From Erythrobacter mangrovi (GTDB lineage: Bacteria > Pseudomonadota > Alphaproteobacteria > Sphingomonadales > Sphingomonadaceae), in the NCBI RefSeq assembly GCF_013260645.1, contig NZ_CP053921.1, forward strand, positions 2,653,289 through 2,717,288: a DNA stretch of 64,000 nucleotides, written 5' to 3'. The notes beneath the pieces are model-generated. The model was not told the origin of the DNA, ran no database searches, and worked only from the letters and a program-made list of their open reading frames with translations. A program made the position numbers and the translations under genes. This document shows, in pieces, positions 1-64,000 of the stretch. The stretch's first letter is position 1, and every line of letters starts with the position of its first letter.

Positions 1-242
1 GCGGTTTCGGGCAATTCGACCCCGGCGGCGCTGGCCAATGCGCCGGCGGCGAGCAGCATAGACATGATGAGAAGATCGAGCACCAGCAACCGCCACACGG
101 CGGCCAGGCTGGTCAGGTTGGGCAGGGGCGCGCGCTCGGGCAGGACCGGGCGCTTGAGGAAGGATCCGAAGCGCGCCCATTCGCCGCGCAGGGTGTTTGC
201 GTGCGCGACTTCCGTCGAGCCACTTGTCGTGATTGCGTCCAT
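1..242 (-). CDS. N-terminus of a membrane protein, gene runs off the left edge
   Basis: The reverse strand is open from an ATG at 242 to the window edge, about 80 codons. The first 45 residues are hydrophilic with a basic, proline-rich stretch, followed by a hydrophobic segment rich in Leu, Ile, Met and Ala that looks like a first membrane helix. Such a soluble leader before the first helix is seen in CPBP-type (Abi) membrane proteases, but the conserved part of that family is outside the window, so the family is a guess. It is divergent from yebC, with about 65 bases between the starts. Confidence 0.5.
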   Translation of the reverse strand, partial: MDAITTSGSTEVAHANTLRGEWARFGSFLKRPVLPERAPLPNLTSLAAVWRLLVLDLLIMSMLLAAGALASAAGVELPET

Positions 243-307
243 GCGGCTAAGGCGACCCCCAGATTCTCTCAACCATCTCTTCAACACAGCTACGCAAAAG
301 CGAAACC

Positions 308-1060
308 ATGGCCGGCCATTCCAAATTCAAGAACATCATGCATCGCAAGGGCGCGCAGGACAAGAAGCGCTCGGCGATGTTCTCCAAGCTGTCCCGCGAA
401 ATTACCGTCGCGGCAAAAATGGGCATGCCCGATCCCGACATGAACCCGCGCCTGCGCCTGGCGGTCAACGCGGCCAAGGCACAGTCGATGCCCAAGGACA
501 ATATCCAGCGCGCGATCGACAAGGCGGCGCAGGCTGGCGGCGAGGACTATGAAGAAGTCCGCTACGAGGGCTACGGCCCGGGCGGCGTCGCGCTGATCGT
601 CGAGGCGCTGACCGACAATCGCAACCGCACCGCCACCAATGTGCGCACCGCCTTCTCAAAGAACGGCGGCAACCTCGGTTCGGAAGGCTCGGTGAGCCAC
701 GGTTTCGAGCGGCTCGGCCTGATCGAATATCCGGTGAGCGTGGGCGACGAGGACAAGGTCCTCGAAGCCGCGATCGAGGCGGGTGCGGACGATGTCGAAA
801 GCGACATGGGCGAAGATGGCGGTCACTCGATCTGGACCGCGCCCGATGCGCTGCACGAGGTCGCAGGCAACCTCGAAAAGGCTCTTGGTGAGGCAGAGAC
901 CGTCAAGCTGGCGTGGAAGCCGACCATCACCGTGGCGATGGACGAGGGCGGCGCCGCCACCCTGCTGAAACTGGTCGACACGCTCGACGATGACGACGAC
1001 GTCCAGACCGTGTGGGGCAATTACGAGATTGCTGACGAGATCATGGAGAAGCTGGGCTGA
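308..1060 (+). CDS. yebC: YebC/PmpR family translational regulator
   Basis: The 250-residue product begins with the family signature [14 protein letters not shown] and is full length for the TACO1/YebC family, cytoplasmic proteins long annotated as transcription regulators and more recently linked to relief of ribosome stalling. An acidic run (DDDDD) lies near the C-terminus, in the third domain. In many proteobacteria yebC sits directly upstream of ruvC; here one small membrane-protein gene separates the two. The stop codon overlaps the plausible non-canonical start of that next gene, suggesting coupled translation. Confidence 0.95.
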
Positions 1061-1098
1061 GCTGGAGCCTCGTCGCCAAGGCGCTGCTGGCCGGCGCC

Positions 1099-1410
1099 AT
1101 GATCGCGGCGATCGCCGAGGTCGGGCGGAGGCTGCCGGCGATGGGCGCGCTCATCGCCAGCCTGCCGCTGGTCTCGATCCTCGGCATGATCTTCCTGTGG
1201 ATGGCCCGGCCCGATGCCGAAAACATGGCGCGGCATGCCGAAGCGACCTTCTGGTACGTGCTGCCCAGCCTGCCGATGTTCCTGCTGATCCCGGTGTTGC
1301 TGCGCCACGGCATGAGTTTCTGGTTCGCGCTGGTACTGGGCTGCGCGCTGACAGTGGCGCTCTATCTCGGCATGATGCAGGTCGGTCCGCGGCTCGGGCT
1401 GCGCCTGTGA
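1099..1410 (+). CDS. DUF3147 family small membrane protein
   Basis: Hydrophobic protein of about 103 residues with three to four membrane helices and the core GALIASLPLVSILGMIFLW, typical of DUF3147 proteins, whose function is unknown. The first ATG is at 1099, but the frame continues upstream with residues that also look like family sequence (SLVAKALLAG) back to a CTG at 1057. That CTG overlaps the yebC stop as CTGA. No ATG, GTG or TTG lies in between, so the true start may be the CTG; 1099 is the conservative choice. Confidence 0.8.
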   Translation: MIAAIAEVGRRLPAMGALIASLPLVSILGMIFLWMARPDAENMARHAEATFWYVLPSLPMFLLIPVLLRHGMSFWFALVLGCALTVALYLGMMQVGPRLGLRL

Positions 1411-1420
1411 TCCTGCGTCC

Positions 1421-1894
1421 GTGATCATCCTTGGCCTCGATCCCTCGCTCAGTTGCACCGGCTGGGGCGTGATCCGGTCCGAAGGCTCGCGCATTGTCCA
1501 CCTCGCCAACGGCCAGGTGCCGACCGATGCCAAGGCGCCGATGCCCGAACGGCTGGCCGCGCTGCAGGCGGCGCTGGCCGAAGTCATCGCCGCGCACCGC
1601 CCCGATCGCGCGGCGGTGGAAGAGGTCTTCCTCAACAAGAACCCGCAATCGACGCTCAAGCTGGCGCAGGCGCGTGGTGCGGTGCTGGCGGCCTGCGGCG
1701 CGGCAGGGCTGGCGATCAACGAACATGCCGCGCGGCTGGTCAAGAAGGCGGTGGTCGGCACCGGCGGGGCTGAGAAGGCTCAGGTCCAGGCCATGCTCAA
1801 GGTGCTGCTGCCGGGGGTGAAAGTGGCAGGTGCGGACGCCGCCGACGCGCTCGCCGTGGCGATCGCCGATGCGCATCTCGCCGCGAAATTCTGA
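1421..1894 (+). CDS. ruvC: Crossover junction endodeoxyribonuclease RuvC
   Basis: Holliday-junction resolvase of 157 residues with a GTG start. Catalytic acidic residues are in the expected places: D7 in the GLDPSLSCTGWG motif, E67/E68, and D139 and D142 near the C-terminus. RuvC acts as a dimer and cuts junctions presented by RuvAB. ruvA and ruvB are not next to it here. It lies 10 bases after the DUF3147 gene and 12 before the ArsC-like gene, so it is probably part of a housekeeping operon starting at yebC. Confidence 0.95.
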   Translation: MIILGLDPSLSCTGWGVIRSEGSRIVHLANGQVPTDAKAPMPERLAALQAALAEVIAAHRPDRAAVEEVFLNKNPQSTLKLAQARGAVLAACGAAGLAINEHAARLVKKAVVGTGGAEKAQVQAMLKVLLPGVKVAGADAADALAVAIADAHLAAKF

Positions 1895-1906
1895 CGGAGA
1901 CTTCCT

Positions 1907-2254
1907 GTGACAATCGACTTCTACGGTATCCCCAACTGCGACACGGTCAAGAAAGCCCGCAACTGGCTGGAGGGGCAGGGCCTCGAATACACCTTCCACG
2001 ACTACAAGAAGGAAGGCGCCGATCCGGTGAAGCTGGCGGCATGGATCGAGGCGCAGGGCCTCGATATCGTGCTCAACCGGCGCGGTACCACTTTCCGCAA
2101 GCTCACCGACGAACAGAAAGCCGATATCGATGCGGCCAAGGCGGTGGCGCTGATGGTCGAGCAGCCCGGCATGATCAAGCGCCCGGTGGTTGAATATCCC
2201 GGCGGCCTGCTGGTCGGTTTCGACGCCGCCGCCTGGGCCGCCGCGCTGGGGTAA
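1907..2254 (+). CDS. ArsC/Spx/MgsR family protein (YffB-like)
   Basis: The 115-residue protein starts with GTG and opens with YGIPNCDTVKKARNWL, the thioredoxin-fold signature of the ArsC/Spx/YffB family, with a single Cys at position 11 and no CxxC. The family contains arsenate reductases, the Spx regulator and YffB-type proteins thought to act with glutathione. No ars genes are nearby and the housekeeping context fits the YffB type. Naming it arsenate reductase would be over-reading. Confidence 0.85.
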   Translation: MTIDFYGIPNCDTVKKARNWLEGQGLEYTFHDYKKEGADPVKLAAWIEAQGLDIVLNRRGTTFRKLTDEQKADIDAAKAVALMVEQPGMIKRPVVEYPGGLLVGFDAAAWAAALG

Positions 2255-2263
2255 GGCGGGGCG

Positions 2264-2836
2264 GTGAATACGCTCGAACTGATTGCGGTGGCGCTGGGGT
2301 TGGCCAATGTCGGCCTGCTCGTGCGCCGCAGTATCTGGAACTACCCCTTCGGCATGGCGATGGTCACGCTCTACGCGCTGATCTTCTTCGAGGCGAAGCT
2401 CTACGGCGAAGCGGGACTGCAGGTCTTCTTCTTCGTGGTGCAGGGCTGGGGCTGGTACCTGTGGGCGCGTGCGGGGGGCCTCGATCATGCGGTCGCGGTA
2501 CGCTGGATGGGCTGGCCCGCGCGGATCGCCTCGCTGGTGCTGGTGGGCCTGGTCACGGTCGGGCTGGGCACGCTGATGTACCGGCTGACCGATGCCGCCA
2601 TGCCCTTCGCCGATGCCGCGATTACCGGGGCCAGCGTGGTGGCGCAGGTCCTGCTGTCGGTGCGGCGGATCGAGAACTGGATCCTGTGGATTGTCATCGA
2701 TATCGGATCGATCGCGCTCTATATCCAGCGTGACCTCCAATTGACCGCCGGGCTCTATTGCGCCTTCCTGGTGCTGGCGACGCTGGGCCTCTTCGAATGG
2801 GTACGCGCGTCGCGCCGGGGTGAGGCGCCCGCGTGA
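2264..2836 (+). CDS. pnuC: Nicotinamide riboside transporter PnuC
   Basis: Inner-membrane protein of 190 residues with a GTG start and about six to seven predicted helices. The region NYPFGMAMVTLYALIFFEAKLYGE and the later W-I-V-I-D-I-G-S-I element are typical of PnuC. PnuC lets nicotinamide riboside enter by facilitated diffusion, driven by its phosphorylation inside. The next gene, which overlaps it by four bases (GTGA), encodes the matching NadR-like kinase/adenylyltransferase, so the two form an NAD-salvage pair. Confidence 0.93.
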   Translation: MNTLELIAVALGLANVGLLVRRSIWNYPFGMAMVTLYALIFFEAKLYGEAGLQVFFFVVQGWGWYLWARAGGLDHAVAVRWMGWPARIASLVLVGLVTVGLGTLMYRLTDAAMPFADAAITGASVVAQVLLSVRRIENWILWIVIDIGSIALYIQRDLQLTAGLYCAFLVLATLGLFEWVRASRRGEAPA

Positions 2837-3816
2837 CCACGCGCGGTTTCCTGCTGGGCAAGTTCATGCCGCCTCATGCGGGCCATGTCGCACTGGTCGA
2901 AGCCGCGGAAAGGCTGGTCGACGAACTGACAGTACTGGTCTGCTGGCTGCCGGACGATCCGATCCCCGGGCCGCTGCGACTCGAATGGATGCGCGGCCTG
3001 TTTCCTGCCTGCCGGGTGGTGGGCCATGGCGAAGTGGTCCCGCAGGAACCCGCCGACAGTCCGGACTTCTGGCCGATCTGGCGGCGGATCATCGCACAGG
3101 CCCATGCCGAGCCGATCGACTACGTCTTTGCGGGCGAGGACTATGGCCTCGATCTCGCCGCGCATGTCGACGGCTTCTTCGTGCCGCTGGGTGGGCGCGT
3201 GCTCAATGCCGATGACGACCTTGCTTCGCTTTCGGGCAGCGCGGTGCGTGCCGATCCCACCGCGCATTGGCCGCTGCTCCCCGAACCGGTGCGCGCGCAT
3301 TACCGCCGCACGGTCTGCCTCCACGGGGCGGAAAGCACCGGCAAGTCCACCCTGGCGGCGCAATTGGCGGGCGAGCTGGGCACGCACTGGGTCCCCGAAT
3401 ATGGGCGGAGCCATTGCGAGGCGCATCGTGGCCCGCTTTCACGCGAGGACCTGCTGCTGATCGGCCGTGCGCAACAGGCGATGGCGCAGGCCGCCGCGCG
3501 CTGGGCCGGTGCGCTGCTGCTGCTCGATACCGATGCGCTGATGACCGCCGCCTGGTGCGAGATGCTGCTGGGCGAGCGCCCGGCGGAGCTCATGGAAATG
3601 GGCAAGGCCGACCTCTACCTGCTGCTCGAACCCGACCTGCCTTGGGTAGATGATGGTACGCGCTTCTTCGCCGATCCGGCGGACCGTGCGCGCTTTGCCA
3701 GATTGGTGGAAGGGGTGTTGCTCGATGCCGGGGTTCGCTTCGAGCGGATCGGCGGGACGGGTGACGAAAGATTGGCGGCCGCGCGTGCGGCTATCGACGG
3801 CCTGTCGTGTCAGTAA
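2833..3816 (+). CDS. nadR: NadR-like NMN adenylyltransferase / nicotinamide riboside kinase
   Basis: Two-domain protein of 327 residues. The N-terminal half is a nucleotidyltransferase with GKFMPPHAGH, the HxGH-type motif of NMN adenylyltransferases. The C-terminal half has a P-loop (GAESTGKST, about residues 165-173) typical of the ribosylnicotinamide kinase part of NadR. There is no N-terminal helix-turn-helix, so this is the enzyme without the repressor function known in enteric bacteria. It would trap riboside imported by PnuC and convert it to NAD. Confidence 0.92.
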   Translation: MTTRGFLLGKFMPPHAGHVALVEAAERLVDELTVLVCWLPDDPIPGPLRLEWMRGLFPACRVVGHGEVVPQEPADSPDFWPIWRRIIAQAHAEPIDYVFAGEDYGLDLAAHVDGFFVPLGGRVLNADDDLASLSGSAVRADPTAHWPLLPEPVRAHYRRTVCLHGAESTGKSTLAAQLAGELGTHWVPEYGRSHCEAHRGPLSREDLLLIGRAQQAMAQAAARWAGALLLLDTDALMTAAWCEMLLGERPAELMEMGKADLYLLLEPDLPWVDDGTRFFADPADRARFARLVEGVLLDAGVRFERIGGTGDERLAAARAAIDGLSCQ

Positions 3817-3977
3817 CCGCTGTCAGGGCCCCAACCGTCGTTCGACTTGCTCATCACGGCGCGGGCGTTTTCGTTCGAAGCGCTTGTGATTGCCCGCTTG
3901 AGCGACGCGAAATCGTAGCCCGAGCCATATACGAGGCCCAACACGATCAGCCCGACAAGGAGGAGCTTCTTAAACAT
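3810..3977 (-). CDS. Small single-helix membrane protein, hypothetical
   Basis: Reverse-strand frame of 55 residues starting MFKKLLLVGLIVLGLVYGSG, with one clear N-terminal hydrophobic helix or signal, then a short polar tail ending NDGWGPDSGY. The start shares the CATG at 3975-3978 with the ATG of the divergent phosphodiesterase gene, and the 3' end overlaps nadR by seven bases. No good ribosome-binding site is seen, and that of the phosphodiesterase gene lies inside this frame. The signal-like start argues for a real gene; the packing argues against. Confidence 0.45.
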   Translation of the reverse strand: MFKKLLLVGLIVLGLVYGSGYDFASLKRAITSASNENARAVMSKSNDGWGPDSGY

Positions 3978-5043
3978 GGCTGCCAGCAATGCACCCCATC
4001 TGGTTAAAATCGCCCTAACGGGCCTGCTCTGCCTGCTCGTGGCGGTCGATCCGCTCACCGCGCAGGAGATGCTTGTGATCGCCCATCGCGGCGCCAGCGG
4101 CGAACGGCCCGAACATACACTGGCGGCCTATGAGCGCGCGATCGACCAGGGTGCCGATTATATCGAGCCCGATCTGGTGGTGACCAAGGACCTGGTGCTG
4201 GTCGCACGGCATGAGAACGAGCTGTCGGGAACCACAGATGTCGGTAGTCACGAGGAATTTGCCGACCGCAGGCGCAGCAAGACGATCGACGGGCAATTGG
4301 TCAGCGGCTGGTTCGCGGAGGACTTCACTCTGGCAGAACTACGCACACTCCGCGCGAAGGAGCGCATCCCCGGCATCCGCCCCGCCAACGCCCGTTTCGA
4401 CGGCCTCTATGCCGTGCCGACCTTTGCCGAGATCCTTCAGCTGGTCCGCGCCAAGGAGGCCGAGACCGGTCGACGCATCGGCATCTATCCCGAGCTCAAG
4501 CACCCGACTTTCCTGCTGCAGGAGGCGGGTATCGACAGCATCGACCTGCTGGTGACCGCGCTGCGCCAGGCCGATCTCGACGATGCCGACGATCCGGTGT
4601 TCATCCAGTGCTTCGAAGTCGGGCCGCTCAAGCGGCTAAACGCCATGGTCGACGTGCCGCTGGTGCTGCTGGTCGCGCAGGGTGAGGGTCCTGCCGACGA
4701 GCCCGGCTTGCTGTACGAAGACATGCTGACCCCGTCAGGCCTGCCCGAGATTGCAACCTACGCTGATGCCATCGGCGCGGATTTGCGCCTGCTGTTCGGG
4801 CCCGAAGGCGTGCCATCGGGGCTGGTGGAAGACGCCCATGCCGCAGGCCTCAAGGTGCATGGCTGGACACTGCGCAAGGAAAACGCCTTCCTCCCACCAG
4901 TTCTGCGTCGCGGCACGGCGGAAAACGGCGTCGGCGATGTGCTGGGGATGGTCAATATCCTCAAGGCCCACGGGCTCGACGGCGTCTTCACCGACGATCC
5001 GGGGCGCGTGGCCGATGCGCTCGTGCAGTTGCAGGGTAACTGA
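3976..5043 (+). CDS. Periplasmic glycerophosphodiester phosphodiesterase (GlpQ-like)
   Basis: Product of 355 residues with a signal peptide (hydrophobic core about residues 10-24, likely cleavage near LTAQ) and a GDPD TIM barrel. Catalytic residues are visible as H37-R38 in AHRGASGERPEHT, E64 and D66 in IEPD, and H79. It would hydrolyse glycerophosphodiesters from lipid turnover to glycerol-3-phosphate and alcohol in the periplasm. A strong AAGGAGGA lies 5' of the ATG. The last 19 bases are repeated at 5462-5480, showing that a duplication took part of this gene's end. Confidence 0.92.
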   Translation: MAASNAPHLVKIALTGLLCLLVAVDPLTAQEMLVIAHRGASGERPEHTLAAYERAIDQGADYIEPDLVVTKDLVLVARHENELSGTTDVGSHEEFADRRRSKTIDGQLVSGWFAEDFTLAELRTLRAKERIPGIRPANARFDGLYAVPTFAEILQLVRAKEAETGRRIGIYPELKHPTFLLQEAGIDSIDLLVTALRQADLDDADDPVFIQCFEVGPLKRLNAMVDVPLVLLVAQGEGPADEPGLLYEDMLTPSGLPEIATYADAIGADLRLLFGPEGVPSGLVEDAHAAGLKVHGWTLRKENAFLPPVLRRGTAENGVGDVLGMVNILKAHGLDGVFTDDPGRVADALVQLQGN

Positions 5044-5080
5044 GCTAGGGTGACTGCTTCGATGGGCCTGCCACCTATAC

Positions 5081-5293
5081 CTATAGTCTAGCAATCAGTC
5101 TAACGATCCGCCCTACCCAGGCGACCATAAGCATAAATAAGAATAAGCAGGCCGCACTAAGATACGCCCTCCGGGTTAAGTAAGTTAAGTATGATTTCCA
5201 GAATTCAATAGCTTGATCAGTGAAAAACATAACAAATAAAAGAATGACACACAACGTTGATACAATAAATTCAATGATCTGTCGATCAAACAT
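5081..5293 (-). CDS. Small two-helix membrane protein, cassette copy 1
   Basis: Predicted 70-residue protein with two hydrophobic helices (about residues 8-24 and 43-62) joined by a polar loop with FFTDQ and a basic end. Start chosen at the Met aligned with copy 2: both genes have the same leader on the reverse strand, GAGG followed by ATTTATCAATG. The AT-rich composition contrasts with GC-rich neighbours and suggests acquisition. Function unknown; size and topology would fit a small toxin-like or regulatory membrane peptide, but nothing in the sequence proves that. Confidence 0.6.
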   Translation of the reverse strand: MFDRQIIEFIVSTLCVILLFVMFFTDQAIEFWKSYLTYLTRRAYLSAACLFLFMLMVAWVGRIVRLIARL

Positions 5294-5521
5294 TGATAAA
5301 TGCCTCAACTATATCGAAATCTATAGTTCTGTAAGCTATTTGTATGGCGTCTACAAACGAAAATGATCCAATGATAGCTGAACCATTATTCGTATGAATG
5401 AATACTATTGCCTTTGTGATCAAATCAATGCGCCAGTCTTACCGGCCGGAAGCATGTTTGCGCAGTTGCAGGGTAACTGACTGAGCCAGGGCGACTGCTT
5501 CGACGGGCCTGCCACCTATAC

Positions 5522-5722
5522 CTACTGGCCAACAACATCGCTTACCCAGGTGACCTTAAGCACAATTAGGAGTAACCAGACCACAGGATGATACACTACA
5601 GAAATGATAAAATTAATAAATAATTTCCAGAATTTGTAAACTTGGTCAGTAAAAAATATAGAGAATAAAGCAATAGTGCAAAACAATAATACCATTAATT
5701 CAATGGTTGATAAATAAAACAT
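5522..5722 (-). CDS. Small two-helix membrane protein, cassette copy 2
   Basis: The 66-residue protein resembles copy 1 in length, in helix placement and in the central FFTDQ-x-x-x-FWK motif, while other positions have diverged. The upstream ribosome-binding region is shared with copy 1. Protein divergence with kept motif and reading frame suggests both copies have been under selection rather than being fresh duplicates. Function unknown. Confidence 0.6.
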   Translation of the reverse strand: MFYLSTIELMVLLFCTIALFSIFFTDQVYKFWKLFINFIISVVYHPVVWLLLIVLKVTWVSDVVGQ

Positions 5723-5792
5723 TGATAAATACCTCGATATGTCGAAGTCTATAGCTTTGTGAATGATTTGTATGGTGTCTACAAAACGGAAA

Positions 5793-5852
5793 CCCGATTA
5801 TCCCCTTGACGCGAGTCAACCGAGTCACACATGCGTCAAGGGGATATTCGGG
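5793..5852. repeat. Long inverted repeat (20-bp arms, 20-base loop)
   Basis: Arms at 5793-5812 and 5833-5852 are complementary at 19 of 20 positions around a 20-base loop that itself holds two GAGTC copies. There is no thymine run on either side that would make a textbook intrinsic terminator. It lies between the ends of the small genes at 5522-5722 and 5903-6088, and could end the transcript of the latter, or be a small mobile repeat (MITE-like) unit. Confidence 0.85.
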
Positions 5853-5902
5853 ACTGAGTAAGGGTGAGTATTCCGTCGGGCCTGTCACCTATACTTGTCG
5901 AT

Positions 5903-6088
5903 TCATGGCCGGCCTATCAATATGTCTCTGAATAACAGTGACATGAGTAACCAAAAACAAGCCGCAAAAAAAGACCCGGGCAGCCACAGATAATGGGCCA
6001 ATTTCTCTGCGAGTTCAGAGAGTCGATCGAAATCAAACAGAAAGAATAAGAATGTCAAAGACAGTATTACTGTCATGAATCCAAGCAT
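5903..6088 (-). CDS. Small membrane protein, diverged cassette copy 3
   Basis: The 61-residue frame has two hydrophobic stretches (about residues 4-19 and 34-54) separated by a charged segment, the same layout as the two copies to its left but with little residue identity. Its downstream flank still carries the shared GGGCCTGTCACCTATAC block. Start taken at ATG 6088; a GTG three bases upstream is possible. Function unknown. Confidence 0.5.
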   Translation of the reverse strand: MLGFMTVILSLTFLFFLFDFDRLSELAEKLAHYLWLPGSFFAACFWLLMSLLFRDILIGRP

Positions 6089-6091
6089 CAC

Positions 6092-6465
6092 TATTTCTTT
6101 CGCTTATAACGTGCCATTATCGTTTAGAAATGGAGTGTCCCTGGATCTTCGCTGGAATGCCGCATTCAATGATCTCCGCATCATCGCGACGATCATAAGC
6201 CTCATCCGACAAGCCGCTCTTTCCTACCGGCCTAGTGGGCGGCCATGACTGTCCCATGCCCCTCTCTTCCACCTTGGCGGTATCGCCACCGCGACACCTT
6301 TCCGGTGACTCCTCGGCAGTCAGGGTCTGTGACCTCCGACATGCTTTGGAAGGAGACAGGTTGAAGCGAGAAATTCACTCCAACTCGTTAAATTCAAGTG
6401 AAAAAGTGGGGCTGCTGAGTTTTCCAGAACCCCCCAGTCGGTGTTCCACCCCGTTCCTTGCGCAA
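6092..6465. other. Intergenic stretch of 374 bases without a recognised gene
   Basis: This lies between the start of the third small membrane gene and the 3' end of ubiG. A forward reading frame enters it but continues antisense through ubiG and has no protein-like features, so it is not called. A GGCGGTATCGCC palindrome occurs near 6272-6283. No tRNA, transposase or riboswitch pattern is recognised. Confidence 0.5.
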
Positions 6466-7224
6466 TCAGTTCCGGCGCGCGGTGACGAGATAGTTGAGCG
6501 ACAGGTCGCTCGACAGGTGCAGGCCCTTGCTCGGCGAGAAGGCGATGCCGGTCGGCTCGCCCATTTCCAGGCCGGCCTCGGCAAGCAATTCGCCCAATTC
6601 TTCAGGGGTGATGAAATCGTCCCAGTGGTGGGTTCCCTTGGGAATCAGGCCAAAGCCTTCCGCCGCGCCGATCATCAGCAGGCGCGAGGCAGGGGTGCGG
6701 TTGGGGGTCGAAAGGACCATCAGCCCCCCGGGGGCAAGCCGCGCGGCGAGCGCTGCGAGAAACGCGGGCTTGTCGGCGACATGCTCGACTACTTCCATCG
6801 CGGTGACGAGGTCGAACTGGCCGATATCGAGCGTGCCGATCTCTCCCGCCATGTAGCGGATATCGAGGCCACCGCCTTCGGCGTGGACAGCGGCGGCGGC
6901 GATGTTTTCAGGAGCGGCATCGACCCCGGTCACCTCTGCGCCCAGTCGAGCCAGCGGTTCGCACAGCAGCCCGGCACCGCAACCGACGTCGAGCGCACTC
7001 TTGCCCGCGAGCGGTTTGCGCGATGCAGCGTCGCCGCCCCAATGTCGGTCGATCGCGGCGCGCAGGAAGCCCAGCCGCACCGGATTGAGCTTGTGAAGCA
7101 TGGCCGATGAGCCCTTGGGATCCCACCAGTCACGCGCCAGCTGGCCGAAATGCGCCGCCTCCTCGGGCCGGATCGTTTGGCCACCTGAAGATTTGCTTCG
7201 CGAGTGTGTTGTTGCATCGCCCAT
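6466..7224 (-). CDS. ubiG: Ubiquinone biosynthesis O-methyltransferase UbiG
   Basis: SAM-dependent methyltransferase of 252 residues. Motif I is LDVGCGAGLL (about residues 77-86), and the PEEAAHFGQLARDWWDPKGSSAMLHKLNP-type N-terminus, with WWD and LN-P, is typical of UbiG, which carries out both O-methylations in ubiquinone synthesis at the inner membrane. ATG at 7224. It is divergent from lysC with about 50 bases in between, which must hold both promoters. Monocistronic here. Confidence 0.95.
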   Translation of the reverse strand: MGDATTHSRSKSSGGQTIRPEEAAHFGQLARDWWDPKGSSAMLHKLNPVRLGFLRAAIDRHWGGDAASRKPLAGKSALDVGCGAGLLCEPLARLGAEVTGVDAAPENIAAAAVHAEGGGLDIRYMAGEIGTLDIGQFDLVTAMEVVEHVADKPAFLAALAARLAPGGLMVLSTPNRTPASRLLMIGAAEGFGLIPKGTHHWDDFITPEELGELLAEAGLEMGEPTGIAFSPSKGLHLSSDLSLNYLVTARRN

Positions 7225-7276
7225 GCGCTCTGGCTAGCAGCCACCACTCGACCATTCCAGCACGGAGACGCTGACC

Positions 7277-8557
7277 TTGGCCCGCATCGTGATGAAATTC
7301 GGCGGTACATCGATGGCCGGGTCCGAGCGCATCCGCCGCGTGGCCAATATCGTGCGCAAGCAGCAGGCGCGCGGGCACGAGGTCGCGGTGGTCGTTTCCG
7401 CCATGGCGGGCGAGACCGATCGGCTGGTCAATTTCTGCCGCGAAGCCAATGCGCTCTACGATCCCGCAGAATATGACGTGGTCGTCGCCAGTGGCGAACA
7501 GGTCACTTCGGGCCTGCTCGCGCTCACGCTCCAGTCGCTCGGCTGCAAGGCGCGCAGCTGGCTGGGCTGGCAACTGCCGATCCACACGATCGAGGCGCAT
7601 GCCAAGGCGCGCATCGATTCGATCGATGCCGATGCGCTGGTCGCCTCGATGCAACGCGGCGAGATTGCGGTGATCCCGGGCTTCCAGGGCCTTTCCGCCG
7701 ATCATCGCGTAACCACGCTGGGCCGCGGCGGGTCGGACACCTCGGCAGTGGCTGTGGCGGCGGCGATCAAGGCCGACCGCTGCGACATCTATACCGACGT
7801 CGACGGCGTCTATACCACCGACCCGCGCATCGTCGCCAAGGCGAAGAAGCAGAAGGCGGTGACCTACGAGGAAATGCTCGAGCTCGCGAGCGTTGGGGCC
7901 AAGGTGCTCCAGACGCGCTCGGTCGGGCTTGCCATGAAAGAGGGCGTGCGGGTGCAGGTCCTCTCCAGCTTCGTCGGCGAGGATGCTATTCCTGCCGACG
8001 AGCTTCCGGGTACGATGATCGTCTCGGAAGAGGAAATGAACGAACTGGTGGAGAAGGGCGACATGGAACGCCAGCACGTAACCGGCATCGCGCATGACAA
8101 GAACGAGGCCAAGGTGATCCTCACCCGCGTGCCCGACAAGCCGGGCGCGGTGGCGCATATTTTCGACCCGCTGGCCAAGGCGGGGATCAACGTCGACATG
8201 ATCATCCAGAACGTCGGGCGCGACAAGGGCGAGACCGACGTGACCTTCACCGTGCCGATGGCCGACTTGGCGCGCGCGCAGGCGCTGCTCGAGGACAAGC
8301 GCGACGAGATCGGCTACAACCGCCTGATCACCGACAGCAAGATCGCCAAGATCAGCGTCGTCGGTGTCGGCATGAAGAGCCATGCGGGCGTCGCCAGCAC
8401 CATGTTCCAGGCGCTGGCCGACCGCGGGATCAATATCCAGGCGATCACCACTTCCGAAATCAAGGTCAGCGTGCTGATCGACGAGGATGAAACCGAACTC
8501 GCGGTGCGCGTGCTGCACACCGCCTATGGGCTCGATGCCAAGGAAGAAGCGGCCTAG
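7277..8557 (+). CDS. lysC: Aspartate kinase LysC
   Basis: Product of 426 residues with the kinase signature MKFGGTS near the N-terminus, a catalytic domain with GRGGSDTSA and YTDVDGVYTTDPR, and two ACT regulatory domains at the C-terminus. It makes aspartyl phosphate, the first step to lysine, threonine, methionine and diaminopimelate, and is usually feedback inhibited through the ACT domains. The TTG start at 7277 gives the family N-terminus (MARIVMKFGG) and has GGAG about eight bases upstream. Confidence 0.95.
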   Translation: MARIVMKFGGTSMAGSERIRRVANIVRKQQARGHEVAVVVSAMAGETDRLVNFCREANALYDPAEYDVVVASGEQVTSGLLALTLQSLGCKARSWLGWQLPIHTIEAHAKARIDSIDADALVASMQRGEIAVIPGFQGLSADHRVTTLGRGGSDTSAVAVAAAIKADRCDIYTDVDGVYTTDPRIVAKAKKQKAVTYEEMLELASVGAKVLQTRSVGLAMKEGVRVQVLSSFVGEDAIPADELPGTMIVSEEEMNELVEKGDMERQHVTGIAHDKNEAKVILTRVPDKPGAVAHIFDPLAKAGINVDMIIQNVGRDKGETDVTFTVPMADLARAQALLEDKRDEIGYNRLITDSKIAKISVVGVGMKSHAGVASTMFQALADRGINIQAITTSEIKVSVLIDEDETELAVRVLHTAYGLDAKEEAA

Positions 8558-8566
8558 GAGTCGGTG

Positions 8567-9727
8567 ATGAGCCACACCGCGAAGATCCTGCTGTTGGGCT
8601 CGGGCGAACTCGGGCGCGAATTCGTCATATCGGCCAAGCGGTTGGGGGCCTATGTGATCGCCTGCGACGCCTATGACGATGCGCCGGCGATGCAGCTGGC
8701 CGATGCGCGCGAGGTCTTCTCGATGCTCGATGGTGAGGCCTTGCGGATCGTGGCCGAGAAGCACCGGCCCGATTATATCGTGCCCGAGATCGAAGCGATC
8801 CGCACCGAGGTATTGGCCGAACTCGAGGCCGAGGGTTTCCATGTCGTTCCCTCAGCCCGCGCGACGCAGATGACCATGAACCGCGATGCGATCCGCGACC
8901 TGGCTGCCAATGAGCTGGGCCTTGTCACCTCGCGCTATCGCTACGCCAAGAACCTCGAGGAAGTGCGTGCCGCCGCGCAGCACACCGGCTTCCCTTGTGT
9001 GATCAAGCCGGTCATGTCCTCGTCGGGCAAGGGCCAGTCGACCGTGCGCGAGGAAGCGCAGCTCGAAGGGGCGTGGGACTATGCCTGTGCCAATATGCGC
9101 GGCGACCGCCAGCGGGTGATCGTCGAGCAGTTCATCGACTTCGATTACGAGATCACCTTGCTCACGGTGCGCCACAAGGACGGGATCACCTTCTGCCCGC
9201 CGATCGGCCACCGGCAGGAACGCGGTGATTACCAGGAAAGCTGGCAGCCCACGCCAATGTCCGAAGTGGCGATCGCCAAGGCGCAGGACATGGCGCGCAA
9301 AGTGGTCGATGACCTCGGCGGCTTCGGCCTGTTCGGGGTCGAGTTCTTCGTGAAGGGCGAAGAGGTGATCTTCTCCGAGCTTTCGCCCCGTCCGCACGAT
9401 ACCGGCATGGTCACGCTGGTCAGCCAGAACCTCACCGAATTCGATCTGCATGCGCGCGCGGTCATGGGTCTGCCGGTGCCCGCCGAGTTACGCGCGCGAC
9501 CAGCGGCGAGCGCGGTGATCCTCGCCGATCGCGATAGCGACAGCCTGTCCTATGAGGGGCTGGCCGAGGCCATGGCCGATGGGGCGGACATCCGCATTTT
9601 CGCCAAGCCGACCAGCCGCCCCTATCGCCGGATGGGCGTGGCGCTGGCGACCGCCGGGGATACCGACGAGGCGCGGCGCAAGGCGCGCGAGGCGGCGCAC
9701 AAGGTGCATATCGTCTATCACAGCTGA
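8567..9727 (+). CDS. purT: Formate-dependent phosphoribosylglycinamide formyltransferase PurT
   Basis: ATP-grasp enzyme of 386 residues. The opening [14 protein letters not shown], the [12 protein letters not shown] segment, [12 protein letters not shown] as ATP loop and [16 protein letters not shown] are diagnostic. It makes formyl-GAR from GAR, formate and ATP in purine synthesis. Start placed at ATG 8567; an in-frame GTG directly before is possible. Located nine bases after lysC. With purU downstream, which releases formate, the cluster provides a formate-based purine route. Confidence 0.95.
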
Positions 9728-9766
9728 CGCTTGCCGAGGCGGCCCGCTGATCGTAAGCGCCACCGA

Positions 9767-10777
9767 ATGTCCAATTATCCCAAGACCGAACGGCTGATGG
9801 CGCGCGGTGCCGCCTTCCTCGGCAGCCAAACCGCGATCCTGTGTGGGGCGATGAGCTGGGTCTCAGAGCGTAACCTCGTTTCCGCGATTTCCAACGCCGG
9901 TGGCTTCGGCGTGATCGCCTGCGGCGCGATGACTCCCGAGCTGCTCGACACCGAGATCGCTGCGACCAGAGCGCTGACCGACAAGCCCTTCGGCGTGAAT
10001 CTCATCACCATGCACCCGCAGCTGTTCGATCTCATCGAGGTCTGCGGCAAGCATGGGGTCAGCCACGTCGTGCTGGCCGGGGGCATTCCGCCCAAGGGTA
10101 GCGTCGAAGCGATCAAGGGGCATGGCGCCAAGGTCATCTGCTTCGCGCCCACGCTGGCGCTGGCGAAGAAGCTGCTGCGCTCAGGTGCCGACGCGCTGGT
10201 GATCGAAGGCATGGAAGCCGGCGGCCACATCGGCCCCGTTTCGACCAGCGTGCTCGCGCAGGAAATGCTGCCCGAACTGGCTGACGAGCATTTGATCTTC
10301 GTGGCTGGCGGGATCGGTCGCGGCCAGGCGGTCGCCGGCTATCTCGAAATGGGCGCGGCAGGCGTCCAGCTGGGCACGCGCTTCGCCTGCGCGAGCGAGA
10401 GCATCGCCCACCCGGACTTCAAGAAGGCCTTCTTCCGCGCATCGGCACGGGATGCGGTGGCGAGCGTGCAGGTCGACCCGCGCCTGCCGGTGATCCCGGT
10501 GCGCGCACTCAAGAACAAGGGCACCGAGGAATTCACCCGGAAACAGATCGAGGTCGCCGGCGTTCTCGATCGTGAGGAGATCGGGATGGACGAGGCGCAG
10601 CTGCAGATCGAACACTATTGGGCCGGTGCGTTGCGCCGCGCGGTGATCGACGGCGACGTCGAGAACGGCAGCCTCATGGCTGGCCAGTCGGTCGGCATGC
10701 TCAAGGAAGAAGAGCCGGTCGCGACCATCATCGCCAAGCTGATGGCGCAAAGCGAGGAGGCGCTCGCGCGGCGCTGA
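9767..10777 (+). CDS. Nitronate monooxygenase family flavoprotein
   Basis: Product of 336 residues with the TIM-barrel FMN fold of the nitronate monooxygenase / 2-nitropropane dioxygenase / FabK group. Markers are the early SAISNAGGFGVIACGAMTPE segment, the EGMEAGGHIGP phosphate-binding loop and the AGGIGRGQAVAGYLEMGAAGVQLGTRF C-terminal loop. Members oxidise nitronates such as propionate 3-nitronate or act as enoyl-ACP reductases; substrate cannot be read from sequence. Start at ATG 9767 rather than upstream in-frame GTG-type codons because family similarity begins there. Confidence 0.88.
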   Translation: MSNYPKTERLMARGAAFLGSQTAILCGAMSWVSERNLVSAISNAGGFGVIACGAMTPELLDTEIAATRALTDKPFGVNLITMHPQLFDLIEVCGKHGVSHVVLAGGIPPKGSVEAIKGHGAKVICFAPTLALAKKLLRSGADALVIEGMEAGGHIGPVSTSVLAQEMLPELADEHLIFVAGGIGRGQAVAGYLEMGAAGVQLGTRFACASESIAHPDFKKAFFRASARDAVASVQVDPRLPVIPVRALKNKGTEEFTRKQIEVAGVLDREEIGMDEAQLQIEHYWAGALRRAVIDGDVENGSLMAGQSVGMLKEEEPVATIIAKLMAQSEEALARR

Positions 10778-10778
10778 G

Positions 10779-11096
10779 ATGGACATCAGGCGGCTCGACC
10801 TCGATGTCGCGATCTATCGCGATCGGGTGCAGGTCACCGACCGATCAACCGACTCCTTCGTCGACCAGCGGGCCGAGTACCCCTTTTCGTCCGAGCACTC
10901 GCTGGTGGCCAACCCGCGCAACCTGGAGGACACGCTGGTGCGGGCGATCCGCCAGCTGCTCAAGGGCGGGTTCATGCTCAACAAGCCAAGCGCACGGGTC
11001 ATCGGCAGCGAACTGCCGCTTTCGCCCAGCCAGCGTGTGATAGTGGAGACGGCGCTGCGCGAAGCGGGGATCCGCGACATCACCTTCAAGCTGTAA
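10779..11096 (+). CDS. Conserved hypothetical protein, 105 residues
   Basis: Soluble mixed alpha/beta protein without a recognised domain, signal or metal motif. It starts one base after the stop of the flavoprotein gene, so the two are likely co-translated. The sequence reads as a compact domain: a beta-type opening (RRLDLDVAIYRDRVQVTD) then a helix (LEDTLVRAIRQLLKGG). I do not recognise the family. Confidence 0.7.
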   Translation: MDIRRLDLDVAIYRDRVQVTDRSTDSFVDQRAEYPFSSEHSLVANPRNLEDTLVRAIRQLLKGGFMLNKPSARVIGSELPLSPSQRVIVETALREAGIRDITFKL

Positions 11097-11165
11097 GCGC
11101 GCATTGGCGGGGCACTAGGGCGAATGCGGTTGCCCTGGGCCTGATGGCGCGGCACAGCGCTGCCC

Positions 11166-12020
11166 ATGTCCGAAGCCCTCGTCCTGACCCTCTCCTGCGC
11201 CGATCGCCCCGGGATCACTGCGCGCGTAAGCTCTTTCCTGTTCGAACGTGGCGGCAACATCCTCGAAGCGCAGCAGTTCAACGATCGCACGTCGGACGCC
11301 TTCTTCATGCGGGTCGAATTCGATCCGGGCTCCGTTTCACGCGAACAGATTCGCCGGGAATTCGCGCCATTGGCGGGTGAGCTCGGGATGGACTGGAAAC
11401 TGGCGCTGCGCGATCGCCCACGCCGGGTCCTCATCATGGTCAGCAAGTTCGACCATTGCCTTGCCGACCTACTCTATCGCTGGCGTATCGGCGAATTGTC
11501 GATGGATCCGGTGGCGATCGTGTCCAATCATCCGCGCGAGGCCATCGAGCACACCCATCTGGGTGAAATTCCGTTCCATCACCTGCCGATCACCCGCGAA
11601 AGCAAGGCAGCGCAGGAAGCGCAGGTCCGCGCGATTGCCGAGCAGACCAATGCCGAACTGGTGGTGCTGGCCCGCTACATGCAGATCCTGTCGGACGAAC
11701 AGGCGGCGCATTTCGCGGGCCGCTGCATCAATATCCATCACAGCTTCCTGCCCGGCTTCAAGGGCGCCAAGCCTTATCACCAGGCGCATGAGCGCGGGGT
11801 CAAGATGATCGGTGCGACTGCGCACTATGTCACTGCCGACCTCGACGAAGGCCCGATCATCCACCAGGCCGCCGAACCAATCAGCCATGCCGACACGCCT
11901 GACGAGCTGGTCCGCAAGGGTCGCGAGATCGAAAACCGGGTCTTGGCCGAGGCGGTGCGCCTGCATCTCGAGGAACGCGTTCTTTTGAATGGCAAGCGGA
12001 CCGTGGTATTCCGCGGCTAA
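11166..12020 (+). CDS. purU: Formyltetrahydrofolate deformylase PurU
   Basis: Product of 284 residues: an N-terminal ACT domain (about residues 5-80, [24 protein letters not shown]) and a formyltransferase-fold catalytic domain with [19 protein letters not shown] and [17 protein letters not shown], which hold the catalytic Asn, His and Asp. It hydrolyses 10-formyl-THF to formate and THF, feeding PurT and balancing the one-carbon pool. Confidence 0.95.
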
Positions 12021-12045
12021 GCGAATAGCGGATTGGGGATGGCAA

Positions 12046-12447
12046 ATGATCGTCGAGCGGCTGGACCATGTGAATATCATCACCGATCGGCTGGCCGAGA
12101 CGGCGCGCTTCTATGCCGAGCTGCTCGATCTTGAGGAGCGCGACGCGCCACCGCCGCTGAAGCCCGAGCAGGTGCGATGGATGCACGACCAGTCTGGCCA
12201 GGCAATCCTGCATCTCAATTCGGTCGATTGCCCACGTGCCTTCGATCGCGCGGTCGCGCCGGGTGCGGAGACCGGGGCGATCCACCACGTTGCCCTGCGC
12301 TGCGGCGATTTCGACGAGGTCAAGGCGCGGCTCGACGCGCGGGGCGCGGATTATGCGATCAACGATCTGTCGGCGATCGGGCTACGCCAGATCTTCACCG
12401 CGGACCCCAACAACGTCCTGCTCGAACTGAACTTCTTCGCCGCCTAG
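12046..12447 (+). CDS. VOC (glyoxalase-fold) family protein
   Basis: Product of 133 residues with the vicinal-oxygen-chelate fold: LDHVNIITDRLAETARFYAELLDLE at the start supplies a candidate metal His, and TADPNNVLLELNFF closes the second module with a metal-ligand Glu. The family includes glyoxalases, extradiol dioxygenases and fosfomycin-type transferases; which reaction applies here cannot be told. Start at ATG 12046 aligns the domain at residue 1. Its 3' end overlaps the convergent phosphatase gene by four bases. Confidence 0.85.
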   Translation: MIVERLDHVNIITDRLAETARFYAELLDLEERDAPPPLKPEQVRWMHDQSGQAILHLNSVDCPRAFDRAVAPGAETGAIHHVALRCGDFDEVKARLDARGADYAINDLSAIGLRQIFTADPNNVLLELNFFAA

Positions 12448-12911
12448 CCGGGTTGGCCAAGCAGGGCCTTCCACGGTGCCGTGCCCGGTTCGTCGCTGGA
12501 TAGCGGGTCCCACACTTCGGCCATCCGCGCCCTTGCTTCGGCTTCAGGTACGCCAGCCTGGCGGTCGAGTAGGTAGAGGAAGGCGGTCACTCGGTAATTC
12601 ATGATGCAGTGGACGTGCACCGGGCCGTCAACTTGATCGAGTACCCGGTGCAAGGCCGCGACATGTTCGTGGGTCGGAGCATCGAACGGCACCGGGATAT
12701 GCGTGTAGCCGATGCCCTGCTTGGCCAGTGCGGTGCCTTCGTCGGGCAGGGCTTCGGGGTGATTGTCGAGCGCGAGGTTGACGACGTGGCGTACGCCAAT
12801 CGCCGCCAGCCGTGCGGGATCGCCGGGCTCAAGCCGTCCCGAAGTGGTGATCCCGTCGGCTCGGCGCCGCCAGTTGCGGATGTCCGCTGGATCATCCGCA
12901 ACTGCGCTCAC
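12444..12911 (-). CDS. Protein tyrosine phosphatase family protein (BLH/DSP-like)
   Basis: Product of 155 residues. The active-site loop VHVHCIMNYRVTAF has Cys and Arg separated by four residues, the spacing of beta-lactamase-hydrolase-like/DSP phosphatases rather than the classical CX5R. The start GTG overlaps the stop of the upstream PQQ dehydrogenase gene (GTGA), so translation is coupled. Substrate unknown. Members of this family elsewhere are linked to sulfide oxidation or signalling, but no sulfide genes are present here. Confidence 0.82.
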   Translation of the reverse strand: MSAVADDPADIRNWRRRADGITTSGRLEPGDPARLAAIGVRHVVNLALDNHPEALPDEGTALAKQGIGYTHIPVPFDAPTHEHVAALHRVLDQVDGPVHVHCIMNYRVTAFLYLLDRQAGVPEAEARARMAEVWDPLSSDEPGTAPWKALLGQPG

Positions 12912-15013
12912 TTGCCCTCCAGCGCCTTGTCCTCATTGGCCCGCTTGAGCACGTAGGTCCGCATCGCCTCGATCTGCTCGCGGCTGAACTGGTCCTTCCA
13001 TGCGACCATGCCGTTTTCCGCCAGCAGTCCGTCGTGGACGACCTTCTGCCACAGGTCCTTCTGGCCCAGCGTGGCCGAATGCCGCAGGTCGGGGTTGAGG
13101 CTCCCTGCGACCGCGGAGATGCCGTGGCAGACGCTGCAGCTGTTGCTGTAGAGCTTTTCACCCAGGGCGATCTGCTCGGGCGTGCCTGCCGGGGCCGGCG
13201 GGTCGAGCACCAGGGCCGGGGTCGGTTTGAGCGGCGGCAATGAGCCTTTCGCACCCAGCTTGAAGACCAGCAGGCGGCTGACGTTGGGCGTAATCCCGCC
13301 GCCAAGCTTGCCTGCGGACACGTCCCACACGCCACCCCAACCGACCAGCACGGCGACGTACTGCGCGCCGTCGATGGCATAGGTCATCGGCGCGGCGAGC
13401 ACGCCGGTCTGGGTCGGGAACGACCAGAGTTGCTTGCCGGTATCGGCGGTATAGGCGCGGAATTCGCCGGTCGACGTGCCCTGGAACACCAGGTTCCCTG
13501 CGGTCGCCAGCGTTCCGCCATTGGTCGGGCTCGATTGCGGGACCTTCCAACGTATTTCGCCGGCCACCGGATCGAAGGCGACCAATGCGCCGTTGAGCGC
13601 CGCCTTGGTCGCATCGCGCACGGCCTTGTCCGCCGGGATATTGCCGCCGCTTACGTCGATGCCGAGCTGGAAGCCGGTCGTGCCGGGCTCCCAATCGGGA
13701 TCATGCGCGTAATATTGCGGGGTGTTGTTGGTCGGGATGTAGACCAGCCCGGTGGTGGGGCTGTAGCTCATCGGCGTCCAGCTGTGCGCGCCGACCGCGC
13801 CCGGCACGCCGACGAAGGGCTTGCCGGTCAATTCGTACTTGGCTTCCGGATTGACATTGGGCTTGCCCGTCACCGGATCGAGTCCGCTGGCCCAATTGAT
13901 CCCATCGACAAAGGGCTTGCCCGAGATGAACTTGCCGGTCGCAGCGTCGAGCACGTAGAAGAAGCCATTCTTCGGCGCGTGCATCACCACACGACGTGTC
14001 TTGCCGCCGATGTTGAGGTCGGTGACGGTGATCTGCTGGTTAGAGTCGAAGTCCCAGCGATCTTCGGGCGTTTCCTGGAAGTGCCAGGCATATTCGCCGG
14101 TGTCGGGTTTCACCGCCACGATCGATGCCGTGTAAAGGCTGTCGCCCGCGCCATCGGTGTTGCGATAGGCCGGGTTCCACGGCTCGGCATTGGCGGTGCC
14201 GAAATAGACGAGGTCGGTCTTGGGATCATAGGTGATCGAATCCCACACCGTGCCGCCGCCGCCGAGTTTCCAGAAATCACCGCTCCAGGTCTTGACCGCA
14301 GCATCGAGATGCTTGCCTTCCTGCGGCTTCGAAGGGTCGCCGGGCACGGTGTAGAAGCGCCACAATTCGTCGCCGGTCTGCGCGTCGAAGGCAGCCAGGT
14401 AACCGCGGGTGAAATACTCCGCGCCCGCCGATCCGATCAGCACGCGACCCTTGACGATGCGCGGGGCCCCGGTGATCGCCATGTGCGAGCCTTCGGGTAT
14501 GGTCAGCTTGGACCAGGCGACCTTGCCGGTCTTCTGGTCGAGCGCGACCAGCCGCCCGTCGAGCGTCGCGACGTAAACCTTGTCGCCATAGAGCGCGACG
14601 CCGCGGTTGACCGCGTCGCAACACACCTCGACCAGCTTGGAACGCGGCACCTCGGGGTCGTATGCCCATTTGAGCGCACCGGTCTTCGCGTCATAGGCCT
14701 TCACCATGCTCCACGCGGTGGAGATGTAGAGCGTGCCGTCATGCATCAGCGGGGTTGCTTCCTGCCCGCGCGCGGTGTCGAGATCGGCCGACCAGGCGAG
14801 GCCCAGCTCTCCGACATTGGCGTCGGTAATCTGGTTCAGCGGGGAAAAGCGCTGCTCGTCATAGTCGCCGCCATAGGTCAGCCACTCTTCGCCGTTCCCG
14901 GCAGCCAGCATGGCATCCGTGACGCCGTCGGTGGCAAGCGTCGGCTCCTTGGGACCCATGTTGCAACCGGCCAGCGCCAAGGCGGCAAACGCCGCAAATC
15001 CCAATCCGCGCAT
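12908..15013 (-). CDS. PQQ-dependent alcohol dehydrogenase, quinohemoprotein lipoprotein
   Basis: Product of 701 residues with a lipobox (ALAGC, Cys 17), so it is probably anchored on the periplasmic side of a membrane. A long eight-bladed propeller region carries the vicinal disulfide VCCDAVNRG, typical of methanol/ethanol PQQ dehydrogenases. A C-terminal cytochrome c domain has CSVCH at 626-630. Electrons would pass from alcohol or aldehyde substrate via PQQ to heme c and the respiratory chain. No PQQ synthesis genes are in the window. GAGGGA precedes the ATG. Confidence 0.92.
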   Translation of the reverse strand: MRGLGFAAFAALALAGCNMGPKEPTLATDGVTDAMLAAGNGEEWLTYGGDYDEQRFSPLNQITDANVGELGLAWSADLDTARGQEATPLMHDGTLYISTAWSMVKAYDAKTGALKWAYDPEVPRSKLVEVCCDAVNRGVALYGDKVYVATLDGRLVALDQKTGKVAWSKLTIPEGSHMAITGAPRIVKGRVLIGSAGAEYFTRGYLAAFDAQTGDELWRFYTVPGDPSKPQEGKHLDAAVKTWSGDFWKLGGGGTVWDSITYDPKTDLVYFGTANAEPWNPAYRNTDGAGDSLYTASIVAVKPDTGEYAWHFQETPEDRWDFDSNQQITVTDLNIGGKTRRVVMHAPKNGFFYVLDAATGKFISGKPFVDGINWASGLDPVTGKPNVNPEAKYELTGKPFVGVPGAVGAHSWTPMSYSPTTGLVYIPTNNTPQYYAHDPDWEPGTTGFQLGIDVSGGNIPADKAVRDATKAALNGALVAFDPVAGEIRWKVPQSSPTNGGTLATAGNLVFQGTSTGEFRAYTADTGKQLWSFPTQTGVLAAPMTYAIDGAQYVAVLVGWGGVWDVSAGKLGGGITPNVSRLLVFKLGAKGSLPPLKPTPALVLDPPAPAGTPEQIALGEKLYSNSCSVCHGISAVAGSLNPDLRHSATLGQKDLWQKVVHDGLLAENGMVAWKDQFSREQIEAMRTYVLKRANEDKALEGK

Positions 15014-15142
15014 ATTCCCTCTCTCCCCGGCGACATATTTCCGTCGCTCCTATGCAACCTATCCTGCCGTGCAGACGAAAGCTTGTCCATCTCGCATTGA
15101 CGGATAGGATGTGGGGGCGAGGGGTGGCAGGAGAACGATAGT

Positions 15143-16009
15143 ATGTGTGACGAACAACAGCTTGCACGCTGGGCCAAGGATGGACTTACGCGGCGGCATT
15201 TCGGCGTCGGCGCGCTGGCGGGCGTTGCCGTGGCCTGCGCACCTTCCGAAAGCACGGCTGGCGAATCGACCGATGGCAGTATTGCCGAGCGCAAGGTGAC
15301 CTTCGCCACGCCCGACGGGACCATGGATGGCGAGTTCTACCACCTCGCCACGGGCAAGCATCCCAGCGTAATCTTCTGGCCCGATATCGGCGGGATTCGT
15401 CCGGCCAAGCGGGCCATGGCCAAGCGGCTGGCGCAAGCCGGCTTTGCCGTGCTGCTCGCCAATCCCTATTACCGCGACGTGGCCGGGCAGCAGTTCGAGG
15501 ATTTCGCCGATTTCGCCGGCAATGGCGGCTGGGACAAGGTCACTCCCTGGCGTTCGAAGTTCACGCTCGACACCATCCAGACCGACGCGCGCGCCTGCGC
15601 CGACTGGCTGCTGGGACAGGACGCGGTCGATGCCGCACGCGGGATCGGCACGCAGGGCTATTGCATGACCGGATCCTTCGCGGTGGTTGCACCCTCGGCG
15701 CATGATGCGATCCGTGCGGGCGGAAGCTTCCACGGTGGCGGGCTCGTCCGCGCGCAGGGGCCCAGCCCGCACAAGGTCCTGCGTGCCGATGCGCATTACC
15801 TGATCGCGATCGGCCAGAACGACGATGCCAGGGCGCCGGGCGACAAGGACGCGCTGCGGGAGGCGGCCGATGCCGCGGGTACCACGGCAGAGATCGAGGT
15901 CTACCCGGCGGATCATGGCTGGTGCGTGCTCGACAGTCCGAGTTATGACGAGATTCAGGCCGAACGCGCCTGGTCGCGGCTCCTCGCGCTCTACAGGGCG
16001 GCGCTTTGA
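15143..16009 (+). CDS. Dienelactone hydrolase family protein, Tat-exported
   Basis: Product of 288 residues. The N-terminus has a twin Arg (LTRRHFGVGALAGVAVAC) followed by a Cys in a lipobox-like place, suggesting Tat export and perhaps lipidation. The body is an alpha/beta hydrolase of the dienelactone hydrolase type, with the nucleophile elbow GYCMTG (Cys instead of Ser, as in true dienelactone hydrolases) and DHGWCV holding the catalytic His. Divergent from the PQQ dehydrogenase; a role in handling its products is only a guess. Confidence 0.85.
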   Translation: MCDEQQLARWAKDGLTRRHFGVGALAGVAVACAPSESTAGESTDGSIAERKVTFATPDGTMDGEFYHLATGKHPSVIFWPDIGGIRPAKRAMAKRLAQAGFAVLLANPYYRDVAGQQFEDFADFAGNGGWDKVTPWRSKFTLDTIQTDARACADWLLGQDAVDAARGIGTQGYCMTGSFAVVAPSAHDAIRAGGSFHGGGLVRAQGPSPHKVLRADAHYLIAIGQNDDARAPGDKDALREAADAAGTTAEIEVYPADHGWCVLDSPSYDEIQAERAWSRLLALYRAAL

Positions 16010-16079
16010 CAACAGCGGTTTAGCTTGCGGGCCGCCTCTCGCACGCTACGATGGCGTGGATAGAGGAGGCCTGTTTGCA

Positions 16080-17087
16080 ATGATCGAAATTCTGCTGGGC
16101 ATGCTGGTGCTGCTCACGCTCATCTTCCTGATGATGGGCGTGCGCGTGGTGAAGCAGGGCTACGTCTACACGATCGAACGCTTCGGCAAGTTCACCGTCT
16201 CGGCCGATCCGGGCCTGCACCTGATCATCCCCTTCATCGACCGCGTCGGGCGCAAGGTGAATATGATGGAACAGGTGCTCGACATCCCGGGCCAGGAAAT
16301 CATCACGGCGGATAACGCCATGGTGGGCGTCGACGCGGTGGTGTTTTTCCAGGTGCTCGACGCGGGCAAGGCGGCCTATGAGGTCTCGAACCTCTACCAG
16401 GCGATCATGGCGCTCACGACCACCAACCTGCGGACGGTGATGGGCTCGATGGATCTCGACGAGACGCTGTCGAAGCGCGACGAGATCAATGCCCGCCTGC
16501 TCAGCGTGGTCGACCATGCGACATCGCCGTGGGGGGTCAAGATCACCCGTGTCGAGATCAAGGATATCCGCCCGCCGCACGATATTTCCGAAGCCATGGC
16601 GCGGCAGATGAAGGCCGAACGCCTCAAGCGGGCCGAGATCCTCGAGGCCGAGGGTGACCGTGCCTCGAACATCCTGCGTGCCGAAGGCGACAAGCAATCC
16701 GCCATCCTCAAGGCCGAAGGCAAGCGTGAAGCCGCCTTCCGCGATGCCGAGGCACGCGAGCGCGCAGCCGAAGCCGAGGCCAAGGCGACCGAACTCGTCT
16801 CCAACGCCATCGCCTCTTCGGGGAGCCAGGCGATCAACTACTTCGTCGCGCAGGAATATACCAAGGCGGTCGCGCGCTTTGCCGATAGCCCCAACGCCAA
16901 GACTATCCTGTTCCCGGTGGAGGCGACGCAGCTGATTGGCTCGCTCGGCGGGATCGGCGAACTGGTCCGCGGTACTTTCGGCGATGCGCCCGGCACGGTC
17001 GATACCGGCACCCCGATCCAGCAACCGCGCGAACCGGCCCCGGTCCGTCGGCCTACCGTTCCGCGCAGCAGCGGCCCGGTCAAATAG
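16080..17087 (+). CDS. SPFH/stomatin-like membrane protein (QmcA type)
   Basis: Product of 335 residues: one N-terminal membrane helix, then a band-7 domain (RVVKQGYVYTIERFGKF...) and a long charged coiled coil rich in Ala/Glu/Lys/Arg (about residues 175-260). Stomatin-like scaffolds form large membrane rings and bind proteases. ATG at 16080 chosen because the membrane helix begins there. The NfeD gene follows after two bases; the stomatin-NfeD pair is a widely conserved unit. Confidence 0.92.
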   Translation: MIEILLGMLVLLTLIFLMMGVRVVKQGYVYTIERFGKFTVSADPGLHLIIPFIDRVGRKVNMMEQVLDIPGQEIITADNAMVGVDAVVFFQVLDAGKAAYEVSNLYQAIMALTTTNLRTVMGSMDLDETLSKRDEINARLLSVVDHATSPWGVKITRVEIKDIRPPHDISEAMARQMKAERLKRAEILEAEGDRASNILRAEGDKQSAILKAEGKREAAFRDAEARERAAEAEAKATELVSNAIASSGSQAINYFVAQEYTKAVARFADSPNAKTILFPVEATQLIGSLGGIGELVRGTFGDAPGTVDTGTPIQQPREPAPVRRPTVPRSSGPVK

Positions 17088-17089
17088 CG

Positions 17090-17554
17090 ATGGACGGGGT
17101 TGAACCCTATTGGATCTGGTTGCTCGTCGGCCTGGTGCTGGCGGGGCTGGAGATGGTGGTGCCTGGGGTCTACCTCATCTGGCTCGCCCTCGCGGCCTTC
17201 GTCGTCGCCGGGATGACCTTCATTTCGGCACCGGCGCTGGCAATGCAGGTCATCGCTTTCGTCTCGCTGGCGCTGATCTTCGCCTTTTCGGCCAAGCGCT
17301 GGCTGGGCGAGCGCCCGATCATCTCCTCCGACCCCTTGCTCAACAATCGCGTCGGCCGCCTGATCGGCGAAACCGCGGTGGTCACTGCTGCCATCGAAGG
17401 CGGTTCGGGGCGGGTGCGCGTCGGCGATAGCGAATGGATCGCGCGCGGACCCGATGTCGCCGCGGGCGAGCGGGTTCGCATCGCCGGGAGCAAAGGTTCC
17501 GAACTGCTGGTCGAACCGATCGCCCTGCTCGGCGAAGGCGGCGCGGAAAGCTAG
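17090..17554 (+). CDS. NfeD family membrane protein
   Basis: Product of 154 residues with three to four N-terminal membrane helices followed by a small C-terminal OB-like domain (about residues 80-150). This is the short NfeD type without the N-terminal ClpP-like protease. It works with the stomatin-like protein encoded directly upstream in membrane quality control, as inferred from the conserved pairing. Confidence 0.88.
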   Translation: MDGVEPYWIWLLVGLVLAGLEMVVPGVYLIWLALAAFVVAGMTFISAPALAMQVIAFVSLALIFAFSAKRWLGERPIISSDPLLNNRVGRLIGETAVVTAAIEGGSGRVRVGDSEWIARGPDVAAGERVRIAGSKGSELLVEPIALLGEGGAES

Positions 17555-17555
17555 C

Positions 17556-18506
17556 TCAGGCGCTCAGCCGGTCGGCGAAGCGGCCGTGCTTGCGATAGCG
17601 CACCATCCACTTGTCGAGGAACAGGCCGAGCGGCTTGGCGGTGATGCCCAGCTTGTCGAGGCCGGGCAGCTTGCCCGACGCGACATTGCCCGCCTTGAGC
17701 AGCGCCCACTGCTCCGATGACATCGGCGTCAGCGGCAGCGCAGCGAACAGCGCCGAAAGCGGATCGGGCACGGCGAGGAAAGTGCGCTTGCGGCCCTGCG
17801 CAGCGGCGATGCGGTGGTTGATGTCCATCATCGTCAGTACTTCGGGGCCGGCCAGCTCATAGGTTTTGCCGCCATGCGTGGCGCTGTCCTCAAGCGTGCG
17901 CGCTACCGCCTCGGCGACGTCATCGACGTAGACCGGCTGCATCTTCGCATCGGGCCCGAACACCGGCAGCACCGGCAGCGTCGCGATCAGCCCGGCGAAC
18001 ATGTTGAGGAAGCTGTCATCCTTGCCGAAGAGGACCGAGGGCCGCAGGATCGTCGCCTTGGGGAAAGCCGCGAGCACGCGCCGTTCGCCTTCCTGCTTGG
18101 CTGCGGCATAGGCGACCGGGTTTTCGGGGTCGCCCGCACCGCTGATCGCGCTGACATGGACGAAGGCCTGCGCGCCCTGCGCCTTGGCGATTTCGGCCAT
18201 CCAGCCCGGTGCCTCGCCCATCAGGCGGTGGAGGTCGCCCGCGAAATTGCCGACCAGATTGACCACCGCGTCGGCCCCGTGGAGGCAGCGCTCGAGGCTT
18301 TGCCGGTCGGTCGCGTTGCAGCGGGCGAACTGGATCTGCCCGAGATTGGCGAGCGGCTTGAGCTTGAATGCGCGTTCCGGGTTGCGGCTGGCGATGCGCA
18401 GGCGAGCACCCCGCTCTAGCAGGGCCTGCGCCACATATTGCCCGATGAAGCCGCTGCCGCCCATCAGCACCACCAGCTTGCCGTTCAATGCACTGCCATT
18501 TGCCAT
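17556..18506 (-). CDS. NDUFA9-like NAD(P)-binding protein (atypical SDR)
   Basis: Product of 316 residues with the Rossmann motif GGSGFIGQYVAQALLERGARLRI near the N-terminus and the segment HVSAISG. The catalytic Tyr-Lys pair of active SDRs is replaced (AYAAAKQEGE keeps Y and K in an extended form). Close relatives are annotated as complex I NDUFA9 subunit family in alphaproteobacteria. It is convergent with nfeD, two bases apart. Role: complex I assembly or stability by family, not shown here. Confidence 0.85.
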   Translation of the reverse strand: MANGSALNGKLVVLMGGSGFIGQYVAQALLERGARLRIASRNPERAFKLKPLANLGQIQFARCNATDRQSLERCLHGADAVVNLVGNFAGDLHRLMGEAPGWMAEIAKAQGAQAFVHVSAISGAGDPENPVAYAAAKQEGERRVLAAFPKATILRPSVLFGKDDSFLNMFAGLIATLPVLPVFGPDAKMQPVYVDDVAEAVARTLEDSATHGGKTYELAGPEVLTMMDINHRIAAAQGRKRTFLAVPDPLSALFAALPLTPMSSEQWALLKAGNVASGKLPGLDKLGITAKPLGLFLDKWMVRYRKHGRFADRLSA

Positions 18507-18678
18507 CGAGTTCGCCCGTATCCTTGCGCGTGGAATCGTCGCTGCGCCCCTAGCGCCAACGGCTTGTCACCCGCAAGCGTTCCGGGCGCACCGATTGCGG
18601 TTGACAAGAATCGCGCCACTTCGCTAGGGGCGCGCTCCTACCCGGCCCGGACGAGAATGCTCCGCGGCTAGCATGTGT

Positions 18679-18765
18679 GCCCAGATGGCGGAATTGGTAG
18701 ACGCACCGTCTTCAGGTGGCGGCGCTCGCAAGGGCGTGGAGGTTCGAGTCCTCTTCTGGGCACCA
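18679..18765 (+). tRNA. tRNA-Leu (anticodon CAG)
   Basis: Acceptor arms GCCCAGA (18679-18685) and TCTGGGC (18755-18761) pair; discriminator A and encoded CCA follow. The anticodon stem CCGTC/GGCGG encloses the loop TTCAGGT, giving anticodon CAG for the CUG codon. A long variable arm and GGTTCGAGTCC T-arm fit a class II leucine tRNA. Its 3' end is the integration target of the element that follows. Confidence 0.97.
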
Positions 18766-18768
18766 TTT
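18741..18768 (+). other. attL: tRNA-Leu 3' end used as integration site
   Basis: The T-arm, acceptor 3' strand and CCATTT at 18741-18768 recur at 46169-46195 with one base missing. The integrase gene begins 175 bases to the right. This is the normal layout for a tyrosine-integrase element that rebuilds the tRNA 3' end from its own copy. Confidence 0.9.
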
Positions 18769-18879
18769 GTTCTCATCAGAACGTTCCAAAACATTGCAGA
18801 AATGGCGGAATTCTGCCATTCTTGGCCTCTAGCGCAGAAAGCGAGGTCTTGTTTTGTTCCGCTTTGTTCCAACGTCTCT

Positions 18880-18940
18880 GGGGGCCTCGGCTGGGGGCTC
18901 CAGCTCAAAAGGCCCCAACTTTCAAAAAAGTGAGGCCCCC
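18880..18940. repeat. Repeated GGGGGCCTC motifs at the left end of the element
   Basis: GGGGGCCTC at 18880-18888 and its inverted form GTGAGGCCCCC at 18930-18940 lie between attL and the integrase start. The same 11 bases occur inverted at 46109-46119 near attR. Short repeats at both ends of an element in this position are what integrase arm-type binding sites look like. A pair of TTTGTTCC boxes sits at about 18853-18870. Confidence 0.5.
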
Positions 18941-18942
18941 AA

Positions 18943-20145
18943 ATGAGCCTCAATGTGCAGGAAATCAAAGGCTTCCGGGCTGCCGACAAGTCGTACAAGA
19001 AATACGACTCGCGGGGGTTACTGCTTCTGGTGAAGCCGAACGGCTCCAAGCTCTGGTATTTCAAGTACCGCTTTGGCGGGAAGGAAAAGAAGCTACCCAT
19101 CGGCGCGTTCCCAGAGGTCAGCTTGTCGCAGGCGCGCCAGCTTCGCGACCGGGCACGGCTCAAGGTTTCCGATGGCATCGATCCGATGCTGGAGCGGAAG
19201 CGCAAGAAGGCCAGGATCAAGCTAGGTGCGGAGAACACCTTCGAGGTTATCGCCAACAAGTACATCGACGAGAAGATGGTGCCCGAAGGCAGGGCGGAAG
19301 CCACGCTGCGCAAGGCGCGCTGGTTCCTCGAACTGCTCAAGCCTGCAATCGGCAATATGTCAATCAACGACGTCGACCCACAATTGATGCTGGCAGCGCT
19401 CAAAAAACTCGAAGCCAAAGGCAATCTCGAAACCGCGAAGAAGTGCCGCTCCTTCGCAAGCCGGGTGTTCCGGTACGGGGCTGCGCTTGGCCAGTGCCAA
19501 ACCGATCCAACGTCGATCTTGCAGGGCGCATTGGTCACACCAAGGGCGCGGCACTACGCGGCGATCCTTGAGCCTGAGAAGTTGGGCGGGCTGCTTCGCG
19601 CTATCGATGACTTCGAATGCTACCCCGCCACGAAGTTCGCGTTGAAGATCGCACCCCATGTCTTTGTGCGACCCGGTGAGCTTCGCCATGGCGAGTGGAA
19701 TGAGATCGATTGGGACAAGGCCACCTGGACAATTCCGGAAGGCAAGATGAAGGCGCGCCGGACCCATGTTGTGCCTCTATCGCGCCAGGTAATGGACCTG
19801 TTTCGAGAGCTAAAATCGATTACCGGTAGCAAGGGCTACATTTTCCCGGCGTTCCATACGGGCCAGCGCCCAATGAGCGAGAATACGATCAATGCGGCAT
19901 TCCGTCGCATGGGTTTCACCAAAGACGAAGTGACAGCGCATGGCCTGCGCTCAACGGCCTCGACCATGCTCAACGAGAGCGGGCTCTGGCATCCCGACGC
20001 CATCGAGCGCGCTCTCGCCCATGGCGACAGCAACGCTATTCGCGGCGTCTACAATCGGGGGAACTACTGGGATGAACGCGTAAAGATGGCGCAATGGTGG
20101 AGCGATTATCTTGATGAGCTTCGACTCTGCCAAGCGAGCCGCTGA
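18943..20145 (+). CDS. int: Tyrosine-type site-specific integrase
   Basis: Product of 400 residues: N-terminal DUF4102 arm-binding domain (about 1-85), SAM-like core-binding domain (about 105-190) and catalytic domain with the first Arg in VRPGELRHGEW, HGLRSTAS as H-x-x-R, and a Tyr in VYNRGNYW. Full length for P4-type tRNA integrases. Next to tRNA-Leu and reading away from it, as usual for such elements. It would catalyse integration and excision at the tRNA 3' end. Confidence 0.95.
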   Translation: MSLNVQEIKGFRAADKSYKKYDSRGLLLLVKPNGSKLWYFKYRFGGKEKKLPIGAFPEVSLSQARQLRDRARLKVSDGIDPMLERKRKKARIKLGAENTFEVIANKYIDEKMVPEGRAEATLRKARWFLELLKPAIGNMSINDVDPQLMLAALKKLEAKGNLETAKKCRSFASRVFRYGAALGQCQTDPTSILQGALVTPRARHYAAILEPEKLGGLLRAIDDFECYPATKFALKIAPHVFVRPGELRHGEWNEIDWDKATWTIPEGKMKARRTHVVPLSRQVMDLFRELKSITGSKGYIFPAFHTGQRPMSENTINAAFRRMGFTKDEVTAHGLRSTASTMLNESGLWHPDAIERALAHGDSNAIRGVYNRGNYWDERVKMAQWWSDYLDELRLCQASR

Positions 20146-20467
20146 CCGTAATGTGATACAGGGGCTAATTTGCGCCCCGATTTCGGCCTTTCCGCCTAGT
20201 TCGGCAACAGCCCGAAAACTGCCTTTCGTTCATGCAGCTCTGAGTAGCAGCTCGAATGGTAGGCATTGGGACTTTGCAGTCAGGCAGCTTTGCGTTGCGC
20301 CCAGCGAGGAAGCAGATCTAGCTGAGACTGCAGTAGAACCGGCAATAGTGTTGCGGAAATTTTAGTGTTGCGGAAATTTTTTCGCAGATCGGGCCCTTTC
20401 AACGCATTCTGGACGTTCGATCTGCCCGCCCCCTTCAGGCTCCTTTGTCTGACCGAGCGAGCGGGGA
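20146..20467. other. Intergenic stretch between convergent genes, with a tandem repeat
   Basis: No gene is called here; a short forward frame over the integrase end has no protein-like pattern. At 20346-20380 a 17-base unit (TAGTGTTGCGGAAATTT) is present twice in tandem, directly followed by a T run. The stretch lies between the 3' ends of the integrase and the helicase-nuclease gene, so it probably holds their terminators. Confidence 0.5.
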
Positions 20468-23400
20468 TCAGGCTTCGATCAGGCGCAGGACGATTTGCTC
20501 GATCGTTTGTGAATCAAGGCCCTGCTGCGGTCCGTCTTCGGTGATTATGAGGCGACCATCCGGATGATTGTCCGAATAGGTGGTAAACCCGTTTTCCTTG
20601 TACAGGTCCTGCTTACGGGCCCAGCGCTTTCGGTACTGCTCGTCAGAGAGCATGCCGCAATGTTCCCAATACCAGCTCTTACCGTTCGCCTCGATCAAGA
20701 AGTCTGCCCAGCGGCCCCTGCCGTCATCGAACGGCAGCCGCGGTTCGACCTGATATGAAAGCCGCCCTTCCTTCTCAAATCCAAAAAGAATGTTCGCGAT
20801 TGCGAGCTCGTTCTTCGAGCTGACCATCTCGCCGCGCAGCGTACGATGGATGAGCCTTTCTTCCAGAAAGGTTCTCTGTGACCCGCTCAGGCTTCGCGGC
20901 AGTTCGGGAGGTAGCCTGACGGGCTCAGGCCGAGTCGTGCGCAGCAGGTTCGTGAACCGCGCTGCAATGTCGGAATAGACATACTGCCGGAGCGACAGGA
21001 AGGTGTCGAACGGCCCCTGATGCAGAATCCAGATGCGCTTCTTCTGCCGCGTCAGCGCCGTGTAAAGCATCTCGCGCGAGACGAGGCGGCTGTGTGCGGG
21101 CAGGACAAGAATGACGCTGCCAAACTCGCTGCCTTGCGCCTTGTGCACCGTGATGGCGTAGGCGAGTTCGAGATAGGGGCTGCCATCTTCCGAGAACGCC
21201 GATCGCTTGAAGGAAAAGCTTCTGTCCGCCCGGCCCGAGAGTTCGAGATGCGTATAGCCCGGCTGGCTCTTCCCGAACCTCATCTGCCCAGTGATCATAC
21301 CGATTTCACCGTTCGCAATGTATTCCGGATCGCCACTTCCTCCGGGATTATAGATGTAGGGCTTGCGCCGGTGATTGCGCACGCAGATCACTTTGTCGCC
21401 ATAGACGATCTGTTCCGCCCCGCGCGGCTCCGTAAAACGCATCCAGTCCCTGTAGCGCGGCACGCGCGCCGAGCCGACAGCGGTTTCCAACCGCTTATGG
21501 CGCAGCCGTTCCTTGATCCGGCGGTTGATGAAGGTCGAGCCGCCGGGCGTGTTGCGATTGACGCTGAGGATTTGCCAGCCTTCCGCCTTGTCAGCGCATC
21601 CCTTGTTGAAGTTCAGATAGCCCTTGCCGTTGCGCTCTGCGCCAAGAGATTCTTCGAGTTTGTCGATCAGCTCGTCCGGTTTTGCGCCCAGCTCTTCGGC
21701 GATGACGCTCTCGATCAGGCCAGACAGATCAGTAACCGTATCCCAGCGTCTATACGTTACGGTCTCATCGTCCTCGCCTTGAAGCGCCTTCATGATGATT
21801 TCATCTTCGCCCGGCGGCAATTGTCGGCCTGAGAAGATTGCCGCGAGCTGCACGTCCGAACGCGCCAGTGCCGGGGTTGGATCTTCGCTGTCGGTGTCTG
21901 CCTGCCGGCGCGGTGTCGTCAACTCACCTACGCCCTGGCTGTCATGCGAGCGCTTCAGATATTCGATGATGTCCACAAACGGACAGCCCGCGCCGATCGG
22001 GGGAAGCTGATACGGATCCCCGACCAGGATCAGGCGGCAGTTTTGCGGTATCGCCTCAATGATCGCCGCGAGCATGTCTTCGGTCAGCATCGAAGATTCA
22101 TCGATGATGCAGGTAGTGGCTTCGACTTTCGGGGCTTCGGGATCGATGAAATATCGCCCCGTGTCCGGGTCGTAACGGTGCGGGAGCAGGAACTGCGCGA
22201 CCGTCTGCACATTGCCCTGCTGTCCGGTTTCCTTGCCAAGTCGCACGCGCGCCTTACCCGTCGGTGCGAGCAACCGGACCCTGCTGCCGACGATATCCGT
22301 AAGGCCAAGCAGGAGTTGCAGCACGCTCGTTTTTCCGGTTCCGGCGGGGCCGATCAGGACACTGATACGGCTCGCGCCAAGACGTGAAAGTGCGGCGGCC
22401 TTTTCATCCCGCGCCCGGCTTTCGTCCAGATCGGTTGCCGGAAAGGCTTTGAACTTGTCATCCACCAGCTTGCGCCAATCGATTTGCACCGCGGCATCCT
22501 TCGCCTTGAGCCGCTCGTCTACAGCCTTGCTGATGATTTTCCCGCTCGTGAAATACCTGTCCAGCTGGAGAGTAAGCTTTTCGTCTTCGCCTTGCACATC
22601 GACCTTCGGGGCAAAGTCATCCCGGCAAAGATCGACAATGTCGGCGTCGAGCGGCAATGGATGCACGGTTGTCAGTGCCGCCGCAGCCTCGCCGAGTTGC
22701 GCGATCGGCAAAAGCGTATGGCCCTGATCCGTGCTGTCTTCGAGGATCCTGATCGATGCCGCGCGAAGCCTGAACTCATTGTCGTATTCGGCGAGACTCT
22801 TGCTGCATGACGCCGGAAGGGGATGAGCGCTGGCGACTTCCTTGCCGGGGTAAATGCCCCGATCCACCGTTCCGAATGAAATCGCGTCGGGGGCCGTGCG
22901 GTCATCCTCATAAAGAAGGAACGGGTTCTTGAGCGTTTCATCGGCGCCCAACCGGAGAGCCCGAACGGCTTGATCCTTGGTTAGTTCAAGGCGCGATAAG
23001 AGCCTGAGCCGATCCATTTCCGGAATCTTGTCCCGCAGCTTGGCCCAGCGCTTCTTCATCATGCCGGTAATGTCAGGAGCCCCAACAGGCGCGCTTCGCT
23101 TGTCCGTCATGATGGCGTCGATCGCGGGCCACGGGTCCATATTCTCTTCGAGCTCGTCGGCGAGCGCCATCGCGAACAACGTGCCGTTAAAGCCGTCGTG
23201 CAGCGCTGACAGCACGACACCAAGTCCCGGTGCCGGGCCTTGCATCGCCCAAAGCCTTCCGAGCCGCTCATCGATCCAGGCGATGTACCGGTCCCACGGC
23301 CCGCTGAGGATTTCAGAAGTACGTTCGAGCGCGCCGCGCGCCGCAATCAGAGACGCCGCCGCCGCGCCATGCCAGACATGTTCGCTGCCATAGGAGAATT

Positions 23401-24226
23401 GTGCCCTGGCATCATCGGGCACGAACGCAACGAAGTCAGCGGCATCGCGATCCTGCCGCTTCTCAAGTTCGGCAAGCACGGCCTGATAAGGCATCACGAA
23501 GCCTCCGGTAACGCCGCCGCCCTGTTTGGCAGGACGCAGCGAATGCTGGAGGGGGCGCTCCCAAACCATCGCCCGTAATGGCGACTCATGGCCTTCTTTG
23601 TAGGGATATTCGGTCAAATCGTGCTTTTTGTGCAGTAGCGCGGCACCAAGCAGGACGCGGCGCTCATCATCGCACAGTGGCGTGCGCGTCGCATAGAAGA
23701 GCACGAGGCTTTCATTTTCGATCAGCGGTGCTGCGAAGGCGTTCAGTAACGCTTCCTGATTGTCAAAACCCTGAATCCAGCTAGTATCTTCCAGCCAGTT
23801 CGGTGAGGAGGGTTCTCTTTCCCGCGATGCATCAAGCTCAAGATTTTCCGCAATCTCAAAACCGCTGTCTTTCAGCATCCAGCGGTAGGGTATCGAGACC
23901 GCGCCCCAAGCCGGTACGCGGACTGTTTGCTTGAGGATGTGGGTGTGATCCGGACTCCACTTCGAGTAGGCCATCACACTGTCGAAGCTGTGCGCATTCG
24001 CACTCATGAAGCTCGCGCTTGAGCGCAGGCACGGCGGTCTCTCGTCCGGCGCCAGGTCGTCGAACGCCTCGTCGTGCAAACGCGCTTCGAGGACATCGTC
24101 CCGATTTTCGGCGATCAGTTTGAGGGCAAGGCAGGAGCTGTTTGCGTTCGGGTCGTGGCAAACATAACCGTCCCAGGCCCGGTCATGCCAGGGAACACGG
24201 ATCGACAAATTCCTTGTGATGCCCAT
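20468..24226 (-). CDS. RecD-like superfamily 1 helicase with C-terminal nuclease-like domain
   Basis: Very large protein (1252 residues from ATG 24226, which has AAGGAAG in front; upstream in-frame starts lack a site). Residues 8-35 hold an unusual motif, RVPWHD-x-x-WDGYVCHDP-x-x-x-SSC. Up to about 600 there is no domain I can name. Then a RecD-type helicase: GPAGTGKT at 626-633, IDES at 708-711, GDPYQLPP at about 736-743, VHKAQGSE at 1027-1034. The last 110 residues look like a PD-(D/E)XK or Vsr-like nuclease: E1140, D1175 in ADFLIE, E1188 in YWEH. Possible anti-phage effector; function unproven. Confidence 0.8.
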   Translation of the reverse strand: MGITRNLSIRVPWHDRAWDGYVCHDPNANSSCLALKLIAENRDDVLEARLHDEAFDDLAPDERPPCLRSSASFMSANAHSFDSVMAYSKWSPDHTHILKQTVRVPAWGAVSIPYRWMLKDSGFEIAENLELDASREREPSSPNWLEDTSWIQGFDNQEALLNAFAAPLIENESLVLFYATRTPLCDDERRVLLGAALLHKKHDLTEYPYKEGHESPLRAMVWERPLQHSLRPAKQGGGVTGGFVMPYQAVLAELEKRQDRDAADFVAFVPDDARAQFSYGSEHVWHGAAAASLIAARGALERTSEILSGPWDRYIAWIDERLGRLWAMQGPAPGLGVVLSALHDGFNGTLFAMALADELEENMDPWPAIDAIMTDKRSAPVGAPDITGMMKKRWAKLRDKIPEMDRLRLLSRLELTKDQAVRALRLGADETLKNPFLLYEDDRTAPDAISFGTVDRGIYPGKEVASAHPLPASCSKSLAEYDNEFRLRAASIRILEDSTDQGHTLLPIAQLGEAAAALTTVHPLPLDADIVDLCRDDFAPKVDVQGEDEKLTLQLDRYFTSGKIISKAVDERLKAKDAAVQIDWRKLVDDKFKAFPATDLDESRARDEKAAALSRLGASRISVLIGPAGTGKTSVLQLLLGLTDIVGSRVRLLAPTGKARVRLGKETGQQGNVQTVAQFLLPHRYDPDTGRYFIDPEAPKVEATTCIIDESSMLTEDMLAAIIEAIPQNCRLILVGDPYQLPPIGAGCPFVDIIEYLKRSHDSQGVGELTTPRRQADTDSEDPTPALARSDVQLAAIFSGRQLPPGEDEIIMKALQGEDDETVTYRRWDTVTDLSGLIESVIAEELGAKPDELIDKLEESLGAERNGKGYLNFNKGCADKAEGWQILSVNRNTPGGSTFINRRIKERLRHKRLETAVGSARVPRYRDWMRFTEPRGAEQIVYGDKVICVRNHRRKPYIYNPGGSGDPEYIANGEIGMITGQMRFGKSQPGYTHLELSGRADRSFSFKRSAFSEDGSPYLELAYAITVHKAQGSEFGSVILVLPAHSRLVSREMLYTALTRQKKRIWILHQGPFDTFLSLRQYVYSDIAARFTNLLRTTRPEPVRLPPELPRSLSGSQRTFLEERLIHRTLRGEMVSSKNELAIANILFGFEKEGRLSYQVEPRLPFDDGRGRWADFLIEANGKSWYWEHCGMLSDEQYRKRWARKQDLYKENGFTTYSDNHPDGRLIITEDGPQQGLDSQTIEQIVLRLIEA

Positions 24227-24675
24227 TGCTGCTTCCTTGGCCCTCCCGTTCTTGAGCACCGAGCATAGACTGGCAGTTCCGCTTGAGGAAACGAAGACTT
24301 CCATTCCTAGAATTTGAGCTACCATTTCATTGTTTTATGCCACTGACACCACCGCATTTCGCCAACGTTGAAACATTGTCAGTATGCTTTTGAGAGAGCG
24401 GGTTGACGATTGAATGAATTAAATCGTGAGATAAAGCAATGAAACAGCAACTCAATTACTTGAATGAGCTATAGTAAATTACGGTATAATACTCTTCGAT
24501 ACTGTTAAGAGGCATCCTCGACGACCCCGCCGACCGGTCATGAACGGTTTGGATTGGATCGTGGGTTGCCGTGTGGCAAACACAGACTGCGAGCGGCAGC
24601 TATGGCCAGCTCGCTCCTCGAAATTCGGAAGGCAGGAAGTGGCCCAATTTTTATCATCCGCCCGAAGGCCGGGCG
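24227..24675. other. AT-rich upstream region of the helicase gene
   Basis: About 450 bases without a supported gene. An inverted repeat CTGACA (24343-24348) / TGTCAG (24377-24382) flanks a perfect CAACGTTG palindrome at 24363-24370, about 120-155 bases upstream of the helicase start; this could be a regulator site. The AT-rich part from 24395 to 24500 differs clearly from flanking coding DNA. Confidence 0.4.
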
Positions 24676-24900
24676 CTAAGCGCCCGGCTCCTTCTTCTCG
24701 TCGTCCAGCGGCGTGCGCAGGACGATCCGGCCATTGATTGGCACCACTTCCAGCTGAAGCGATAGGCCTTTGCGGTCACGGTGGAACCATGCTGCTCCGA
24801 TCCGGGTCCAGAAACCCTTGTCGCCCTTGTTGGCGACGTGCCAAGCGAGGAAGTCCGGCGGATTGGTCTCCTGCGCGGGTGCGGTATTGCTGCGTGCCAT
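24676..24900 (-). CDS. Small conserved protein of mobile elements
   Basis: Product of 74 residues starting MARSNTAPAQ, preceded by AAGGAAAT. The body HVANKGDKGFWTRIGAAWFHRDRKGLSLQLEVVP-type sequence, with GRIVLR near the end, is a small beta-rich protein often met in alphaproteobacterial plasmids and islands. No catalytic motif is visible and function is unknown. Start at ATG 24900 is fixed by the ribosome-binding site. Confidence 0.75.
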   Translation of the reverse strand: MARSNTAPAQETNPPDFLAWHVANKGDKGFWTRIGAAWFHRDRKGLSLQLEVVPINGRIVLRTPLDDEKKEPGA

Positions 24901-25103
24901 GATGATTTCCTTTCGTGTCTGGTGGCTCGTTGCACCAAACGGGAAGGCCGGACGGCCAAGGGCAGGATTCATGTCCAACACGGGTGAGCGGAGCGAACTG
25001 GCGCGGGCCGGGCATTGAAGACTGACCGCGTGCGGGCAGTAAGGGTGCTCAAAACGAGACCGAAACGACGCGGAGGAAATCCATCGCTTGCGGCATAGCG
25101 TGA

Positions 25104-26015
25104 TCAGGACACCTCGTAGGACTTTTCCAGCAGCGGCTTGGCCTTCTCGAAATCGGCGGAACTCTGGATCGTGATCTCAAGATCGCCAGTGCCGAAATGA
25201 CCGATACCGCGCACGTCACGCGTGAAGCCCTGCTCAAGCACGACAGAGTCGGGATCAACCTTGACATAGACCAGCAGCTTCTTGGCCTGGTTGCGGAACT
25301 CAAGGCTGGCGAAGTTCTTGATGCGCCGAAAGGCCACATAATATGCGGTCGTCTTGGTTTCGACGTCGTCGCCAAGTGCCAGCATGAAGTCTGACATCAG
25401 GTGGTAGAGGTCGGTCAAAGCCTGGGGAGCCTCCGCCATCTGATCCTCGATAGTTTTGTAGTTTGGCTTGGCGCCAGTTGGCGAAGCGGGCACAGCGACT
25501 GAAGTCGGCCCCTTCGCGCTAGCCGACGTAAGTTGTTCCAGTAGCAAAAGGTCTCCTTCGAATTTTCGGTAGCGGATGAGCGAAATATTGCGGTTCATCT
25601 GCTTGACCGCGTGCTCGTCATACTTCCCGAAATCTCCGGCAATGCAGATCAGGCGCGGCCCGGACCAATCGACGGCTTTGGCTGCGTCTTTGCCGAGCTT
25701 CTCCAGCACAAGCCATTCAAAGTCCTTGCGGTGTCCCATCAGCCAGTCGAGGTAGAACAGGCCCTGGTTGATCACGTTTTCGTTTGATGAACGCTTGTAC
25801 TCGATCACCACCGGGCTGTTGTTCTCGTCGATCCCGAGACTGTCCATCCGACCGCCCTCGTTGGTGATGAACTCGCTCGCAAGAAAACGAACACCGAGAA
25901 GGCTCTCAAGATTGGCTTCGAACAAAGTCTGCAGCGACTTCTCCAGTGCAACCGCTCCGCCGGACAACTCGGCAACGCCGCCCTGAGCCATTCGGTAAAG
26001 TTTAATGTCGCTCAT
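25104..26015 (-). CDS. DUF5655/NucS-like PD-(D/E)XK nuclease
   Basis: Product of 303 residues from ATG 26015. The N-terminal half has a restriction-endonuclease-like core: a helix with FEANLESLLGVRFLASEF, then D58 in GRMDSLGID and E72-x-K74 in VIEYKRS, the usual D...ExK triad. The C-terminal part (about 190-303, with VYVKVDPDSV) fits DUF5655. Such proteins are common in defence islands. Same strand as the helicase-nuclease, but a 1 kb gap with a small gene in between makes a joint transcript uncertain. Confidence 0.82.
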   Translation of the reverse strand: MSDIKLYRMAQGGVAELSGGAVALEKSLQTLFEANLESLLGVRFLASEFITNEGGRMDSLGIDENNSPVVIEYKRSSNENVINQGLFYLDWLMGHRKDFEWLVLEKLGKDAAKAVDWSGPRLICIAGDFGKYDEHAVKQMNRNISLIRYRKFEGDLLLLEQLTSASAKGPTSVAVPASPTGAKPNYKTIEDQMAEAPQALTDLYHLMSDFMLALGDDVETKTTAYYVAFRRIKNFASLEFRNQAKKLLVYVKVDPDSVVLEQGFTRDVRGIGHFGTGDLEITIQSSADFEKAKPLLEKSYEVS

Positions 26016-26287
26016 ATCGGCTCTTACCTCGGCATCTTGTAGCGGGCGGTTATTAAGTGCTTGTAGTCGCCGGATCGACAGCGTCGCAATTGCAATATGT
26101 TCGATCGATCCTCTTGGTCGAACACAGTGCAAAGGAAGGTCTCTACGGCCATCCCAAAGGATCGCCTTGCGATCAAGAAGGAACGGCACCCTTGGAACGG
26201 CGCGAAGCCGACGGAGGTCCTGCGCGCGCGGTCAGTGCGCCAGCGGGCCTCCGGCAATGAGAGAGGCAAGAGTGCCTGCGGGTTAGC

Positions 26288-26452
26288 TCAAGGATGCCGC
26301 GCCCTCAGGAGCGCAGAATGCGCGGGACAGAGCGCGTCCACCAGATTTTCCCGCTCCGCTTCAAACCGCTCCTGATCGTCACCCGAACGGGCCGGGACTA
26401 CAGGCCCGGTCCGCGTCAGCGGATAGAGCAGGTCGCCCGGCAGGGCAGCCAC
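26288..26452 (-). pseudogene. Possible C-terminal gene fragment
   Basis: A reverse-strand frame of 54 codons (GTG at 26452 to TGA at 26288) reads as normal protein, with segments such as LPGDLLYPLTR and DDQERFEAERENLVDAL. The codon before the GTG region is interrupted by a stop a few codons upstream and there is no ribosome-binding site. This suggests the tail of a lost gene. The rest of 26016-26543 has nothing I recognise. Confidence 0.3.
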
Positions 26453-26543
26453 CCAAGACCTTCACCACTCTCAAAACCACAGTTTGAAGTTGTTCACACC
26501 AAAAAACTTGCACAGCTTCGCAGTCTGGCATAATGGCACGTTC

Positions 26544-27194
26544 ATGAAGCGATTGAGCGACATCTCTGACATCAGCATGGGGGCGACGCCCGCACCCGAA
26601 GGCGATGAGGCTCGCTATCTGCGCCTGGCCAATGTCATCGAGGGCCAAATCGTCGGTGATGCTGTCGAAGGTGGGGGTCCGGTCAAGGGCTCCGATTCGC
26701 AGCTGCGCATCGACGACATCGTCGTGCGTGGCCGCGGGCCCGATCTCTCGGCAGCCATGGTGGGTGAGCAGCATGTCGATGCTTACCCCACAGTCGAACT
26801 GTTCGTCATCCGGGTGGACCGCGATGTCGCTGAACCGGCCTACGTCGTTGCCTACATCAACCAACCGCACATTCAGGCGAATCTGGCGCAAGGGGCACAG
26901 GGCACGGGCTTCGTGCGCCTCAATCGCCCCACCCTTGCCGACCTGGAAATCCCGCTGCCCCCTATGATTGAGCAGCGCATGATCGGCTCACTTGCGCTCG
27001 AAGCGCAGCAGGAGCTGACGATCCTTCAAGAAATCATGGAGCGCCGCAAGCGCCTCCATTCCGAACTTCTCCATCGTGCGATGGTGAAGGCCCGTGCCGA
27101 GGACGGCAATCCCCAGCACGGGCGCATAACCGGTCTGAACGACGCGCAAACGTCCTCAGACCTTCTTTCCGCTGATACAGAAAGTACCCCTTAA
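26544..27194 (+). CDS. Single-TRD type I restriction specificity protein (half HsdS)
   Basis: Product of 216 residues, about half a normal HsdS (around 400). It has one target-recognition domain with the typical VEGGG...IDDIVVRGRGP and ...LPPMIEQRMIGSLALEAQQELTILQ pattern, where PLPP-x-x-EQ begins the conserved spacer helix. ATG 26544 was chosen because the domain starts there. It could dimerise to recognise a palindrome or exchange with the full HsdS encoded 2 kb downstream. First gene of a seven-gene rightward operon. Confidence 0.75.
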   Translation: MKRLSDISDISMGATPAPEGDEARYLRLANVIEGQIVGDAVEGGGPVKGSDSQLRIDDIVVRGRGPDLSAAMVGEQHVDAYPTVELFVIRVDRDVAEPAYVVAYINQPHIQANLAQGAQGTGFVRLNRPTLADLEIPLPPMIEQRMIGSLALEAQQELTILQEIMERRKRLHSELLHRAMVKARAEDGNPQHGRITGLNDAQTSSDLLSADTESTP

Positions 27195-27449
27195 ATGAAC
27201 ATTCTCTCTCAGAACCGCAACCGGCTTCGTACTGTGCACGTCACCTGGCACGCCCATCCGGGCGAATGGCAGGTCAAGGAAGGTGGCAGTAGCACCGTCC
27301 TGACGCGCTCTTCGACGAAGCCCCCGGCCATTGCCTATGGCCGGTCCTACGCCCGCTCGATCAAGGGCGAGCTGTTCATCCACAACATGGACGGGACCAT
27401 CGCCGAACGCGAAAGCTACGGCAACGATCCGTTTCCGCCGCGCGGGTGA
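27195..27449 (+). CDS. DUF2188 family small protein
   Basis: Product of 84 residues whose ATG directly abuts the TAA of the half-HsdS gene. The HVTWHAHPGEWQVKEGG start and the IHNMDGTIAERESYGNDPFPP end match DUF2188, a small beta-hairpin domain where the C-terminal pattern is usually GRDGRIREKDSYG. Function unknown. The tight junction indicates co-translation with the specificity gene. Confidence 0.8.
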   Translation: MNILSQNRNRLRTVHVTWHAHPGEWQVKEGGSSTVLTRSSTKPPAIAYGRSYARSIKGELFIHNMDGTIAERESYGNDPFPPRG

Positions 27450-27509
27450 AGAAAGGCGGGGCGGCCGCAAGGTCGCCCCGCTCACCCTTGATAAGAATTG
27501 AGGCAAGAC

Positions 27510-29019
27510 ATGACGACCAAACTTGATCAGGACGATCTTAACAACGCGGTGTGGGCAGCATGCGACACGTTCCGTGGGGCGGTGGACGCGACGCGCTACA
27601 AGGATCTGATCCTTGCCGTGCTGTTCTGGAAGTACCTTTCGGACCATGCTGAATGGCAGCGCAAGGACCTCGCCCAGCGGTACGGTCCCAATGACCCGCG
27701 CGTCGAACGGCAGATGAAGCGCGCTCGCTTCGTCCTGCCGGAAGGTACCGATTTCAAGACCATCCACGCCAAGCGCCTGGCCGACAATCTCGGCGAGCTG
27801 ATCAACAAGGCCTTGGAAAAAATTGAACTCGAGAACGAGGCGAAGCTCAAGGACGTGTTTCGCCCGATCGACTTCAACTCGGAGACCCTGCTCGGTGCGA
27901 CCAGGGAGCGCAATCGCCTGCTCAAGCTCCTACTGGAGGATTTTGCCAAGCCTTCGCTGGTCCTGACGCCAGACAAGGTCAGCGAGGACGCGATCGGCGA
28001 AGCCTATATCTACCTGATCAGCCGCTTCGCAGCGGACGGTGGCAAGAAGGCGGGCGAATACTACACCCCGCGCAAGATTTCGGAGATCGTCGCCCGCCTG
28101 GCCGATCCGAAGTCCGGCATGACGATCTGCGATCCGGCCTGCGGCTCCGGCGCGCTGCTTATTCGTGCGGGCGAGGCGGCAAAGTCCGATGACCACCGGC
28201 TGTTCGGGCAGGAAGTGAACGGCTCCACCCACGCATTGGCGCGCATGAATATGTTCCTCCATGGCGAGGACAATGCGCTGATCGAATGGTGCAACACCCT
28301 CACGTCGCCCGCCCTGATTGAAGACGACCGGCTAATGCAGTTTGACCGTGTCGTCGCCAACCCTCCGTTCAGCCTGGACAAATGGGGCGCGGATGTCGCC
28401 GAAACCGATCCCTACAAGCGGTTCAAGCCGGTGATCCCGCCCAAGAGCCGTGGCGATTACGCCTTCATCCTGCACATGCTGGCAATCGCCAAGCGGGGCG
28501 AAGGGCGCGTGGTCTGCATTGCGCCGCATGGCGTTCTGTTTCGCGGCGCGGCGGAAGGGCGCATTCGCGAAGACCTTGTCCGCCGAAACCTGCTCGACGC
28601 CGTGGTTGGCCTGCCCGCGCAGCTTTTCCCTTCGACCGGCATTCCCGTGTGCCTGCTCGTGTTCGACCGGGCGCGCGAAGAGGGTGGCGCGCGCGCGAAC
28701 GTCAAGGACGTGGTCTTCGTCGATGCCTCGCGCGAATTCGTGCCGGGCAAGCGCCAGAATGCGCTGGGCGACGACCAAGTCGAGCACATCGTCTCGACTG
28801 TGATGGAGCGCCGCACTGAAGACAAGTACTCCAGCATCGTCACCTTTGCCGAGATGGAAGCCAACGGCTTCAACCTCAACATCCCGCGCTACGTGGATAC
28901 CTACGAGCCCGAGCCCGAAATCGACGTGGCGGCATTGCAGAAGGACATTGACCGTCTGGAGACAGAACTGGTCGAGACGCGCAAGCGGATCGAGCTGCAC
29001 CTCGCGGAGCTCGGGATCG

Positions 29020-29027
<8 letters not shown>
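27510..29027 (+). CDS. hsdM: Type I restriction-modification DNA methyltransferase HsdM
   Basis: Product of 505 residues with an N-terminal helical domain (about 1-150) and an N6-adenine methyltransferase domain: SAM motif DPACGSG at 208-214 and catalytic NPPF at 284-287. The C-terminal helix (about 465-505) would contact HsdS. ATG 27510 follows an AGG; a TTG 12 bases earlier is less likely. Its stop overlaps the hsdS start by eight bases. Forms the M2S methylase and, with HsdR, the restriction complex. Confidence 0.95.
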
Positions 29028-30191
<1,164 letters not shown>

Positions 30192-30195
<4 letters not shown>

Positions 30196-31835
30196 GCCAG
30201 CTTTCCGAAGCCTTGGGCGCACTGATCGAGCAGCCCGCTCCGTCCGCGACGCAGATTCGCCCAGTCAGCCGCATCAGCTTTTCGCTGACAGACAAGGATG
30301 CCTTCGAGAAGTCGGCGCAGTTCGCCGTCGATTGGCTGGCGGGGAAGATTGGCGGGGCGCTGCCGGGTGAAGCGCGCGCGCTCGCAAGCTTCGATACGCG
30401 CGGGGCGGATGGCTTTCACCCCTGCCATGCCGTGCGTGTGGACGACCACAGTGGCAGCATCTGGGCTGCGCGCATCGACGAGCCCGGCTCGAAGCCCAGT
30501 GCCGGTGAAACCTGGTCGACCGAGATGTTCGTGGAAAGGCCGATCGGCGGCCTGGTCCGGTTTGGCGCGCAACTAATGGTGCGGCGTCCCTCGAACAGCC
30601 CAGACATCAGGCCTAGCCGGCCGCGCCTGATCTACGATCTCCTTTCCACGCTCTCCGCCGAGGCAGATGGCGAAGCGATCACCGATGCACCTGCAAATCT
30701 GACCACGCATGACGACGCGGATACTCTGGCGAGGCTGATCTACCGACCTAAGCGTCGCCTGCCCATCGTGGTCGTTTCCACCGATTATGATGGGTGGTCG
30801 CAGGTCAATTTGCACCAGCTCGGCGTCCGGCTGTCGGGGGCTGCGCATCTCTATGCTGCTGGTCCTGAAACCAGTTGGGAGCTTACCCGCCTGATCGGCA
30901 AGCGCATGTCCACCTTCAATGGTGGCGTGCGCATCTACATGCCGGGGATCGAAGAAGAGGACGAGGATCCGTTTCAGCATCCTCTGTGGCTCATCCCGAA
31001 GGCCGGGCCAAATCACGCGCTGATCAACCAGCTTGCCGAACGCATCTTTCCGCTCGGCTTTCAGGACAACGAAGGCGAAACGCGCTTCTGGCACATCGGC
31101 CAGCTCCGCAAGGCTGCGTCGGCGACCGTTGCCATGGAGACGGTTGGCAGCGAAACCGAGAAGCTCGAAGCACAGATCGCCGCATTGCAGGACGAAGTTG
31201 CCGACCTGAAGGAGCAGCTGGAAGTTGCGGCGGGCCTTGAGCGTATTGCCTCCTCTGCCGAAAAGGCCGCGCAGCAAGACGTCCAGCGTATGCAGGACGA
31301 GATCGGTCGACTCAAAGCGGAAAACTATCGCCTCCGCTCTTCGGCCCAGCATGCGACGGTCGTCGAGGAGAAATCCGCAGAGCGGGAGCTCGCCAGCTAC
31401 GACGATCTGGAGGACTGGGCCGACGAAGTGCTTGGCCCCCACATCTTCATTCACAACAAGGCAATCCGCGAGTGCCGAAAGAACGGGCACCCCGACATGC
31501 TGGAGCGGATTGCCAACACTCTGCTGGCCATTCGTGACCACTGGATTCCGTTCAAGCTTGAAGGTGGGCTCGACCGGAAAGAGGCCGCAACAAGCGCCTT
31601 GGCTGCACTTGGGGTCGAAGACGAAGGCTGCTTCACTCGCCGCGAGAAGGCCAGCGAGAAGCCGGAATATTCGGTCAGGGAAGGCACGATCACCTGGGTC
31701 CTGTACGACCACTTCAAATACGGAAATTCGCGCCAGAATTCCGAGCAGTTCCGCATGTACTACGCTTGGGATGAAGAGGGTCGCCGCCTGATTATCGGCA
31801 AGATGCCGTCCCACCTGCCCAACGACATGTCATGA
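30192..31835 (+). CDS. Unrecognised coiled-coil protein inside the type I restriction operon
   Basis: Product of 547 residues, no family recognised with certainty. Layout: an N-terminal domain (about 25-135); a second domain (about 183-270) with LPIVVVSTDYDGWSQ and FNGGVRIYMPG then HPLWL; a strong coiled coil (about 318-385); a C-terminal module (about 400-547) ending with LYDHFKYGNS, FRMYYAWDEEGRRLIIG and PSHL, rich in spaced His, Lys, Arg and Trp. It overlaps hsdS and hsdR by four bases each, so it is made in step with the restriction subunits. A regulator, a remodelling partner or an added effector are all possible. Confidence 0.85.
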
Positions 31836-34800
31836 CCGTTTCCCCCGAATTCGCGCTGTCTGAAAGCGGCGGCGTTCAGCTGCAAGTGCTGACGACGCTG
31901 GCCAATATGGGTTGGCGCTACCGCACCCGCGCGGAAATTGACGCGATGCGAAAGGGACACCGTAGTTCGGTCATACTAACCCCTCTCGCTCAGGAAGCTT
32001 TGGCGTCGATCAACAGCATCGATCAGGATGGAGTGGATCATCCCTTCACAAGCCAAGCCATCGACGAAGGGCTTTCTCGCCTGCGCGATCTGCGGTTCGA
32101 CGGACTTCTCCGGACCAATGAACTGGCGACCGACTATCTTCAGCTCGGGACTGCCGTTCCCCAGACGATTAATGGACTGACCCGCGAGCGGCAGTTGCGC
32201 TTCGTCGCCTGGGGCGAAAGCGAGTGGCAACGGAACAGTTTCGATATGACCGCCGAGTACGCGGTCGATGGGCGAAACGATGCAATCCGCTGTGACATCG
32301 TTCTGTTTGTGAACGGCATACCGTGGACGGTTATCGAGCTCAAGCGGTCGGGCGAAAAGACATCGCAGGGCATTAGCCAATCTATCCGGAATCAGGGCCA
32401 GGCTGAAGGCGCTCCCCAACTCTTCGTGCCCGTTCAATTGCTGATCGCCGGCAACCCTGCCGAGCCGCGCTATGGCACTGTTGGTACACCTGCCAAGTTC
32501 TGGTCGGCGTGGCACGAGCCCGCGCACGGTGGGATGAGCGAGGCGGAAGTCGCCGCTCTAGTAAACGCTGAGCCGCCCGAAGACGTCATGGCCGCAATCC
32601 TTTCCGATTTCGCCTCTCACGCCCGCCGCCACAATGCACTGCGCGAAGCGGGGCATCGCTGGGTGACGGAACTCGACAAGACGATTGTCGGCTTGTGCCG
32701 CCCAAACCGCCTGCTCGATCTGGCCCGACGCTTCACCCTCTTTGACAAAGGCACGAAGAAGGTCGCACGATACCAGCAGGTCTCAGCAGTCTATCGAATT
32801 CTTGAGCGCATCGAACAGCGCGACGAAGCCGGACGCCGCAAAGGCGGGGTGATCTGGCACACGCAGGGTTCGGGTAAATCACTCACGATGGTCATGCTAG
32901 CGCGTGCGCTGGCGTTCCACTTGAAGGACGCGAGCCCTCGAATTGTGATCGTTACCGACCGGCGTGATCTCGACCGGCAAATCAAGAAGACCTTCGCTGC
33001 CACAGGCTTCGAACCCGCTCAGGCGCGCACCGGCGAGCATCTGATGAAGTTGATCGAAGACGGCGCGCCACTCGTGACGACCTTGGTCAACAAGTTCCGC
33101 TCAGGCGTGCGGAAACGGGCGCTCGCGTCCGACAGTTCGGACATCTTTGTTCTCGTCGATGAGAGCCATCGCAGCCAATACGGAAATGACGATTCGATGC
33201 ACGAAGACATGCGCCGGGTGCTGCCGAATGCCTGTTATATCGGCTTCACCGGCACGCCGCTGTTCAAGGACAAGGCGCGAAACACCTTTCTGAAATTCGG
33301 CGAGCTTATCGATTCTTACCCAATCTCGCGTGCGGTGAAGGACAAGGCTGTTGTGCCGCTCCTCTATGAGGGTCGCATTGTAGCGGAAACCCTCAACGCC
33401 GCGGCGCTCGATGCCTGGTTCGAACGTTCGAGTGACGGCCTGACGCCGGAACAGAAAGCTGAACTCAAGCGGCGAATGAGCGCGCCGGGGGTGATACAGA
33501 CAGTTGAAGCGCGACTGAAGGCGATCGCTTGGGATATCCGACAGCATTATCTGCAAGGCTTCAAGGGAACCGGACTGAAGGGGCAGGTTGTCGCACCTGA
33601 CAAGCAATCTGCGGTGATGCTCAGGACGTTATTCGACGCGCTCAACGAGGGCCAAGTCGATCAGGTCACAGCTGAAGTGATTATCTCTGCGCCCGACAAA
33701 CGCGAAGGCCACGATCAGGTTGGAGTCGCACCGAAAAAGGAGGTGAAGAGGTTCTGGGCCGAGATGATGGCCCGTTACAAGACCGAGGACGAATACAACG
33801 AAGCGATCGTGGCGGAGTTTGATTCACCCGAAAGTCCCGACCTGCTGATTGTAGTCAGCAAGTTGCTGACTGGTTTCGACGTACCGCGCAATACAGTGTT
33901 GTACCTGACACGGGTGATCAAGGAACACGATCTCCTGCAAGCCATTGCCCGCGTTAATCGCGTGTTCGACGCCGACGATGCACCGCCAAAGCCCTTCGGT
34001 TACATCGTCGACTATTGCGGCGTTCTGGGCGAGCTTAACGAGGCACTGGAAAGCTACGATGCTCTGGCCGGCTTCGACGATGCCGATATCAACAGCGCAC
34101 TTTTCGCAATTCGCACCGAAGCCGAGAAGCTGCCGGGATTGCATTCGGATTTGCTCGATCTCTTCGCGGGCGTGGCTAACCGCTACGATCAGGAAGCCTA
34201 TGCGCAAGCGTTGGCGGATGAGGCGATGCGCGATCTTTTTCATCGCAAACTTTCGGCGTTCGCCTCAACGCTGAACGTCGCCTTGTCATCACGCCAATTT
34301 GTCGAATCTGCTCCGCGCGAACGATTGGACCGTTGGAAGGCGGATCTCAGTCGCTTCGAACTGCTGCGCCAGGATGTCCGCCGCCGTTACGCCGACACTA
34401 TCGATTGGGCACAATACGAAGGTCGCGTCCGTAAACTGCTCGCCGAACATATCACTGCGCACCGTGTCGATACCGTGGTCGATCCGTTCAACATTTTTGA
34501 TGAAGGAGCCATTGAGGAGCAAATGGCGGGCGGGCGGAGCGCTGCGTCCGTCGCTGATGAAATAACCAGTCAGATCAGCCGGACCATCACTGAAAACTGG
34601 GATGAAGATCCCGCCTTTTACGAAGCATTCTCCAAGCTGGTGCAGGACACGATCGACAGCTTCCGGCAAAAGCGGATCAGCGAACAGGAATATCTGAAGA
34701 AGGCACGTGGGCTAAAAGATCAGGCGCATGCCCGTGCGGAATCGAAGGAAGTTCCGGAGGGGCTACGCGGCAATGGTCATGCCGTGGCGTTCTGGGGCGT

Positions 34801-35065
34801 AATAGCGAAAGAGCTCGGCGAACTATCGCAGGAGGCTGAAGAACATGCGCCTGACATCGCACTCAAACTGCTGGAAATTGTCGAGAAACATCGCAGGGTG
34901 GGCTGGCAAGAAGATCGCGATCAACAGAACCGAATGCGCGCCGCTGCCGACGACTTCTTCTTTGATACCGCCCCAGAGCAATTTGGGCTTTCGCTCGATC
35001 CCGAAAGGATCGACGGATTGGTCGATCAAATTCTGACTATCGCTCGTGAACGCTTGCCCAAATGA
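31832..35065 (+). CDS. hsdR: Type I restriction endonuclease subunit HsdR
   Basis: Product of 1077 residues: nuclease domain with D155, E169 and K171 (WTVIELKRS); helicase motor with HTQGSGKS at 343-350, DESH at 443-446 and GFTGTP; then the helicase C-terminal domain with LTGFDVPRNTVLYLTR and a long helical tail. It translocates DNA and cuts unmethylated foreign DNA in complex with HsdM and HsdS. Overlaps its neighbours by four bases on both sides. Intact. Confidence 0.95.
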   Translation: MTVSPEFALSESGGVQLQVLTTLANMGWRYRTRAEIDAMRKGHRSSVILTPLAQEALASINSIDQDGVDHPFTSQAIDEGLSRLRDLRFDGLLRTNELATDYLQLGTAVPQTINGLTRERQLRFVAWGESEWQRNSFDMTAEYAVDGRNDAIRCDIVLFVNGIPWTVIELKRSGEKTSQGISQSIRNQGQAEGAPQLFVPVQLLIAGNPAEPRYGTVGTPAKFWSAWHEPAHGGMSEAEVAALVNAEPPEDVMAAILSDFASHARRHNALREAGHRWVTELDKTIVGLCRPNRLLDLARRFTLFDKGTKKVARYQQVSAVYRILERIEQRDEAGRRKGGVIWHTQGSGKSLTMVMLARALAFHLKDASPRIVIVTDRRDLDRQIKKTFAATGFEPAQARTGEHLMKLIEDGAPLVTTLVNKFRSGVRKRALASDSSDIFVLVDESHRSQYGNDDSMHEDMRRVLPNACYIGFTGTPLFKDKARNTFLKFGELIDSYPISRAVKDKAVVPLLYEGRIVAETLNAAALDAWFERSSDGLTPEQKAELKRRMSAPGVIQTVEARLKAIAWDIRQHYLQGFKGTGLKGQVVAPDKQSAVMLRTLFDALNEGQVDQVTAEVIISAPDKREGHDQVGVAPKKEVKRFWAEMMARYKTEDEYNEAIVAEFDSPESPDLLIVVSKLLTGFDVPRNTVLYLTRVIKEHDLLQAIARVNRVFDADDAPPKPFGYIVDYCGVLGELNEALESYDALAGFDDADINSALFAIRTEAEKLPGLHSDLLDLFAGVANRYDQEAYAQALADEAMRDLFHRKLSAFASTLNVALSSRQFVESAPRERLDRWKADLSRFELLRQDVRRRYADTIDWAQYEGRVRKLLAEHITAHRVDTVVDPFNIFDEGAIEEQMAGGRSAASVADEITSQISRTITENWDEDPAFYEAFSKLVQDTIDSFRQKRISEQEYLKKARGLKDQAHARAESKEVPEGLRGNGHAVAFWGVIAKELGELSQEAEEHAPDIALKLLEIVEKHRRVGWQEDRDQQNRMRAAADDFFFDTAPEQFGLSLDPERIDGLVDQILTIARERLPK

Positions 35066-35772
35066 CCGAGAAAGGCGTTGCAGCGTGGGGCGGGCGGTCA
35101 ATTCCGTTTTCGGTGGTTCGGTCCGAACGCAAGACGATGTCAATTACCGTGGACCCTCACGGAGACGTTATTGTCCGAGTCCCGAATGTTGCCGATATTG
35201 AGGAAGTGATCGAACGAATTGCGAAGCGCGGCGGTTGGATAAGCTATCATCAGATGAACGCTGAACGCTGGCGGCCCCGAACGCCCGCACGCACATATGA
35301 ATTGGGTGAGACACACCTCTTTCTTGGTCGGCAGTATCGGCTATCGGCTGAAATTGGATTAGCGCAGTCGGTCAAGACTTCGGGCGACCGCATAGTCCTA
35401 ACAATGCACCGACCGAACCGCATTGCGGAACGCAAGGCACTGCTAGACGGTTGGTATCTCACACAGGCCAGAGAGATAATCGGCAAACGCCTAGACAAGG
35501 TGTTCGCCCCATTTGCCGTTTTGGATCATCCACTCCCGCGCTTGATCGTTCGAGATTTAACTCATCGCTGGGGAAGCTTGACGTCACGTGGAAACCTCGT
35601 CGTGAGCCGCCATATCGTCCGTGCTCCTCGGCAATGCATCGACTATGTTCTTGTTCATGAGCTTTGCCATCTTGAGCACCGCAACCATGGTGCGGAGTTT
35701 TGGAACCTTCTCGATCGTATGATGCCGGATCATCAAAAAAGAAAAGCAAGGCTCGAAAAGATCTTGCTTTAG
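35062..35772 (+). CDS. YgjP/DUF45-type zinc metallopeptidase
   Basis: Product of 236 residues with the zincin motif HELCHLEHRNHGAEFW near the C-terminus, preceded by the RWGS-type strand, as in YgjP (SprT-like, M48-related). It overlaps hsdR by four bases and is the last gene of the operon. Genes of this family recur next to type I hsdR in many genomes, to my knowledge without an assigned role; processing or turnover of the restriction complex is one possibility. Confidence 0.9.
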   Translation: MTEKGVAAWGGRSIPFSVVRSERKTMSITVDPHGDVIVRVPNVADIEEVIERIAKRGGWISYHQMNAERWRPRTPARTYELGETHLFLGRQYRLSAEIGLAQSVKTSGDRIVLTMHRPNRIAERKALLDGWYLTQAREIIGKRLDKVFAPFAVLDHPLPRLIVRDLTHRWGSLTSRGNLVVSRHIVRAPRQCIDYVLVHELCHLEHRNHGAEFWNLLDRMMPDHQKRKARLEKILL

Positions 35773-35778
35773 TTGCCG

Positions 35779-36663
35779 TCACTCCTGGCAACTTTCCAAC
35801 CACTCGGCAGCCTTGGCCGCCGCGCTCGCGGCGGTGAAGATCGCCCGATTGTCGGCCTTCAGCACCTTGAGCCAGCTCGCGAGGTAGCTGGCGTGATCCG
35901 GACGCGGACTGGAGGAAAGACCAAGGTCGCCGCAAAGGAATGCTGAACCAAGCTCGGCCACCAGTTCTTCCATAGCGTAGGCATCGTCGCCGAACCGCTT
36001 GCCGAAAGCCCGCGCAAGACGGTGGTCGGCACCAGACCAATGGACGAGCTCGTGCAACAAGGTAGCGTACCAGTTCTGCGCCGCGCTGGCGTTGGCCGTT
36101 GCGAAGAACCGCTCGCGGTCCGGCATGGTGATGGTGTCGGTCGAGGGCGTGTAGTGGGCGCTGTCGCCGTTGATGCGCACGGTGGCCCCCGTGGCAGAAA
36201 CGAAAGCGTCCGCCTGCGGGATCGGGTCGAAGTCCTCGCCGTCCGGCACGTCGGGCATGGCGTAGCCTTCGACCTGGCAGGCGTTGAACACATGCGAGGC
36301 CTGCGCGAAAATGCGGATCGAGCTGTCTCTTTCCTCGGCCTGATCGTCATCACGACTGTCGAAGACCTTGTAGAAAACGATGGGCGAAGCCTTCTCGCCT
36401 TTGCGAACCTGGGAACCAAGCGACTGCCACTGGCGATAGGTTGCCCAGAGGCCATGCCCGAAGTCCTGCGCTTCGGCACTGGCCCAGAGGGCGAGCACGT
36501 TGACCCCGCGATAGGCTTTCCCAGTCGCCGCATTCATGGGGCGCGAAAGCGGAGCAGTGCTGCGATGCCAAGGGAGCGAGAACTTGTCGGTGCCGCGTTC
36601 AAGGGCGGCGATGATCTGGTTGGCGATCGTGTTGTAGATGCTGGCGGTAGTGGTGCTAGCCAT
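35779..36663 (-). CDS. ArdC-like antirestriction protein
   Basis: Product of 294 residues. The N-terminal part (about 7-130, with PWHR, GKAYRGVNVLALW and VRKGEKASPIVFYK) is the ssDNA-binding ArdC domain, and the C-terminal part is a zincin with HELVHW at 204-209. ArdC-type proteins travel with conjugative DNA and shield it from type I restriction in a new host. It faces the restriction operon tail to tail, seven bases apart, and goes with the leftward mobilisation genes. Confidence 0.92.
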   Translation of the reverse strand: MASTTTASIYNTIANQIIAALERGTDKFSLPWHRSTAPLSRPMNAATGKAYRGVNVLALWASAEAQDFGHGLWATYRQWQSLGSQVRKGEKASPIVFYKVFDSRDDDQAEERDSSIRIFAQASHVFNACQVEGYAMPDVPDGEDFDPIPQADAFVSATGATVRINGDSAHYTPSTDTITMPDRERFFATANASAAQNWYATLLHELVHWSGADHRLARAFGKRFGDDAYAMEELVAELGSAFLCGDLGLSSSPRPDHASYLASWLKVLKADNRAIFTAASAAAKAAEWLESCQE

Positions 36664-36884
36664 GGTGAAAATCCTTCGTCCAATCGTTGGGAACGCGGAT
36701 GAAGGGACGGGCCGGATTGTCCGGGCGGGTCAGCGGTTACGCGGAACAGCCAACACGGGAGGGCGTGAGCCCGAATGGTGCGGGCAGGCTGTTGATCCCG
36801 CCCGGCACGGCCTGTCGAAGAGGAGCAGTTCATTCCAACGGCAGGACGAAGGATGCCATGGTCTTCCGCTGCCAAGGCTTTTGA

Positions 36885-39632
36885 TCAGCCCAACCCGGCA
36901 CCCATTGCCTTTGACTTTCCGGCTTCGGGAGTGCTCGCAGACATAGCCGTCTGCTTCTCGCCTGCGCGCTCGTAGATTGCGCGGACAAGCTGGGCCTTAT
37001 CGTCGGTGACAACCACAGCCTCTGCCCTGGCGCGTGACAGGGCAACATAGAGCATTTTCTGATCGACCAGATTGGTGGAGCGGCTGTCGGCGTGGATCAG
37101 GACGCGCTCGGCGGTCTGTCCCTGGGATGCGTGAGCGGTCTGAACATAGGCGTGGCGCAAATGGGCATCGCGAGGATCGGAGAGATCGAGCTTTTGCTCG
37201 CGCCCGTTGGCGAGCTTTACCGTTGCCCGGCCACGGTCGGAATCGATGCGGGTAACGGCACCGCCAAGGCCATTGACCCGTCCGGCTTCGCCGTCGTTGC
37301 GGGTGAATTGCACGCGGTCGCCGGTGCGCAGCTCCATCGGCTTCGGCTCGAACACCTCGGCTCTGCCAGCGCCCCACTGTCGGGGATGCCAGTCAAGCGA
37401 ACGGCCATCGCGGCCTTCGAGGGCAATCCGCCCGCGCTCGGGATCGATACAGACAATCGCAAAGCTTTCGCCCCGGCGCACACCTTTGGTGGCGTAATCG
37501 CGGCTGAACCGGACGACATCGCCGATGGCATAACTTACTGCCTCGCGCGCTTCGGCACGGGTCAGGCCCTTCGCCTCCAGAGCATCGAACCGCATGGCTC
37601 CTGCCGTCAGCTCGCCGCGCTCGGTCAGTTTCGCACGGATTATGCTGGTGAGCCTGTCGCGGCCTTCGCGGGATGGCTCGATTACCAGCGTTCGTGCGCG
37701 CTCTGCTGGCGACAGGGCCAGATAGTGCCGGGCCATCGCCTCAAGGCGCACCTCCGGCGTTGCACCTTCGAGCACCTTGCCGCCGCCGCGTTCCAGTGCG
37801 GCCAGGGCCTTGCCAGCATGGCCCTCGATAGAGGCCATTACGGCTTCGCGGGTTTCGGCATTGGTCTGCCGGACCACCTCGGCAAGTTTCGCGGTCGCCA
37901 TGCCTGCCTGCTGCAACTGGGCGAAGGCTGCGCCCGCGCCGACTGATCCGAGCTGCTTGACGTCGCCGACTAGGACGAGCCTTGCTCCGGACTTGTCAGC
38001 ACGGGTCAAGAGCTTCGCCATGTCGTGAGCAGAGAGCATCGAGGCTTCGTCGACGATCCAGACGGCGTCCTTGCCCGCTGTCTTGGCCTCGGATGCGAGT
38101 AAATGCCGCGCCACGGTATCGCCGCGTAGGCCGAGCGCTTCGCCTAGCAGGGTCGCTGCCGATGCGGTCGGTGCAAGCGCGGTCACCGCTAGCCCGTGCC
38201 GCTTTGCCTCGCGCGCATAAGTAGCGAGCACGGTCGTGGTCTTCGCGGTCCCGGCATAGCCCTGAACGGCGGCGACACGATCCCGCGTAGTAAGCAGATC
38301 TGCGGTCGCCCGCTTCTGGTCATCGGTCCAGGCATAGCCGGATCGTGCCGACTGCCGTGCAGCGCGCTCGCTGGCCCGAGCCGCCGCTACCGGACTGACG
38401 AGCGATTGCGCCATGCCGCGTCCGGCCTCTTCAAGGCGCAGCATGGTTCGCTCGGTGTCGATGGCCTGCGGGGTGGTGAACCCGGCAAACTCCGCGCCGC
38501 ACCGGTCAAGGAAAGTGCGCGGGACAAGCTTGCCGCGCTCTCCGGCCTCGGCAATCGCAGCACTGATGGAGCCGTGCCCGGCTTTGCCAAAGGCAAATTC
38601 CCCTGCCTCGCGTGCCAGCGTGCTTGCCGCGAAAACTGCCTCTCGCTCGGATAGCTTGGCAGCGGCCCATGTCACCGCCTGCCGTGCCAGTAATTCCGGG
38701 CTGGCAGTCGCTTTGCTGCTCTTGGCCTGCTCTCTCGCTTGACCGATCAGCCTGTCTCGCACTGCCATGTCGAACCCGTTGGCATCGGCAGTCGCCCGCC
38801 ATTCGGCGCGCAAACTGCCATGATCCGCACTGGTCTTGGCCTCGCGCGTGTCGAGAGCGGCAATCTGCTTTTCGGCGGCACTGGCTTGCTCGCGACTGGT
38901 GCCGCGCTCGGCAAGCCGGGCATCTATTGCTGCTGTGCGCTGGCTCAGCGCATCGACCACCTTCTCCGGAACGCCTGCGATCTCAAACAGCGAGTCCTTG
39001 CCCGCCTCGACCCGGTAACCCAGCGCGGCAACGCCATGCGCCAGCTCCTGCCGGTAGATCGCGCCAATTTCCTTCTGCAACTGATAGAAGGCGCGCGGCT
39101 CAAGGCTGCGCCAGCTGCCATCCTTGTCCTGCGTCGCGTTGATGATCACGCTGTGGGTGTGCAACTGCGGGTCCTGCGCCCGGCTCGTAGCATGACGGAA
39201 AGTGGCGATGGCGAGGTTGCCGGTCACCTCGCGCCGGACCTCGCCGCGCTGTCTGATCCGCGTTGCCGCCATGTGCTTCTCGACATGGGCGAGCGCCACT
39301 TTCACCGCTGCGCCGTGCGCCTTGATCAGCCTTTTGTCTCCGGCAACCTCGGCCATGATCGAGACCGACTTGGGCGCGGACAGTGTGATGTCCCAGCCTG
39401 GCCGGTGCTCGACCTTGCCATCACGCGTGGTGCCAAGTTGTTGCTTGGCAACGCGGCCTTCGAGCAATTCAGCAAACTGCTCGCGATCGACTTCGCCCGA
39501 CAGGCCCAGCTTCTCCAATGCCTCGCCAAACCATTCGGACGGAGCCATGCCGCCTTCGGCATAATAGTCGTCGGCTTCGTAATAGTTCGCAGCCTGCCCG
39601 GCACTCGACAGGGCCGAGACTGAAGCGACCAC
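36885..39632 (-). CDS. MobF-family relaxase/helicase (TraA/TrwC type)
   Basis: Product of 915 residues with a GTG start that overlaps the end of the coupling-protein gene. N-terminal relaxase: Tyr pairs at 17-18 and 23-24, and the His triad at 147, 158 and 160 (LHTH). Then a RecD-like helicase with GYAGTAKTTT, VDEASMLSAHDM and VQTAHASQGQTAE. It would nick oriT, stay bound to the 5' end and unwind the strand for transfer. The C-terminal region is shorter than in F TraI. Confidence 0.93.
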   Translation of the reverse strand: MVASVSALSSAGQAANYYEADDYYAEGGMAPSEWFGEALEKLGLSGEVDREQFAELLEGRVAKQQLGTTRDGKVEHRPGWDITLSAPKSVSIMAEVAGDKRLIKAHGAAVKVALAHVEKHMAATRIRQRGEVRREVTGNLAIATFRHATSRAQDPQLHTHSVIINATQDKDGSWRSLEPRAFYQLQKEIGAIYRQELAHGVAALGYRVEAGKDSLFEIAGVPEKVVDALSQRTAAIDARLAERGTSREQASAAEKQIAALDTREAKTSADHGSLRAEWRATADANGFDMAVRDRLIGQAREQAKSSKATASPELLARQAVTWAAAKLSEREAVFAASTLAREAGEFAFGKAGHGSISAAIAEAGERGKLVPRTFLDRCGAEFAGFTTPQAIDTERTMLRLEEAGRGMAQSLVSPVAAARASERAARQSARSGYAWTDDQKRATADLLTTRDRVAAVQGYAGTAKTTTVLATYAREAKRHGLAVTALAPTASAATLLGEALGLRGDTVARHLLASEAKTAGKDAVWIVDEASMLSAHDMAKLLTRADKSGARLVLVGDVKQLGSVGAGAAFAQLQQAGMATAKLAEVVRQTNAETREAVMASIEGHAGKALAALERGGGKVLEGATPEVRLEAMARHYLALSPAERARTLVIEPSREGRDRLTSIIRAKLTERGELTAGAMRFDALEAKGLTRAEAREAVSYAIGDVVRFSRDYATKGVRRGESFAIVCIDPERGRIALEGRDGRSLDWHPRQWGAGRAEVFEPKPMELRTGDRVQFTRNDGEAGRVNGLGGAVTRIDSDRGRATVKLANGREQKLDLSDPRDAHLRHAYVQTAHASQGQTAERVLIHADSRSTNLVDQKMLYVALSRARAEAVVVTDDKAQLVRAIYERAGEKQTAMSASTPEAGKSKAMGAGLG

Positions 39633-41452
39633 TACACCGGTCCCGGCTTCGCGTCGGGCTCGGCACCTTTCGCGATCTCGCTAACTCGGTTCCACAGCGT
39701 CCCTGCCGGATCGCCTGGCACGTAACCGGGCTGACGCGGCTCGCCACGCCGGGTGATATGATCGGCGGTGAGACCGATGCGTGCAACGGGAAGGCCATCG
39801 GGGAGCAGCAGATAGCCCTGATGCGGAGAGAGCCGCAGTTCGCTTTCGAGCACGGCGGGGCGGAATTGCCGTTGGGTAGCAATGGTGGTGCGCGGCACTT
39901 CGCTGCCAATCGACAGTGTGTCGGTGGCAACCCGCAATTCCACCTCGCACTGGCCGATGGTCTCGCTCGCCCATTTGCGGGTTTCCTGATCGACGGTTTG
40001 CAGGAACAGCTTGGTGTTGCAGCAGGCCAGCATGGCCTCGGCGATGTTGTCACCATAGCGATTGCGCATCTGCCCGAGCGCCTGAAAGGTAAGCACAATG
40101 GCCGCACCAAACTTTCGTCCTTCCGGCAGCAGGCGAGCGAGGTTCTCGACACGCGGCAGGTCGGCCAGTTCGTCGAGCACGAACCAGATGCGGCGGTCTG
40201 GCGACGGGGACAGACCCAGCACCGCACTCGCCGCGCATTCGAGCCAGCATGCCATCAGCGGCTTGGACGCTTCGAAATAGTCTTCCTTGCGGGGGACAAA
40301 GATCCAGGGCCTGGCACACTCGCACTCATCCAGCTTGGCGATGAAATCGCGGAAGGCGAAGCGATCTTCTTCCTCATCTTCGACCTTCAGGAACTGGATC
40401 AGGTTTGCAGCCTTGGCGAGCATGAAGAGCACGCTGCCGGTGGCGCGGTCAGCGTCATTGGCAAAGGTGCGGGCCGACGACGTGTGCCCCAGCCACTCCT
40501 TCAATTGCACCTTGTCCTTGACCTGCAAGGCTTCGAGCAAAGCTTCGAGGCTGCAGTTCTTTTCTGCCCAGAGCGAGCGGATCATGTTGGCGACAAGAAT
40601 GCGGCTTGTTTCCAGCCAGACATCGTCATCCTGGCTGCTGGTTTCCGAAACGAGCTGGCGCGCTATCCGGTCGGCATCGGCGGGGTGCGATATCTCGTCG
40701 AAGGGCGTCCAGAAGGCGCAGCGCGCATCGAAGGGATTGAGGATGATATCCCCGCGCGCGGGGTTGTAATAGTGCGCGATGAATTCGCCCGACGTGTCAT
40801 AGACCAAAGCTGCCTCGCCGCGCCTCTCGATCCCATCGAGCATCTGGCGAAGGGCAGTGGTCTTGCCGCTGCCAGTTGTGCCGAGAAAGGCAAAGTGACG
40901 GGTCTCGATCCGACGCGGAACCGGGACCGGGCCGATGCGCAGGGCGTCCCCGCCACAGAGCAATGTCGTTTGCGCAGCGACATCCTCTTCATCCGCCACG
41001 CGCGTGCCGCCGATCACCCGGTCGGCGAGCGTATCTTTGCCTTGTTCGGACATGGTGCGCTGGAGCACCCAGACCGTGAACAGGCCAATCACAAAGCCCG
41101 TGATTGCACCGCCAGCGATCACTCTGACGACCTGCCAGAAGGTATCAGTGAAGAGCGGTTCAGAAGCAAACCAGGCGGCGGAAACGGTCCAGCGCTGGCC
41201 TTCCATCGCAATGTTCATCTTGATGTCGCTGCCCCCAAGGGAACCGAGCAGGGTCAGTAAGTTGGCCCACGCATATTGCACCGCTGTCGTTATCGCAGGC
41301 CCATGCAGCAGGAACTGCGGGGCGATGAGTGCTCCGGCCCCTGCTGCACCGACAGTGATCGTCGAAAAGAAGCGAAACCGCTGCTGCCATTGCGCCATGC
41401 GCACACGCCACAAGGCATGGGCGCGCGTGACAAAATCGATGTTCGAATTCAT
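39632..41452 (-). CDS. TraD-like type IV coupling ATPase
   Basis: Product of 606 residues with two N-terminal membrane helices (about 31-66 and 108-130), Walker A GTTGSGKT at 191-198 and Walker B WFVLDELADLPRV. It hands the relaxase-DNA complex to a mating pore. Since no pore genes are encoded on the element, it must use a partner's secretion system. Start overlaps the gene at 41449-41820 by four bases. Confidence 0.93.
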   Translation of the reverse strand: MNSNIDFVTRAHALWRVRMAQWQQRFRFFSTITVGAAGAGALIAPQFLLHGPAITTAVQYAWANLLTLLGSLGGSDIKMNIAMEGQRWTVSAAWFASEPLFTDTFWQVVRVIAGGAITGFVIGLFTVWVLQRTMSEQGKDTLADRVIGGTRVADEEDVAAQTTLLCGGDALRIGPVPVPRRIETRHFAFLGTTGSGKTTALRQMLDGIERRGEAALVYDTSGEFIAHYYNPARGDIILNPFDARCAFWTPFDEISHPADADRIARQLVSETSSQDDDVWLETSRILVANMIRSLWAEKNCSLEALLEALQVKDKVQLKEWLGHTSSARTFANDADRATGSVLFMLAKAANLIQFLKVEDEEEDRFAFRDFIAKLDECECARPWIFVPRKEDYFEASKPLMACWLECAASAVLGLSPSPDRRIWFVLDELADLPRVENLARLLPEGRKFGAAIVLTFQALGQMRNRYGDNIAEAMLACCNTKLFLQTVDQETRKWASETIGQCEVELRVATDTLSIGSEVPRTTIATQRQFRPAVLESELRLSPHQGYLLLPDGLPVARIGLTADHITRRGEPRQPGYVPGDPAGTLWNRVSEIAKGAEPDAKPGPV

Positions 41453-41820
41453 GGCTCGATCTCCAGGGCAAGCGAGCGCTGGCGCTCGAACGCGGCGCGC
41501 GCTTCGGCTGCAATTGTCTCGTCGGTTTTCTTCGTTCCCAGCGCCGCATGGCGGGCGTAAGCGTAGGCCGCACAGGCCGTGAACAGTGTGCGGTCGAGCA
41601 CCCTTTCGGCCTCTGCCATGCGCTCCGATATTGCCCCTATCTCGCGCGTCAATTCTGCAAGATCGGTCTCCTTGTCCTTGCCGTGGAGCATGGCGAGAAA
41701 GCCCGCTTCCACGACCCGCGCCAGCATGGCGTAGTCGGAAAGACCGCGACGTTTGGCGAAGTCTGCAAGCACCCGATATTGCGACGGACTGAGGCGCACC
41801 GTCTGAGCACGCGCGCTCAT
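41449..41820 (-). CDS. Relaxosome accessory protein (TraK/MobC-like, putative)
   Basis: Product of 123 residues; the first 45 residues (TVRLSPSQYRVLADFAKRRGLSDYAMLARVV in part) look like a ribbon-helix-helix DNA-binding domain, followed by a helical, charged C-terminal region. By place, at the head of the relaxase and coupling-protein genes and beside the candidate oriT, it should help the relaxase to load on oriT. Family naming is by context. Confidence 0.7.
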   Translation of the reverse strand: MSARAQTVRLSPSQYRVLADFAKRRGLSDYAMLARVVEAGFLAMLHGKDKETDLAELTREIGAISERMAEAERVLDRTLFTACAAYAYARHAALGTKKTDETIAAEARAAFERQRSLALEIEP

Positions 41821-41835
41821 CGCTTCGCTCCGGTG

Positions 41836-41994
41836 GCGATGCTATCCGCCATCGCGAAGAATGGCGGAATTGCGAGGATTCCGGGTAAGGGGCCTGAACG
41901 CGATGCTATCCGCATCTTCTCAATCCCGCATAAATCCTTGATGCACACGTGCGTGGGGTGTGTATGAAAATTACGGGTCCGATACGCAGTATCG
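41836..41994. other. Candidate origin of transfer (oriT)
   Basis: The non-coding stretch before the mobilisation genes holds a 14-base direct repeat GCGATGCTATCCGC (41836-41849 and 41900-41913), an inverted repeat GCGATG/CATCGC (41836-41841, 41850-41855), GGAAT/ATTCC (41866-41870, 41878-41882) and a perfect hairpin CGATAC-GCA-GTATCG at 41980-41994. Repeats and hairpins next to a relaxase operon are the hallmark of oriT; the nick site is not identified. Confidence 0.5.
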
Positions 41995-42024
41995 TGGCCC
42001 CTTCTTTCTCCCGTCTTTCTCCGG

Positions 42025-42540
42025 TCAATTGGCATGGACGTCTTGCTCCATGCGTGCAGTTGGAGGCGTCGCAGACAGGATCAGATTACGGGCGACATAG
42101 TCGTCATAGTATCGATCCCGCGACTGGCGGGAAGGCAACTGGCGATCCACCATATCGGGGCGCGTGAACCAGCGAAGCAGTACGAGGTCGATCGCTGATC
42201 GAACCTCATCTGCAAGCTGGTTGGTTTCTTCTGGCGTGAGGTCCAGCCACCCGAATTCGGTGCGAAGCTGGCTGCCAAGCGGATACCCGGTTCCGTCCCT
42301 GCTGCGGTAGATCGGGCCCTCGACAGTCAGGCAACACTCTTGCCCCTCAAACCGCTCACGGACCGGGCGTTCGTACCATAGCCAGGGCTGCAATGTGTGG
42401 CGACGGGCGCGCCCATCGGCGTTGTCTTCAACAAGCAATCCTACGAGCTGGGCCGCACGCGCTTCTTCGTCGCTCGGAAGGCGAGCGATCAGCCAGCCAT
42501 GCTTCTGCAGGGCCGCGTTGATCACGGAAAGGATAGACAT
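42025..42540 (-). CDS. Hypothetical protein of the mobile element
   Basis: Product of 171 residues, soluble, with an N-terminal helix (MSILSVINAALQKHGWLIA), a region like ..YERPVRERFEGQECCLTVEGP.. and a charged C-terminus. No domain recognised. ATG at 42540. It lies between the candidate oriT and the alpA gene in the same direction and is probably an accessory gene of the element. Confidence 0.65.
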   Translation of the reverse strand: MSILSVINAALQKHGWLIARLPSDEEARAAQLVGLLVEDNADGRARRHTLQPWLWYERPVRERFEGQECCLTVEGPIYRSRDGTGYPLGSQLRTEFGWLDLTPEETNQLADEVRSAIDLVLLRWFTRPDMVDRQLPSRQSRDRYYDDYVARNLILSATPPTARMEQDVHAN

Positions 42541-42582
42541 GGGGGATCGGCTTTCTGCGGGCCATTGCCCGCTTTGGACGGG

Positions 42583-42774
42583 TCAATAGCTGCGCAGGGG
42601 GAGGGCCTCGATCCACTGCTCAATGTCAGTGGACCGCCAGCGGATACGTCCGCCGCCAATGTCGATGGGATGAGGGAAGGCACCCCGGCGGATGCGTCGC
42701 CAGATCGTTGTCCGGCTGCGAATGCCGGTGAGGCGCATGACCTCATGGCAGGTGAGTAGTTCGATATTCGACAT
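42583..42774 (-). CDS. AlpA family DNA-binding regulator
   Basis: Product of 63 residues forming a single MerR-like winged helix-turn-helix: LLTCHEVMRLTGIRSRTTIWRRIRRGAFPHPIDIG then W-R-STDIEQWIE. AlpA proteins control integrase/excisionase genes in P4-like elements and often act as excision factors. 42 bases upstream of the hypothetical gene at 42025-42540. Confidence 0.88.
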   Translation of the reverse strand: MSNIELLTCHEVMRLTGIRSRTTIWRRIRRGAFPHPIDIGGGRIRWRSTDIEQWIEALPLRSY

Positions 42775-43165
42775 GACAGACTCCTTTGCTTCAGGGTTCT
42801 GTCACCGTTGCCGCTTGTCCCCTCGCGACGATGGGTTGCTTTCAGTTTGCCGTTACGGATCGTGCAATCAGAGTTCCAACTCAGCGCCACCCTTGGCTTA
42901 GGTGACGCTGGCCAAGCTATGCGAATCGCAATACTGTAGGAAAGAACAAAAAGAGAACTAATGTCGTTCCGCAATGTCGGATGGACGATGTTGGATCGCT
43001 ATGGACAGTCCGGGACTGAAAGAATTTTTCCTGCTGGTGTCCGCTCCTAGGCAATGCAGGTCCGAATCTACGGTTCTGGTGCGTCGGGAGACCGGTTTTC
43101 GCGCGAATCGCAGCTTGAGCCGAAATGACAAGCAAACGTGCTTTCGCTTTGCACGTTGATACGAA

Positions 43166-43237
43166 CATGCAAAGAAAATCGAAAAATCTTTACACGTCTG
43201 GCAATCGTGATAAGTCTTGCCGCATATTCTTTGCATG
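43166..43237. promoter_or_regulatory. Inverted repeat around the fic promoter and start codon
   Basis: Perfect 11-base arms CATGCAAAGAA (43166-43176) and TTCTTTGCATG (43227-43237) flank a 50-base spacer that holds a possible -35 TTTACA and a GGCAA/TTGCC pair. The right arm includes the ATG of fic. Such an arrangement fits an operator that blocks both transcription and translation start. The wider gap 42775-43234 has no gene. Confidence 0.5.
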
Positions 43238-44350
43238 AGACGATCTGTGGCCCTCAAACCGACTTACGCCATTCCGGACCTGCCGCCCCCCGGCCTTACT
43301 GAAACGCCCAGCGTGCTGAAAGCACTTGCGCGCGCGCATCGCTACCTTGCCGAACTTAAAGGCCGCGCTGCAACCATCCCCAATCAGGGCATTCTGATCG
43401 ACACGCTGTCGCTTCAAGAAGCGAAAGCGAGTTCCGAAATTGAGAACATCGTCACGACGCAAGATGAGCTCTTCCAGCTCAATGCATTCCCCGAAAGTGT
43501 GGGATCACCTGCGGCAAAGGAAGTGGCCCGATATCGGGACGCACTGCGGTACGGATATGACGAGCAACGGCGTCTCGACGGATTGCTCACGAACAACATG
43601 CTCATCGCTATCTTCCGCATTCTGAAGAAGACCGATGGAACCTTCCGCGAAACACCGGGCACCGCCCTCAAAAACGAGGGAACGGGCGCGCTCGTCTACA
43701 TTCCGCCTCAGGATGCGAAAGAAGTTCGCGATGAAATGGGGGCGCTGGAAAAGTTCATCAACGAAGATGGTGATGGGGTCGATCTCGACCCTTTGACTCG
43801 GATGGCAATCATCCATCACCAGTTCGAAAGCATCCACCCTTTCCCGGACGGGAATGGGCGCATCGGGCGCATCATCAACGTGCTCTATCTCACACGCTGC
43901 GGGTTGCTCGATATCCCAATCCTCTACCTCAGCCGATACATCACCCAGAGCAAGGGAGAGTACTATCGCCTGCTCCAGGTCGTACGTGAAACCGGTGAAT
44001 GGGAAGAGTGGCTTCTTTACATGCTCAAGGGCGTGGAGGAGACTGCCATTGAAACCTTACGGTTGGTCGAAGCGATCCGTGGTCTGATGGTCGAGACGAA
44101 GCGAAGGATGCGAACCGAGCACCCGAAAATCTACTCACAGGACCTCCTCAACAACCTCTTCCGCCACCCGTACACGCGCATCGAATTCGTTCAGGAGGAG
44201 ATTGGGGTTTCTCGTCCAACAGCGACCAAATATCTCGATGAACTCGCCGAAAGCGGAATGCTGTTCAAGCACCGCGAAGGTCGCAACAATTACTACATCA
44301 ATCAGCCGCTGGTTGCCTTGTTCGTGGATCGGGAGCCGGAGGCAGAGTGA
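43235..44350 (+). CDS. Fic domain protein with N-terminal inhibitory helix
   Basis: Product of 371 residues. The Fic active site HPFPDGNGRIGR is complete at 201-212; the inhibitory motif S-x-x-x-E-N (SSEIEN, residues 66-71) makes it a class II Fic, self-restrained. A C-terminal winged helix (GVSRPTATKYLDEL) suggests DNA binding. Fic proteins transfer AMP to target proteins. ATG 43235 preferred over TTG 43217 because the upstream inverted repeat ends there and the family start follows. No clear ribosome-binding site. Confidence 0.9.
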   Translation: MRRSVALKPTYAIPDLPPPGLTETPSVLKALARAHRYLAELKGRAATIPNQGILIDTLSLQEAKASSEIENIVTTQDELFQLNAFPESVGSPAAKEVARYRDALRYGYDEQRRLDGLLTNNMLIAIFRILKKTDGTFRETPGTALKNEGTGALVYIPPQDAKEVRDEMGALEKFINEDGDGVDLDPLTRMAIIHHQFESIHPFPDGNGRIGRIINVLYLTRCGLLDIPILYLSRYITQSKGEYYRLLQVVRETGEWEEWLLYMLKGVEETAIETLRLVEAIRGLMVETKRRMRTEHPKIYSQDLLNNLFRHPYTRIEFVQEEIGVSRPTATKYLDELAESGMLFKHREGRNNYYINQPLVALFVDREPEAE

Positions 44351-44370
44351 GCGAAATGAACAATATGGTT

Positions 44371-44409
44371 TTATCCCGCAAATTCGCGATTTCCGGAATT
44401 GCGGGATAA
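44371..44409. promoter_or_regulatory. Inverted repeat between fic and the DUF6946 gene
   Basis: Arms TTATCCCGCAAATTC (44371-44385) and GAATTGCGGGATAA (44396-44409) pair along their length with one unpaired base. A third TATCCCGC copy follows at 44424-44431. The spacing suggests operator sites for a DNA-binding protein or an RNA hairpin in front of the downstream gene. Confidence 0.6.
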
Positions 44410-44445
44410 ATCGCTGCAATCCGTATCCCGCGAGGAGGCAAGCAA

Positions 44446-45117
44446 ATGCCATTCTATGTGCCCACGGAGGGAGCGGACGCTTGGCGAAAGTTCCTCGCGG
44501 AACCAGACAAACAATGGCGGGACGGATACTCCGCCAAGTCCTTAGCTGAGTGCTGGGAAGACGCGCGCGGAATACCCACCGAGGTCGGTGTCTTGCTCGA
44601 AACGATTGCGCCCGAACCTAGGCTGCTCTTTGCCTTTCCAGAGCACAAAGTCGCCCTCCCGGGATCATCACGAGGCGAAAGTCAAAATGACATTTTTGCC
44701 TTCGTCAGAGCTGACCCTTCTACCGTGGCCGTCATGATCGAAGGGAAAGTCGATGAATCCTTTGATCGCCAGCTTACCGACTGGCTCAGGAATGCCTCGC
44801 CAGGAAAAATTGAGAGGCTTTCCTACCTCGCAAGCTCGCTTGGTCTCGATGCAGCCAGCATCCCCGGCACTATCCATTACCAGCTCCTCCACCGCACAGT
44901 TTCGGCATTGATCGAAGCGGACAGATACAAGGCTGACGCAGCGGCCATGATCGTCCATTCGTTCTCGCCGACGCGAAAATGGTTTGACGCATTCGCTGCA
45001 TTCTGCGGGCTGCTGGGGATCGAGGCAGAACCGGGTCGTCTCTATCTGGCGAAAACACAAACAAGTAGGCCGCTATATCTCGGCTGGGCGTCTGGGAAGC
45101 CAGCTAGGCCAATCTGA
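44446..45117 (+). CDS. DUF6946-like protein with PD-(D/E)XK nuclease pattern
   Basis: Product of 223 residues. D82 in NDIFAF and E99-x-K101 in VMIEGKVDES give the D...ExK pattern of restriction-type nucleases, with a preceding helix. The end (AKTQTSRPLYLGWASG) and the HSFSP segment fit DUF6946, an uncharacterised family. Same direction as fic with a hairpin in between; perhaps the two form one functional pair. Confidence 0.65.
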   Translation: MPFYVPTEGADAWRKFLAEPDKQWRDGYSAKSLAECWEDARGIPTEVGVLLETIAPEPRLLFAFPEHKVALPGSSRGESQNDIFAFVRADPSTVAVMIEGKVDESFDRQLTDWLRNASPGKIERLSYLASSLGLDAASIPGTIHYQLLHRTVSALIEADRYKADAAAMIVHSFSPTRKWFDAFAAFCGLLGIEAEPGRLYLAKTQTSRPLYLGWASGKPARPI

Positions 45118-45129
45118 TCGTCGCTGGGT

Positions 45130-45870
45130 CTAGTTGCCGGTGTTTCGCGAGTGACGGCATCTCGGAAAATTCGAGCATCCGAGAAAGTTTCCGAAACGCC
45201 CGCTCTTCTCGACGAGCTGGCCATCGCAGCCTTCCATCGGGCACGGGATTGTTGACTCAGGTGTGTCGAAGAGCGGCGTTTGGGAAGCAGGCTTTGGTTT
45301 CGCTCGACGAGCCCTGTAGCGCTGCTTCTTGAATTCCCACGGATGAACGTTGTCGTCATTCGCCCAGATACCGCGCCGGTTTCGCTGAGCATCTTCGAGC
45401 GCATCGAAGTAGCTTTCATCGGGGCCATAGCGATCAAGCACCCATGCCCATCCATTGAGGATCATTTCCAACTCGATGTTGCGGTGAGACGGTGCAGTCA
45501 GCCCCCGAAAGAATTGCCCGAGCCGGGAAGCCGCACCGCTAGCCTCACTGCTCTGATCCATCTGCAAGTAGGGCACGGCCACAATCCGCTTGTGGCGATC
45601 GACAATGCCGCCAGTGTCCATTTTCATTAGAATGGCCAAATCGACATCCCTTCCGCCAATCAGCGATTGAAGGAAGTCACGCGCTTCGATGCCGCCAGGC
45701 TGCTCCATCTCCGGAGCATCGATGAACCCCAGCCTGATTGTCACTTCAAGGCTTGCTCCTCGTCGGGGGTTGTCGATACGGGTCAGGAAGCCATCGCCGT
45801 CAAAGACCTTGAGGACAGGCACCCGAATGGTTTCGGAACCGGGATCTTCAGGTGCGATAAGCAACGCCAA
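45130..45870 (-). CDS. Thermonuclease (SNase) family protein with topoisomerase-type zinc finger
   Basis: Product of 246 residues. The N-terminal SNase-like OB fold has VFDGDGFLTRI, IRLGFIDAPE and, further on, ERxx-type segments. The C-terminal 35 residues form a C4 zinc finger of the topoisomerase I type (CPMEGC..., FLGCSNFPRC). The start is TTG: 45870 or, with better GGAG spacing, 45864. No signal peptide, so it is probably intracellular. Last gene before attR, convergent with the DUF6946 gene. Confidence 0.8.
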   Translation of the reverse strand: MALLIAPEDPGSETIRVPVLKVFDGDGFLTRIDNPRRGASLEVTIRLGFIDAPEMEQPGGIEARDFLQSLIGGRDVDLAILMKMDTGGIVDRHKRIVAVPYLQMDQSSEASGAASRLGQFFRGLTAPSHRNIELEMILNGWAWVLDRYGPDESYFDALEDAQRNRRGIWANDDNVHPWEFKKQRYRARRAKPKPASQTPLFDTPESTIPCPMEGCDGQLVEKSGRFGNFLGCSNFPRCRHSRNTGN

Positions 45871-46168
45871 TTCTCCAGCTCGATGCGGCGAGCAGCATTG
45901 TAGCAGAGTTGATTATCGTTTCACTTAGCATCCCATTTTCGGAGCTAGTTGCCACCGCCCCAAATGCATCGCATTGGAGCTGGTCGGCCATGCAAATTTG
46001 CTGGAGATCTGACGCGTTCTGCGTTAAAAGGCACCTATTGAAATCATTGAGTTTTTTCGGGGATGGGACCCAAATCCTCTGGTAAAAATGCATTCTGGGG
46101 GCACCGACGGGGGCCTCACTTAAGCAACCAAGGTCAAGATTCTCGCAGTTTTGCGACATTCTGAGAGC
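45871..46168. other. Right-end non-coding region of the element
   Basis: No gene supported. It contains GGGGGCCTCAC at 46109-46119, the inverse of the left-end motif at 18930-18940, and so probably holds integrase binding sites. A reverse frame crossing attR is not protein-like. Confidence 0.5.
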
Positions 46169-46195
46169 GGTTCGAGTCCTCTTCTGGCACCATTT
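46169..46195 (+). other. attR: decayed copy of the tRNA-Leu 3' end
   Basis: GGTTCGAGTCCTCTTCTGG, then CACCATTT, matches 18741-18768 except that one of three Gs in the acceptor 3' strand is missing. It marks the right border of the element. As a tRNA end it would give a defective acceptor stem. Confidence 0.9.
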
Positions 46196-46244
46196 TTTCA
46201 TTAAGCGTGGCCTGCAAGTGATTGCGTAAGCTCCAGACTTCTGA

Positions 46245-46270
46245 CCCATAAGTGCGCGGACACTTGTGGG
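46245..46270. repeat. Short hairpin between attR and the dioxygenase gene
   Basis: CCCATAAGTG (46245-46254) and CACTTGTGGG (46261-46270) pair with one mismatch around a six-base loop. No T run follows, so it is not a clear terminator. Function unknown. Confidence 0.5.
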
Positions 46271-46417
46271 CGCTCGCCTTGGCCTTTTGGCAAGCTAACG
46301 CTCAAAGGTTGCCCTCTTCCCGGTTCCCAGCGCTCTGCGATTTGATAATTTGGACGTGCACATGACCCAGATTCTCGGCATCGAAACAAGGATCATATCC
46401 TGTCTGGCTTTTCTACT

Positions 46418-47449
46418 ATGTCTCTAGCCCGCGCCCTCAAGACGATCACCCTCAGTCCAATCTGGTTCATCCAGCTAGGCACTGGCGCAAAGAGTTTTCT
46501 CGACAACCCCCTGATCGGTTCGAGGAGGCTCAATCGCATGGGACTGCACCGCATGCGGGTGAAGATCGCGGATGGTCTGGCGCGTTGGCGGCGTAGCCGT
46601 CTTGCCCGCGATGTTCCGGCTTCATGGCGTGAAGAATTCGAGCGCAATGGCTTTGTCGTGATCGAGAATGTCATTCCGGAAGATGAGTTTTCCGGCTTGC
46701 GCGACGCCTTGCTGGGAACTGCGTGGGAGGCGCGCGAGATGCGCCAGGGTGACGCGATCACGCGGCGCATCGCCGTCGATCCAGCGATGCTCAATGCAGT
46801 CCCCGCATTGGCGAGATTCTTCGAGCGCAAGGACATCAAGGCCCTGTTCCACTACGTCGCCACGTATCGGACGACGCCGCTCCATTATGTCCAGACGATC
46901 GTCAGCAACTGCCCGGGCTACGAGGCTGATCCGCAGGAGACCCTGCACGCCGACAGCTTTCATGCATCGATGAAGGCCTGGCTTTTCCTGCGTCCGGTTG
47001 CCTTGGACCAAGGTCCCTTCACCTATGTTCGCGGATCGCATCGCTTCACTCCGGAGCGGATCCAATGGGAATATCTCCGCAGTCTGGCCGATCCCAAGGC
47101 TATCGATCGGCTTTCGGCGCGTGGTTCGCCGCGAATTGGCGAGGCGGATCTGGAGCAAATGAGTTTTGGCCCGGCCGAGGCCCTGCCAATGCCGGCGAAT
47201 ACTCTGATAGTGGCCGATACCGCTGGATTTCATGCACGCGGCCCCGCGCAGCAATGGGGAGAGCGGGTGGAAATATGGTCTTACGCCCGCCGCAACCCGT
47301 TTCTTCCCTGGTTGGGGGGAGATCTGCTCAGTCTCCCCGGCATAGCCGAACGGCGTATCGGCTGGCTCTGGGCGTTTCGTGACAGGTTCGAAAAGTACAT
47401 CGGCCAGCCTTGGCAAAAATGCGAAGCCCGGCCTCCGGTCGACTCCTAA
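46418..47449 (+). CDS. Phytanoyl-CoA dioxygenase family protein
   Basis: Product of 343 residues, an Fe(II)/2-oxoglutarate oxygenase. The iron-binding H-x-D is in LHADSFHASMKAWLFL and the distal His in ADTAGFHARG; the 2-oxoglutarate Arg is likely the one in GERVEIWSYARR. Members hydroxylate lipids or small molecules. It opens the capsule region and reads towards kpsS, which is convergent. A second, broken gene of the same family lies at the other end of the locus. Confidence 0.87.
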   Translation: MSLARALKTITLSPIWFIQLGTGAKSFLDNPLIGSRRLNRMGLHRMRVKIADGLARWRRSRLARDVPASWREEFERNGFVVIENVIPEDEFSGLRDALLGTAWEAREMRQGDAITRRIAVDPAMLNAVPALARFFERKDIKALFHYVATYRTTPLHYVQTIVSNCPGYEADPQETLHADSFHASMKAWLFLRPVALDQGPFTYVRGSHRFTPERIQWEYLRSLADPKAIDRLSARGSPRIGEADLEQMSFGPAEALPMPANTLIVADTAGFHARGPAQQWGERVEIWSYARRNPFLPWLGGDLLSLPGIAERRIGWLWAFRDRFEKYIGQPWQKCEARPPVDS

Positions 47450-47492
47450 GCCTCTTCGACTGGTGCCATTCGGTTCGCCGATCCGGCCGTAA

Positions 47493-48758
47493 TCAATCGG
47501 GCAAAAGCTGGCGGCCTTCGAACCGCGCGATCGCATGGGTCACGACCTTGTCGAGAGCCTCGTCAGAGAAGAACCCTCCGGGAATCAGACAAATATCGAT
47601 GAGCACTCGGTAGAATGCGGCAAAGGTCGCTGCATCGGGTGGAGTTGCCTGTGTCCAGAATTGGTCGAGCCCGCCCTGAAAGGTCAGATCGGGCAGATCA
47701 TAAACGGCCTTGCCCAGCACGACTACCGGAACACCCCGGCCAAGCCCAAGGGTGCCGCTGGTGCTGTTGACAGTCACCATGCCGAGCGCACCTTCGGCAA
47801 CCGTCTCGATATCGCCACATGCGAGATAATCCACCCGATCGGCGATGCCGAACCGCTCTGCAAGATCGCGAGTTTCGAGCTGCCATTCGCGCACTCCATT
47901 GTCGAGCGGATGCTCCTTCACCACCAGGCGTGTTCCGGGCGGCGCATGCTCCGCAAAGGACTGCAGCACCAGCTTGATCGCCTCGATCATCCCCGCGAAA
48001 GGCGAATGCAGACGAATCTGCGCGTCGGAATCGAGTTGCAAGGGGAATAGGAAGTAGCCGGCGTTTCCTTCTTGCAAGCGCGCGAGGAGCGCCGCGCCTT
48101 GCTGGCTTTGTTCCTTGCGCCGCATGAGCTTGCGGGCCCACCCGGCGCCTTCAACCAGCGGATGCCAAGGACGGTGCGTGTGCCAGCCGGGATAGCGCCA
48201 TCGGGTCAGGACATCGGCAACATTGTACCACAGGCCTTGCATCGCCCGCTGGCGGAAAGATGACGGCACCTTCCGGTGCTGCGGCACTGGCGCCAGTTCA
48301 GCCGAGCGGTCGCGATACCATTGCGGGTCTCTCGACAACTGGCTGTGGCCGTTGACGCCGCCAATCTCCATCGTCACCCAGTCAGGCCGAATGTAGCCCT
48401 CCTCGAATACCCAGGTAGTCACGCCCTGTGCGCGGCACTCTTCGAGCGCCCCGACGTGATGATCGCGGCAATCACCGAACAAAATGACGTCGGTAATCTG
48501 ATGCCGGCGTAGAAGGTGGGCGAAGGCTTCGGGCCACTCGGACAAAGTACCACGATAATCTATTCCGTTCGGCAATCGCCAGTAAGCTCGGTCGCCGCCG
48601 TTGAAATTGACCTTAAATACTTCGTGGCCGGCCTTGCGTAGACCCAGCCCGAGTTTGCGGAAGAACGGTCCCATCAGGCCCTGCAACAGCAGCACGCGGC
48701 GAGGTGTTCCTGAGTGTATCATTGGATTGATCGACGATGGGGTCGGTTGAGCGGTCAT
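47493..48758 (-). CDS. kpsS: Capsular polysaccharide Kdo transferase KpsS
   Basis: Product of 421 residues from ATG 48758. The LLLQGLMGPFFRKLGLGLRKAGHEVFKVNFNGGD start, the FEEGYIRPDWVTME segment and KEHPLDNG are characteristic of KpsS/LipB. KpsS attaches the first beta-Kdo to the lipid anchor (lysophosphatidylglycerol in enteric bacteria). It reads leftwards, away from the rest of the capsule genes, divergent from the sulfatase-fold gene with about 210 bases in between. Confidence 0.9.
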   Translation of the reverse strand: MTAQPTPSSINPMIHSGTPRRVLLLQGLMGPFFRKLGLGLRKAGHEVFKVNFNGGDRAYWRLPNGIDYRGTLSEWPEAFAHLLRRHQITDVILFGDCRDHHVGALEECRAQGVTTWVFEEGYIRPDWVTMEIGGVNGHSQLSRDPQWYRDRSAELAPVPQHRKVPSSFRQRAMQGLWYNVADVLTRWRYPGWHTHRPWHPLVEGAGWARKLMRRKEQSQQGAALLARLQEGNAGYFLFPLQLDSDAQIRLHSPFAGMIEAIKLVLQSFAEHAPPGTRLVVKEHPLDNGVREWQLETRDLAERFGIADRVDYLACGDIETVAEGALGMVTVNSTSGTLGLGRGVPVVVLGKAVYDLPDLTFQGGLDQFWTQATPPDAATFAAFYRVLIDICLIPGGFFSDEALDKVVTHAIARFEGRQLLPD

Positions 48759-48966
48759 GTTCTTTTCTGGACCATTCAGGGAGCGGTACAATTTATGCTC
48801 GTCCCCTAGTCGCCCCGATTGCGGTTTGTCGATGCCGGACTGGAATTTTGTTTTTGCTTTCCGGTCCAATTCGAAGCTAGCCGACCGCCATGACCAGCGG
48901 CGCGCACGATCAGATCGAACAACTGCATCGCGAGGGATGTACGATGAAGAGGCTCAGGAGCAGCCG

Positions 48967-50445
48967 ATGAGCGGGATTTGGTACGATCTTGCCATCGTGA
49001 CCCCCCTCGTGGGAATGCTCGCCATCGTCGCTGATGCCTTCGCGGCGCCGCGGGGACCGCGTTCCTTGGGGCCGCGCAGTCATCACGGGACAATCGTGCT
49101 GCTTCTCGCCGCGATGCTTGCATTCGGGGTCGTGCTATTCTTGACCGGCGCGCCACTCGTGTCTGGGGCGGTGGTCGCGACTCTGCTTGCAGCTCTTTCG
49201 CTGATCTCGAACGTCAAGCGCCGGGTGTTGGGCGAGCCATTGGTGTTCAGCGATTTCGCATTGATCGGCGCGGTGTTCCAGCACCCGCAGTTCTACCTCA
49301 CCGCACTGCGCCCGACACAAGTCGTGATGCTCGGCGGAGGCGTGGCGGGACTCTTGGCGGCACTGGCCCTGCTCTCGAGCAGCGATCTGGCGCCGCGGTT
49401 CGCAGGCCTCGCGCTGGGACTGGGCTCGTGGGGAGGGCTGGCAATGCTGCTTCGGCGCATTGGCTGGCCTGCACCGCAAAGCGTTCCCGATCCCGGGGCT
49501 GATGTCATGCAGCACGGTTTGGTGGCGTGCCTCCTTGGGCATTGGCACGCGTGGCGCGGTACTATCGATCCCGAACCCTGTGACGTGCCGACGATCCCGG
49601 GGCGGTCGGGCCAGTTGGTGGTGATCGTTCAGTGCGAATCCTTTACCGATCCGGCGGTGCTGTTCGACGACACCTCACTGGTTGCTTCGGGACTTGATAC
49701 GGCGCGAAAGCTTTCTTGGCAGCACGGGCGGCTCTTGGTTTCGGGCTTTGGCGCCTATACTATGCGGACCGAGTTTGGCGTGCTGTTCGGACGCGGTGAG
49801 GAAGCACTTGGGACACGCCGCTTCGATCCCTTCCTGACTGCTCATCGCGAGACCAGCTGGGCGCTTCCCAACCGGCTCGATCGTTCGGCATGGGACACCT
49901 GCATGGTCCACCCACATGACATGCGTTTCTATGGGCGGCATCGCCTCATGCCGCGAGCCGGGTTTGATAGGCTTGTCGGCGAAGAGGCCTTTGCTCCACC
50001 GGGACCCGGCGAGGGGCGTTATGTTACCGATGCAGCGGTCGCCGATCGTATCATTGCGATCGCGAATGACAGTCCGCGCGCCGGCTTTGTCTATGCGGTA
50101 ACGATCGAAAACCACGGCCCCTGGCCTCCCGACAAGACGGACGCCACGCGCAGCGCCGCCCCCTACCTCAAGCTTCTCGCGAACAGCGATGCAATGCTCA
50201 CGCGACTGCTCGAGGCTCTGCCGCGCCTGGGTCGGCCCACGACTCTATGCTTCTTCGGCGATCACCGACCGAGCATCCCAGGCGCGAGCGAACCCGGCGC
50301 GGAACGGCACACGCCCTATGTAATGGTTCGCTTCGATAGCGATGGGACGCCGATCCAGGGCAGTGGTGCAGAGCGCGACCTTACCCCGGCAGAGCTCCAT
50401 CACACCATCCTCGATGCCATCCGCTTAGGGGAGGCGGAGCGATAG
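48967..50445 (+). CDS. LTA-synthase-like sulfatase-fold phosphoglycerol transferase
   Basis: Product of 492 residues. Four to five membrane helices in the first 190 residues are followed by a periplasmic alkaline-phosphatase/sulfatase fold: VVIVQCESFTDP near the start of the domain, a Thr nucleophile candidate in SGFGAYTMRTEFGVLFG, and CFFGDHRPS with the late metal-binding Asp-His. LtaS/OpgB-like enzymes move phosphoglycerol from phosphatidylglycerol to a glycan; here the capsule may be the acceptor. CAGGAG lies before ATG 48967. Confidence 0.85.
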   Translation: MSGIWYDLAIVTPLVGMLAIVADAFAAPRGPRSLGPRSHHGTIVLLLAAMLAFGVVLFLTGAPLVSGAVVATLLAALSLISNVKRRVLGEPLVFSDFALIGAVFQHPQFYLTALRPTQVVMLGGGVAGLLAALALLSSSDLAPRFAGLALGLGSWGGLAMLLRRIGWPAPQSVPDPGADVMQHGLVACLLGHWHAWRGTIDPEPCDVPTIPGRSGQLVVIVQCESFTDPAVLFDDTSLVASGLDTARKLSWQHGRLLVSGFGAYTMRTEFGVLFGRGEEALGTRRFDPFLTAHRETSWALPNRLDRSAWDTCMVHPHDMRFYGRHRLMPRAGFDRLVGEEAFAPPGPGEGRYVTDAAVADRIIAIANDSPRAGFVYAVTIENHGPWPPDKTDATRSAAPYLKLLANSDAMLTRLLEALPRLGRPTTLCFFGDHRPSIPGASEPGAERHTPYVMVRFDSDGTPIQGSGAERDLTPAELHHTILDAIRLGEAER

Positions 50446-51204
50446 CAGAATCTTGTCGCGCAGGGGGCGCGGCAACAGCCGGTCAAACCAGCGTAGCAGC
50501 AAGAACCGCCGGGGCACTGATAGCTCGGCACGGCCCGCCAATACTGCCGCGATCATTTTCTCGGCGACGCGGCCGGCCGAGATTTCCCCGGGCATCGAGG
50601 GTTTTGTACCACCGGCTCGCGTGTCTATGAAAAAGCCCGGCGAGACCAAGGTAACACTTACTCCGTGACCCTTGACCGACAGGCGCAGCGCATCCGCATA
50701 GCGGGCGAGGCCGGCCTTGCTACCCGCGTAGGTGGCCGCGAAGGGCAGGGAATGCGATGCTGCGGCGGTCCCTACCAAAGCGATTCGTCCTCTGCCGCGC
50801 GCCACCATGCGCTCAGCGATAGCTGCTGCGATTGCTGCCGGGGCCACGAAATTGACCTGGCACAGCCGGGTAACCTGAGCCGGGTCCTCAACCATGGCGC
50901 CTGGCGGGAGGGTGTCTCCTTGTCCCGCAACAAGGAACGCCATATCGAAGGGGACGGTCGCATCCTCCTGTTTCAGCGCGGCCAGTGCCGCGTCGAGATC
51001 GGTAAGGTCGAGCGAGCGGGCATCCGCATATGCGCCGCGCGCCCGGCAGCCGTCCGCTACCGCCTCAAGCCGCTCGGCGTCGCGGCCCCACAGCGACAGA
51101 CTCGCTCCTGGTCGTGCGAGCCTGAAGGCAAGCTCGCGACCAAGCGCTCCTGAGGCGCCCGTGATTAAGATGCGGGGGTGTGTGGAGCATGCTTCTTTCG
51201 CCAT
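50425..51204 (-). CDS. Short-chain dehydrogenase/reductase
   Basis: Product of 259 residues from ATG 51204. Rossmann motif ILITGASGALGREL at the N-terminus and catalytic Tyr-Lys in YAGSKAG, with the preceding Ser in GTAAAS. The C-terminal RRFLLLRWFDRLLPRPLRDKI end, basic and hydrophobic, may touch membrane. Such SDRs recur in KpsS/KpsC loci of sphingomonads. The 3' end overlaps the convergent sulfatase-fold gene by 21 bases. Substrate unknown. Confidence 0.88.
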   Translation of the reverse strand: MAKEACSTHPRILITGASGALGRELAFRLARPGASLSLWGRDAERLEAVADGCRARGAYADARSLDLTDLDAALAALKQEDATVPFDMAFLVAGQGDTLPPGAMVEDPAQVTRLCQVNFVAPAAIAAAIAERMVARGRGRIALVGTAAASHSLPFAATYAGSKAGLARYADALRLSVKGHGVSVTLVSPGFFIDTRAGGTKPSMPGEISAGRVAEKMIAAVLAGRAELSVPRRFLLLRWFDRLLPRPLRDKILLSLRLP

Positions 51205-51393
51205 TCTTACTACAAGACAGCGAGTTAGCCGGGCGTCAAGAATCGGCACTGATCGATTTCTCACTGAAATGAACGTGGTTAAGACTTATCAGCTTTTCTC
51301 TGGTTACTTTTTGGTAAGTCAAATCGTCGCAATTTCAGCGTAATACATCGTAAGTGTCTTGACATTGGGGGTCAGTGGAAGAAGGGCCGATGC

Positions 51394-52011
51394 ATGTCTG
51401 TTGGATTGCCGTCATCGCGCCCTCGCGCCACCTTGTTCCGTAGCTCCCGACTCGAACGATTGACCGTCATCTCGATGCGAAGATTCGTCGTGCTGTGGGC
51501 GGTGCTATTGCCCGCAATTGCGATAGCGGCGCTGACCTACGCTCCAACCTCTTGGGCGCCGGCGCTGGTCGTCCTTGGCTGGCTGGTCTGGTCGCTGACG
51601 GAATACTTGTTGCACCGCTATGTCTTCCATTTCGAGCCGCGCTCGGCGTTGTTGCAGCGTGCGGTCTTCATCATCCATGGCAACCACCACGCTGACTCGA
51701 ACGACCCGCTCCGCAATCTCATGCCCGAAATCGTCAGCGTTCCGGTCGGGGCATTGATATGGGTAGTCGCAGTTGCGACGGCCGGGCCGGCGGGGACCTG
51801 GTTCTTGCTGGGCTTTATGCTCGGTTACGTGGTGTACGACCTCGTGCACTACGCCTGCCACCAGTTCGCAATGAAGGGGCGGTTCGGCCGGGTGCTGAAG
51901 GCGCACCACATGCGCCACCATCACCTGCGGGTGAAGGGCAATTTCGCGATTACCGGCATGTTGTGGGACCGTATCTTCGGGACGCGCATCCCTTCATCCA
52001 TCGGCACTTGA
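51394..52011 (+). CDS. Fatty acid hydroxylase superfamily membrane protein
   Basis: Product of 205 residues with four membrane helices and the His clusters of the sterol-desaturase/fatty-acid-hydroxylase family: HRYVFH, HGNHH, HYACHQ and HHMRHHH. The iron pair they bind hydroxylates lipids. The layout resembles fatty acid 2-hydroxylases that act on sphingolipids, which would suit a sphingomonad; this is inference. ATG 51394 or the later Met before RRFVVLWAV could be the start. Confidence 0.85.
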   Translation: MSVGLPSSRPRATLFRSSRLERLTVISMRRFVVLWAVLLPAIAIAALTYAPTSWAPALVVLGWLVWSLTEYLLHRYVFHFEPRSALLQRAVFIIHGNHHADSNDPLRNLMPEIVSVPVGALIWVVAVATAGPAGTWFLLGFMLGYVVYDLVHYACHQFAMKGRFGRVLKAHHMRHHHLRVKGNFAITGMLWDRIFGTRIPSSIGT

Positions 52012-52182
52012 ATTGCGATGACCCTGCATACTTTCGACAAGCGGAGACGTGGTGATGAAGACTTCGGTACGCGGATCGCGCTTGAGCGCTTCGGTGATGC
52101 CGCAGTTCCCTTCGACCAGCGTGACCCGCAAATCCGCGGCTTCAGCAGCGGTGAGATCGAAAATGATATGGCCGGCATGCAT
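51994..52182 (-). CDS. Short hypothetical reading frame, possibly a gene fragment
   Basis: Reverse frame of 62 residues (MHAGHIIFDLTAAEAADLRV...) with amphipathic, protein-like composition in the gap between the hydroxylase and kpsF. Its 3' end overlaps the hydroxylase gene by 18 bases. No good ribosome-binding site and no recognised domain. May be a remnant or a small accessory gene. Confidence 0.35.
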   Translation of the reverse strand: MHAGHIIFDLTAAEAADLRVTLVEGNCGITEALKRDPRTEVFITTSPLVESMQGHRNSSADG

Positions 52183-52257
52183 GAAATAAACGCCTACCCC
52201 CTAAGGCGCCTCAGGTCGTACGGCCCAATCTGACAGATTATCGAGAGACAATTAGAA

Positions 52258-53286
52258 ATGGTATCTCCCAGCATTCGTATCGCGACAGGGCCCGTCGATC
52301 AGACGGCCAGCTCTCGCGAATCCCACATTGCGGTCGGCCGCAACGTCATCGCCATGGAAGCGGATGCGCTACTGGAGCTGAACGGTCTGATCGGTGACGA
52401 GTTTGCCCAAGCGGTCGAAATGATCCTTGGCTGCAAGCAGCGCGTCATCGTCTCCGGGATAGGGAAGTCTGGCCATATCGCCCGGAAGATAGCCGCGACC
52501 CTCGCCGCGACGGGCACGCCGGCGCTGTTCGTCCACGCCGGAGAGGCCGCGCACGGCGATGTCGGTATGGTAAGCCCCGGCGATGTGCTGATCGTGTTTT
52601 CCAACAGCGGGGCCACCGTCGAAGTGCAGCCGCTGTGCATCTATGCCAAGACCATCGGCTGCCCGCTGATTGGTGTGTCGCGCAATCCCAATTCGCTGCT
52701 GATGCGCACCGCAGACCTCGGCCTGTGCCTGCCCAAGATCGAGGAAGTCTGCACCTCAAGTCTTGCCCCCACGACCTCGTCGACCATGATGCTCGCCCTG
52801 GGCGATGCGCTTGCCGTCGCGACGATGCGCGCGCGCGGCATTTCCGGCCCGGATATCCGCCTCTTGCACTCGGGCGGCGCGATCGGCTTACAGTTGCGCG
52901 GCGTCGAAGATGTCATGCACTCCGGCGAACGCCTCCCGTTGGTTGGGCTGGAAACGCCCATGCCAGACGTGCTGGTTACCATGACCGAAAAGCGCCTCGG
53001 CATGGCCGGAGTGGTCGATGCAGCAGGTGAACTGGTTGGGGTCATCACCGACGGCGACTTGCGACGCCACGCGCGCAACCTCGTGTTCAACACCGCCGCT
53101 GACGTAATGTCGCATGCGCCGCGCACCATTAACAGCGGGGCGACGGTACAGGAAGCGCTCGAACTGATGAACACCCATCGAATTACCGTGCTGTTCGTCG
53201 TGGACGAGCGACAGCCGCGCATCCCCTTGGGCGTAGTTCAGATTTACGACATCGCGACCCCGCCTTCGACCGCAATCGCGCCCTGA
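52258..53286 (+). CDS. kpsF: Arabinose-5-phosphate isomerase (KpsF/KdsD)
   Basis: Product of 342 residues: SIS domain (about 45-190) with VSGIGKSGHIARKIAATLAATG and FSNSGAT, then two CBS domains (about 215-335). It interconverts ribulose-5-phosphate and arabinose-5-phosphate, the first step in Kdo synthesis. First of the kpsF-kdsB-kdsA-kpsC run, with gaps of six bases or less, so it is an operon. Confidence 0.95.
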   Translation: MVSPSIRIATGPVDQTASSRESHIAVGRNVIAMEADALLELNGLIGDEFAQAVEMILGCKQRVIVSGIGKSGHIARKIAATLAATGTPALFVHAGEAAHGDVGMVSPGDVLIVFSNSGATVEVQPLCIYAKTIGCPLIGVSRNPNSLLMRTADLGLCLPKIEEVCTSSLAPTTSSTMMLALGDALAVATMRARGISGPDIRLLHSGGAIGLQLRGVEDVMHSGERLPLVGLETPMPDVLVTMTEKRLGMAGVVDAAGELVGVITDGDLRRHARNLVFNTAADVMSHAPRTINSGATVQEALELMNTHRITVLFVVDERQPRIPLGVVQIYDIATPPSTAIAP

Positions 53287-53292
53287 GCGGCG

Positions 53293-54111
53293 ATGAACTC
53301 CACCCTGATTATCATTCCGGCGCGGCTGGCCTCAACGCGATTCCCGGCCAAGCCGCTTGCCCCGCTGATCGGCGCAGACGGTATAGCTCGTCCGGCGCTG
53401 CATTATACATGGCAGGCTGGGCTCGCCGCGGCGCGGAAGATCGGCAGCAATGCCCGCTGCGTCGTCGCCACCGACGACGAGCGCATCGCTGAGCTCTGTC
53501 AGGCTCAAGACATGGCGGTGGTGATGACCCCAGAGACGTGCGCCAACGGCACCGAACGCTGCGCGGCGGCCCTGGAGGTGCTTGGCGAGCAGCCTGATCT
53601 CGTCGTCAATCTGCAGGGCGACGCACCGCTGACACCCGCGGCGTTTGTCGCGGCGTTGGCGACGCTGATTGAAGCTGATCCGTCGCTCGCGATGGCAACC
53701 GTCGCGGTGCCCGCCAGCCCGGCCGTTCTCGCCCACCTCCAGTCCGATGCCGCCGCGGGCCGGGTCGGGGGTACCACCGTGGTGCGCAGCAGCACGGGTC
53801 GCGCCCTTTACTTCTCCAAGTCGATCATTCCCCACGTCCCGCCCGGCACTGTGCCGCGCGAGAATGTGTTGCTCCATCTTGGGCTTTACGCCTACCGCCC
53901 GGCGGCGCTGCAGGACTATGCATCGCACGGGCCGGTGCCGCTCGAGCTCCAGGAGGGCCTAGAACAATTGCGGTTTCTCGATGCGGGCTTGCCCGTTGGG
54001 GTGGCAGTGTGCGAAGCGCCCGCTTGGGAAATGATTGAACTCAACAACCCTACCGACGTCCCTCTGATCGAGGCCGAACTGGCCCGGCGTGCAGGGCTGG
54101 AGCCTGCCTGA
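53293..54111 (+). CDS. kdsB: 3-deoxy-manno-octulosonate cytidylyltransferase KdsB
   Basis: Product of 272 residues. [22 protein letters not shown] at the start is the nucleotide-binding signature, and VNLQGDAPL and the NPTDVPLIE end are typical of KdsB/KpsU. It makes CMP-Kdo, the donor for KpsS and KpsC. The stop overlaps the kdsA start by one base (TGATG). Confidence 0.95.
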
Positions 54112-54929
54112 TGTTGCCCTCTTTCCACCGCGCGCCTGGATCGCCGCCATTCCTGATAGCAGGCCCCTGCGTGATTGAGAGCGAGGCCATGTGCCTGTCG
54201 ATTGCTGAGCGGCTGCGCAAGATCGGCGCAGAGCTCGATCTGCCGGTGATTTTCAAGGCCAGTTTCGATAAGGCTAACCGCACATCGGTTAGCGGTTTTC
54301 GGGGGCACGGGATCGAGGAGGGTCTGCGGGTTCTCGAGAAGGTTCGCCACGAAACCGGCCTGCCTGTGCTTACTGACGTGCACCTGCCCGATCAGGTCGC
54401 GGCGGTGGCCGAGGTAGTGGACATGCTTCAGACCCCGGCATTTCTCGCCCGCCAGACCGATCTGATCATGGCTGCCGCTGCCAGTGGTCGGCCGGTCAAC
54501 ATCAAGAAGGCCCAGTTCATGGCCCCGCCTGACATGGCGGCTGTGCTGGGCAAGGCGCAGGCGGCGGCGGAGAATGCGGGAGTTGCCGATCCGCAGATCA
54601 TGCTGTGCGAACGCGGGTCGACCTTCGGCTATAACAATCTGGTCGTCGACATGCGTGGGCTGGTGATTATGCGCGAGATGGGCGCGCCGGTGGTTTTCGA
54701 CGCTACCCACAGCGTCCAGCTTCCGGGCGGCGGCGGCGATCGCTCGCTCGGCCAGCGCCAGTTTGTGGAACCGCTCGCACGAGCAGCAATGGCGGTCGGG
54801 GTCGATGGGCTGTTCATGGAGACCCACCCGGATCCGGATAGCGCCTTGTCGGATGGGCCAAACATGGTCCCGCTTGCCGAGCTTCCTGCGCTGTTGCGCA
54901 AGATTGTCGCTATCGCCGCATTGAACTGA
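54111..54929 (+). CDS. kdsA: 3-deoxy-8-phosphooctulonate synthase KdsA
   Basis: Product of 272 residues; [36 protein letters not shown], and [11 protein letters not shown] are diagnostic for KdsA. It condenses arabinose-5-phosphate with PEP to Kdo-8-phosphate. Cys 18 in the GPCVIE motif is the position that holds metal in the metal-dependent type. A Kdo-8-phosphate phosphatase gene is not seen and may lie elsewhere. Confidence 0.95.
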
Positions 54930-54930
54930 G

Positions 54931-56484
54931 ATGGAGCCAGTTCCGCTCCTTGCCATTCCGCCCTTTCCCGGGGCTCGCGCGCCGCGCTTCGCCTCGCCGG
55001 GGCGCACCGTCACCGGCGATCCGACCGCCCTGCTTACTGCTTTGGCCAAGCACAGGGTAGGAGGCTGTTATTGGGGGCCGCTACTGCCTCATCCTGCAAG
55101 CGTGTCAGTTCTCGATGGAACGGCGAAGCCCTTGCCGGAAGCCTTTGCGTGGCCTGCCACGTGCGATCCATGGACCCTGCTCGATAGCGCCGCTTGTGCC
55201 CGCCTGTCCGAAGGCGATCCACGCGCCTTGCTTGCGCTCGCCGCGGAGGTGCCGGTCACGCTGGTATCCGACAACGGCCGCGAGCGCGAGGCAGGAGAGG
55301 CCGACGCAGAACGGCTTCTCGAAGCGCACCTTGCCGGGTGGCAGTGGCACAACCCCTTTGACGGCGGCGCGCTCTCGGCTCTGGAGGCGATTGCCCTGTG
55401 CGGCATGTGGCGTGCGCTGATTGATGCCAACCGCCGGATCCATTCGGTCATGGGCATCGCCCATTGGAAGAAACCGACCGTGTCCGCGTTGCTGTGGGCA
55501 GGTAGCCCGGTGCCGTACAACCGGTCGCTTACCGACCTGCCAGAGGGCGGAGCGGTGGCATTATGGCGAACCCGGATTTCCGCCGCACAGGCGCGCAAGC
55601 TGGAAATGGTGTCACCGCCGGTCTTCGAGATTGAAGACGGTTTCATTCGATCCGCCGGTCTCGGCGCGGATTGCGTCCCGCCGCTTTCGATTATCGTCGA
55701 CGAAGAGGGGCCGCATTTTGTTCCCGGCGCGCCGAGCGGGATCGAACGCCTCCTGCAAGATGGGAAGTTCTCGACGGAACTCCTCGCCCGCGCAGGTGCG
55801 TTGCGCGCCGCGGTTGTTGCCGGGGGGCTCTCCAAATACGAGAAGGGTAGCGGCGAACCGCTCGTGCGCTTCGGCGGTGATCGCCGCCATGTGCTTGTCC
55901 CGGGCCAGGTCGAGGACGATCGCGCCGTCACCAGCGGTGGTGCGTTGTCCTCCAACCTCGAACTGCTGCGCCGCGCCCGGGCAGAGGCCGGCCCTGACGC
56001 CTATCTCATCTACAAGCCGCATCCCGACGTGCTGGCGGGTCACCGCCGCGGACTGATTCCCGAGCGCGAAATGGCCGCTCTCGCCGACCGGGTCGAGACC
56101 AACACACCGATGGCGGCGCTCATCGACATGGTCGACGAACTGCACGTGAACAGCTCGCTCGCTGGGTTCGAGGCACTGATGCGCGGTAAGAGGGTGACCG
56201 TCCACGGGGTGCCGTTCTACGCCGGGTGGGGTCTGACCATCGATCGCGGACCCGTGCCCGCTCGCCGGACGACCCGCCGCACGCTCGACGAAATGGTGGC
56301 GGCTGCCCTGCTGCTATATCCACGCTACCTCGATCCGTTATCCGGCCTGCCGTGCCCTGCGGAAGTGCTGGTTCAGCGCCTGAACATCGGCCCTTTGAAG
56401 TTGCGAAAAAGTGAGCGCACCATTGTGTCGTTTCGGCGTGTTATAGGGAAAATCAATAACTTGCTGAAGGCGGGAAGGCGATGA
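54931..56484 (+). CDS. kpsC: Short KpsC-like capsule Kdo transferase
   Basis: Product of 517 residues, shorter than the two-module KpsC of enteric bacteria (around 670). One complete module (about 195-480) is present, with EIEDGFIRSAGLG, LVPGQVEDDRAV, IYKPHPDVLAG, LHVNSSLAGFEALMRGKRV and GVPFYAGWGLT. The first 190 residues resemble only the tail of a first module (NPFDGGALSALEAIALCGMWR). KpsC extends the Kdo linker between lipid and capsule. Starts one base after kdsA. Confidence 0.87.
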   Translation: MEPVPLLAIPPFPGARAPRFASPGRTVTGDPTALLTALAKHRVGGCYWGPLLPHPASVSVLDGTAKPLPEAFAWPATCDPWTLLDSAACARLSEGDPRALLALAAEVPVTLVSDNGREREAGEADAERLLEAHLAGWQWHNPFDGGALSALEAIALCGMWRALIDANRRIHSVMGIAHWKKPTVSALLWAGSPVPYNRSLTDLPEGGAVALWRTRISAAQARKLEMVSPPVFEIEDGFIRSAGLGADCVPPLSIIVDEEGPHFVPGAPSGIERLLQDGKFSTELLARAGALRAAVVAGGLSKYEKGSGEPLVRFGGDRRHVLVPGQVEDDRAVTSGGALSSNLELLRRARAEAGPDAYLIYKPHPDVLAGHRRGLIPEREMAALADRVETNTPMAALIDMVDELHVNSSLAGFEALMRGKRVTVHGVPFYAGWGLTIDRGPVPARRTTRRTLDEMVAAALLLYPRYLDPLSGLPCPAEVLVQRLNIGPLKLRKSERTIVSFRRVIGKINNLLKAGRR

Positions 56485-56635
56485 CCGTAACGTTGGCTCC
56501 GTCTGATCGGAATCGTTTGAGGCTGAGCTCCCCGACATGCAGGCAATGCGTTGGGGCATCCGAACTACCAGTACAAATGGTCATGCTGCACATTTGCTCT
56601 GGCGCCGCACTTACCACATCGGCATAGGGCCCGCC

Positions 56636-57760
56636 ATGAACCTAATTCGCAAACTCGTCGAAAAATCGCGACGCAATCCGTGGTTCCTCTTAGGGGTCGT
56701 GCTTCCGGTCCTGTTGAGTTCGATCTACTATTTTGGCATTGCTTCTGGCCAATATGTCTCGGAGTCTCGCTTCGTTGTAAAGTCTCCTAACCAGCGTAGC
56801 TCACAGGTAACCTCGATTGCCAACCTGATCCAAACGACCGGTCTTTCCGGTGGTCAGGAACAATCGAACCAAGTTATTGAATATGTCCGTTCTCGGTCAG
56901 CTCTAGAAGTTCTTGTGAAAGAACTCTCGGTGCGCGAACTCTATGGCCATGGGAAGATAGATTTTCTTTCTCGTTTCCCTCGATTCTGGGAGACCAGTAG
57001 TTTTGAAAACCTTTTTGACTTTTACCGGGGTAAGGTTGAGATTCGGCGGGACACAGACACTGGTATGGTGGTGCTACGGACTGTCGCTTTTGACCCCAGG
57101 GAAGCTGCGGAAATAAATGAGCTCCTGCTCCGGCAGAGTGAGAATTTGGTCAATGAGCTTAATAAAAACGCACGCACCAAGGCGATTGAGGAGGCGACGA
57201 GCCGGGTGGTCGAGGCCGAAAAGCGTGTTACCGAAGCACGACAAGCGATCGCTGCCTATCGCAATCGTGCATCGGTGGTCGACCCGCTCCAAGAGGCGGC
57301 AAGCGTGGCGGAAATTGCGAACCGGCTTATAACCGAACGCGCCGCGCTTGAGGCACAACTCTCGACGCTTCGTAGCGTTACGCCCGATCACCCCGCGATA
57401 CCCGCCCTGCGCGAACAGATCGCTTCGCTCACTCGGGAAATCTCTCGCCAGACCGAACGTGTGGTCGGAGAAGGCAATACCATCAGCGGCAAGTTGCCTC
57501 CATATGATGCGCTGGTGTTCGAGCAAGAGCTGGCCTCGCAATTGCTCGTCCTCGCCCAATCATCGCTTGAAGGTGCACGGACCGACGCACTTAAGCAACA
57601 ATTCTATCTCGAGCGGGTGGTAAGCCCGAACGTTCCAGATGAACCAGAATATCCCAAAGCGCTGAGGACCGTGCTGACCGTTCTTGGGTTTACCCTTTGC
57701 TTGTATTTCATAATCTGGATGTTTGTGGTGGGCATCCTCGAACACGCCCCGGAGGATTAG
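56636..57760 (+). CDS. kpsE: Capsule export inner-membrane/periplasmic protein KpsE
   Basis: Product of 374 residues from ATG 56636: an N-terminal helix (about 14-34), a long periplasmic region with coiled coil (about 165-290) and a C-terminal helix (about 343-365), as in PCP-3 family KpsE/CtrB/BexC. SESRFVVKSPNQ and the C-terminal P-x-x-P-x-x-P motif before the last helix (PDEPEYPKALR) fit. It bridges the KpsMT transporter and the outer-membrane KpsD. Confidence 0.92.
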   Translation: MNLIRKLVEKSRRNPWFLLGVVLPVLLSSIYYFGIASGQYVSESRFVVKSPNQRSSQVTSIANLIQTTGLSGGQEQSNQVIEYVRSRSALEVLVKELSVRELYGHGKIDFLSRFPRFWETSSFENLFDFYRGKVEIRRDTDTGMVVLRTVAFDPREAAEINELLLRQSENLVNELNKNARTKAIEEATSRVVEAEKRVTEARQAIAAYRNRASVVDPLQEAASVAEIANRLITERAALEAQLSTLRSVTPDHPAIPALREQIASLTREISRQTERVVGEGNTISGKLPPYDALVFEQELASQLLVLAQSSLEGARTDALKQQFYLERVVSPNVPDEPEYPKALRTVLTVLGFTLCLYFIIWMFVVGILEHAPED

Positions 57761-57763
57761 GCC

Positions 57764-58546
57764 GTGGCGTCATTGGCGAAGGGGTGGGATATTCAGATCC
57801 GCGTTCTCAAAGCCCTGATGATACGTGAGCTCACCACTCGCTTTGGACGGGAGAACATCGGATTTCTCTGGGTAATGGCAGAACCACTACTGTTCGCAGT
57901 ATTGGTTGGACTGTTGTGGAGGGCCACGAAGGGGCCGATAGAGTTTGGCATAGACATCATGGCATTCGTGGTTAGCGGCTATGTACCTCTGGTGCTGTTT
58001 CGGCACTCAATTTCGCGAGCTGTCCACAGCTTTACCGCGAACGGCAGTCTCATGTATCACCGGCAAATCAAAGTTCTTGACCTTTTGCTCGTTCGCTTCC
58101 TCGTAGAGTTGGTCGGCCATATGATGGCTTACCTTTTTATAGTATTAGTGCTTGGGGCATTGGGTTTCTTCCCTTGGCCATACGATCTCGGGCTATTTAT
58201 ACTCGGCTGGGCGTATTATGCATTGTTCACATTTTCTGTTTGCCTGGTGGTAGCACCACTAAGTGAATTTAACGAAATATTGGAAAAATTGGTACCCGTA
58301 ACTACGTATTTGATGATTCCTTTTTCTGGCGCCTTTTATGTTGTTAGCGCACTTACGCCTGAGGCGGCTTCCGTGGTCCTGTGGTCTCCACCAGTTCATG
58401 GCATGGAAATGATGCGGCATGGTCTGTTTGGTCCGTCAATTGGTCCAACGTATGACTTTGTATACCCTTTGGCATTCTCGTTGCCCTGTATGACAATTGG
58501 GTTGTTGTTGTGTCGTTATGTCCGGCGTCATTTGGTGATCGAATGA
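57764..58546 (+). CDS. kpsM: Capsule ABC transporter permease KpsM
   Basis: Product of 260 residues with a GTG start, six membrane helices and the ABC-2 type layout: an amphipathic start with LKALMIRELTTRFGRENIGFLWVMAEPL is typical of KpsM/CtrC. Follows kpsE after three bases and overlaps kpsT (ATGA). Base composition becomes clearly AT-richer towards its 3' half and through kpsT than in kpsC or kdsA, suggesting a separate origin. Confidence 0.93.
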   Translation: MASLAKGWDIQIRVLKALMIRELTTRFGRENIGFLWVMAEPLLFAVLVGLLWRATKGPIEFGIDIMAFVVSGYVPLVLFRHSISRAVHSFTANGSLMYHRQIKVLDLLLVRFLVELVGHMMAYLFIVLVLGALGFFPWPYDLGLFILGWAYYALFTFSVCLVVAPLSEFNEILEKLVPVTTYLMIPFSGAFYVVSALTPEAASVVLWSPPVHGMEMMRHGLFGPSIGPTYDFVYPLAFSLPCMTIGLLLCRYVRRHLVIE

Positions 58547-59205
58547 TTAAGTGTGTCAACATTCATAAAAGCTATAAGTCCGGCCATAGTCGTCGAGCTA
58601 TACTAAGGGGAATAGATTTTTCAGTCGATCGTGGTGAAAAAATCGGGCTAATCGGAAGAAATGGGGCGGGAAAGTCCACTCTAATTAAGCAAATCGGAGG
58701 CGTTGAGTATCCCGATAGTGGGAAAATCATAAGAAATATGACCGTGAGCTGGCCGATTGGATTTAGTGGAGGCTTTCAGGGTAGCTTGACGGGATACGAC
58801 AATGCTCGATTTATCGCCAGGGTCTACGGCACCTACTACAGTGATATTCGGGGCTTTGTGGAAGAATTTACGGAGCTGGGCTCCGCCTTGACAAGGCCTG
58901 TAAAGACATACTCCTCAGGGATGCGGGCGCGTCTTGCTTTTGCCCTGTCCTTAGCAATCGACTTTGATTGCTATCTAATCGATGAGGTCATGCTCGTCGG
59001 AGATCAGATTTTCCGAAATAAATGCCATGACGAATTGTTCGTAAAGAGAGCGCACTGTGCTATGATTATTGTAAGTCACGACATGAATACAATTCGTAAA
59101 TATTGCAATAGGGCACTATTCTTGGAAGGTGGTGTTGCTCGAGAATATGATACAGTAGACTTGGCAATACAGGCTTATGAAGGCATGTCGAGAATGGCGG
59201 GATAA
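58543..59205 (+). CDS. kpsT: Capsule ABC transporter ATPase KpsT
   Basis: Product of 220 residues from ATG 58543. Walker A GRNGAGKST, signature YSSGMRARLAFALSL, Walker B YLIDEVMLVGD and the switch His in IIVSHDM are all present, so it should be active. Powers export of the finished capsule chain. AT-rich relative to upstream genes, with rare codons such as ATA and TTA common. Confidence 0.94.
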   Translation: MIKCVNIHKSYKSGHSRRAILRGIDFSVDRGEKIGLIGRNGAGKSTLIKQIGGVEYPDSGKIIRNMTVSWPIGFSGGFQGSLTGYDNARFIARVYGTYYSDIRGFVEEFTELGSALTRPVKTYSSGMRARLAFALSLAIDFDCYLIDEVMLVGDQIFRNKCHDELFVKRAHCAMIIVSHDMNTIRKYCNRALFLEGGVAREYDTVDLAIQAYEGMSRMAG

Positions 59206-59890
59206 TCCCAGGCCGGATATAGCGTTTAAGCCCTGATAGTTCTTTGGGAAGTTGATCTAGTGAGGGGCGGAAGTCGAAACAAGATTAGGCGTGGCAAGTG
59301 GCTAGTAGGTTTTCATGGCTGCGCTAGGTACGGTTCGAGCGGATATGAGTTCTGACCAAGTTGGGTTCGTTCTCCCGAGTCCTCGTAGGCGCCCTTTCCG
59401 AACTGCCTAGAATGGCCCAAAGAGGAGAGCCTTGCGGTTCCAAGGCGGAATGCCGTCGAGATCGGAAGTCGCAGCCGGATCGTAGGTGGTAGCGTCGAGA
59501 AAGTCGGCCTTTTGCAATTGTTCAGCTGCGATCCTTGAAGCGCGATTCGGCGTTCCAGGTCTCGACGATACTTGGTGCTGTCGGGCAGGGTGGTGGTCAT
59601 CTTTTAATCGCCCAAGGCCAGATTGTTGAAGGTACTGACCAAGGCTTTTTCTTAGAGGTTGCTAATCAGTGGGAGCAATGGCTGCCCGCTGGGGTAGGTC
59701 AGCGGGAAGCAGACGAGTGCCTAAGTGGGGGTTGTCTCGCCCTAGGCAAACCAGCAGCTAAGTCGCGGTGCTGGATTATCGGGTAATCTGGAATGGATAG
59801 TCCTAACTGCATGATACCTTGCTAGCACGGCAAGGCCGCAGTCCCCTCGCGTCGTTGCACACCCCAGGTGAATCAAGTAATCGAAATAAT
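59206..59890. other. Decayed 0.68 kb stretch after kpsT
   Basis: No intact gene. Short frames on both strands (a reverse one over 59313-59600, a forward one over 59535-59786) have broken, low-quality protein sequence without a recognised domain. The composition and placement next to a change in GC content suggest the remains of an insertion or of a lost gene; no clear terminal repeats are seen. Confidence 0.4.
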
Positions 59891-61573
59891 ATGCCCGTCT
59901 CATTGCCTACTCAGCGAGGGAAAGCTGAGGAATGCCCGCCTTGCCATATCCGCCGAGGGCACTTCGATCGACTTGTCCTTTTTTTGCTCGCTTTGAGGAT
60001 ACATTTCGACGCGCTTCGACTTGCCCCTGGTCCCTATCTTACTGCCTGTAAGTGGTGGCTGCTGCGCAAGCGAGTTCGCGCGCGCGGTCAATTTGCGCCT
60101 CTGCTTACGAGGTCATCAAGGGCATACAAGCGGTGGGTGCTGCAGCAAGCGCAAATCGCTGTTCCTAGCCCGCCTGGCGCACCAGTGATCATCGCGCTGG
60201 TGGCCTGCCCGACCGGAGCCTCAGGATTGGAAGAGACGCTCGCTTCGCTCGCCGCGGAAGGGGTCCACGTGCTGATCGTCGGCGACGATCCCGCCGCTGA
60301 TCTCGCCCGCCTGGCCGACTTGCCCTACTGGGGCTGCGAAGCATGGCTGCTTCCGTTGTTCGCCGGGGACCGGTTGGCCATAGGAGCGGCGCGAGCCTAT
60401 CGTGCCGCGATGGGTGAGCCGGGCGTCACCGCAATCTTCGCCGATGATGACCTCAGCGACCTTCTTGGTCGCCGAACCGCCCCCCATTTCAAACCCGACT
60501 GGAATGCCGAACTTTTCCGCCATCATGACTATCTTACCGGGGCCTGCATCTTGCGTGTAGGGTATGATGGGTTGGCAACGGCAGCGGAAGCGGGAGCTGG
60601 CTGGGCAGGTGCGCTCGTTGATCGAGCGGTGGCTGAAGGGGGCGGTGCAGTGCACCTACGTCAGGTCCTTCATCATCGTCGCCAGAGACCACAGCCGTGC
60701 TTACCGCTCCCCGCCGTTTCGATCGCGCCTGCGCTCCCCCGCATTACTGCGATCATCCCGACCCGCAACCGGATGGATTTGCTTGCGACCTGTATCAATG
60801 GTCTTGCGGCTGCGGACTATCCGGAAATTGAGGCGATTGTGGTCGACAATGACAGCGATGACCCCTCAACGGTCGCGTTCCTCGCCGCGCTTCCTGGGCA
60901 CAGCCGACCGGGACTCACAATACGCGTGATGCGCCATCCAGGCACTTTCAACTACTCCGCAATCAACAATCGCGCCGTCGCTGAGGCGACCGGTGAGCTC
61001 CTCTGTCTGCTTAACAATGACGTCGAGATGCTTGCGCCCGATTGGTTGGCCATCATGGCCACTCAAGCTCTGCGAGACGAGGTCGGCGCAGTTGGCGCCC
61101 AACTGCTTTACCCAGACGGGCGGTTGCAGCACGCGGGCGTAGTGATTGGCGTGGGCAACGCGGCTGGGCACGCACACCGCTTTCTCAAGCCTGATGAGGA
61201 GGAGGGTTATTTTCGGCGCCATGCACTACCTCAATTCGTTTCTGCGGTGACTGCGGCCTGTCTCGTGGTGAAGCGCGAACGGTTTCTAGCTGTGGGCGGG
61301 CTAGACGAGAACTCCTTTGCAGTTGCCTTCAACGATGTCGACCTGTGCCTCAGGCTCAACGGGCGCGGCTGGCAGTCCTTCTATGAGCCGCGTGCGGTGC
61401 TGGTGCACCACGAGTCAGTATCGCGCGGGCCCGACCGGGACCCAGTTGGCGCGACGCGCTTCGCGAGTGAGCTTGCAGCGCTTCAGCACCGCTGGCGCAC
61501 GGACGAAGTGTTCGATCCCTATCATCACCCGCACCTCAGCCGGGCGAGCGAGCAGTTCGCGTTGGCGATTTAG
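59891..61573 (+). CDS. Family 2 glycosyltransferase
   Basis: Product of 560 residues from ATG 59891 (TTG 59819 possible). The C-terminal half is a GT-A domain: ITAIIPTRNRMDLLATCINGL, VVDNDSDD, LLNNDVEM as DxD-type metal site and FNDVDLCLRL as acceptor site. The N-terminal half (about 60-280) has FADDDLSD and looks like a degenerate second GT-like domain. Likely makes the capsule glycan on the cytoplasmic side. Ends two bases before the next gene's ATG. Confidence 0.87.
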   Translation: MPVSLPTQRGKAEECPPCHIRRGHFDRLVLFLLALRIHFDALRLAPGPYLTACKWWLLRKRVRARGQFAPLLTRSSRAYKRWVLQQAQIAVPSPPGAPVIIALVACPTGASGLEETLASLAAEGVHVLIVGDDPAADLARLADLPYWGCEAWLLPLFAGDRLAIGAARAYRAAMGEPGVTAIFADDDLSDLLGRRTAPHFKPDWNAELFRHHDYLTGACILRVGYDGLATAAEAGAGWAGALVDRAVAEGGGAVHLRQVLHHRRQRPQPCLPLPAVSIAPALPRITAIIPTRNRMDLLATCINGLAAADYPEIEAIVVDNDSDDPSTVAFLAALPGHSRPGLTIRVMRHPGTFNYSAINNRAVAEATGELLCLLNNDVEMLAPDWLAIMATQALRDEVGAVGAQLLYPDGRLQHAGVVIGVGNAAGHAHRFLKPDEEEGYFRRHALPQFVSAVTAACLVVKRERFLAVGGLDENSFAVAFNDVDLCLRLNGRGWQSFYEPRAVLVHHESVSRGPDRDPVGATRFASELAALQHRWRTDEVFDPYHHPHLSRASEQFALAI

Positions 61574-61574
61574 C

Positions 61575-62360
61575 ATGAACGCTACCTTCCTTGAGCAGCG
61601 CCTCGCCCTGCCAGATGTGACCCTTCTGGCAGCCACCTCGGTTAATGTCGCGGCAACTGTGGCCGCGCTTGAGAAAAGCATGGGCGCAATCGCTTTCGGG
61701 GCAGCCAAGTTGCTGACCGACTGCGACCCCGGTTTGCTCCCTCCGGGCTTGGAACATGTTGTGATTCGTCCGCTCGAATCCGCTCGCGCCTACTCCAATT
61801 TCGTTCTGCGGGAACTTGCTGTCCATGTTGCGACTTCGCACGTGCTATTGGTGCAATGGGATGGCTACGTGATCGATGCGAGACGGTGGCGGCCCGCGTT
61901 TCTCGAATACGATTATCTAGGGGCAAGCTGGCCGCAGTTTGGTGATGGACTCGATGTCGGCAATGGTGGCTTCTCGCTACGCAGTCGCGCTTTGCTCGAG
62001 GCGTGCCACGATGCTGCCTTCCATCCGTCCCACCCAGAGGACCTGGCGATCGCTCGGCACAATCGCGCCTTGCTGGAGACACATGGCTTGCGCTTCGCCC
62101 CGCGGGAACTCGCCGATGCTTTCTCGGCAGAGCGAGCGGGGAGTCCGGATACCAGTTTCGGGTATCATGGTGTGTGGCACATGCCTCGCCTCTTGGGCCG
62201 TGAAGCATTTTGGCGGATCTACCGCGGGCTCGACGAGCGCACGAGTGTGCGGCAGAATTTCGGAAGCCTGATGCGGCAGCTGGCCACTGGGCGTGGCGGT
62301 GCTGAGCGGGCGCTCAGCCTGTTGACAGACAGGCTCCGCGACGCGTTATGGCGAGGGTAA
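61575..62360 (+). CDS. DUF5672 family glycosyltransferase-like protein
   Basis: Product of 261 residues. VTLLAATSVNVAATVAALEKSM near the start and LLVQWDGYVIDARRWRPAFLEYDYLGASWPQF with NGGFSLRSRALL are typical of DUF5672, thought to be a GT-A-like transferase; QWDG would be the metal site. Starts two bases after the preceding glycosyltransferase gene, so the two are translated together. Confidence 0.85.
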   Translation: MNATFLEQRLALPDVTLLAATSVNVAATVAALEKSMGAIAFGAAKLLTDCDPGLLPPGLEHVVIRPLESARAYSNFVLRELAVHVATSHVLLVQWDGYVIDARRWRPAFLEYDYLGASWPQFGDGLDVGNGGFSLRSRALLEACHDAAFHPSHPEDLAIARHNRALLETHGLRFAPRELADAFSAERAGSPDTSFGYHGVWHMPRLLGREAFWRIYRGLDERTSVRQNFGSLMRQLATGRGGAERALSLLTDRLRDALWRG

Positions 62361-62423
62361 CAACATAACGGATATACACTGCATGGTCTCCCGCTGGTTG
62401 AATCGCCACTTTTCCCGGCGCTG

Positions 62424-63294
62424 GTGCCAAGTCTCAATCTGAACGATGAGGTGACGCGCGTCGGGCTCGAACTACACACACGCGGCTTTGCGGTGTTCAA
62501 TTTTCCCGATCCCAATCTTGACCCGCGAATCGACCGGATCACGGCTGCTTTGGCACCCTGCTACGGTGTTGATTTCGCTAATCCCGATAGCGACAAGACA
62601 TGCGTCGAACGTCGTATACAGGATGCGTGGCGCTTTAACGAGGGAGTGTAGGCAATCGCTTCGAGCCCCGGCGTAACGGAGTTGCTTGCGAAGCTCTACG
62701 GCCGAACTGCCTTCCCTTTCCAAACACTCAATTTCCCAGTCGAGACCCAGCAACGTCCGCATTCCGATATTGTGCATCTTTTTTCGGCCAGCCGGAAAAG
62801 TTCATGTGTGGTGTTTGGTTGGCGATGAAGGATGTCACGATTGATGCGGGACCGTTGTTCTACTATCCGGGCTCACACCGCTTGCCGGTCGGCGAGGGGC
62901 GGGCACATCACTAGTTTCGGCGCAGAATCCATTTGAGCTCGCCTGGGCGGCGTAGTGCGAGGCTGAAGGCGCGGCGGCAGAAACCTTTCTTGCCCGCAAG
63001 GGCCAAGCGCTGATTTGGTGCGCCAACTTGCCCCAAGGAGGCGGCCTGCTGACTCCTCCCCGGCGTATAAGCTACTGGCATGTGACGCATTCTTACTTCG
63101 AAGACTGCTTGTATTACACCCTCGCCTTTTCTGACGTGGCGCTGGGCGCGCTTGACTTGAAGCAGATCACGGCAATTAGAGACGCCCGAGTACGGCCTAA
63201 TCATTACCATGGTGAGGGGTTTGTGCGAACAAGCTGTTCGGGCTCCGAAGAGGCTTCCGGCCGACGGTCAAGGGCTGGTTTGATCGCTCGTTGA
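62424..63294 (+). pseudogene. Broken phytanoyl-CoA dioxygenase family gene
   Basis: Parts of one protein run through three frames. Frame one begins at GTG 62424 and meets a TAG at 62649-62651, then continues to HSDIVH. A frameshift at the T run near 62779-62784 leads to QPEKFMCGVWLAMKDVTIDAGPL-type sequence that stops at 62911-62913. A third frame from about 62977 carries ARKGQALIWCANL, THSYFEDC and VRPNHYHG. Together they rebuild most of a PhyH-family protein with H-x-D. Confidence 0.82.
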
Positions 63295-63402
63295 GGTATG
63301 GTAGCGCTTGCCGGTGAGGATGTGTTGCGCCTTACTGGTAGAATATTATAGCGGTGCGGGCGCGGCCCCCTCGCGCAGCGTATGTCCTGAGGAAATAACT
63401 TA

Positions 63403-64000
63403 GTGTTTGCTTTTTTTGCTTTCCGTCCGCAACGCTCCCGGCTCCGTTCCGGTGCTGCCCTCGCTGCACTGACGATGCTTCTGGCTGGGTGTGCGGCGAT
63501 CCCCTCAAGCGGGCCGACAGGGGCTCAGGTCAGGTCGCAGGTCATTGACGATATTGGTAATTTGCCGATGAAGTTGGTCGAACTGCGCGACTTCGCTGAC
63601 CTGCCCGCTAGCGCGCTCCCGGCTCCGGTCTTTGCCGAAAACTACACGCCGCCAGCGCCAACTGAGCTTGTTGGCCCGGGCGACGTGCTTGAGATTGCCT
63701 TATATGAAACGGGCGTGACGCTGTTCGGCGGGGCCGCGGGTTCTGTTGTGGCCGCGGCGCCTTCCGGCATCGATCCCACTGTACGTAGCCAGCGGTTCCC
63801 GCCGTTCCGTGTAAGTGATACAGGCACGATCAACTTCCCCTTCGTAGGTGAAGTTGCGGTCAATGGCCAGACCACTGACCAGATCGAAGTGTTGCTGCGC
63901 CGACTGTTGCGTGGCAAGTCTCAGAACCCCCAAGTTCTGGTGGCGATTTCCGAAGGACTGACCAATTCAGTCATCATCGGCGGCGACGTGCGGAATCCGG
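63403..64000 (+). CDS. kpsD: Polysaccharide export outer-membrane lipoprotein KpsD/Wza-like, N-terminal part
   Basis: Frame open to the right edge from GTG 63403, with AGGA ten bases upstream. A lipobox MLLAGC follows a hydrophobic signal. Then comes the polysaccharide export domain: ELVGPGDVLEIALYETG, VSDTGTINFPFVGEVAVNGQT and a first SLBB-like repeat (SVIIGGDVRNP). This forms the outer-membrane exit for the capsule and completes the KpsE/M/T set. The C-terminus is outside the window. Confidence 0.9.
   Translation, partial: MFAFFAFRPQRSRLRSGAALAALTMLLAGCAAIPSSGPTGAQVRSQVIDDIGNLPMKLVELRDFADLPASALPAPVFAENYTPPAPTELVGPGDVLEIALYETGVTLFGGAAGSVVAAAPSGIDPTVRSQRFPPFRVSDTGTINFPFVGEVAVNGQTTDQIEVLLRRLLRGKSQNPQVLVAISEGLTNSVIIGGDVRNP

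Follow-up and report, generated by a model that had tools for sequence, protein, structure and literature searches.

A HEC-07 family gene between hsdS and hsdR in a type I restriction operon of Erythrobacter mangrovi

A restriction operon within a probable mobilizable element

The 64,000-nucleotide stretch of Erythrobacter mangrovi DNA analysed here (the window) contains a type I restriction operon in which an intact, uninterrupted ATG-initiated frame of 547 codons lies between hsdS and hsdR (Table 1). The reading of the open frames agrees with the original prediction both on this protein and on the four-base ATGA overlaps at its two junctions, which follow from the positions of the hsdS stop (30195) and the hsdR start (31832). 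A further ATGA overlap joins hsdR to the last gene of the operon, encoding a YgjP-like metallopeptidase, and most of the related operons retrieved likewise have this gene beside hsdR. The hsdS frame is given with a mechanically assigned TTG start that overlaps hsdM, and the true start is probably further downstream. At least 82 homologues of the 547-residue protein are found at E ≤ 0.001 (best 7,999 candidates scored), and these together with the low dN/dS values given below indicate a real gene.

Table 1. Coordinates of the restriction operon, the HEC-07 gene with its domains, and the surrounding element in the window
Feature	Position	Strand	Basis or remarks
Probable integrative mobilizable element, about 27.4 kb	18741..46192	.	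tRNA-Leu 3' end to its degenerate copy
Tyrosine integrase	18943-20145		beside tRNA-Leu(CAG)
DUF5655-domain protein	25104-26189	-	sub-threshold NucS C-terminal-like nuclease match
Half-length HsdS-like gene and DUF2188 gene	26484-27449		236 aa, one Methylase_S domain (HsdS-like)
hsdM	27498..29027	+	N6_Mtase 9e-89; TIGR00497 over cut-off
hsdS open frame	28846..30195	+	Methylase_S 1.7e-15; Specificity_I 4e-43
HEC-07 family gene, 547 aa	30192..31835	+	PADLOC match; intact frame
Domain 1, N-terminal, about residues 20-140	30249..30611	+	weak helix-grip/START/Bet v1-like fold
Domain 2, about residues 141-295	30612..31076	+	thioredoxin-like fold; R188, G216, R247-x-Y249-x-P251
Coiled coil, residues 321-387	31152..31352	+	one long helix in the AlphaFold2 model; PDB chains align in or around it
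C-terminal RelE-like domain, residues 396-547	31377..31832	+	AlphaFold2 pLDDT 93.8, pTM 0.89; VIA and Foldseek; alignments
H507	31710-31712	+	C-terminal domain residue
R521	31752-31754	+	C-terminal domain residue
H541	31812-31814	+	C-terminal domain residue
hsdR	31832..35065	+	SWI2_SNF2 1e-75; HSDR_N 7e-28; TIGR00348 over cut-off
YgjP-like metallopeptidase, last gene of operon	35062..35772	+	PF01863 5.8e-50
ArdC-type antirestriction gene	35779-36663	-	ArdcN and MPTase-PolyVal domains
TrwC relaxase	36885-39632
TrwB coupling protein	39632-41452
Degenerate copy of tRNA end	46169-46192		24 of the last 25 bases of the tRNA gene

The right end of the element is marked by a repeat of the tRNA gene end in which one base is missing; a gapped genome search identifies it (E 8e-4), and an ungapped search missed it because the copy is short of that base. 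Between the integrase at tRNA-Leu and this repeat lie the TrwC and TrwB genes together with ArdC and Fic genes, and the type I operon is therefore probably cargo of a mobilizable element. The ArdC-type gene adjoins the operon on the opposite strand. On its other side the operon is adjoined by the gene for the DUF5655-domain protein, and upstream of hsdM are the DUF2188 gene and the half-length HsdS-like gene, an equivalent of which is found in two other loci, L015 and L056.

HsdM and HsdR are 98-99% identical among the window, L015 and L056, and hsdS differs (58% and 27%). In 200-base windows the embedded gene has 88-96% DNA identity to that of L056 from 30305 onward; against L015 the identity is 64-83% in its first kilobase and returns to 96% from 31184. 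The segment that diverges from L015 thus comprises hsdS and the first kilobase of the embedded gene (29522-31184), with flanking windows about 88-98% identical, and this joint drop suggests that hsdS and the putative sensor half of the protein were swapped together. The dN/dS of the gene is 0.04 relative to L056 and 0.14 relative to L015. No single domain reaches 0.14, and dS is close to saturation for domain 2 in the L015 comparison.

Family membership and occupants of the hsdS-hsdR slot

The protein had been described as unrecognised, but a PADLOC 2.0 search matches residues 2-547 of its 547 to the HEC-07 profile PDLC04161 (E 8.1e-118), and three additional HEC-07 profiles match it at E 5e-46 to 7e-19. 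By sequence, the gene is already filed in a catalogued candidate-defence family. The original prediction had also contemplated a confident match to a known accessory family with an assigned role; the match is confident, but the HEC-07 model in PADLOC 2.0 has no description and brings no role with it. The name HEC-07 was not found in the literature searched, a set that did not include the Payne et al. 2024 preprint defining HEC names. HEC stands for Hma-embedded candidate. PMC12988326 attributes antiviral activity to several HECs including HEC-06, citing the Payne et al. preprint. The gene described here shares with PADLOC HEC-07 a full-length profile match and the embedding of a single gene in a larger defence operon, which is a type I restriction operon here and Hma there.

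Among the matches listed, Pfam, NCBIfam and PHROGs give just weak coiled-coil matches to the 547-residue protein, and a known domain from these libraries was ruled out on that basis. Neither the protein nor a profile of its C-terminal domain has a match in the PDB by sequence, and when a 29-row family profile is compared with the PDB, the best 60 of 127 matches align in and around the coiled coil. To the existing family assignment we add a proposal of RelE-like and thioredoxin-like domains, a set of residues to test, and a comparison of the cargo slot.

For this comparison, we retrieved 12 regions surrounding homologues of hsdR (34-48% identity). A readable hsdS and an intact hsdR are present in nine (L075, L076, L078-L082, L084 and L085); L029 and L077 begin too near hsdR to be counted, and the hsdR of L083 is broken. 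HEC-07 lies between hsdS and hsdR in none of these nine other operons (0/9). Other open frames fill the slot in eight, and in L079 hsdS overlaps hsdR directly. The occupants are KwaA and KwaB of Kiwa in L076 (9795-11200; E 1e-78 and 6e-120), DUF3800/PDC-M04A in L075, DUF3800 proteins with no PADLOC match in L078 and L080, PDC-S34 in L084, a weak SIR2-like protein in L082, a 319-aa protein without assignment in L085, and small frames in L081. ATGA overlaps lead into hsdR from KwaB in L076, from a 92-aa frame in L075 and from hsdS itself in L079, and another links hsdS to the DUF3800 gene in L075. Because unrelated cargo and an empty operon have these overlaps too, they are no mark of an enzyme partner, and translational coupling comes with the slot itself.

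The slot of this one type I lineage accordingly holds interchangeable defence or candidate-defence cargo (Kiwa, DUF3800, HEC-07 and others), a pattern that fits the recombination-hotspot idea as set out in the accessible part of PMC12255303. Passages of PMC12255303 and PMC11411939 describe DarTG2 of Escherichia coli EPEC and RloF of Campylobacter jejuni at the hsdS-hsdR position, and TgvAB within a type I operon of Vibrio cholerae; these resemble the present case in being a gene or pair inside a type I operon and differ in the cargo proteins themselves.

HEC-07 relatives at other loci and the question of control

Relatives of HEC-07 were compared in 43 stretches (the window, L015-L023, L046-L069, L086 and L096-L103), among which L068 and L069 are near duplicates and L049 and L050 derive from one genome. 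The HEC-07 frame is unlisted by the frame caller in L020, L051, L052 and L058, and for L020 it was seen separately. No hsdM/hsdR pair is present in 39 of the 43 at a tblastn threshold of 1e-8, which would overlook very divergent type I genes, and contig ends truncate several of the stretches (e.g. L059, L061, L086 and L097). Four stretches have both genes. Three of them, the window and its relatives L015 and L056, share one operon, and the fourth is L063; L050 contains a weak hsdM-like piece only. L063 is a second, separate embedding (HsdM 27% and HsdR 24% identical to those of the window) in which hsdS, a distant HEC-07 relative and a SoFic gene follow in series with ATGA overlaps, and then hsdR.

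Apart from type I genes and a single group of three without assignment, no conserved HEC-07 partner is evident in 183 neighbours (frames of at least 70 aa, up to four per side, from which smaller antitoxins could escape), and such loci fit a protein that acts alone in defence. When 20 selected neighbours from 17 loci were searched with PADLOC, four loci gave clear matches near HEC-07 and one (L062) a marginal match. The relative in L020 (Sphingomonas colocasiae, 10001-17316) is immediately upstream of Wadjet jetA and jetC, and DruH is among the neighbours in L098. In L096 (4575-11209) and L097 (250-3952), which are from the same genus, the relative is followed by a UvrD/GajB-like helicase, with a type III methylase gene abutting the HEC-07 start in L096; these two are possibly a conserved multi-gene version. 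The assigned neighbours tested in L016-L018 are ordinary genes, for example those for a regulator, an esterase and a protein related to photolyases. On a Rhodanobacter plasmid (L066, 9716-15386) the relative is flanked by two pairs of integrase and DNA-binding-protein genes, and a CBASS phospholipase gene is nearby.

HEC-07 is found in 11/385 genomes of the class, 10/396 of the order and 10/398 of the phylum in evenly drawn samples, each of which contains the window's own genome and which differ in queries and cut-offs. There are no phage copies in 50,697 phage records (tblastn 1e-5), and one viral contig (L086) bears a relative. Among 72,556 plasmid records, 13 contain relatives, none of which reaches 60% identity and most of which are at 22-24%.

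These distributions bear on three explanations of the gene. The original prediction suggested a part or controller of the restriction complex, and an integral fourth subunit or regulator would be in keeping with the two-sided ATGA overlaps and with purifying selection, shared with hsdM and hsdR, across the three related elements. We regard this as highly improbable: the gene is missing from all nine other readable related operons, one of them with hsdS overlapping hsdR, the coupling is common to unrelated cargo, and relatives are also found where no type I genes are seen. The related operons without HEC-07 and the HEC-07 loci without type I genes led us to reject a type I subunit. Lack of conservation in related operons had itself been named as speaking against the earlier proposal, and the one further embedding, in L063, involves only a distant relative. 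From these sequence comparisons, HEC-07 looks like cargo here.

A second explanation, a particular form of the effector proposal, is a guard resembling PrrC, in which the restriction complex would silence HEC-07 and a phage anti-restriction protein, by inhibiting the complex, would release it. Such an arrangement would give the operon position a function and has a precedent, in that the accessible text of PMC3874165 and PMC2610378 describes PrrC as encoded inside the EcoprrI type I operon, kept sequestered by the enzyme complex and freed during T4 infection. HEC-07 has also been kept with the operon in two close relatives despite replacement of hsdS. PrrC is the closest positional analogue, both being extra genes within a type I operon and PrrC a translation-blocking effector (PMC3874165, in the part available), but HEC-07 is a different protein with no PrrC/ABC ATPase sequence in its Pfam (best 25 of 32), NCBIfam or PADLOC matches. 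We consider the guard unlikely, as the slot accepts unrelated cargo and most HEC-07 stretches show no hsdM/hsdR pair, so that the relatives there must have some other means of control. Given these loci, we think it more likely that HEC-07 controls itself than that the restriction enzyme does so.

A third explanation, that HEC-07 is a selfish, addiction-like stabiliser of the mobile element and has no part in phage defence, would suit its probable mobilizable carrier and its RelE-like predicted domain. It is very unlikely in our judgement. The overlaps of hsdS and hsdR with HEC-07 on both sides leave no room for an antitoxin gene, so that the adjacent antitoxin of a type II toxin-antitoxin system is absent at this locus, and relatives are also situated among ordinary genes (L016-L018, judged from assigned neighbours alone).

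Domain organization and a proposed mechanism

In the AlphaFold2 model two N-terminal domains are followed by the coiled coil and then by a C-terminal domain that stands apart, bearing out the expectation of at least three domains around a coiled coil. Domain 1 may hold a ligand pocket, a tentative reading of the model; the structural matches are too weak, and a function read from them was rejected. Domain 2 has a thioredoxin-like fold and lacks the CxxC redox motif of thioredoxin, the only cysteines of the protein being at 78, 428 and 480, with none in residues 141-295. In the alignment it is conserved at least as well as the C-terminal domain. Excluding six already known, 114 relatives of the C-terminal domain were retrieved (best 120 of 137) by a search limited to lengths between 0.55 and 1.75 times that of the query, from which other architectures could escape. 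The domain is paired with both N-terminal domains in 102/114, with domain 2 only in 10/114 and with neither in 2/114, and 8 of the 12 proteins missing one or both are short (334-444 aa).

The C-terminal domain has a predicted alpha/beta fold like that of RelE, YoeB and YafQ (AlphaFold2; VIA and Foldseek). The motifs noted originally as rich in potential catalytic residues do contain conserved candidates, with H507 present in 25, K509 in 22, R521 in 27 and H541 in 24 of 29 diverse rows, and H507 and H541 invariant in 24- and 22-row alignments of the C-terminal domain. The accessible text of PMC6529426 and PMC2807027 gives the RelE-type catalytic residues as a general base (YafQ H50, YoeB E46), a transition-state arginine (RelE R61) and a general acid (YafQ H87, YoeB H83, RelE R81). 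In the model, H507, R521 and H541 appear to have the same order along the fold, a correspondence drawn from secondary structure without superposition. Profile comparison does not establish RelE homology, with hhalign probabilities of 0.08-1.6% against YoeB, YafQ and ParE/RelE sets and up to 0.31% and 0.43% for shuffled and reversed controls; this comparison used 23 of 30 comparator loci (L104-L133), leaving out L110 and L119 (wrongly extracted) and L106, L113, L126, L130 and L131 (partial, stop-containing or divergent). The domain has no RelE-type Pfam match and no convincing match among predicted viral structures.

RelE, YoeB and YafQ are small toxins with a separate antitoxin. HEC-07 resembles them in predicted fold and apparently in the His/Arg/His order; its domain is larger and fused, has no adjacent antitoxin gene and shows no significant sequence similarity to them. 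This lack of similarity to RelE, YoeB and YafQ profiles, together with the strong conservation of domain 2, would also suit a RelE-like domain that is non-catalytic or a module binding other nucleic acids or proteins (e.g. ParE-like), with the defence activity in the N-terminal domains. We think this improbable, since H507, R521 and H541 appear to match the RNase site in their order and in their chemistry, and the two histidines are invariant in the C-terminal domain alignments.

We give about an even chance to the reading in which HEC-07 is a one-protein, translation-stopping defence effector carried as cargo in the hsdS-hsdR slot on a probable mobilizable element. The helix-grip-like and thioredoxin-like N-terminal domains would sense an infection cue and otherwise keep the protein inactive, and the coiled coil would dimerise it and relay the signal. 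The RelE-like domain would then cut RNA, probably ribosome-bound mRNA; H507 would serve as general base, R521 as transition-state stabiliser and H541 as general acid, and this cleavage would stop translation and with it phage growth. The earlier suggestion of an extra effector or defence-island module is supported by the HEC-07 match, by the defence or candidate-defence cargo that related operons have in this slot and by the RelE-like predicted domain. An otherwise unknown restriction-operon gene, from a candidate family without description in the libraries searched, thereby acquires a testable model, in which a sensor governs a RelE-like effector and mutations can be aimed at three named residues.

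A bolder version, which we hold to be quite unlikely, would make HEC-07 a wide family of RelE-type defence effectors, each a single chain that works without an antitoxin. A sensor made up of a thioredoxin fold and a helix-grip part would then take the place of a cyclic-nucleotide sensor and trigger RNA cleavage, and the protein of this operon would fire as a fail-safe upon inhibition of the type I enzyme. Cami1, a CARF-RelE effector of type III CRISPR systems and one of the closest known systems, differs from HEC-07, which has no CARF match among the matches listed, N-terminal folds that look different, and a coiled coil.
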